Virus record (IMG/VR): IMGVR_UViG_3300042561_001009
Location: 1-25,661 of that record
Origin: a virus
Reading direction: 5' to 3' (one strand)
DNA: 25,661 nt
Below are positions 1-25,661 of the stretch, piece after piece. A model generated the notes under the pieces. The model was not told the origin of the DNA. It saw nothing but the letters and a program-made list of their open reading frames with translations, and did no database searches. Within the stretch, counting starts at the first letter, position 1, and the number at the start of each line of letters is the position of its first letter. The position numbers and the translations under genes were made by a program.

Positions 1-202
1 AAATATTTTGTGAATTAAATGGTGGTTCCAAAACAAAACTTTTAGATTGGTTATATGATGATGGTAAAGCATTATACGATACCTCACTATCTCCAATCTG
101 GAAATAACTTATATTAAAATTACCTTGCGAGATTTTTTGTCTTCCAGCGTCAGTAACTCTTGTGTTAATTAAACCAGCCGTATTTTTAAGTATGTAAGTC
201 AT
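1..202 (-). CDS. N-terminal part of a tail-fibre/collar-like structural protein (runs off the left edge)
   Basis: An open frame starts at ATG 202-200 and stays open to base 1, giving about 67 visible residues, beginning MTYILKNTAGLINTRVTDAG. The pattern G-L-I-x-T-x-V-T-D-A-G-R-x-K-I, followed by N-I-S-Y-F-x-I-G-D-S, resembles the N-terminal domain of phage tail-collar and P2 gpH-like fibres, where a T-x-A-G-x-x-x-hydrophobic stretch precedes a conserved G-D. That domain anchors the fibre to the baseplate. It lies 34 bases downstream of the 567-residue adhesin on the same strand, so it continues the tail operon. The C-terminal part is outside the window and the size is unknown. The coding call is firm; the fibre assignment is an inference from a short motif. 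Confidence 0.6.
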   Translation of the reverse strand, partial: MTYILKNTAGLINTRVTDAGRQKISQGNFNISYFQIGDSEVSYNALPSSYNQSKSFVLEPPFNSQNI

Positions 203-236
203 TTAGTTTATAAATATTCAAAATAATTTTTTATTA

Positions 237-1940
237 TTATAAAAATGCAGAATTCCCACTAGTCTCATAACTTGGGTTTGTAAATACAAAATTACAACAT
301 TCACAACCGTTAATACTTGATATATTTGTAATTAAAATTTTACTAAATTTATTAGCTGGGATATAACAAGTTGGGAATGGTGGTGTTAATACTGACAAAC
401 TATTTGTATATGTTCCATTTATTATATCACCAGACGATATTATTATATTTTGCCAATTAGTTGTTGTTTCTGTTTTTAACCTACCAAAAACAGAACAAGG
501 TCCAGTAACCGTTAAATTTGTTGGTACCACATTTGGAGAACCGGTAGATGGTACTGGTATTGAGTTTTTAAGAACTGTAACAACATTATTATATGTTTGT
601 GGAGAACTTGCTGGTTGTTTTGTAAATGTACTTACATGTTGTAAATCAAGTGATATTGTGGTTCCAAGTGGGAGTGGTGGTGTAACATTTATATTAAATG
701 TATTTGAAGTAACGGTTAATGCTAAGGTATATGTTGTTGGTGATGGGGATGGTGTTAGGTTTACTTGTTGGTTTGAGGTAACACCTAATGAGTCTTTAAC
801 ATATACAGAATAATTTCCACCACATAAATTTTGGAATATAGGTGTTTGTTGGAATGTTGTTCCTCCATTAACTGAATATTCATAAGGAGGAGTACCTCCA
901 TTTGCTTGTATCGTTATTGAGCCATCACAACCACAAGTTGGGTCATTTTTATCAATTGTGAATGAAGGCGTATTAACGGATGAACAAGTTCCTTCAGTAA
1001 ATAAAATGCTTTGAAGTTGAATTGAAGGGTTTGGTGTACCAATTAGTTGCCAATTTGTAAGTGGTAATGGTTCGCCAGTATTTGGGTTTGTGTATGAATT
1101 ATTGATTAAAAATTGATTGGATGAACTTCCAGATACAATCCAAGAATTTGTTGTTCCACCACTCCAATAAATTAAACCACTTGGTGATGATGATACCCAA
1201 CTAGGATACCCATTATAAGAACCACCATATGTGAATTGTGTTAATGATGTTTGAGTGGTTACAATTTTACTAGATCTATTTGTTGTTGTAATAATTAAAC
1301 AATAATCACTATATACTTTTTGAGTTGTTGTTTCTGGAATTGTTGTAGTTGTTGTTGTAATACCTGTTAAAACACAAGTTGTTGTTGCTGTAAAATCACC
1401 ATAATAATCAACAACTGTTGCTGTATATTCTCCAGCATTCAAATTAAATTTTGCTGGTGCAATACTACCGTCATCCCATTTAATCGTAAATGGTGGTGTG
1501 CCTCCAGTAATACCTAATCCCACAACACCATCATATGAATCGGCAAATGTTGGTTGAATAGTAAAACATTCAACACCCATAGGAAATATTGTAATAGGGT
1601 CACACTCATTCTTTGGTTGAATTGGTACATCTGGTCTTGGTTGGGATATTGTTGTTGTTGTTGTTGTGGTTGGTATTGTTGTGGTTGTTGTTGTGGTTGG
1701 TAATGTTGTGGTTGTTGTTGTGGTTGGTAATGGTGGGCAAATATCATTAATACAATCACCCAATAAAGTTGTTACAATCATTTGTCTACAAGGGCTAGTA
1801 ATACCCATTGTTTGTGAACAAATATTATATGTCAAATCTTGGGTTATTGGTAATATTACATTATTACCATTACAGTCTGTGTATGATACCGTAGTAGTAC
1901 AAGGTGCAGTAAATTCCAAACAATAACAATTAGGACCCAT
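237..1940 (-). CDS. Thr-rich adhesin-like virion protein with SprB-type repeats
   Basis: A 567-residue protein, probably exposed on the phage tail. Residues 1-70 form a Cys-rich segment. Residues 72-98 are three 9-residue units of poly-Thr separated by L-P or I-P, and a second Thr run lies near 193-206. Two SprB-type modules can be seen, about 113-190 (G-G-T-P-P-F-T-I-x-W, then N-A-G-E-Y-T-A-T-V-V-D) and 332-397 (T-C-x-C-D-G-S-I-T-I, G-G-T-P-P-Y-E-Y, G-G-N-Y-S-V-Y-V-x-D). Between them, 235-305 holds Trp/Gly/Ser-rich sequence (SGLIYWSGG, NSWIVSG) that looks like a small beta domain. There is no signal peptide, as expected for a virion component made in the host cytoplasm. ATG start at 1940; the glycosyltransferase gene ends 22 bases upstream. 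SprB modules are known from cell-surface adhesins of gliding Bacteroidota; receptor binding is inferred. Confidence 0.75.
   Translation of the reverse strand: MGPNCYCLEFTAPCTTTVSYTDCNGNNVILPITQDLTYNICSQTMGITSPCRQMIVTTLLGDCINDICPPLPTTTTTTTLPTTTTTTTIPTTTTTTTISQPRPDVPIQPKNECDPITIFPMGVECFTIQPTFADSYDGVVGLGITGGTPPFTIKWDDGSIAPAKFNLNAGEYTATVVDYYGDFTATTTCVLTGITTTTTTIPETTTQKVYSDYCLIITTTNRSSKIVTTQTSLTQFTYGGSYNGYPSWVSSSPSGLIYWSGGTTNSWIVSGSSSNQFLINNSYTNPNTGEPLPLTNWQLIGTPNPSIQLQSILFTEGTCSSVNTPSFTIDKNDPTCGCDGSITIQANGGTPPYEYSVNGGTTFQQTPIFQNLCGGNYSVYVKDSLGVTSNQQVNLTPSPSPTTYTLALTVTSNTFNINVTPPLPLGTTISLDLQHVSTFTKQPASSPQTYNNVVTVLKNSIPVPSTGSPNVVPTNLTVTGPCSVFGRLKTETTTNWQNIIISSGDIINGTYTNSLSVLTPPFPTCYIPANKFSKILITNISSINGCECCNFVFTNPSYETSGNSAFL
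1647..1727 (-). repeat. In-frame 27-base repeat encoding poly-Thr/Pro linker
   Basis: Three near-identical 27-base units encode T7-L-P, T7-I-P and T7-I. On the + strand they appear as runs of gtt/gtg triplets joined by ttggta. The unit is a multiple of three, so gain or loss of units would change linker length without breaking the frame. Confidence 0.85.
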
Positions 1941-1962
1941 CTATTTTTTATTTAATAAATAA

Positions 1963-2943
1963 TCATTTATTTGTTTTTTCTATGAATGATTTCATAACAT
2001 CTATATATTTTATTGTTGTACTTCCTTTATCAACATAATCAAAATGATTTGGGTTTTCTTTTAATTTTTGAATTGGGTCAACATTTATGTATTCACCTTT
2101 ATAAAATTTAGTGCTTTTAAGGTTGTCCGTTACTCCGGCCATATGTAATATTGGATTTTTATCGTAAATTACAGCTGGGTCCGTTGCCCAACAAAAACTT
2201 AATTCATTTGTTATTTTTGTTTCGTATTTAAACAACCATAAATTCCAAAGAACTGACCACATTTCAGCAGTCCAAAATTGTATCTGTCCTGGGTTAATTG
2301 GGAATCTTTTTTGGTAGTTTAACATTTGATTATAAAGTGGTGTTGAATCTTTATAAATTTTATTCCAAAGTTCATAGGTTGTGTTTTTCAATAGGTATTG
2401 TCCACCACCTGAATTATTTTGATTTTCTTTTATAACATCTGTATCAATTCCAATAACATCGGCCATTTCTTTTAACAATTGTCCTTTTTCAGAATTTGGG
2501 TGTTTTTCTTCATATCTTTTACAACAGTCCATCAAATAGTTATAACCAATATAACTTTTTGTATCAGATAAATAATTTACATTGTCTTTAAGTAACTCCT
2601 CAAAATTTGGTAATTTTGAAAAAATAATGTCGGCATCGTGAAGAAAAAAACATTTTCCATTTTCTGGAAATTTTTCTAACCATTTAGATATTAAAAATGG
2701 TTTTATACTTGGGATATAGGTTTTTTTATCTCTTGTATCTTCAAAAAAATGAACGTTAATTCCAAATTCTTTTAATTTTTCACCTTCTTCTGATGGTTTT
2801 TTTTGCCCATTACATAAACCAAAAACAACGTGTATTTGTTTTGGTTCAATTCCCTTTTCTATAAAATTATGAACATATAATTTAACTTGCCAATGAAAAT
2901 ACGTAACATCAGGTTGTGCTGTTACAAATAAAATATCTTTCAT
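1963..2943 (-). CDS. Putative GT-A-type glycosyltransferase
   Basis: A 326-residue cytoplasmic protein from ATG 2943. The start MKDILFVTAQ is followed by a short beta-strand pattern (QIHVVFGLCNG at about 36-46), and residues 99-108 read FFLHDADIIF, a hydrophobic strand ending in a D-x-D motif of the kind that binds metal and nucleotide-sugar in GT-A enzymes. SGGGQYLLKN (178-187), a Trp-rich stretch (about 224-236) and HMAGV (267-271) resemble acceptor- and metal-binding regions of such enzymes. An upstream in-frame start at 3006 would add 21 residues rich in Ile/Tyr/Cys, but it would overlap the end of the preceding gene, so I prefer 2943. The gene sits inside the fibre cluster, next to Thr-rich proteins, so modification of a virion protein is plausible. 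Donor, acceptor and family number cannot be read; a host-surface-modifying role is also possible. Confidence 0.65.
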   Translation of the reverse strand: MKDILFVTAQPDVTYFHWQVKLYVHNFIEKGIEPKQIHVVFGLCNGQKKPSEEGEKLKEFGINVHFFEDTRDKKTYIPSIKPFLISKWLEKFPENGKCFFLHDADIIFSKLPNFEELLKDNVNYLSDTKSYIGYNYLMDCCKRYEEKHPNSEKGQLLKEMADVIGIDTDVIKENQNNSGGGQYLLKNTTYELWNKIYKDSTPLYNQMLNYQKRFPINPGQIQFWTAEMWSVLWNLWLFKYETKITNELSFCWATDPAVIYDKNPILHMAGVTDNLKSTKFYKGEYINVDPIQKLKENPNHFDYVDKGSTTIKYIDVMKSFIEKTNK

Positions 2944-2972
2944 ATTCAAAATATAGAAAATGTTACAAATTA

Positions 2973-3200
2973 TTAAACACAAATAATAAATTCTTGATAG
3001 GTACAATTTATTGTGTTAGATAATTTTAATAAAACAGATGGGTAAGATTCAAATATTACCGGTAATTGAATTGTTACCGCTGGTGGGATTGGGTTATTTA
3101 TTGTTGCTACCAGAATACAATTATTACCATAATAATCACAACAATAAACATCATAAGGTAATGTCATTCCTGTTACACCACTAAAGATAATTTCTGTCAT
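2973..3200 (-). CDS. Small Cys-rich virion-associated protein, function unknown
   Basis: A 75-residue protein starting with ATG one base after the stop of the 1117-residue adhesin and ending 29 bases before the glycosyltransferase start. It contains the segment VYCCDYYGNNCILVATI (about 18-34), a Pro-rich stretch, and a C-terminal half with further Cys. The D-x-x-G-N-N-x-I-L core recurs near the start of the 567-residue adhesin (SYTDCNGNNVILPIT), suggesting a shared small domain, perhaps an attachment or capping unit on the fibres. No membrane segment and no known enzyme motif are seen. Tight spacing on both sides supports that it is translated. The relation to the adhesins is an inference. 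Confidence 0.7.
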   Translation of the reverse strand: MTEIIFSGVTGMTLPYDVYCCDYYGNNCILVATINNPIPPAVTIQLPVIFESYPSVLLKLSNTINCTYQEFIICV

Positions 3201-3201
3201 A

Positions 3202-6200
3202 TTAAATTGGTCCAGCGTCTGTTATTGTCCAGTTATTTGGTGGTGATGTTAAAATATTTCTAGCAGTTGCTGCCGCACTTGGTGATGCAGAATAAAATGA
3301 ATTTGAAGCGTCAAAAGTTACATTAGGTTGTACTGATGGTAATGAAGCCCAACCAATTAAAAGATTATCATAGTTTGTTGTATTTAAACCAACATTAGCA
3401 AGCATATTTACCATACTAGTTACATTTGAAATGTCCCAACCACCAAGATTTTGTTCAAACTGAACTGTATCAGAAAACATAGAGTCCATATTTACCACAT
3501 TTGAGACATCCCAAGATGATATATCTCTATTAAATAGAGAACAGTTTGAGAACATACTTTGCATATTTGTTACAGATGATGTAATCCAAGAACCAATAGG
3601 TTGATTAAATATTATACAAGCACTAAACATTGATTCCATATTTGTAACATTTAAAACGTCCCAATTATTAATATTTGGGCTTCCGGCATTATTAAAGTTT
3701 GTACAACCTGCAAACATTTCTCTTGTTGTTATTGCACTAGACATATCCCAATTTGAAACTTCCGTGTTAACTGGTGTTTTTAAGAACATTCCTCTGAAAC
3801 TTTGGACTGAAGATGTATTCCAGGAATTTGAGTTATTAATTACAATCAATGATGTTTGACAACCGGCAAATGTTCTTTCAAAAGTAAGTTGTCCAGTTAA
3901 ATCTGGAACGTCAACAACAGCTGATAGGGATAAATTATCACAATTTTCAAAATGTTTTGCATACCCATTACCAAATCTAAATTGACCCCACTTATCAACA
4001 CTTAAAATATTTCTACGATATGTTGGGGCGTAATCAAATGACCAACCATCTATAGTACCAAAGATTTCTACTTGATATACTCCACTTGTTGGGTATGTGT
4101 GTATTCTTTGTGGGCTATTATAAGAATTAATATTATCAAATGTTCCATCACCCCAATATACAGTAAAATTATAAGTACCAGTTGGTACCAATGGTAATCC
4201 AATTTGGAAACCACTAAATGTTGACCAAGTTGTAACAAATGATGGTATTACAGATGGTGTTGGTGTAATTGTTGGTGTGATTGTAGGAGTAACTGTAGGT
4301 GTAACAGTTGGTGTTGGTGTGACAGTTGGTGTTGGTGTAATTGTTGGTGTAACCGTAGGTGTGACAGTTGGTGTTGGTGTTGGTGGTAAACCGCAATACA
4401 CACAAGAAATGTCATAATCAATTATTAGATTAATAATCACTTCAGCGTCCGCTAACAAATTAACATTTGTTGGGTTACAATTTTTATTTGTTTGATTACA
4501 ATCGTTAATTATTTTTAAACTATTATTTTCTAAATCAAATTCAAAACTTCCAATTTCAGGGTATTGTGATAATAAATCTTCTAAAACTAATATCCATTCG
4601 TTATCTGTTGGGTAATCTGTTAAACTAAAAGATGTGTAAAATATATTTTCTTTAACAACACCATCAACGGATACTTGAGCTTTAAATGTAGCATTATTTA
4701 AAACACAATTTGTATCATCAAATGTTAAATCATAATAACCTTCATTTAACATTTGTAACATACCTCGTCTTCCAACAACACCGGTATTTTGAAAATTTTG
4801 ACTACAAATTGTAAATAATTGTGTTGATGAAATAAGTTCTGTACCTGTTAGTTTTTTATTTCTAGTTAAAGTACATCCGTCACCATCAATTATAGTTAAT
4901 GAATACGTACCAGCGGAAAGTCCGGTAACAGTTGATCCGGTTTGTCCATTAACATTTGAACTCCAATTATATGTAAATGGTGGCGTTCCACTTGAAACTA
5001 AAGCTTGTATTTCACCGTCAAAACCAGTGACTGGTGGTATTGTAAATAAATCAAAATATAAATTAAATGATGGACTAATAGTAAAAGAAACTGACTGTGT
5101 ACATCCATTTGTATCAAAAACAGTAGCTGTATAATTTCCTGGTGATAAATTATTAAAATTCGGTGTTGATTGTATTGGTCTACCAGTTATTTGATATGAG
5201 TAAGGTGTTGTTCCACCGGTTGTTGCATTTATTGTTACACTTCCATTATTTTGTCCACAAGTTGTATCTGTTGTTGTTGCCGAAATTGTAAATAAATCTG
5301 TATTAGATATTGTAATTGATGTTGTATAAGTACAAGATGAACCATTTGAAATTTCAAGTGTGTAAACCCCACTAAGTAATCCATTAAAAACAGCACTTGT
5401 TGATCCGTTTACAGTTGATACTACATTCCCAAAAGAATCTGTTAGCGTGTAAGTAAAAGTTCCGCTAGGTGATGTAGCATTTAAAAATACAGATAATATT
5501 CCATTGTTATTGGAACAAGTTGAGTTTGTGGTTGATAGAGAAGCAACTGTAAATGAATTTGGGTTTATTAACAGAACGGATTGTGTTGCTGTACATAGTC
5601 CAGAATCTTTAACAGTAACAGTTAAAACACCTGGGCCTAAATTTGTAAATGTGTATGATTGTGTAAATGTAATTACAGTATCACCATTTGAGCCTGAAAA
5701 AAAGTAGGGTCCGGTTCCGCCAAGTATTGTTACAATAACTTCACCATCATTATTAAAACAAGTTGGTTGAAGTGGGATCATATTGGTGATTGATACACTA
5801 GGTATTAAATCTACAGTTGTTGTTTGAGTTAAAGTACAACCATTATTATCTGTTACAGTTACAGAATAATTTCCATTTGTAAGTCCAGTTATTGAACTTG
5901 TTGTTTCACCGTTTGACCATAAGTATGTGTATGGTGGATTACCAGTTAAACCTGTTATATATATTTTTCCGTTATTTACTAAACCATTACAACTATTGTT
6001 GTCAACAACATAAAAACCATAATTTATTGGTGTTGAGGAATAGATAATACAACTTTCACTTCTTCCAGTACAACCACCACCATCATTACCAATTACATAG
6101 TATGTATCGGCAGATAAATTTAATGGAAATGTAAATGTACTTACGGATGTTGAGGCACTTGCAATATAGTTATCATTTATATCATAAAGATATACCTCAC

Positions 6201-6555
6201 CAACACCATAAAAAGACGAAAAAGAAACATCAATAGTTCCATTATCTAAACCACAAGTGGTACCATTAGTATCAATCGAAACACATGTTCCAGATGAAAT
6301 ATGTATATCAATATAATTAATTGTTGGGGGTAAACAAAAATCTTGGACCAAGATTGTATAATCACCAGCAGGTAAATTATCAACAAAATAATCATAAGTT
6401 GATGCTGATGTTGGTAATAGACCACTACTTGTTACTTCACTAACTGTATATGGTGGTGCGGTACTTCCTGTAAAATCTAAATAAATGGCACCCAAAGAAC
6501 TATTAGTGCAGTCACCGGTTATTGATAAATTATATAGTATGGTTCCACAACTCAT
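3202..6555 (-). CDS. Large modular adhesin: SprB repeats, Pro-Thr linker, PKD-like domain and DUF285 repeats
   Basis: An 1117-residue multi-domain protein, likely a tail fibre or receptor-binding protein. Residues about 15-570 hold six or more SprB-type modules. Each starts near a T/S-C-x-x-N-N/D-G motif and ends in L-x-x-G-x-Y-x-x-x-V-x-D-x-x-G-C (good copies at 188-250, 264-330, 345-418, 431-496 and 508-570), so many carry a pair of Cys. Residues 571-722 are an unassigned middle domain. Residues 724-768 are a Pro-Thr linker. Residues 775-835 contain VYWGDGT and HTYPTSGVYQVEI, a PKD-like signature. Residues 880-1070 contain DUF285 / bacterial surface-protein repeats (W-D-x-S-N-V-x-x-M-x-x-M-F-x-x-C-x-x-F-N). 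The start overlaps the upstream stop as ATGA. DUF285 is known from Mycoplasma, other bacterial surface proteins and viruses. Domain calls are strong; receptor binding is inferred. Confidence 0.85.
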   Translation of the reverse strand: MSCGTILYNLSITGDCTNSSLGAIYLDFTGSTAPPYTVSEVTSSGLLPTSASTYDYFVDNLPAGDYTILVQDFCLPPTINYIDIHISSGTCVSIDTNGTTCGLDNGTIDVSFSSFYGVGEVYLYDINDNYIASASTSVSTFTFPLNLSADTYYVIGNDGGGCTGRSESCIIYSSTPINYGFYVVDNNSCNGLVNNGKIYITGLTGNPPYTYLWSNGETTSSITGLTNGNYSVTVTDNNGCTLTQTTTVDLIPSVSITNMIPLQPTCFNNDGEVIVTILGGTGPYFFSGSNGDTVITFTQSYTFTNLGPGVLTVTVKDSGLCTATQSVLLINPNSFTVASLSTTNSTCSNNNGILSVFLNATSPSGTFTYTLTDSFGNVVSTVNGSTSAVFNGLLSGVYTLEISNGSSCTYTTSITISNTDLFTISATTTDTTCGQNNGSVTINATTGGTTPYSYQITGRPIQSTPNFNNLSPGNYTATVFDTNGCTQSVSFTISPSFNLYFDLFTIPPVTGFDGEIQALVSSGTPPFTYNWSSNVNGQTGSTVTGLSAGTYSLTIIDGDGCTLTRNKKLTGTELISSTQLFTICSQNFQNTGVVGRRGMLQMLNEGYYDLTFDDTNCVLNNATFKAQVSVDGVVKENIFYTSFSLTDYPTDNEWILVLEDLLSQYPEIGSFEFDLENNSLKIINDCNQTNKNCNPTNVNLLADAEVIINLIIDYDISCVYCGLPPTPTPTVTPTVTPTITPTPTVTPTPTVTPTVTPTITPTITPTPSVIPSFVTTWSTFSGFQIGLPLVPTGTYNFTVYWGDGTFDNINSYNSPQRIHTYPTSGVYQVEIFGTIDGWSFDYAPTYRRNILSVDKWGQFRFGNGYAKHFENCDNLSLSAVVDVPDLTGQLTFERTFAGCQTSLIVINNSNSWNTSSVQSFRGMFLKTPVNTEVSNWDMSSAITTREMFAGCTNFNNAGSPNINNWDVLNVTNMESMFSACIIFNQPIGSWITSSVTNMQSMFSNCSLFNRDISSWDVSNVVNMDSMFSDTVQFEQNLGGWDISNVTSMVNMLANVGLNTTNYDNLLIGWASLPSVQPNVTFDASNSFYSASPSAAATARNILTSPPNNWTITDAGPI
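4252..4386 (-). repeat. In-frame Pro-Thr linker repeat (P-T-V/I-T units)
   Basis: About 45 codons encode alternating P-T-x-T units (PTPTVTPT, PTVTPTIT). The DNA is a degenerate ggtgt/ggtgtaa triplet repeat on the + strand. It joins the SprB half of the adhesin to its PKD/DUF285 half and could act as an extended, flexible or glycosylated spacer. Confidence 0.85.
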
Positions 6556-9500
6556 TGATTACAAAAGATGTTAAAGTTTATTCCGGTATTTATTTCAAAA
6601 GTTTGTAAAATACTTAATGGTATGCAGTTACTATTGTAAACTGTTACAACTCCATTTTCATTTAAAAAATAACTTAACCCATAGGTTTGTAAATCTTCAA
6701 AAGCTAGAATTACACCTTCAACCCATTGATCAATTGTTGGTGCACTTAAATTACCATTATTTACGCCAACTCCTTGGAAAAACTCATAATTTATGATTGT
6801 TGTTCCATTAAAATTCACATTTACATACCAATTTGACTGAATTGTGTTTACCAAACAGTCATTTATTTGTTTACCACTTTGAGTTAAATAATTTGTTATG
6901 GTATTTACTAAAACAGTATTAAATGATTGTGTTGTTGTTGAGCCATTAAATCCTAATAAATTACACTCAATTGACTGAATTGGGCAATCGTAAGCAAATA
7001 TCTGACCGGCCAAGTAACAAGGTTTACAAGGGACCGGAATAATTTGACAACCTTTTTGTCTTCTCCACACAAATTTTTGACGATGAAATATTGAGTTTTC
7101 ATATTTAACACCGGTGTTCCAGATTGTTGTTGCTGGAATCATTTGTTCGATAAGTCGAGTCCAATAATCACCCAATCCATTCACATAATCAATCATTGTT
7201 TGATATGTAAAATTATCATTTGGAATATTGATTGCTTGTTCTGATTCTAAGTATCTCCAATAAATTGATTGTAATGTTGGGTATCCCCCTGTTTTACCAT
7301 CAGTTATAAATTGTCTATTTCTAACATTTATTGTGTTTTGCCAAAATGTTTGTGCGAACTCAAAAAATGTTTTTTGTTTTGGTTTTGGTACAATTTCGGT
7401 CCAGTCAATTCCACCTCTTTGTGGGTATGGTGTATTTGGGTTTGGGTTACAATATGTTGGTTCAATATAATTTAATCCTTGTTCTGGAATTGGGTAATTA
7501 TATTTTCTTGACATACTCCAAACGTCATAGACCAATCCTTGTGCTGGATTCATAAAAATGTCAACATTTTTAACATTGATTACCAATCTATCATCACCTA
7601 TTGTGTACCTAGCATTAAAATTACCATCAGAACTTTGTCTATTAACACTATTTGTATCAATCCAACTTTTTTTATTGTCAGAAACTCTTCTCAATCTAAA
7701 ACCAATGTCCATATATGGAAAACTTCTATACCTTTGAAGATATTCTTCCCCATAATTAAATGGCTGTAGTGTAGTTTCAAAAGTTGGGTTTGCACCAGTA
7801 AAAACACTATTTGTCAAATCAACTTGTTCTGGCATTCTATGTTGAGGCGTTGATTCAAACCAGCCTCCACCAATTTGATAATAGTAAGTTTCTGTTGGTG
7901 TAACCATAGCGGGGTAACCATTGTCATCAATAGGATAATCATCTATTGTTGTTGTAACATCTTGTGTTATAGTTTGTGTTGTGAATCCAGTATACTGGAC
8001 TCCCATTATTGAAAATATATCTGTTGTATCTAAAACTGGTAATTCTTGTGTGTACGTTCCTCCGGTAATTTGTGCAAATTGTGTATCAAATTGATTTAAA
8101 TTTATTTTTTGGTCCGCTAAATACACATACTCATTAAATTCAACAAGGGCTTCTGGAGCACCAATCAATCTTAATAATATTTCTATTGATTTTCTGGTCC
8201 CTTTTGATTTGAATAGATATGCTGAGTTTAATATTAAATTTCTATAATATTGATAATTCAACTCTTCTGGTGTCATTCCTTGTGAGACACCACTAAAATT
8301 ACTTTTACTTGGTGAAAAAACAGAACTTAGAAGTTCTTCATTTGATATTGGTGATATATTAGTATTCCATCCTAAAGTTTGTGCTAGATTTTTTAATAAT
8401 TGTGATGGTATATCGTTCTTAACATTATACCTTACAGAATTTATTGTTGATAGAGCATCAATAAATTGTTTTGTTTGGTCAAAACTTCTACCATAAATTT
8501 GTAATACTTTTTCTACTTTTTGATCTTGAGTATCAAATTCTTTAATGGCTCCTGTTGTTAAAAATCTAGAAACCAAATTTGTTTGATATAAATCAAAATC
8601 TTCCGCAATAGTATTTAATTGGTCAAGATAGTTTGTAAAACTAACAGTTCTAATGTCTAGATTCCAAAAATTTGAATCTAAAGGAAATTGTAGGGTTTCT
8701 TTTGCTGTATAATAGGTACCAACTTCAGTTTCTTTTGGGACATTAAATACTGCTGTATATATTGGTGAGATTTTTTTATTTAGTAAGAAATTTTCAACAG
8801 AATCAAAATCTTCATTAAATGTTTTATTTACATAAAAATCGTTTGGTCTAATTAACAATGTTTGGTATGAAACACCATCAGCACTAAATGGTTTTCCTTG
8901 AACAACTAAACCTAAAACTTGACTTGTACTATCAGTTGGTGTTGTAAAATTAACTGGATATTCATTTTCATTAACAAATAGTGAATATTTTGCAAATGAA
9001 GCTGTAAAATTTCTTAAAGGTGAAATTTGGGTTTCAAGTGATTGGAAATTTACATTAGCGTTTGTTGTAAAATCTATACCAAATGGATTTCTTATTGATG
9101 TAATAAGAATTTCAAATGAAGTTTCATCTTCAGTTTGGTCATAAATAATATTTTGGGCTGTCTGTTGTACTAAAAAACTTGAGGTTGTTTGGAATACTTC
9201 TAGACCGGCTGGAAAATAGTTAATAATTTTAGATATTGAAGCTGAAAATCTTTTAACTAAAGACCCATATAAAGTAAAATTTGTTATTTCTGATAAATCG
9301 TAATTTGGATATACTCTAAAGTTTTTTTCGACAATTGTTTTGGATTCTGCAACAGAATCAATCCCAATTGAGTCCAAGTTAATTGGGTCTGAAAATGCTC
9401 CAATTGAAAATGTTCTATTTTGTTTTTCAGTTATTGCCGTTGTAAATTCAAAATTACCTTGGGTAAAACCGCCCCCATCAACTAACTGAAACCCAACTAA

Positions 9501-9566
9501 GTTGTCTGAAAAAGTTCCTGCACCAGATGCAGATTGAGGAGGACAAGTATATTTTTTAACGGCCAT
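6552..9566 (-). CDS. Large baseplate/tail structural protein with tail-protein-I-like core
   Basis: A 1004-residue protein from ATG 9566, overlapping the upstream stop as TAATG and the downstream start as ATGA. The region 345-480 contains KVEKVLQIYGRSFDQTKQFI, then LLKNLAQTLGW (390-400), then YRNLILNSAYLFKSKGTRKS followed by IEILLRLIGAP (up to 471). The order of a helical segment, an L-G-W turn and a K-G-T-x-x-S/A-I-x-x-x-L-R-L-I-G helix resembles the core of P2 gpI-type tail proteins, which sit in the baseplate wedge. Size and neighbourhood also recall T4 gp7, but I see no sequence proof of that. A C-terminal Cys cluster (C840, C847, C850, C861, C868) follows an RRQKG motif and may bind metal or form disulfides. 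Other parts are Asn/Thr/Tyr-rich beta-like sequence. Confidence 0.7.
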   Translation of the reverse strand: MAVKKYTCPPQSASGAGTFSDNLVGFQLVDGGGFTQGNFEFTTAITEKQNRTFSIGAFSDPINLDSIGIDSVAESKTIVEKNFRVYPNYDLSEITNFTLYGSLVKRFSASISKIINYFPAGLEVFQTTSSFLVQQTAQNIIYDQTEDETSFEILITSIRNPFGIDFTTNANVNFQSLETQISPLRNFTASFAKYSLFVNENEYPVNFTTPTDSTSQVLGLVVQGKPFSADGVSYQTLLIRPNDFYVNKTFNEDFDSVENFLLNKKISPIYTAVFNVPKETEVGTYYTAKETLQFPLDSNFWNLDIRTVSFTNYLDQLNTIAEDFDLYQTNLVSRFLTTGAIKEFDTQDQKVEKVLQIYGRSFDQTKQFIDALSTINSVRYNVKNDIPSQLLKNLAQTLGWNTNISPISNEELLSSVFSPSKSNFSGVSQGMTPEELNYQYYRNLILNSAYLFKSKGTRKSIEILLRLIGAPEALVEFNEYVYLADQKINLNQFDTQFAQITGGTYTQELPVLDTTDIFSIMGVQYTGFTTQTITQDVTTTIDDYPIDDNGYPAMVTPTETYYYQIGGGWFESTPQHRMPEQVDLTNSVFTGANPTFETTLQPFNYGEEYLQRYRSFPYMDIGFRLRRVSDNKKSWIDTNSVNRQSSDGNFNARYTIGDDRLVINVKNVDIFMNPAQGLVYDVWSMSRKYNYPIPEQGLNYIEPTYCNPNPNTPYPQRGGIDWTEIVPKPKQKTFFEFAQTFWQNTINVRNRQFITDGKTGGYPTLQSIYWRYLESEQAINIPNDNFTYQTMIDYVNGLGDYWTRLIEQMIPATTIWNTGVKYENSIFHRQKFVWRRQKGCQIIPVPCKPCYLAGQIFAYDCPIQSIECNLLGFNGSTTTQSFNTVLVNTITNYLTQSGKQINDCLVNTIQSNWYVNVNFNGTTIINYEFFQGVGVNNGNLSAPTIDQWVEGVILAFEDLQTYGLSYFLNENGVVTVYNSNCIPLSILQTFEINTGINFNIFCNQ

Positions 9567-10474
9567 TATCCAGTTATGTTATTAAAAGCTTTGCTAAAAT
9601 CAATATTATTACCTCTATCTTGTCTAACTTCATAAAGAAGTTCATTAAATTGGTCTCTAATTTCGTATAAGTTGTATTGTTTGTAAATATTATTAGCACT
9701 GTCATAGATTGTGTAAATACCATCATCAATTGATTTGGTTTGATTACCATAAAGAGCAATTGCCAATGTAGAAATATCGTGTTCAGCAATTTCTATTTCT
9801 GTTGTTATTGGATTAAAAAATGTATTTGTAATAATAATACTTTGATCTGGTTGACCAATAAAAGGTGTTGCGTTTGGTTTGTTTGTTGGTGCTGATGATG
9901 GTGAAAGTGTACAAAACATTAAATTTGTTGTTCCTTCAACATATCTATATCTAATTGATTTTTGAATGGTATTTGTAAGGTTTTGGTAAACCGGTTCACA
10001 ATAAAAAGATGATGTAATAACTCTAAAAAAGTTTGGTATTTTTGTTCCATCACTATTTAAATATTCAACTCTAAAACCAATCAATCCTTGATTTGTAAAT
10101 TTATTTCTATATTCAGAAGGAACATTATTCAAATCAATAACAATTCCCTTAACATTTGGTAAAGCAGAAAGAACACCACAATCTGTGATTGTTGTTCTAA
10201 TTTCAGCTGGTCTAATATAAAGAGTATATATACCCAATTTATTGAATTGGTCAACTGGAAGTCTCAAATTGTAAAGACCACCCAGAATTTCAACATTAGC
10301 ATTACCCCCAGTATTTCCGTTATGAAAATATGGTCTCAATATATTTTTTGCATCTAACTTTGTTAGAGTAAAATTATCTGTATCATCTCTTGATGGTGTA
10401 TAATTTAAAAGTATTTCAACATCATCAGGACTAACGTCAGAGGGTCTTATTGTTCCGTAAGTTCCAGTAGCCAC
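9566..10474 (-). CDS. Uncharacterised tail structural protein (302 residues)
   Basis: Starts at GTG 10474-10472 (MATGTYGTIRPSDVSPDDVE); no in-frame ATG lies nearby and the next internal Met is far downstream, so the GTG start is the best choice. The N-terminal segment RPSDVSPDDVEILLNYTPSR is followed by a beta-rich body with LPVDQFNKLGIYTLYIRPAE (about 73-92), and the C-terminus is polar with YEIRDQFNELLYEVRQDRG. No enzymatic motif, signal or membrane segment is visible. It follows the PKD protein by 49 bases and overlaps the 1004-residue protein at TAATG, so it belongs to the tail operon. Possibly a baseplate or fibre-connector protein; this is by context only. Confidence 0.7.
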   Translation of the reverse strand: MATGTYGTIRPSDVSPDDVEILLNYTPSRDDTDNFTLTKLDAKNILRPYFHNGNTGGNANVEILGGLYNLRLPVDQFNKLGIYTLYIRPAEIRTTITDCGVLSALPNVKGIVIDLNNVPSEYRNKFTNQGLIGFRVEYLNSDGTKIPNFFRVITSSFYCEPVYQNLTNTIQKSIRYRYVEGTTNLMFCTLSPSSAPTNKPNATPFIGQPDQSIIITNTFFNPITTEIEIAEHDISTLAIALYGNQTKSIDDGIYTIYDSANNIYKQYNLYEIRDQFNELLYEVRQDRGNNIDFSKAFNNITG

Positions 10475-10523
10475 AGTTTTATATTTTTGTTATTTATTGT
10501 TGTCAAATTATAAATACTTAAAA

Positions 10524-11693
10524 TCATTGTTTTTCAACTTTGAAATATCCATATCCATACTTTTCCAAGTCTCCTATATTATCAACCTCACCCAACCTTT
10601 CAATTTGTTCCAAACCTGTAATTTTTCCTCTTTCAATAAAAATATTTGTTTGTACTTCTGGTTCGTCAATAACATTAAGGTATGCTTCATTTTTTGTAAT
10701 TGCCGATAATATTAAATCATTTGCCGTAAAACCAGATGACTGAATTGAGTAAATTGTATATCCATCTTCATAATCATAATAATCAATTCCATTTATTGTA
10801 TAGGCAGTGTATGAATTAGTAATATCTGGTCCCCAAAAAATTCCAACATCTCCAGTTGTTCCGGTTACGGGAATTCCTGGTTTAAATTTACCAGCAAACA
10901 AATTTTGTTTTGGTCCATATTGTGATAAATCATTTAATGTTGATTGTGTAAATCCTGTAATTGTAAAAGGAACTGTTGTGTAATTTGAACTATAAAAATC
11001 ACTAATATTAAAATTAGAATCCCCAGAAAAAATATAATTATAATTAAAACTTGTTGCTGACCAACTTCCTCCGGCAGGTGTAAAAAATGCGGTACCTTGT
11101 GGATTAAGAATTGGTACATTTATAAAAGGAACTGTAATAGTTTTTGTGACAACTGAAATTCCCCAAGGTGATGTTGCGGTCATTGTTATTGTGTATTGAC
11201 CGTCTGTAACATAATTGTGTGTTAAAGGGCCACCACCACTTATTGGTACCAATGGGGATCCGTCTCCCCAATCTACAACATAAGAAACTAGAGATAAAAA
11301 CTTTTTTAATTCTAATTCCGAAGTATTATAAAAATAATATGTGTATGGTGATGTAGTTGTTGCTGAAAATATAAAGTTATTTATGACATCTTTTTGTAAA
11401 ATTGCACCATCAAAAATAGAATAATAACCTAAATCTATTGCTGTTTGAGTAAATAATATTGGTATTGTTAGTCCAGTTAATACTGATACACCATTTGTAC
11501 CACCGGATAATAATTGTGTAATACCACTATAATAACCGGTAGTTCCCGTATAGGTTTCAATTGTTGTTGCTGTTATTGGACAACAAGGGTCAACATCAAA
11601 AAATGTTTCTGTCCCTGCGGTATAGTTTACCTGGACTATATCACTTTTAATGTTTTCTGGCGAAATTTTAAAATAATATCTTTGTTGTTCCAT
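10524..11693 (-). CDS. PKD-domain-containing virion protein
   Basis: A 389-residue protein from ATG 11693, two bases after the preceding stop (TAA TA ATG). Residues about 105-190 form a PKD domain: VVDWGDGSP at 139-147, then LTHNYVTDGQYTITMTATSP at about 157-176, ending in a TKTITVP strand. PKD domains are Ig-like beta sandwiches common in bacterial and viral surface proteins, and in phages they decorate tails or capsids. The N-terminal 100 residues have a CCPITAT motif and Gly/Thr-rich sequence. The C-terminus ends in GLEQIERLGEVDNIGDLEKY, a charged segment unlike the rest that could anchor the protein to the baseplate. No catalytic motif is seen. Attachment to the particle is inferred from neighbours. 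Confidence 0.75.
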   Translation of the reverse strand: MEQQRYYFKISPENIKSDIVQVNYTAGTETFFDVDPCCPITATTIETYTGTTGYYSGITQLLSGGTNGVSVLTGLTIPILFTQTAIDLGYYSIFDGAILQKDVINNFIFSATTTSPYTYYFYNTSELELKKFLSLVSYVVDWGDGSPLVPISGGGPLTHNYVTDGQYTITMTATSPWGISVVTKTITVPFINVPILNPQGTAFFTPAGGSWSATSFNYNYIFSGDSNFNISDFYSSNYTTVPFTITGFTQSTLNDLSQYGPKQNLFAGKFKPGIPVTGTTGDVGIFWGPDITNSYTAYTINGIDYYDYEDGYTIYSIQSSGFTANDLILSAITKNEAYLNVIDEPEVQTNIFIERGKITGLEQIERLGEVDNIGDLEKYGYGYFKVEKQ

Positions 11694-11695
11694 TA

Positions 11696-12499
11696 TTATG
11701 GGTTAATATATTCATACCACATTAAAGGTGAAGCTAAATTTCCAACTCTTAATAATGTGGTTGTATCAATAACTTCATATGTTTTAGTTGGGTAATCTAA
11801 AACTAGTTTGTAATAATAATATTTTGACGAATCAAAATTGAAAAAATTTGGTGTTATATTTGATTGTGGTGTATTTGTCATCCTTTTATATGTACCATCT
11901 TTACCATTAAAAAATCTGGCGGACATATAAAATTCTGTTAAATCAATATATTCTCTACTTCTTAACCAATAAATAAAATAACCTTCTTTGTCTCCAATAT
12001 AATCCAAAATCATATCTGGTATTTTAACATCAACATTAGGTATTAATGTATTAATATTTACATTTTGTGTTAGACCTTGTTGCACTGGTAAAATAATTGT
12101 AAAATATAAGGTTTGTGTTTTTTCTTCTGGAGTATCATAAAAATCCAATTTAAAAAATGATTTTGTAAATGGTTTTGAGAAATAGTAAAGTTCGGTATCC
12201 GTAAACCCTTGTGGGGTATAATCAACAACCCAATTAGTAATCGTTGATGATGTAACCGGTAATGTATTATCAAAAAAATGAAACTTATAATTTATTTCAG
12301 TATTAAGGTTTTGGAATTGTTTGTGTTCAAATCTAGCAACCTCAAAATCTGAGGCCGTACCAATAACTTCCTTTACCATTTCTTCTTGGTATTCTTCGAT
12401 ACTATCTGTTCTTCCACCAAAATCCCATCTTATTTCAAGAGGAATATTGATGAATTGGTCATCGATTGGTAATTGTATTTTAATTTTATTCACATCCAT
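11696..12499 (-). CDS. Uncharacterised tail structural protein (267 residues)
   Basis: Starts with ATG 12499 (MDVNKIKIQLPIDDQFINIP), 14 bases inside the end of the 587-residue gene, an overlap that suggests coupled translation. The N-terminus contains an acidic segment (DSIEEYQEEMVKEVIG, about 32-47). The rest is rich in Phe, Tyr and Asn with an alternating beta-strand pattern. No Cys-rich, membrane or enzymatic motif is recognised. It lies between two large structural proteins in a dense run and is most simply a baseplate or fibre-linking component. I cannot name a family. Confidence 0.7.
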   Translation of the reverse strand: MDVNKIKIQLPIDDQFINIPLEIRWDFGGRTDSIEEYQEEMVKEVIGTASDFEVARFEHKQFQNLNTEINYKFHFFDNTLPVTSSTITNWVVDYTPQGFTDTELYYFSKPFTKSFFKLDFYDTPEEKTQTLYFTIILPVQQGLTQNVNINTLIPNVDVKIPDMILDYIGDKEGYFIYWLRSREYIDLTEFYMSARFFNGKDGTYKRMTNTPQSNITPNFFNFDSSKYYYYKLVLDYPTKTYEVIDTTTLLRVGNLASPLMWYEYINP

Positions 12500-14249
12500 C
12501 TACTAAAGGTTCTGCAATTTCACTTATGTTTTGTACATCTGTTCCTTCAGGAACTATTCTAAAAATTGTATTTACAAATGGATAATGTTTTCCATTTGTA
12601 AACGGATAATTAACACCAATACCATTTTGGTCTAAAAACCCATATTCATATATATCTCTCCATCTAAATCCATTTGAAAGGTTGGAAAAAAATGCATAAC
12701 TTGGGACACCTTCAACATTCTCATAAATCGATTCTTCAATGTAATCCGAATAAACTCTTAATGTAATTGGGTTATGTGGCTTGTAATAATAACCAAATTG
12801 ATTTGATTGTGGTGCTGTAGTTTGTATTGAAAACCATTGTGGGTTATACCCTATTTTATGATTATATCTTGATATAACTCTCTCTTTTTGTTCATAGTCA
12901 TTCCATTCACAGAAATCACCATTTAGAGTATCTCCGGTTGTAAAATTACTATTATAAAAAAATGGACCTTGTGGTGGTAGGGTATTTGAATTATATTGCA
13001 ATTGTGGAATGTTAAATAAATTTGCACTATTAAGGTCGCTCCACCAAGGACTTGGTATATTTTGATATAATGGTAAATTAAAATCCCAACCTTCTTTGGT
13101 ATTGATTGTCCAACCAAAAGAACCTTTCCAAATTGTTGTAAAAAATAATTCTGAAACCGGTCTTTTTTGATTATCTAATAAAGGTGATAAATCAATGTCA
13201 ACATTAAAAGAAAGTGTGTATGATTGACTTCCTTCAGAAGTTGATGACCTTGTCGTACTATTTGGTGTTAAAACAGATTTTTCTAATTTTGATTTACTAC
13301 CATATATATTTTGTTCAAAACCGGCTTTAACTAAAATAGCATCTTCAACATTTGTTAGAATTTTATGTTTTCTAACATAATATTTTGAAGTTGTTTCTTG
13401 TTTGTTTGATGTTGTTATTACTCTTTTAAATGTTCCGGTAACATTTTGATCAAATGTTGTTCCTGTGTATCCCACATTATCAATATTAAAAATATAATCT
13501 TCACTACCATAACCACTATCACCTAAACTTGAAATTTGGAAATACTCTTCCCCGTTATAATTAATTGATAACTGAACAAACTCACCGGCACTTAAACCGT
13601 GTTTAATTGGTGATTTAAATGATATTAGTGTTGAGTTATTATTACTTCCAATATAAATTAAAAATGGTATCCCGTCTTGACTTACCCACGACCAAGCACC
13701 ATTTGTAACTGGGTCTGCGGCATATAACTGTTTGTTAAAATCATTTTCATAAGCATAACTTAAATAGTGAGTCCAATTATACGTTGTGGCACTTTTATTA
13801 ACAAAAGTTATTTGATTGTCTGGTGGTTGTGTATAACCCACAACATTATTATCTGTTCTTATAAAATCAAATTCAAAATATTGTGGTTTTCCTTCCCAAA
13901 AAATATTTGTGTTTGGGACTCCGGGTGGTGGAAAATTACCACCAGGAAATGTTGATATTGTATTTTCAATTGGATTTGTATAATATAAATTATTTTTAAA
14001 TGGACCATAGTTAGTTTTTCCAATATATTCATTTTGGAAAATTACTGTGAACTTTGTGGTTGGTCTAAATATTGTTGATTTTTGTCTTTCATCAGAATAT
14101 ACCTGTTCTAAACTAATATCTACATTTCTGTCAAATTCAACAATCTCTTCTTGTGTCTGTTGAAGTGGAACATTAAGTGCAAAGTTTGTTTCTGGTGCTG
14201 ATTTATACCTTAAACTACCTTTAATAAATGTTGTTGTTTTATCTATCAT
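12486..14249 (-). CDS. Uncharacterised tail structural protein (587 residues)
   Basis: Starts with ATG 14249, overlapping the stop of the 1860-residue gene as ATGA. The sequence is Asn/Tyr/Phe-rich and beta-like, with many aromatic-Pro segments (GGNFPPPGVPNTNIFWEG at about 103-120, and a W-W motif in the C-terminal half). It has no signal peptide, transmembrane helix, coiled coil or catalytic motif that I can see. The size, composition and position immediately after the 1860-residue protein point to a baseplate or fibre component. No family is recognised. Confidence 0.7.
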   Translation of the reverse strand: MIDKTTTFIKGSLRYKSAPETNFALNVPLQQTQEEIVEFDRNVDISLEQVYSDERQKSTIFRPTTKFTVIFQNEYIGKTNYGPFKNNLYYTNPIENTISTFPGGNFPPPGVPNTNIFWEGKPQYFEFDFIRTDNNVVGYTQPPDNQITFVNKSATTYNWTHYLSYAYENDFNKQLYAADPVTNGAWSWVSQDGIPFLIYIGSNNNSTLISFKSPIKHGLSAGEFVQLSINYNGEEYFQISSLGDSGYGSEDYIFNIDNVGYTGTTFDQNVTGTFKRVITTSNKQETTSKYYVRKHKILTNVEDAILVKAGFEQNIYGSKSKLEKSVLTPNSTTRSSTSEGSQSYTLSFNVDIDLSPLLDNQKRPVSELFFTTIWKGSFGWTINTKEGWDFNLPLYQNIPSPWWSDLNSANLFNIPQLQYNSNTLPPQGPFFYNSNFTTGDTLNGDFCEWNDYEQKERVISRYNHKIGYNPQWFSIQTTAPQSNQFGYYYKPHNPITLRVYSDYIEESIYENVEGVPSYAFFSNLSNGFRWRDIYEYGFLDQNGIGVNYPFTNGKHYPFVNTIFRIVPEGTDVQNISEIAEPLVDGCE

Positions 14250-17200
14250 GCGTTAGGGTCAAAAATATAAAGTTTAACAAATTTATCTATTGCTGTTTTT
14301 CCATTGTTCAAACCAAAATAGAAATGGTATGGTGCGCCAACAAGAATTGACTCACCTGGTTGTGTTGTTGATGGTGTTGCAATTGGGTCTGGTTGTGATG
14401 AACCACTAAAATTAACAATATACCCTTGTTGTGTTTGTGGGTTAAAATATGAAGTTGTAAAGTAAGGGTCACTATTAAAATCTAAATCCTGATAACCTTT
14501 AGAAAAGAATCCACCAGTTGATGTAACATTTGTGTCCCAATTATTATTTTCATTACCAAAAATATAATTTGAGTCAATACCTAACTTCCATTTATAATGT
14601 GGTACTTCTTGTGTTTTTGGGTATCCATATTGATAAAATATTGGTGGAGCTAAATTATAGTATTCGGAACCTGGTGATAAATTTCTTCTATATACATAAT
14701 CTAAATCATTATTTTCATAAAATAATCCAAATACTGGTCTTGGGTATCCGTCACCAGATTGTGAGTCATCACCAAAGAAAATACTATTTGGGTTAGGATA
14801 GTTTTCTGCTAAAAATGGATTTATTCTCCATTCAGAATTTATTGAGAGCATTTGAGCAAAATCACCATCAATTCTATCACCTTGTCTTGTACTATTAAAA
14901 AACTGTATAATACCTTTACCTTCAGTATTATCTCCAGCTGGGTTGGTTAATGGTATCATAGCTTGTCTAAAATTATCGTTTAACAATCTAGATAAAAACC
15001 CAACTTGTATTACAATCGAATTATCTTGGTATGATGTTGATTTTACTTGGTCAACATAATAACTATTAAAATTATCATTATTACAAATTTCTGTAATGAA
15101 TTTTTCTCTTGGTCCCAAATCCATAACCGTTGTTGGGAATTGAATTTGTTTTGTATTATACCCAATACCTGGGTAATCATTTACTAATACTGCTGGCCAA
15201 TTTGAGTTTGGTTGTGGGGCATCTTTTCCTATGAATTTTGTCCCATCCCAAGGCGATGATCTATAATAAAAATTATTTTCTAAATCATTAAAAACTATAA
15301 CATCATCACAATATTTGTAATCTGGTGTTGTATCGGTAAGGTTTGAATAAGTTGCAGTTTTATTAAAACTAAACATATATAATACACCATTCACCCAGTT
15401 GTTTTGGAATGTTTGTGCAAAAACACCCCTACAAGCGGCAAATGTTATTGTAAATCTTGTTTTCCATTCTAAGAATAATCTAGCATCATCTGAATATGCA
15501 CCTTTAATTAGGTATACTTTTTTGAAGAATTTATATAGGGCTGGGTCTTCATTAGGGTCAACATCTTTTTTATTTAACAAACAATAACAGCCTTCAACCA
15601 CTCTATCTGGTGGTACAACACATTGGTTTTCTGGTATTACAGTTACATTTGTTCCAGATCCACTATAACATTGTAATGAAACCATATCTTCACAAGTAAA
15701 AGTTTGGGTTAATCCGGAAACATCAGCATCTAACCCTTCACCAGAAGGCAAACTTGCCGAAAAACTTGTTGTTGAGTCGCTTGATTGTCCATCAATTCCG
15801 TAATAACAAAAATTATTATTCATATGAAGTGCGTAACCAGTTCTAGAACCAGCACCATTTTCAATACAAGTTGATGTTGGTAATCTATCACTTCTCATTA
15901 TTATATTATTTTTATTTGTAAAATTAACACCAGCTAATTCACCCGGATTTGTATAACGATAATACGCTGCGGAATACATTGTGTATATTATATTTGTACT
16001 ACCAAATGGATAACCTAATGTATCCACACTTGCAAATTGGTAGTATAAATCTAAAGTTGGTGTTAGTGTACCAATAGATGTGTTAATTGCAATAAAAGAA
16101 TCTCCACCAAAATATTGTTGTGGAACACCTTTTGGTAAAATTGAAGGTAGTGTTGTTAATATATTTGGTGTTGATGATAACAAACCTACAGTAAATGCGT
16201 TATTTTCTGTTTTATAATTTTGTCCACCAAATGTAAATCCGTTCATATTGTTATCATCTGTAGATAAGTAATAATAAGGGTTTGTTGATGTAAATCCTGA
16301 ATAATCATTTGATGGTGTAAATGTGAATGACTCAAAATATAAACCTGTGGGTGTTGAATTATCAACTGTATTATGCGTTTTTGGTCCTAAAGTACTTGCT
16401 TGTATTGGTCTATTAAGATAATAATTACCAGTAACGGTAACGGTATTTGTTGTTGTGTAACCAAACAACAATGATAAATCATATTTAATTTCTTGTTTTT
16501 GTGTGTATGGGTCAACACCTCTTGTTATTATAACAATTTCATAATCATCTTGATAATTTGGTATTTGTTCTATAGCAATAAAACCAGTAACTTGTTTACT
16601 TGCTGGGTCACCATTATCATCGGTTGTTGTTGCAATATATGGTGGACTTAATGGTATTGGTATTACTTGTGATGCTGATTGTCTCTCGACCTCATAAAAA
16701 ATTCTATGTTTCAAATATTCATTATGAAATAAGTTTGTATTTACTCCGGTTGATTCCGATAAAGTTTCGTATTCACCAATAGTCATTCCGGTAATTACTT
16801 GGAAATATTCAATATCCGGTAAGTATTGCATATAATTTTCACTACTACCGGTTTGTATAATATTAATGTTAGCTGATGAGGTTGTTGTTGGGTTAGATGG
16901 ATTTGCAAAAGGAATTGAGTATAATGTTGTACCTGTTACTGTAGTACCGGTAACCGAATTTAAACCAAATTGATTTATTGTTGCTCCAGTTATATTTATA
17001 TTACCGTCTGATGTAACTGGGTTATTAAATGAAAAAACTGTACCAATACCAATATTACTTGTTGTCCCTTTTCTAACTAAAAGAACAAGTGATTGGTCTT
17101 GATAAGTACCAGACCCTGGTAATGTTGGATTTGGTGTTACTGAAATTCTATTAACCCCACTAAAGTATCTTTCTCTTGTGTTAAAATCATTTAATTTTTG

Positions 17201-19828
17201 TGGGTAAGTAACTGATAAAGGATTTGCAAACCATCTATCATCATCACTAGCACCGGTGTCTTTGTCGGCACCAAAAACAAATGGTTGTGGCGCTTTAAAT
17301 TTAAGATTATTTGGTGAAGAAGTATCATCCCAACCAGAAAATAATCTTTTAAAATCTATTGACGCTTGTGCTGCCACACCTGGCTCAATTTTTTCGTCAA
17401 AAATTAAAGCAATTAACGATCTATAACCAAAATCAGGTAAATTTCCACTACCATCATTAAACCAACCCTTGTTATTATTTGCCGGAGGAAATAATGGTCT
17501 TTGGTCTAAGTTAGGGTGGTCAATATCATATGTTGCAGATAAATTTATTGGTGCTAAAAAAGAAGTTGAGCTTGCTAAAGATGTGTCTGGGTTGTCTGTA
17601 TTTGAATCAACAAGTGTTTGGACTGATTGTGAGTCAAAATTATCTTCCATTTCCGCATTTGAACATTTACAATCACAACTATTACATTCTGGATATGAAA
17701 TCATCGGTAAACCGATTCTAGGAAAACCTTTGATTTTTAGTGCCGCAATTACAGCGAGTGCAGTAAATGTTAATGCAAAACCAACTTTTACTGCCGCAAC
17801 AACAATCTTAAAAACACCATAACCAATAAGCCTTATTGATTCTAAAAGCCAACCGGTGTTTATTATTGGACCACCGACATTCGCACTAAAAATACCAGCA
17901 CCAGCACTAATTGATTGTACACCAGTTTGTACGGCTTCAATTCCCGCAACAACAGAATCGTAAGTTTCTTTAAGTGCTATAAGAATTAAAACATATTTTA
18001 AAATTGGCCATAAAAATGAAATAAAATGGGCAACAAATAATAGAACTAATATAATTGGAGCTAAAACACTTACTAATATGTTAAAAATAAAAAACAAAAA
18101 ATCAAAATTTCTAATAATATCATTTACCGGAAATGTATTTACTGTTGTTTTACAAGTCCTATTATCAATTTCTTTTATACCTAAATGTCTTGCTCTACCA
18201 ATACCATTTTTGTATCTATCAAGAAACATTGATGTAGTATATACTTTATTGTAGTTAAACTCATAAAATCTGTCCTCACAATTAATAGCATCTTGTACCA
18301 TAGTTGAGTCTCCATAATCATCCCAATCTAAACTAAAAGCATATGACCTTAATAAATCAAAATAATCAGATTGATAGTATGTAAAAGTAAAAACTTGTGG
18401 TTGTGTTGTATCATTTGGATTAGCACTTATTTGAATATTACCCCCGGTTATTGGTATTACATTTGGGTCTCCGGTATACAATATACCATTCAAATAAATA
18501 TTAAAATCTGTAACATTTGTTGTACTTTCCAATACTAATCCACCGGGACCAGGTAAAGGTTGTGTTGAACCTGTTAAAACACCAATACCTAATGTATAGG
18601 TAAATGTTCCAGTATTTAATGGATTTAATGGATCTTGCGATGAAGTTGTCCATCCATATTCTTTTATGTTTGGGACGAGGAAATTTGCTCTTAAAAATTG
18701 GTTTTGTAATCCGCCTTCATTATTCCATTTAAACTTAAATCTATATTTTCCTTTTGTTGGTATTCCTTTGTTTGGATCATTTGAAATAACTTGTTGACCA
18801 AATTCATTTGTAATTACATAATCCAAATTCATTGGTACGTTTACTAAATAAGAACCGTCCCCATCAATTACATTTCCATTTTGTTCAAACTGATATTCTT
18901 CAAGAACTGGTAAATTTTGTTGATCTAAAAATATTGTTTGTCTTATTGCTTGAATTGACCCACCACCAGCAATTAATTCACAAAGATTTCCAGTATTATT
19001 TTTTGGTTTACAATTTTTCTTTAAGGCATCGTCATCAGTTGTTGAGATAATAGAACCCATAAATACTGAAGTTGGATTTATACTTATATTGTTACTTTGT
19101 GTTAAATCAAAATCACATCTTGTAATCCCTAAAGAACAAATATTTGGTTCACCCCATAAAGGTGAAATGTCTATAATTCTATTTGATGTTACAATTTGTG
19201 GTAGTTCATTTAAGTTTGTAGAACTTTTAAATTTAGAACCGCTTACTTGGGCTTCAGTTGCTTGACCTGATTGTATAAGGTCTTGTGGTGAAAGTGAAAA
19301 ACACCCAATGTCTGACAAATCTACATCTAAAAATACAGTTTGAGAACCTACTGGAACTCCAAATATCATATAATCACCACTCTCATTTGTTTTTGTAGTA
19401 AATTTATAATATTTGTCATAAATTTCTATTTGGGTTTGATCTATTAGGATTTCTTCTTTTGTTGGAAATGTCCCAGTTGCAGCATGCGTTGAATATGATG
19501 GTTCTTTTGGTAATAAGTTATATCTATATCCATCTTCACTTACATCAGATAATGTTTTGTATGGATATAAATCGGCAATTAAAGGGTTATTTTCATCTTC
19601 AGTTGTTTGAGGAATAAAAACAGACACTTTTGCATTTGGGATTCCGAAACCATTATTAACAGAAACTCGACCTACAATAACCCCATAGTCAGAACAAGGT
19701 CTAATGTATATGTCACTTTGATTGATTTTTAAAGAAAGTATTTCTAAAAAATCAAAATCTTGTTCTAGTTTTACGTCAATATGTTTGTCTATACCGACTT
19801 GGGTTCGTATTCTATATGATTTTGGCAT
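14246..19828 (-). CDS. Giant structural protein with carboxypeptidase-regulatory-like domain and internal membrane-type helices
   Basis: A 1860-residue protein from ATG 19828, the largest gene here. Residues about 48-170 fit a carboxypeptidase-regulatory-like Ig fold (VIVGRVSVNNGFGIPNAKVS, later TNESGDYMIFGVPVGSQTVF), a prealbumin-like module usually found in surface proteins. Residues about 575-620 and 655-700 are strongly hydrophobic (FLFFIFNILVSVLAPIILVL, WPILKYVLILIAL, FALTFTALAVIAAL), separated by a Gly/Ala/Ser-rich segment. A Cys cluster follows directly (C715, C718, C720, C722 in YPECNSCDCKC). The remaining 1100 residues are Asn/Tyr-rich with scattered Cys. It follows the gp6-like gene after 74 bases. 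A baseplate-associated or host-envelope-contacting role is inferred; membrane helices are unusual in a baseplate component. A tape-measure role seems less likely, since extended helical sequence is lacking. Confidence 0.75.
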   Translation of the reverse strand: MPKSYRIRTQVGIDKHIDVKLEQDFDFLEILSLKINQSDIYIRPCSDYGVIVGRVSVNNGFGIPNAKVSVFIPQTTEDENNPLIADLYPYKTLSDVSEDGYRYNLLPKEPSYSTHAATGTFPTKEEILIDQTQIEIYDKYYKFTTKTNESGDYMIFGVPVGSQTVFLDVDLSDIGCFSLSPQDLIQSGQATEAQVSGSKFKSSTNLNELPQIVTSNRIIDISPLWGEPNICSLGITRCDFDLTQSNNISINPTSVFMGSIISTTDDDALKKNCKPKNNTGNLCELIAGGGSIQAIRQTIFLDQQNLPVLEEYQFEQNGNVIDGDGSYLVNVPMNLDYVITNEFGQQVISNDPNKGIPTKGKYRFKFKWNNEGGLQNQFLRANFLVPNIKEYGWTTSSQDPLNPLNTGTFTYTLGIGVLTGSTQPLPGPGGLVLESTTNVTDFNIYLNGILYTGDPNVIPITGGNIQISANPNDTTQPQVFTFTYYQSDYFDLLRSYAFSLDWDDYGDSTMVQDAINCEDRFYEFNYNKVYTTSMFLDRYKNGIGRARHLGIKEIDNRTCKTTVNTFPVNDIIRNFDFLFFIFNILVSVLAPIILVLLFVAHFISFLWPILKYVLILIALKETYDSVVAGIEAVQTGVQSISAGAGIFSANVGGPIINTGWLLESIRLIGYGVFKIVVAAVKVGFALTFTALAVIAALKIKGFPRIGLPMISYPECNSCDCKCSNAEMEDNFDSQSVQTLVDSNTDNPDTSLASSTSFLAPINLSATYDIDHPNLDQRPLFPPANNNKGWFNDGSGNLPDFGYRSLIALIFDEKIEPGVAAQASIDFKRLFSGWDDTSSPNNLKFKAPQPFVFGADKDTGASDDDRWFANPLSVTYPQKLNDFNTRERYFSGVNRISVTPNPTLPGSGTYQDQSLVLLVRKGTTSNIGIGTVFSFNNPVTSDGNINITGATINQFGLNSVTGTTVTGTTLYSIPFANPSNPTTTSSANINIIQTGSSENYMQYLPDIEYFQVITGMTIGEYETLSESTGVNTNLFHNEYLKHRIFYEVERQSASQVIPIPLSPPYIATTTDDNGDPASKQVTGFIAIEQIPNYQDDYEIVIITRGVDPYTQKQEIKYDLSLLFGYTTTNTVTVTGNYYLNRPIQASTLGPKTHNTVDNSTPTGLYFESFTFTPSNDYSGFTSTNPYYYLSTDDNNMNGFTFGGQNYKTENNAFTVGLLSSTPNILTTLPSILPKGVPQQYFGGDSFIAINTSIGTLTPTLDLYYQFASVDTLGYPFGSTNIIYTMYSAAYYRYTNPGELAGVNFTNKNNIIMRSDRLPTSTCIENGAGSRTGYALHMNNNFCYYGIDGQSSDSTTSFSASLPSGEGLDADVSGLTQTFTCEDMVSLQCYSGSGTNVTVIPENQCVVPPDRVVEGCYCLLNKKDVDPNEDPALYKFFKKVYLIKGAYSDDARLFLEWKTRFTITFAACRGVFAQTFQNNWVNGVLYMFSFNKTATYSNLTDTTPDYKYCDDVIVFNDLENNFYYRSSPWDGTKFIGKDAPQPNSNWPAVLVNDYPGIGYNTKQIQFPTTVMDLGPREKFITEICNNDNFNSYYVDQVKSTSYQDNSIVIQVGFLSRLLNDNFRQAMIPLTNPAGDNTEGKGIIQFFNSTRQGDRIDGDFAQMLSINSEWRINPFLAENYPNPNSIFFGDDSQSGDGYPRPVFGLFYENNDLDYVYRRNLSPGSEYYNLAPPIFYQYGYPKTQEVPHYKWKLGIDSNYIFGNENNNWDTNVTSTGGFFSKGYQDLDFNSDPYFTTSYFNPQTQQGYIVNFSGSSQPDPIATPSTTQPGESILVGAPYHFYFGLNNGKTAIDKFVKLYIFDPNA

Positions 19829-19902
19829 TAAAATTCACTTTTTTGATAAATAGTTTATTTCCTATTTTAGAAAAATAATCGAATTATTAAAAAAATAAAT
19901 TA
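19829..19902 (-). other. 74-base intergenic leader with a weak AT-only hairpin
   Basis: The longest gene-free gap inside the tail block. On the minus strand it contains AATAAT-TCG-ATTATT followed by TTT, a 6-base-pair AT-only stem, then an A-rich leader up to the 1860-residue start. The stem is too weak to be a convincing terminator. No clear promoter box or Shine-Dalgarno motif is seen. Confidence 0.3.
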
Positions 19903-21741
19903 TCAAGAAAAGTTGATTGTTTTAAAGTTTAACACTCTAACATTAATGTCCTTGTTTGGAAATCTAATTTGGTAGATTTGTGTTGGTTCAGCAAAAATTG
20001 TATCAGCAATAAGTTCTATTTGTCTTGTTGCTGGATCAGAATATCTTTGTGATGTTTGTGATGATGAATATTGACCACCAACATTATTAAAAAATTGTAT
20101 ATCTGATATTGATATTACACCATTTTCATTTTGAATCAATCTTCTAAGTTCAGATACGTAAACATTTTTTCCTAATTGTTGTGTTAATGGATTAAAATAG
20201 GTTGTTATAATATCAATAATTTTGCTAATAATAGCACCTTGGTTTTGACTAGCGTCTAATACAACATCAACATTTACAGATAAATCAACAACACTTGCGG
20301 TTTCAACAGAAATGTAATCATTTATCATTCTATAGTTTGATAGATAATTTGCAACATTATTTTTAAGTGTATTTGAATTTGTTTCAGTTAAATTACCACT
20401 AGTATCATAAGACAACATTTTAATTTTAATTTTGTTGTTTTCTTCAGTAACAGAAACTTTTGCTGGCGCACCAAATTGTGATGGCATCATTCTCAAAACA
20501 GATTCATAATCATTTACAGTTACAGCTCTATTTTGTGCTGCAAAGTTAAACGAAACGTATTGTCTTACTTCTTCGGTTGTTGGTGCGTCAGCACCACCAA
20601 TTGCCGCTGTAACATTATTAGCTCTTAATGAATTTACAACGGTTGTATTAATTGATTCTGAAGGACCATTAACAAAAAATGATACTGTACCTATTTGATT
20701 TATTGTATTTATACCAAGATTTGTTCCTTGACCACCACCAATTCTATACTGAATGAATAATGTTGAGTTTGATTTAAGTGCGGCACCTAATGCAAGATTA
20801 TTAGAATATTTACTTAAATTCATTTCTAAACCACTTCTTGCAAAATCTCTTAATTGTTCTTCAGCTGATACATTACCACCACCAAAAGTCATCTTTAAAT
20901 AACCTTCTGGTGTATATTCAGTTACAAATTTTGTGTTTGTTGTAATATATGTTCCAACTTTTATTCCGGGTTGATCAGATACTTTGGTTGGGTCCTCAAT
21001 GAACACTCTATCTTCAGCTAGAGCTTTTACTTCATACCATCTATTATCAAGACCTAAAAATTCTTGTGGTTGTGGGATATTTGTATATTGAGTACCATCT
21101 TTTAAAAGAACACTTGTTATACCTAAAACATTTTTTTCTGGTAAAAATAATTCAAAAAATGGTCTTACATCGTTTGGTGTTATTGTTCTTTTAAAAACCT
21201 TGGTAATACCATTAACAACAACTTCTCTTTTTGTAATTGTGTAATTTAATAATTTACCATTTGAATCGAAATTTGGTATTTTTAATCTGTTTGGTGAACC
21301 TTCAGAATTTATTGGTGACGCAAAATCAATATCATATACAGTTTCAAACGGTTGTCCAGCACCACTAACTTGTGATCCCCTTCTTAATACACCACAATAT
21401 CTTAAATCTTCTCTATCGCCAAAAGCAGGAACTATAATTGAAAAATCAACTAAAGCAACAGAAGGTCTTTGTCCTGGTATTTTTAAACCATAAGTTCTTG
21501 CAATATTATAAATTGATGATTTTTGTTGTGCATATTGTAATACAGTTTCCTGGATACTTCTATCAATATGAAATTGTAAATTATCCGTTACTGCGGCATT
21601 TAAATCCAACATAACGGAGAAAACTCCAGCGTCATTAAAATTCTGAATTAAATCTGGATAATAAGTTCTTGTAAAATTTATTAACTCGGTTCTAATTCCT
21701 TGGAAATCTCTTGTTGTATATGATATTTTCTTTTCTGCCAT
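19903..21741 (-). CDS. Baseplate wedge protein, gp6/baseplate-J type
   Basis: A 612-residue protein from ATG 21741. The N-terminus (SYTTRDFQGIRTELINFTRT) followed by D-x-x-A-x-x-x-D-x-L-x-F-H-I-D-R (about 50-61) is typical of T4 gp6-like wedge proteins. Residues 335-420 hold RIGGGQGTNLG and APTTEEVRQYVSFNFAAQNR followed by AVTVNDYESVLRMMP; the A-P-x-T-x-E-x-x-R and A-x-x-R-A-V-T-x-x-D-Y motifs define the baseplate-J family. In T4, gp6 forms the iris-like ring that links wedges and drives the baseplate change from hexagon to star. It lies two genes after the gp25-like protein, another wedge component. Length is close to T4 gp6. The family call is strong; the exact structural position is by homology. 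Confidence 0.92.
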   Translation of the reverse strand: MAEKKISYTTRDFQGIRTELINFTRTYYPDLIQNFNDAGVFSVMLDLNAAVTDNLQFHIDRSIQETVLQYAQQKSSIYNIARTYGLKIPGQRPSVALVDFSIIVPAFGDREDLRYCGVLRRGSQVSGAGQPFETVYDIDFASPINSEGSPNRLKIPNFDSNGKLLNYTITKREVVVNGITKVFKRTITPNDVRPFFELFLPEKNVLGITSVLLKDGTQYTNIPQPQEFLGLDNRWYEVKALAEDRVFIEDPTKVSDQPGIKVGTYITTNTKFVTEYTPEGYLKMTFGGGNVSAEEQLRDFARSGLEMNLSKYSNNLALGAALKSNSTLFIQYRIGGGQGTNLGINTINQIGTVSFFVNGPSESINTTVVNSLRANNVTAAIGGADAPTTEEVRQYVSFNFAAQNRAVTVNDYESVLRMMPSQFGAPAKVSVTEENNKIKIKMLSYDTSGNLTETNSNTLKNNVANYLSNYRMINDYISVETASVVDLSVNVDVVLDASQNQGAIISKIIDIITTYFNPLTQQLGKNVYVSELRRLIQNENGVISISDIQFFNNVGGQYSSSQTSQRYSDPATRQIELIADTIFAEPTQIYQIRFPNKDINVRVLNFKTINFS

Positions 21742-21752
21742 AATGTTTTATT

Positions 21753-22643
21753 TTATATGCTAAATTTTCTTATAGCACGAACTCTTAAACTTCCTGTTTT
21801 CATAGAAGCACCTGCTCCTGTATGTGTACCAGCTATACCAAAATTAAATATTAAAGCTTCTGTTTGATTTCTTTCAGTACTACTCCAATAATTTTCGTTA
21901 ATTATTTCAGTAGCACCAGATATTGAACCAAAACTAGAATTACCAGACAAAGTTCTATTTACATTAAACCTATTATTGTAAAGTAAATTAAGTTCATCAA
22001 TAGCTGGTAAGTACCATCCTGAAATAGGTACTACAGAATTATAAAAAGTAACCGCATAAGCAGCACTTGTAAATTGACTACCTGTTGAACCTGCTAATGT
22101 TAAATAATTAGAAGCACCATTCCAAGATGAAGTATTCATTAACATTGGTGGTTGCCCTGGTCCCATTCTATTATCCCAAGAAGCACTTGTTGCAGCATCA
22201 GATTTAGCAACTACTAAATAATTTTCTTGACCGCCATCTTTATATCTATGGAATATTACACCACCTTGTGCAGGTACATACTCTCCTATTTCATAAGTAT
22301 ACTCACCAATTCCAGTTAAATTTGAGCCGTCACCATAAAATGTTACACCACTTATTGTTGTTGCAGATAATGTGCCATTTACCGTAAGTCCAGTTACAGT
22401 ATCTATTGTTGTACTAAATGTATTTCCAGAACTATCACTAATTGTAAATGTATTATCTTGATATGTATAACCTGTTACATACGTGTCTGTACTACCAGAA
22501 TTAATATAGCTCTTTAAATCAGGAATTCTTATATTTTTTGTTGTTCCGGAATAAACATCATAATTTACTATTGCAAGTAAATCATATGGTGTTACACCAG
22601 AACTTGTTACATTTTGTAATTGTGATATTCTTTTATTTGCCAT
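21753..22643 (-). CDS. Tail-fibre-like protein with C-terminal DUF1566 (lectin-fold) domain
   Basis: A 296-residue protein from ATG 22643. The N-terminus (MANKRISQLQNVTSSGVTPY, then DLLAIVNYDVYSG) resembles phage fibre attachment domains. The segment up to about 112 is Thr/Ser/Gly-rich beta sequence ending in FYGDGSNLTGIG (102-113), a motif often found in phage fibre shafts. Residues about 125-293 show DUF1566/Lcl features: GGVIFHR, GWYLPAIDELNLLYNNR (209-225), NYWSSTE (251-257), and a terminal LRVRAIRKF. DUF1566 is a C-type-lectin-like fold found in bacterial and phage surface proteins. Placed between the gp25- and gp6-like genes, it may be a short fibre or receptor-binding tip attached to the wedge. 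Binding specificity is unknown. Confidence 0.8.
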   Translation of the reverse strand: MANKRISQLQNVTSSGVTPYDLLAIVNYDVYSGTTKNIRIPDLKSYINSGSTDTYVTGYTYQDNTFTISDSSGNTFSTTIDTVTGLTVNGTLSATTISGVTFYGDGSNLTGIGEYTYEIGEYVPAQGGVIFHRYKDGGQENYLVVAKSDAATSASWDNRMGPGQPPMLMNTSSWNGASNYLTLAGSTGSQFTSAAYAVTFYNSVVPISGWYLPAIDELNLLYNNRFNVNRTLSGNSSFGSISGATEIINENYWSSTERNQTEALIFNFGIAGTHTGAGASMKTGSLRVRAIRKFSI

Positions 22644-22649
22644 ATACTA

Positions 22650-23108
22650 TTAAATATTTATAATTACAAAATCACTAGTTTCAAAAACAGTATTTGTTGA
22701 TTTATATTCAATTTTTATTCTTGCCGTATGTTCTTTTTGTGATATTCCAGGTACTTTATATGCTAGCTCACCATTACTATCAACATACGTTCCTTTGTCT
22801 TCATCTTCTAATGATGCGTCTGTAATGCTTATTTTTGTGATTAAAAGATTTGGAATATATCTTTCAACAGAATCTCTAATTTCAGATTCAATGTCAGAAA
22901 AGGTTGGTCCATCTAATGGTTCAAAAATATACTCATATAATCTTGTCCCAAAATCTGGTAAAAAATATCTACTTCCTTTTCTTGTTAATAATAAATGAAT
23001 TAAATTACTTCTTATTTCTTCTGAAGTTGTATCTGAAGTGTCCAGATATTTTCCAACAAAAGAATCTCTAAAGGGAAAATTTATTCCATAAGTAATACCA
23101 TTTGCCAT
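22650..23108 (-). CDS. gp25/GPW-type baseplate wedge protein
   Basis: A 152-residue protein. Residues about 15-65 contain TSEEIRSNLIHLLLTRKGSR, then YFLPDFGTRLYEYIFEPLD; the R-x-x-L-x-x-L-L-x-T-x-x-G-x-R pattern followed by P-x-F-G is the gp25-like hallmark. In T4 and related contractile systems this protein joins the wedge to the inner baseplate and helps sheath attachment. I chose ATG 23108 (MANGITYGINF); an upstream TTG at 23114 would add only two residues. It is the first gene after a strong terminator-like hairpin, so it likely opens the tail transcription unit. A 6-base gap separates it from the fibre-like gene. Confidence 0.92.
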   Translation of the reverse strand: MANGITYGINFPFRDSFVGKYLDTSDTTSEEIRSNLIHLLLTRKGSRYFLPDFGTRLYEYIFEPLDGPTFSDIESEIRDSVERYIPNLLITKISITDASLEDEDKGTYVDSNGELAYKVPGISQKEHTARIKIEYKSTNTVFETSDFVIINI

Positions 23109-23140
23109 ATTCAATAAATATAGTGTTGGTAAATTTTATC

Positions 23141-23172
23141 TAAATAAAAAAATCCCTACTTTCGTAAGGATT
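23141..23172 (-). terminator. Intrinsic terminator closing the RNR/DUF5522 block
   Basis: On the minus strand a 9-base-pair stem (AATCCTTAC / GTAGGGATT, one G-U pair) with a GAAA loop (bases 23151-23172) is followed by a T-tract (TTTTTATTT). The stem includes the TAG stop of the 75-residue Cys protein. GNRA loop plus U-tract is the classic factor-independent form, and its position between functional blocks fits. Confidence 0.85.
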
Positions 23173-23383
23173 CTTTTAAGTTTGTACTACCCTTCTCATA
23201 TGAGGGCTCATAAGGGCAATGTTTGCATTTTGAGCCACAGCATTTGCCACGTTTTATATGAAAAGATTCGGTCATTACAATATTTCCAAATTTATCTTTA
23301 TAGAAATCTGGTTCTGGAGTTTTTTTTGTTATCTCCTGAACGTATAATTGTTGGACCCAATCTTTTGATGCATTTACATTCAT
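23156..23383 (-). CDS. DUF5522-like small Cys-cluster protein
   Basis: A 75-residue protein from ATG 23383. Residues 37-58 read M-T-E-S-F-H-I-K-R-G-K, then CCGSKCKHCPY, with C48, C49, C53 and C56. The H-x-x-R-G-x-C-C-x-x-x-C-x-H-C-P-Y signature matches the short DUF5522 proteins common in bacteria, which probably bind a metal or Fe-S centre, although their function is unknown. The N-terminal 30 residues are polar with an E-P-D-F-Y-K-D segment, and a basic tail (LKESLRK) follows. It lies downstream of the ribonucleotide reductase and ends in the terminator stem, so the two are probably co-transcribed. A redox or metal-linked role alongside the reductase is only a guess from context. Confidence 0.8.
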   Translation of the reverse strand: MNVNASKDWVQQLYVQEITKKTPEPDFYKDKFGNIVMTESFHIKRGKCCGSKCKHCPYEPSYEKGSTNLKESLRK

Positions 23384-23384
23384 T

Positions 23385-23465
23385 TTAATTAATTTTTCTT
23401 TGGTTATAAAACGCTAACAATACTTGATATGTTAGCGTTATGTCATTACCCCAGGTTACTTTCAT
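23385..23465 (-). CDS. Candidate 26-residue micro-ORF between RNR and DUF5522 genes
   Basis: ATG 23465 opens a frame that ends with TAA at 23385-23387: start MKVTWGNDITLTYQVLLAFY, then NQRKIN. It begins two bases after the reductase stop and ends one base before the next start, so it fills the gap exactly, which is typical of a translated gene in a dense phage operon. It contains a short hydrophobic stretch (YQVLLAFY) but nothing of known family. The inverted repeat at 23410-23439 lies inside it, so the coding look could be accidental. Confidence 0.4.
   Translation of the reverse strand: MKVTWGNDITLTYQVLLAFYNQRKIN
23410..23439. repeat. Perfect 10-base inverted repeat with 10-base spacer
   Basis: AACGCTAACA (23410-23419) and TGTTAGCGTT (23430-23439) are exact reverse complements. 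On the minus strand the stem is followed only by TTTT-A-T, so it is at best a weak terminator. It could also be an operator, an RNA-stability hairpin at the reductase 3' end, or part of the micro-ORF. Confidence 0.75.
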
Positions 23466-23467
23466 AA

Positions 23468-25327
23468 TTAAACAATTTCACATCCCGAAGCTCCACATGC
23501 TATTTCACCACTCAAGTCGGTATTATCTTGCAACTCAATAATTTTTGTAAGATCAACATTTTTTAATGTTTTTACCAATCTTTCATATTCTTCTTGTGTG
23601 CAATCTTGGAAAGGTGCCTGTGTGTAAGTACCTCCGTTGAAGGGTAAAACTGATAATCCGTTATAGAATTTTCTATTTTTCCACATCCAATCACCAACTA
23701 ATTCCCACTCATCTTCTTTAATTGAAACTGTTGCTGATACATTGTGTGTGTTTTGACCGGTTCTATGTCCAGATTTAACCCACTCTTGTGATACTTTTTT
23801 AACTCGTTCCAACATTTGGAATACAGATTCATATCTCAAAATTGACCCTTCTGGTGCCATTTGTGGAATTGTGATTACCGCAGTATCGTGTGGTCTAAAA
23901 TATTCATCTTCAACAAGTTCCGGGTGATTGATTGCAAGATATGAATATATTGCTTCATTCTTTCCAACACGGATTCTTCTTAAATAATAATCATTATGCC
24001 AAGCGTGAATACCAGATGATGTTCCCAATACTAATGATGAGGTACCAGATGGTTTAACAGTTGTTGTTCTTGCAGATTTGTTAATACCAATTAAAGTTGC
24101 AACTCTTTCGTTTTCTTCTTTAACCGCGTTTGCTGCTGCTTTCATATCGTAACCTAATACAACTCCAGAACCAATACCTGTCATCCCAACCCCAATAAGA
24201 GCGTCTTTTTCTGTTGTTCTTTTCCATACGTCTCTTAAATAATGGAAGTCAGTATAACCAGCTTGTAATGTTCCAATAAAGGCCGCCCCTTTAACTCTAT
24301 TCTCAAAATCTTCTTGTGACTCAAGATCTGAAGCATTCACCTCACATAAGTTACAGAATTGGTAAGGACGAAGGGCAATCTCACAACAAGGGTTTGTACC
24401 CCAATCTTTATCGTTAGATAAATAGATTCCAGGTTCTCCGGCTCCAGATAATTCAATTCTTTTCCAAAGGTCCATAAAATATTCTTGTGTTACTTTATGT
24501 CTTAATAGAACAGCCGAATTATTTGCTCTACCTCTTTGTGGATTTGATTCCCACCAGTTTCCGGATTTACAAGAAATCATTTCTTCATCGTCAGCACTAA
24601 ATAATGAAATTAATGCAGCTCTACGAATACCACCAGCTAATACCGCATCGGCAATATGACAAACAATGTCATGTGTCTCAATTGGTGTTAATTTATCACC
24701 ATCATTTTTGTTTTCCAAAACCTTTGTAATGTTGTGAATACAATCTTTTAAAGGTTGAGGTCCTGGTGCTTTTCCTCCTGATGTTACAAGAAGAGCTCCT
24801 TTTTGACGAATATCTGAAAAGTCAAATATAGGTGTTGAAGATTTAGTCCCCATATAAGACTCAATCAACACTTTAATCGCGTCAGCCCATCCCTCAATAG
24901 AATCTCCAATTAGGTATCTTCTTGTTCTTGTTGGGTTTGGTTTTTTAATTTCAGGTAGTTTATCAACGTGGTGTTTTTGAACTGAAAATCCTACACCAGT
25001 ACCACCTAATAACAAAAACATTGTTTCTGAAAATGCGTCTGTATGGTCCACCGGTAAGTAAGCACAGTTATAAACTCTGTTTGGTGAGATTTCAATTGGT
25101 TTACCACCGAATTGTAATGATCTCATTGATGGTAAGATTTTCTTATCATATACCATTTTATAGACGGTTTCAATTTCGTCTTTAATATGTGGGTATTTTT
25201 TCTGGTGCATTTCTTTATTTCTTGTTACCAGTTCTTCCCAAGTCTCCCTTCTATTTAATTCAGGGACAAATTTAGCGTATTTCATATACACTGTAATATC
25301 GCTTAATATTTTTTGTGAAATATCCAT
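23468..25327 (-). CDS. Class II (adenosylcobalamin-dependent) ribonucleotide reductase, short phage type
   Basis: A 619-residue enzyme reducing ribonucleotides to deoxyribonucleotides for phage DNA synthesis. Key residues can be placed against the Lactobacillus leichmannii enzyme. C88 (YNCAYLP) and C325 form the redox pair around the active site, N312/C314/E316 lie in NPCCEIAL with C314 as the thiyl-radical Cys, and C611/C616 in the C-terminal CGASGCEIV are the shuttle pair with the same five-residue spacing. LLLGGTGVGFSV (105-116) and KPSGTSSLVLGTSSGIH (425-441) are finger-loop and phosphate-binding motifs. It is about 120 residues shorter than the 739-residue L. leichmannii form. No small subunit gene or flavodoxin lies nearby, as expected for class II. 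ATG 25327 starts 25 bases after the helicase stop. Confidence 0.88.
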   Translation of the reverse strand: MDISQKILSDITVYMKYAKFVPELNRRETWEELVTRNKEMHQKKYPHIKDEIETVYKMVYDKKILPSMRSLQFGGKPIEISPNRVYNCAYLPVDHTDAFSETMFLLLGGTGVGFSVQKHHVDKLPEIKKPNPTRTRRYLIGDSIEGWADAIKVLIESYMGTKSSTPIFDFSDIRQKGALLVTSGGKAPGPQPLKDCIHNITKVLENKNDGDKLTPIETHDIVCHIADAVLAGGIRRAALISLFSADDEEMISCKSGNWWESNPQRGRANNSAVLLRHKVTQEYFMDLWKRIELSGAGEPGIYLSNDKDWGTNPCCEIALRPYQFCNLCEVNASDLESQEDFENRVKGAAFIGTLQAGYTDFHYLRDVWKRTTEKDALIGVGMTGIGSGVVLGYDMKAAANAVKEENERVATLIGINKSARTTTVKPSGTSSLVLGTSSGIHAWHNDYYLRRIRVGKNEAIYSYLAINHPELVEDEYFRPHDTAVITIPQMAPEGSILRYESVFQMLERVKKVSQEWVKSGHRTGQNTHNVSATVSIKEDEWELVGDWMWKNRKFYNGLSVLPFNGGTYTQAPFQDCTQEEYERLVKTLKNVDLTKIIELQDNTDLSGEIACGASGCEIV

Positions 25328-25351
25328 TTTTTACAAATTTAATTATTTTAT

Positions 25352-25661
25352 TTAAGATTTTTGTTCTTTTTGTTGTCTTTTTTCTAACAATTCTTTAACT
25401 CGTTGTCTTTGTCTTTCTTCTTTTTGTTCTTCTAAACCTAAGAATGTAGTTGTAGATTCTGTATCAATATCAAGCATTGCATTATCAAATTTACAATTTT
25501 CAAACACCACACCGTCATCTCCAATACGAGATTTGGTAATTGCTATTGTGGCAAGTTTCATTTCTTTTTGTTGTAATGATTTTGCAACTGTTATAATTAC
25601 GTGTCCTACTTGTGCTTTCTTAATTGATCCACCCATTTGGTCTGTTGTTACAACATCTGAA
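25352..25661 (-). CDS. C-terminal end of a DnaB-type replicative helicase (truncated at the right edge)
   Basis: About 103 C-terminal residues are in the window and the frame is open to base 25661. Visible motifs are SDVVTTDQMGGSIKKAQVGH, then VIITVAKS and a run ending NLATI-like KLATIAITKSRIGDDGV (S/I-x-x-A-D/Q and L-A-T-I-x-I-x-K-x-R-x-G-x-x-G). These match the last RecA-fold strands of DnaB-family helicases, with the arginine-finger-type K-x-R-x-G segment. The end is a charged tail (EEQKEERQRQRVKELLEKRQ) likely to be helical. Such helicases unwind the fork in phage replication. An ATG at 25636 is only an internal Met. A RecA-like recombinase/ATPase is the alternative. Co-transcription with the reductase is likely. 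Confidence 0.7.
   Translation of the reverse strand, partial: SDVVTTDQMGGSIKKAQVGHVIITVAKSLQQKEMKLATIAITKSRIGDDGVVFENCKFDNAMLDIDTESTTTFLGLEEQKEERQRQRVKELLEKRQQKEQKS

Follow-up and report, generated by a model that had tools for sequence, protein, structure and literature searches.

What a strongly hydrophobic block does inside a protein encoded among the baseplate genes of a phage is the question raised by this locus. The protein concerned, of 1860 amino acids, is encoded on the minus strand (14246-19828) of the window, i.e., the whole stretch of 25,661 nucleotides of viral DNA that was analysed, and is referred to here as the giant protein. A preliminary description had drawn attention to two or three very hydrophobic helices around a Gly/Ala/Ser-rich linker at 17729-18121 (residues 570-700), directly followed by a C-x2-C-x-C-x-C motif, and had offered two readings: a segment that enters the host envelope during infection, or a factor of assembly that is anchored in a membrane and does not belong to the virion.

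The hydrophobic helices were confirmed. Kyte-Doolittle (KD) hydropathy over 19 residues peaks at residues 581-599 (KD 2.91) and 675-693 (KD 2.21), within hydrophobic stretches at 577-625 and 658-698, and the linker between the peaks, at about 626-660, is rich in Gly, Ala, Ser, and Val. The longest uncharged run in the block spans about residues 577-610, and on the Wimley-White octanol scale the best 19-residue sum in the 1860-aa protein is -17.7. Shuffling the whole protein 2000 times gave a mean maximum of 1.82 and a highest value of 2.88; none of the shuffles reached 2.91, which, together with the presence of the block in 202 of 205 family members (see below), rules out a chance origin. AlphaFold2 modelling of the monomeric N part (residues 1-760; mean pLDDT 75.8, as compared to 70.9 for the C part) gave beta domains and two long helices, helix 1 at residues 577-647 (17888-18100; minus strand, like all features below) and helix 2 at residues 658-698 (17735-17857), both with a pLDDT of about 75-80. 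The cysteine motif is present as C715-x2-C718-x-C720-x-C722; it is located at 17663-17686, just beyond the segment in which it had been placed, and is modelled with a pLDDT below 50.

The assignment of the gene to a baseplate region also held. It lies directly downstream of genes for a gp25-like wedge protein (22650-23114; PF04965, E = 8e-12; phrog_261) and a gp6-like Baseplate_J wedge protein (19903-21741; PF04865, E = 1.7e-8; hhalign 96% to T4 gp6), adjacent genes that are shared with the T4-like contractile tail baseplate. It is followed by genes for conserved cassette proteins of 587 aa (12486-14249; 212 loci of the family), 267 aa (11696-12499), 389 aa (10524-11693), 302 aa (9566-10474), and 1004 aa (6552-9566). 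The 267-, 389-, and 302-aa proteins were assigned by synteny, and the 1004-aa protein gave hhalign profile matches (93% and 86%) to the large post-gp6 proteins of phages Mel-JY01 and immuto. The gene order gp25, gp6, giant, 587, 267, 389, 302, 1004 is kept across hundreds of phage contigs that are otherwise very different. This conserved location favors a virion part. The neighbors are free of such a block. None of the seven other cassette proteins in the window has a segment comparable to that of the giant protein, and a KD of at least 2.0 was reached by none of the relatives of the 587-, 267-, 389-, 302-, and 1004-aa proteins (0/174, 0/114, 0/87, 0/74, and 0/65), by one of 236 gp6 relatives, and by one of 190 gp25 relatives. 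The only other ORF in the window that exceeded 1.6 in the hydropathy test encodes a 347-aa protein (1963-3006), which acquires a hydrophobic N-terminus if translation is assumed to start at a TTG codon; it looks glycosyltransferase-like by eye and has no Pfam match. An Lcl_C-type domain, scoring below cut-off, was noted in a protein of 296 aa that is encoded between gp25 and gp6 (21753-22643) and that only a few relatives have (6 loci), and a gene for a 619-aa ribonucleotide reductase (23468-25327; phrog_367, B12-type insertion domain) adjoins the baseplate genes.

Searches of the Pfam and PHROGs databases with the giant protein gave nothing above cut-off, and no match was obtained when six family members were used as tblastn queries of 50,697 phage records or when the PDB was searched with a sequence profile of the giant protein. 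Foldseek comparison of the N and C models with the PDB yielded nothing at E <= 0.001, and VIA-align Z scores were at most 7.0 for the N model and 2.4 for the C model, too low to be informative. One clear relative was found in the BFVD, i.e., A0A8S5LA66, an uncharacterized and unannotated protein of the metagenome virus Myoviridae sp. ctPuP5, whose homology to the N part is evident (46% identity in 393 aligned columns). In the immuto, Mel-JY01, and LR756508 phages, gp25-gp6 is present and the giant protein was not found, the last search having been done without a positive control. The literature on transmembrane baseplate proteins in jumbo myophages provided no direct precedent. Scans of viral contigs revealed at least hundreds of relatives among the matches listed, on contigs of up to 412 kb. 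From these, 54 full-length representatives with <85% identity to each other were selected, as well as a wider set of 205 distinct complete members. A member counted as complete if its ORF is terminated by a stop codon within the contig; assembly errors may still have truncated a few of the shortest ones. Members of about 3000 aa (L172, L173, and L178) are encoded on contigs of up to 245 kb. The giant protein family and its conserved module are real, conserved, and undescribed, and they define an unnamed, widespread family of baseplate proteins with a single conserved module inside.

The giant protein is absent from 394 of 395 Bacteroidota genomes, and its gene is, therefore, a virus gene. The possibility of a cellular or prophage gene was rejected; the one positive genome is a bin in which two contigs carry a copy each. 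A sheath protein (PF04984) was detected at E <= 2.1e-6 in six of eight contigs of relatives tested, in four of them above cut-off, which indicates that the phages are contractile-tailed.

The N-terminal region of the giant protein (residues 1-400; 18629-19828) is common to the whole superfamily, with 42-49% identity to the first row in an alignment of 17 diverse rows, and was used to find further relatives. It contains a predicted beta-sandwich (residues 43-249; 19082-19702) that is weakly carboxypeptidase-regulatory/transthyretin-like (VIA-align Z up to 7.0). The match of the 1860-aa protein to PF13620 (carboxypeptidase regulatory-like) scores 17.1 bits vs. a curated cut-off of 32.3, and a similarly weak match below cut-off is found in 42 of the 54 representatives. 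A second beta domain is predicted by AlphaFold2 at residues 402-489 (18362-18625), with Z scores of up to 6.9 to unrelated beta domains. The surroundings of the block had been described as extracellular-type; the predicted beta-sandwiches agree with this, but the likeness to known domains is weak, with all Z scores <= 7.0. Immediately before the block, a stretch of residues 515-576 (18101-18286) is highly conserved among the representatives, with C517, YNKVYT, C559, an NKFPxND-like motif, and D576. Further downstream, the alignment shows an invariant NNWVNG motif (residues 1476-1481; 15386-15403), matched by 163 of the 205 members and the counterpart of an NDWxNG motif that comes after the block in other clades, and a C-terminal FYFGLNNGKTAIDKF motif (residues 1836-1850; 14279-14323), which is also present in short forms that lack the block. 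Four more cysteines, C1379, C1387, C1403, and C1414 (15581-15694), are near invariant (51-54 of the 54 representatives); this set, at residues 1379-1416, is distant from the hydrophobic block.

A 19-residue segment above the usual hydropathy threshold for membrane segments (KD >= 1.6) occupies the same slot in 202 of the 205 complete members (KD >= 2.0 in 183), starting at positions between 449 and 716, and none of the 205 has a second 19-mer with KD >= 1.8 outside this slot. After clustering of the N domains at 60% identity, the block is present in 28 of 31 clusters. Such retention among homologues indicates that the block is under selection. Its residue identity drifts whilst its hydrophobicity is kept, the exceptions being D576 and H601, a histidine close to where the conserved hydrophobic helix ends (18026-18028; 53 of 54 representatives). 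The first hydrophobic helix is present in all 54 representatives; helix 2 is variable, and later helices are shorter or gone in distant clades. C517, C559, C715, and C718 are invariant in the representatives and C720 is found in 53 of them, but C722 is kept in the near clade only (15/54). Thus, the first three cysteines of the motif noted earlier are near invariant and the fourth is not. Cysteines are enriched after the block in all 202 block-bearing members (8.6 vs. 3.0 expected per 200 aa). In one clade, the giant protein contains 38-54 cysteines; the L248, L243, and L289 ORFs have 44-54, many of them in the segment after the hydrophobic helix. That the block is a relic, or a non-specific hydrophobic spacer without a defined role, would fit its drifting sequence and its absence from three natural members, but is very improbable in view of its presence in nearly all members and clusters and the invariant residues that flank it.

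Of the 205 complete members, only three short forms are without the block, L341 (770 aa), L156 (744 aa), and L158 (728 aa). In L341, the block and the cysteine cluster are both missing and the flanks are joined directly (...NPFPYNKIYKTTFGRVDLNFYNDW...): NPFPYNK almost directly abuts LNFYNDWING, and the FYFGL C-terminal motif is retained. By its sequence, this junction looks like a natural excision. The same kind of motifs is retained in L156; a scan with the L158 protein as the query gave no relatives. Intermediate forms also exist, i.e., L398 (830 aa), with a minimal single helix and two cysteines, and L346, whose helix is weak (KD 1.78). Together, the block-less and intermediate forms indicate that the block is a module gained by, or lost from, a core of ~750 aa. 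The N- and C-terminal parts make up a core, which can occur by itself, as in the short forms of ~730-770 aa, and between them lies one optional but nearly universal module, consisting of a hydrophobic helix or hairpin and then a cysteine-rich segment. The role of this module can be approached directly by comparison with the natural forms that lack it.

The hydrophobicity of the block is membrane-like rather than amphipathic: among the 152 block-bearing members examined, the octanol sum is negative in all (median -13.9), the median KD is 2.59, and the hydrophobic moment is low at 0.17. By crude measures, the number of hydrophobic 19-residue segments per member is one, two, three, or four in 70, 70, 10, and 2 members, respectively, and the flanking charges reveal no positive-inside bias (60 vs. 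59 members). The variable helix count and the lack of an inside charge rule speak against a plain membrane protein of fixed topology; they fit a helix that is carried on the particle and meets membranes, or a buried bundle, better. In such a bundle, the hydrophobic helices of several copies would pack together, either within the baseplate or along the axis of the tail, without ever meeting lipid, and the cysteine cluster would be an adjacent structural metal site. Irregular helix numbers and charges are expected if membrane topology is irrelevant, and the unbroken helix of 71 residues in the AlphaFold2 model is longer than a bilayer. A buried core is nevertheless somewhat unlikely, as the hydrophobicity is of the membrane type, the module varies greatly in length (about 28 to 130 residues) and helix number for a fixed packing core, and the rare members without the block keep the rest of the protein, so that the block is not the core of the fold.

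T4 gp7 also bears on the possibility of burial, since it is a baseplate protein with a predicted membrane segment. It is encoded by a large wedge gene directly after gp6, the same position as that of the giant protein gene, and its record describes it with the words 'C-terminus is predicted integral membrane domain'. Gp7 is nonetheless a wedge protein of the virion, an indication that predicted hydrophobic segments can be soluble; its segment is not known to lie in a membrane in the solved T4 baseplate. This segment is weaker (KD 2.07) than that of the giant protein and was not seen together with a cysteine-rich module. An identity of the giant protein with gp7 was considered and rejected: the N and C family profiles do not rank gp7, whereas a control gp6 profile found T4 gp6 (96%), and the gp7 Pfam domains PF21427, PF21428, and PF21456, which all match T4 gp7, gave no match in the 1860-aa protein. 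Pairwise BLASTP gave no significant match between T4 gp7 and the 1004-aa cassette protein.

Contractile systems of Bacteroidota and other bacteria use membrane anchors, and the giant protein might similarly be inserted in the inner membrane while tails are being assembled and nucleate baseplates from there, like the T6SS membrane complex, whether or not it stays in the virion. TssNQOPR is the membrane complex of the Bacteroidota T6SS (PMC10781749), and CisA of Streptomyces is a membrane adaptor of a contractile injection system (PMC12237407); unlike a module inside a phage baseplate protein, these are separate membrane proteins of the firing cell. In the thylakoid-anchored contractile injection system of Anabaena, the tail-fibre-like component Cis13 has a putative transmembrane helix that is needed for anchoring (PMC8894136). 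This helix lies at the C-terminus of a fibre-like protein that belongs to a cellular machine, whereas the block is internal in a phage protein of mostly 1100-3000 aa. In descriptive terms, and with no relatedness implied, the giant protein may work like membrane-anchored contractile systems such as Cis13. A role as an assembly anchor is, however, quite unlikely: besides the missing positive-inside asymmetry and conserved helix number, which weigh against a conventional anchored membrane protein, the block is preceded by 450-700 residues of mostly beta domains, and synteny puts the gene among wedge genes. Of the two earlier proposals, insertion into the host envelope fared better, with contact with a membrane being the inferred part.

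Engagement of the host envelope by a baseplate protein with a cysteine-stapled hydrophobic hairpin is, judging from the sequence data, a tentative reading with a chance approaching one half; a membrane function during infection appears to be the most likely single explanation, if at less than even odds. The giant protein would be a structural baseplate component of large phages with contractile tails, in which the cysteines would staple the base of the hairpin, via a metal or disulfide, and the hairpin would be shielded in the free particle. Rearrangement of the baseplate at the cell surface may then expose the hairpins of several copies, which would dock into, or perturb, the host membrane and might keep the baseplate attached to the envelope or facilitate passage of the tail tube. 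Counted in favor of envelope engagement were the single-slot block in 202 of 205 members, the block-free neighbors, the post-block cysteines, the L341 and L398 forms, the hydrophobicity kept despite drift, the sheath gene, the viral origin, and the Cis13 precedent. Counted against it were the case of T4 gp7, the presence of Lys/Arg within the helix in some clades, the variable length of the module, and the AlphaFold2 pLDDT values of the helices and the cysteine cluster. A more elaborate version, i.e., a dedicated device in which several stapled hairpins form a ring or pore round the tail tube upon contraction, is doubtful. The route of contractile phages across membranes after sheath contraction is poorly known, and no envelope-inserting ring or pore device is known from a contractile phage tail. 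The module hints at a way in which the cell envelope may be engaged by these uncultured phages.

The hosts here are probably Bacteroidota. Among four genome bins with relatives, two are labelled Bacteroidota or Cytophagales, the others being Wolfebacteria and Mycoplasmatota, and the Bacteroidota labels together with SprB repeats in the window point to such hosts. These repeats, joined to DUF285 (BspA-like) repeats by a Pro/Thr-rich linker, are found in an 1117-aa protein (3202-6555), possibly an adhesin-like fibre. Two of eight family contigs encode ribosomal protein S21, which has been reported as a feature of phages of freshwater Bacteroidetes (PMC9723584). In one Bacteroidota bin (G009), two different short members, L398 and L158, are found on contigs C55 and C209, so that this bin probably includes sequences of two or more phages.
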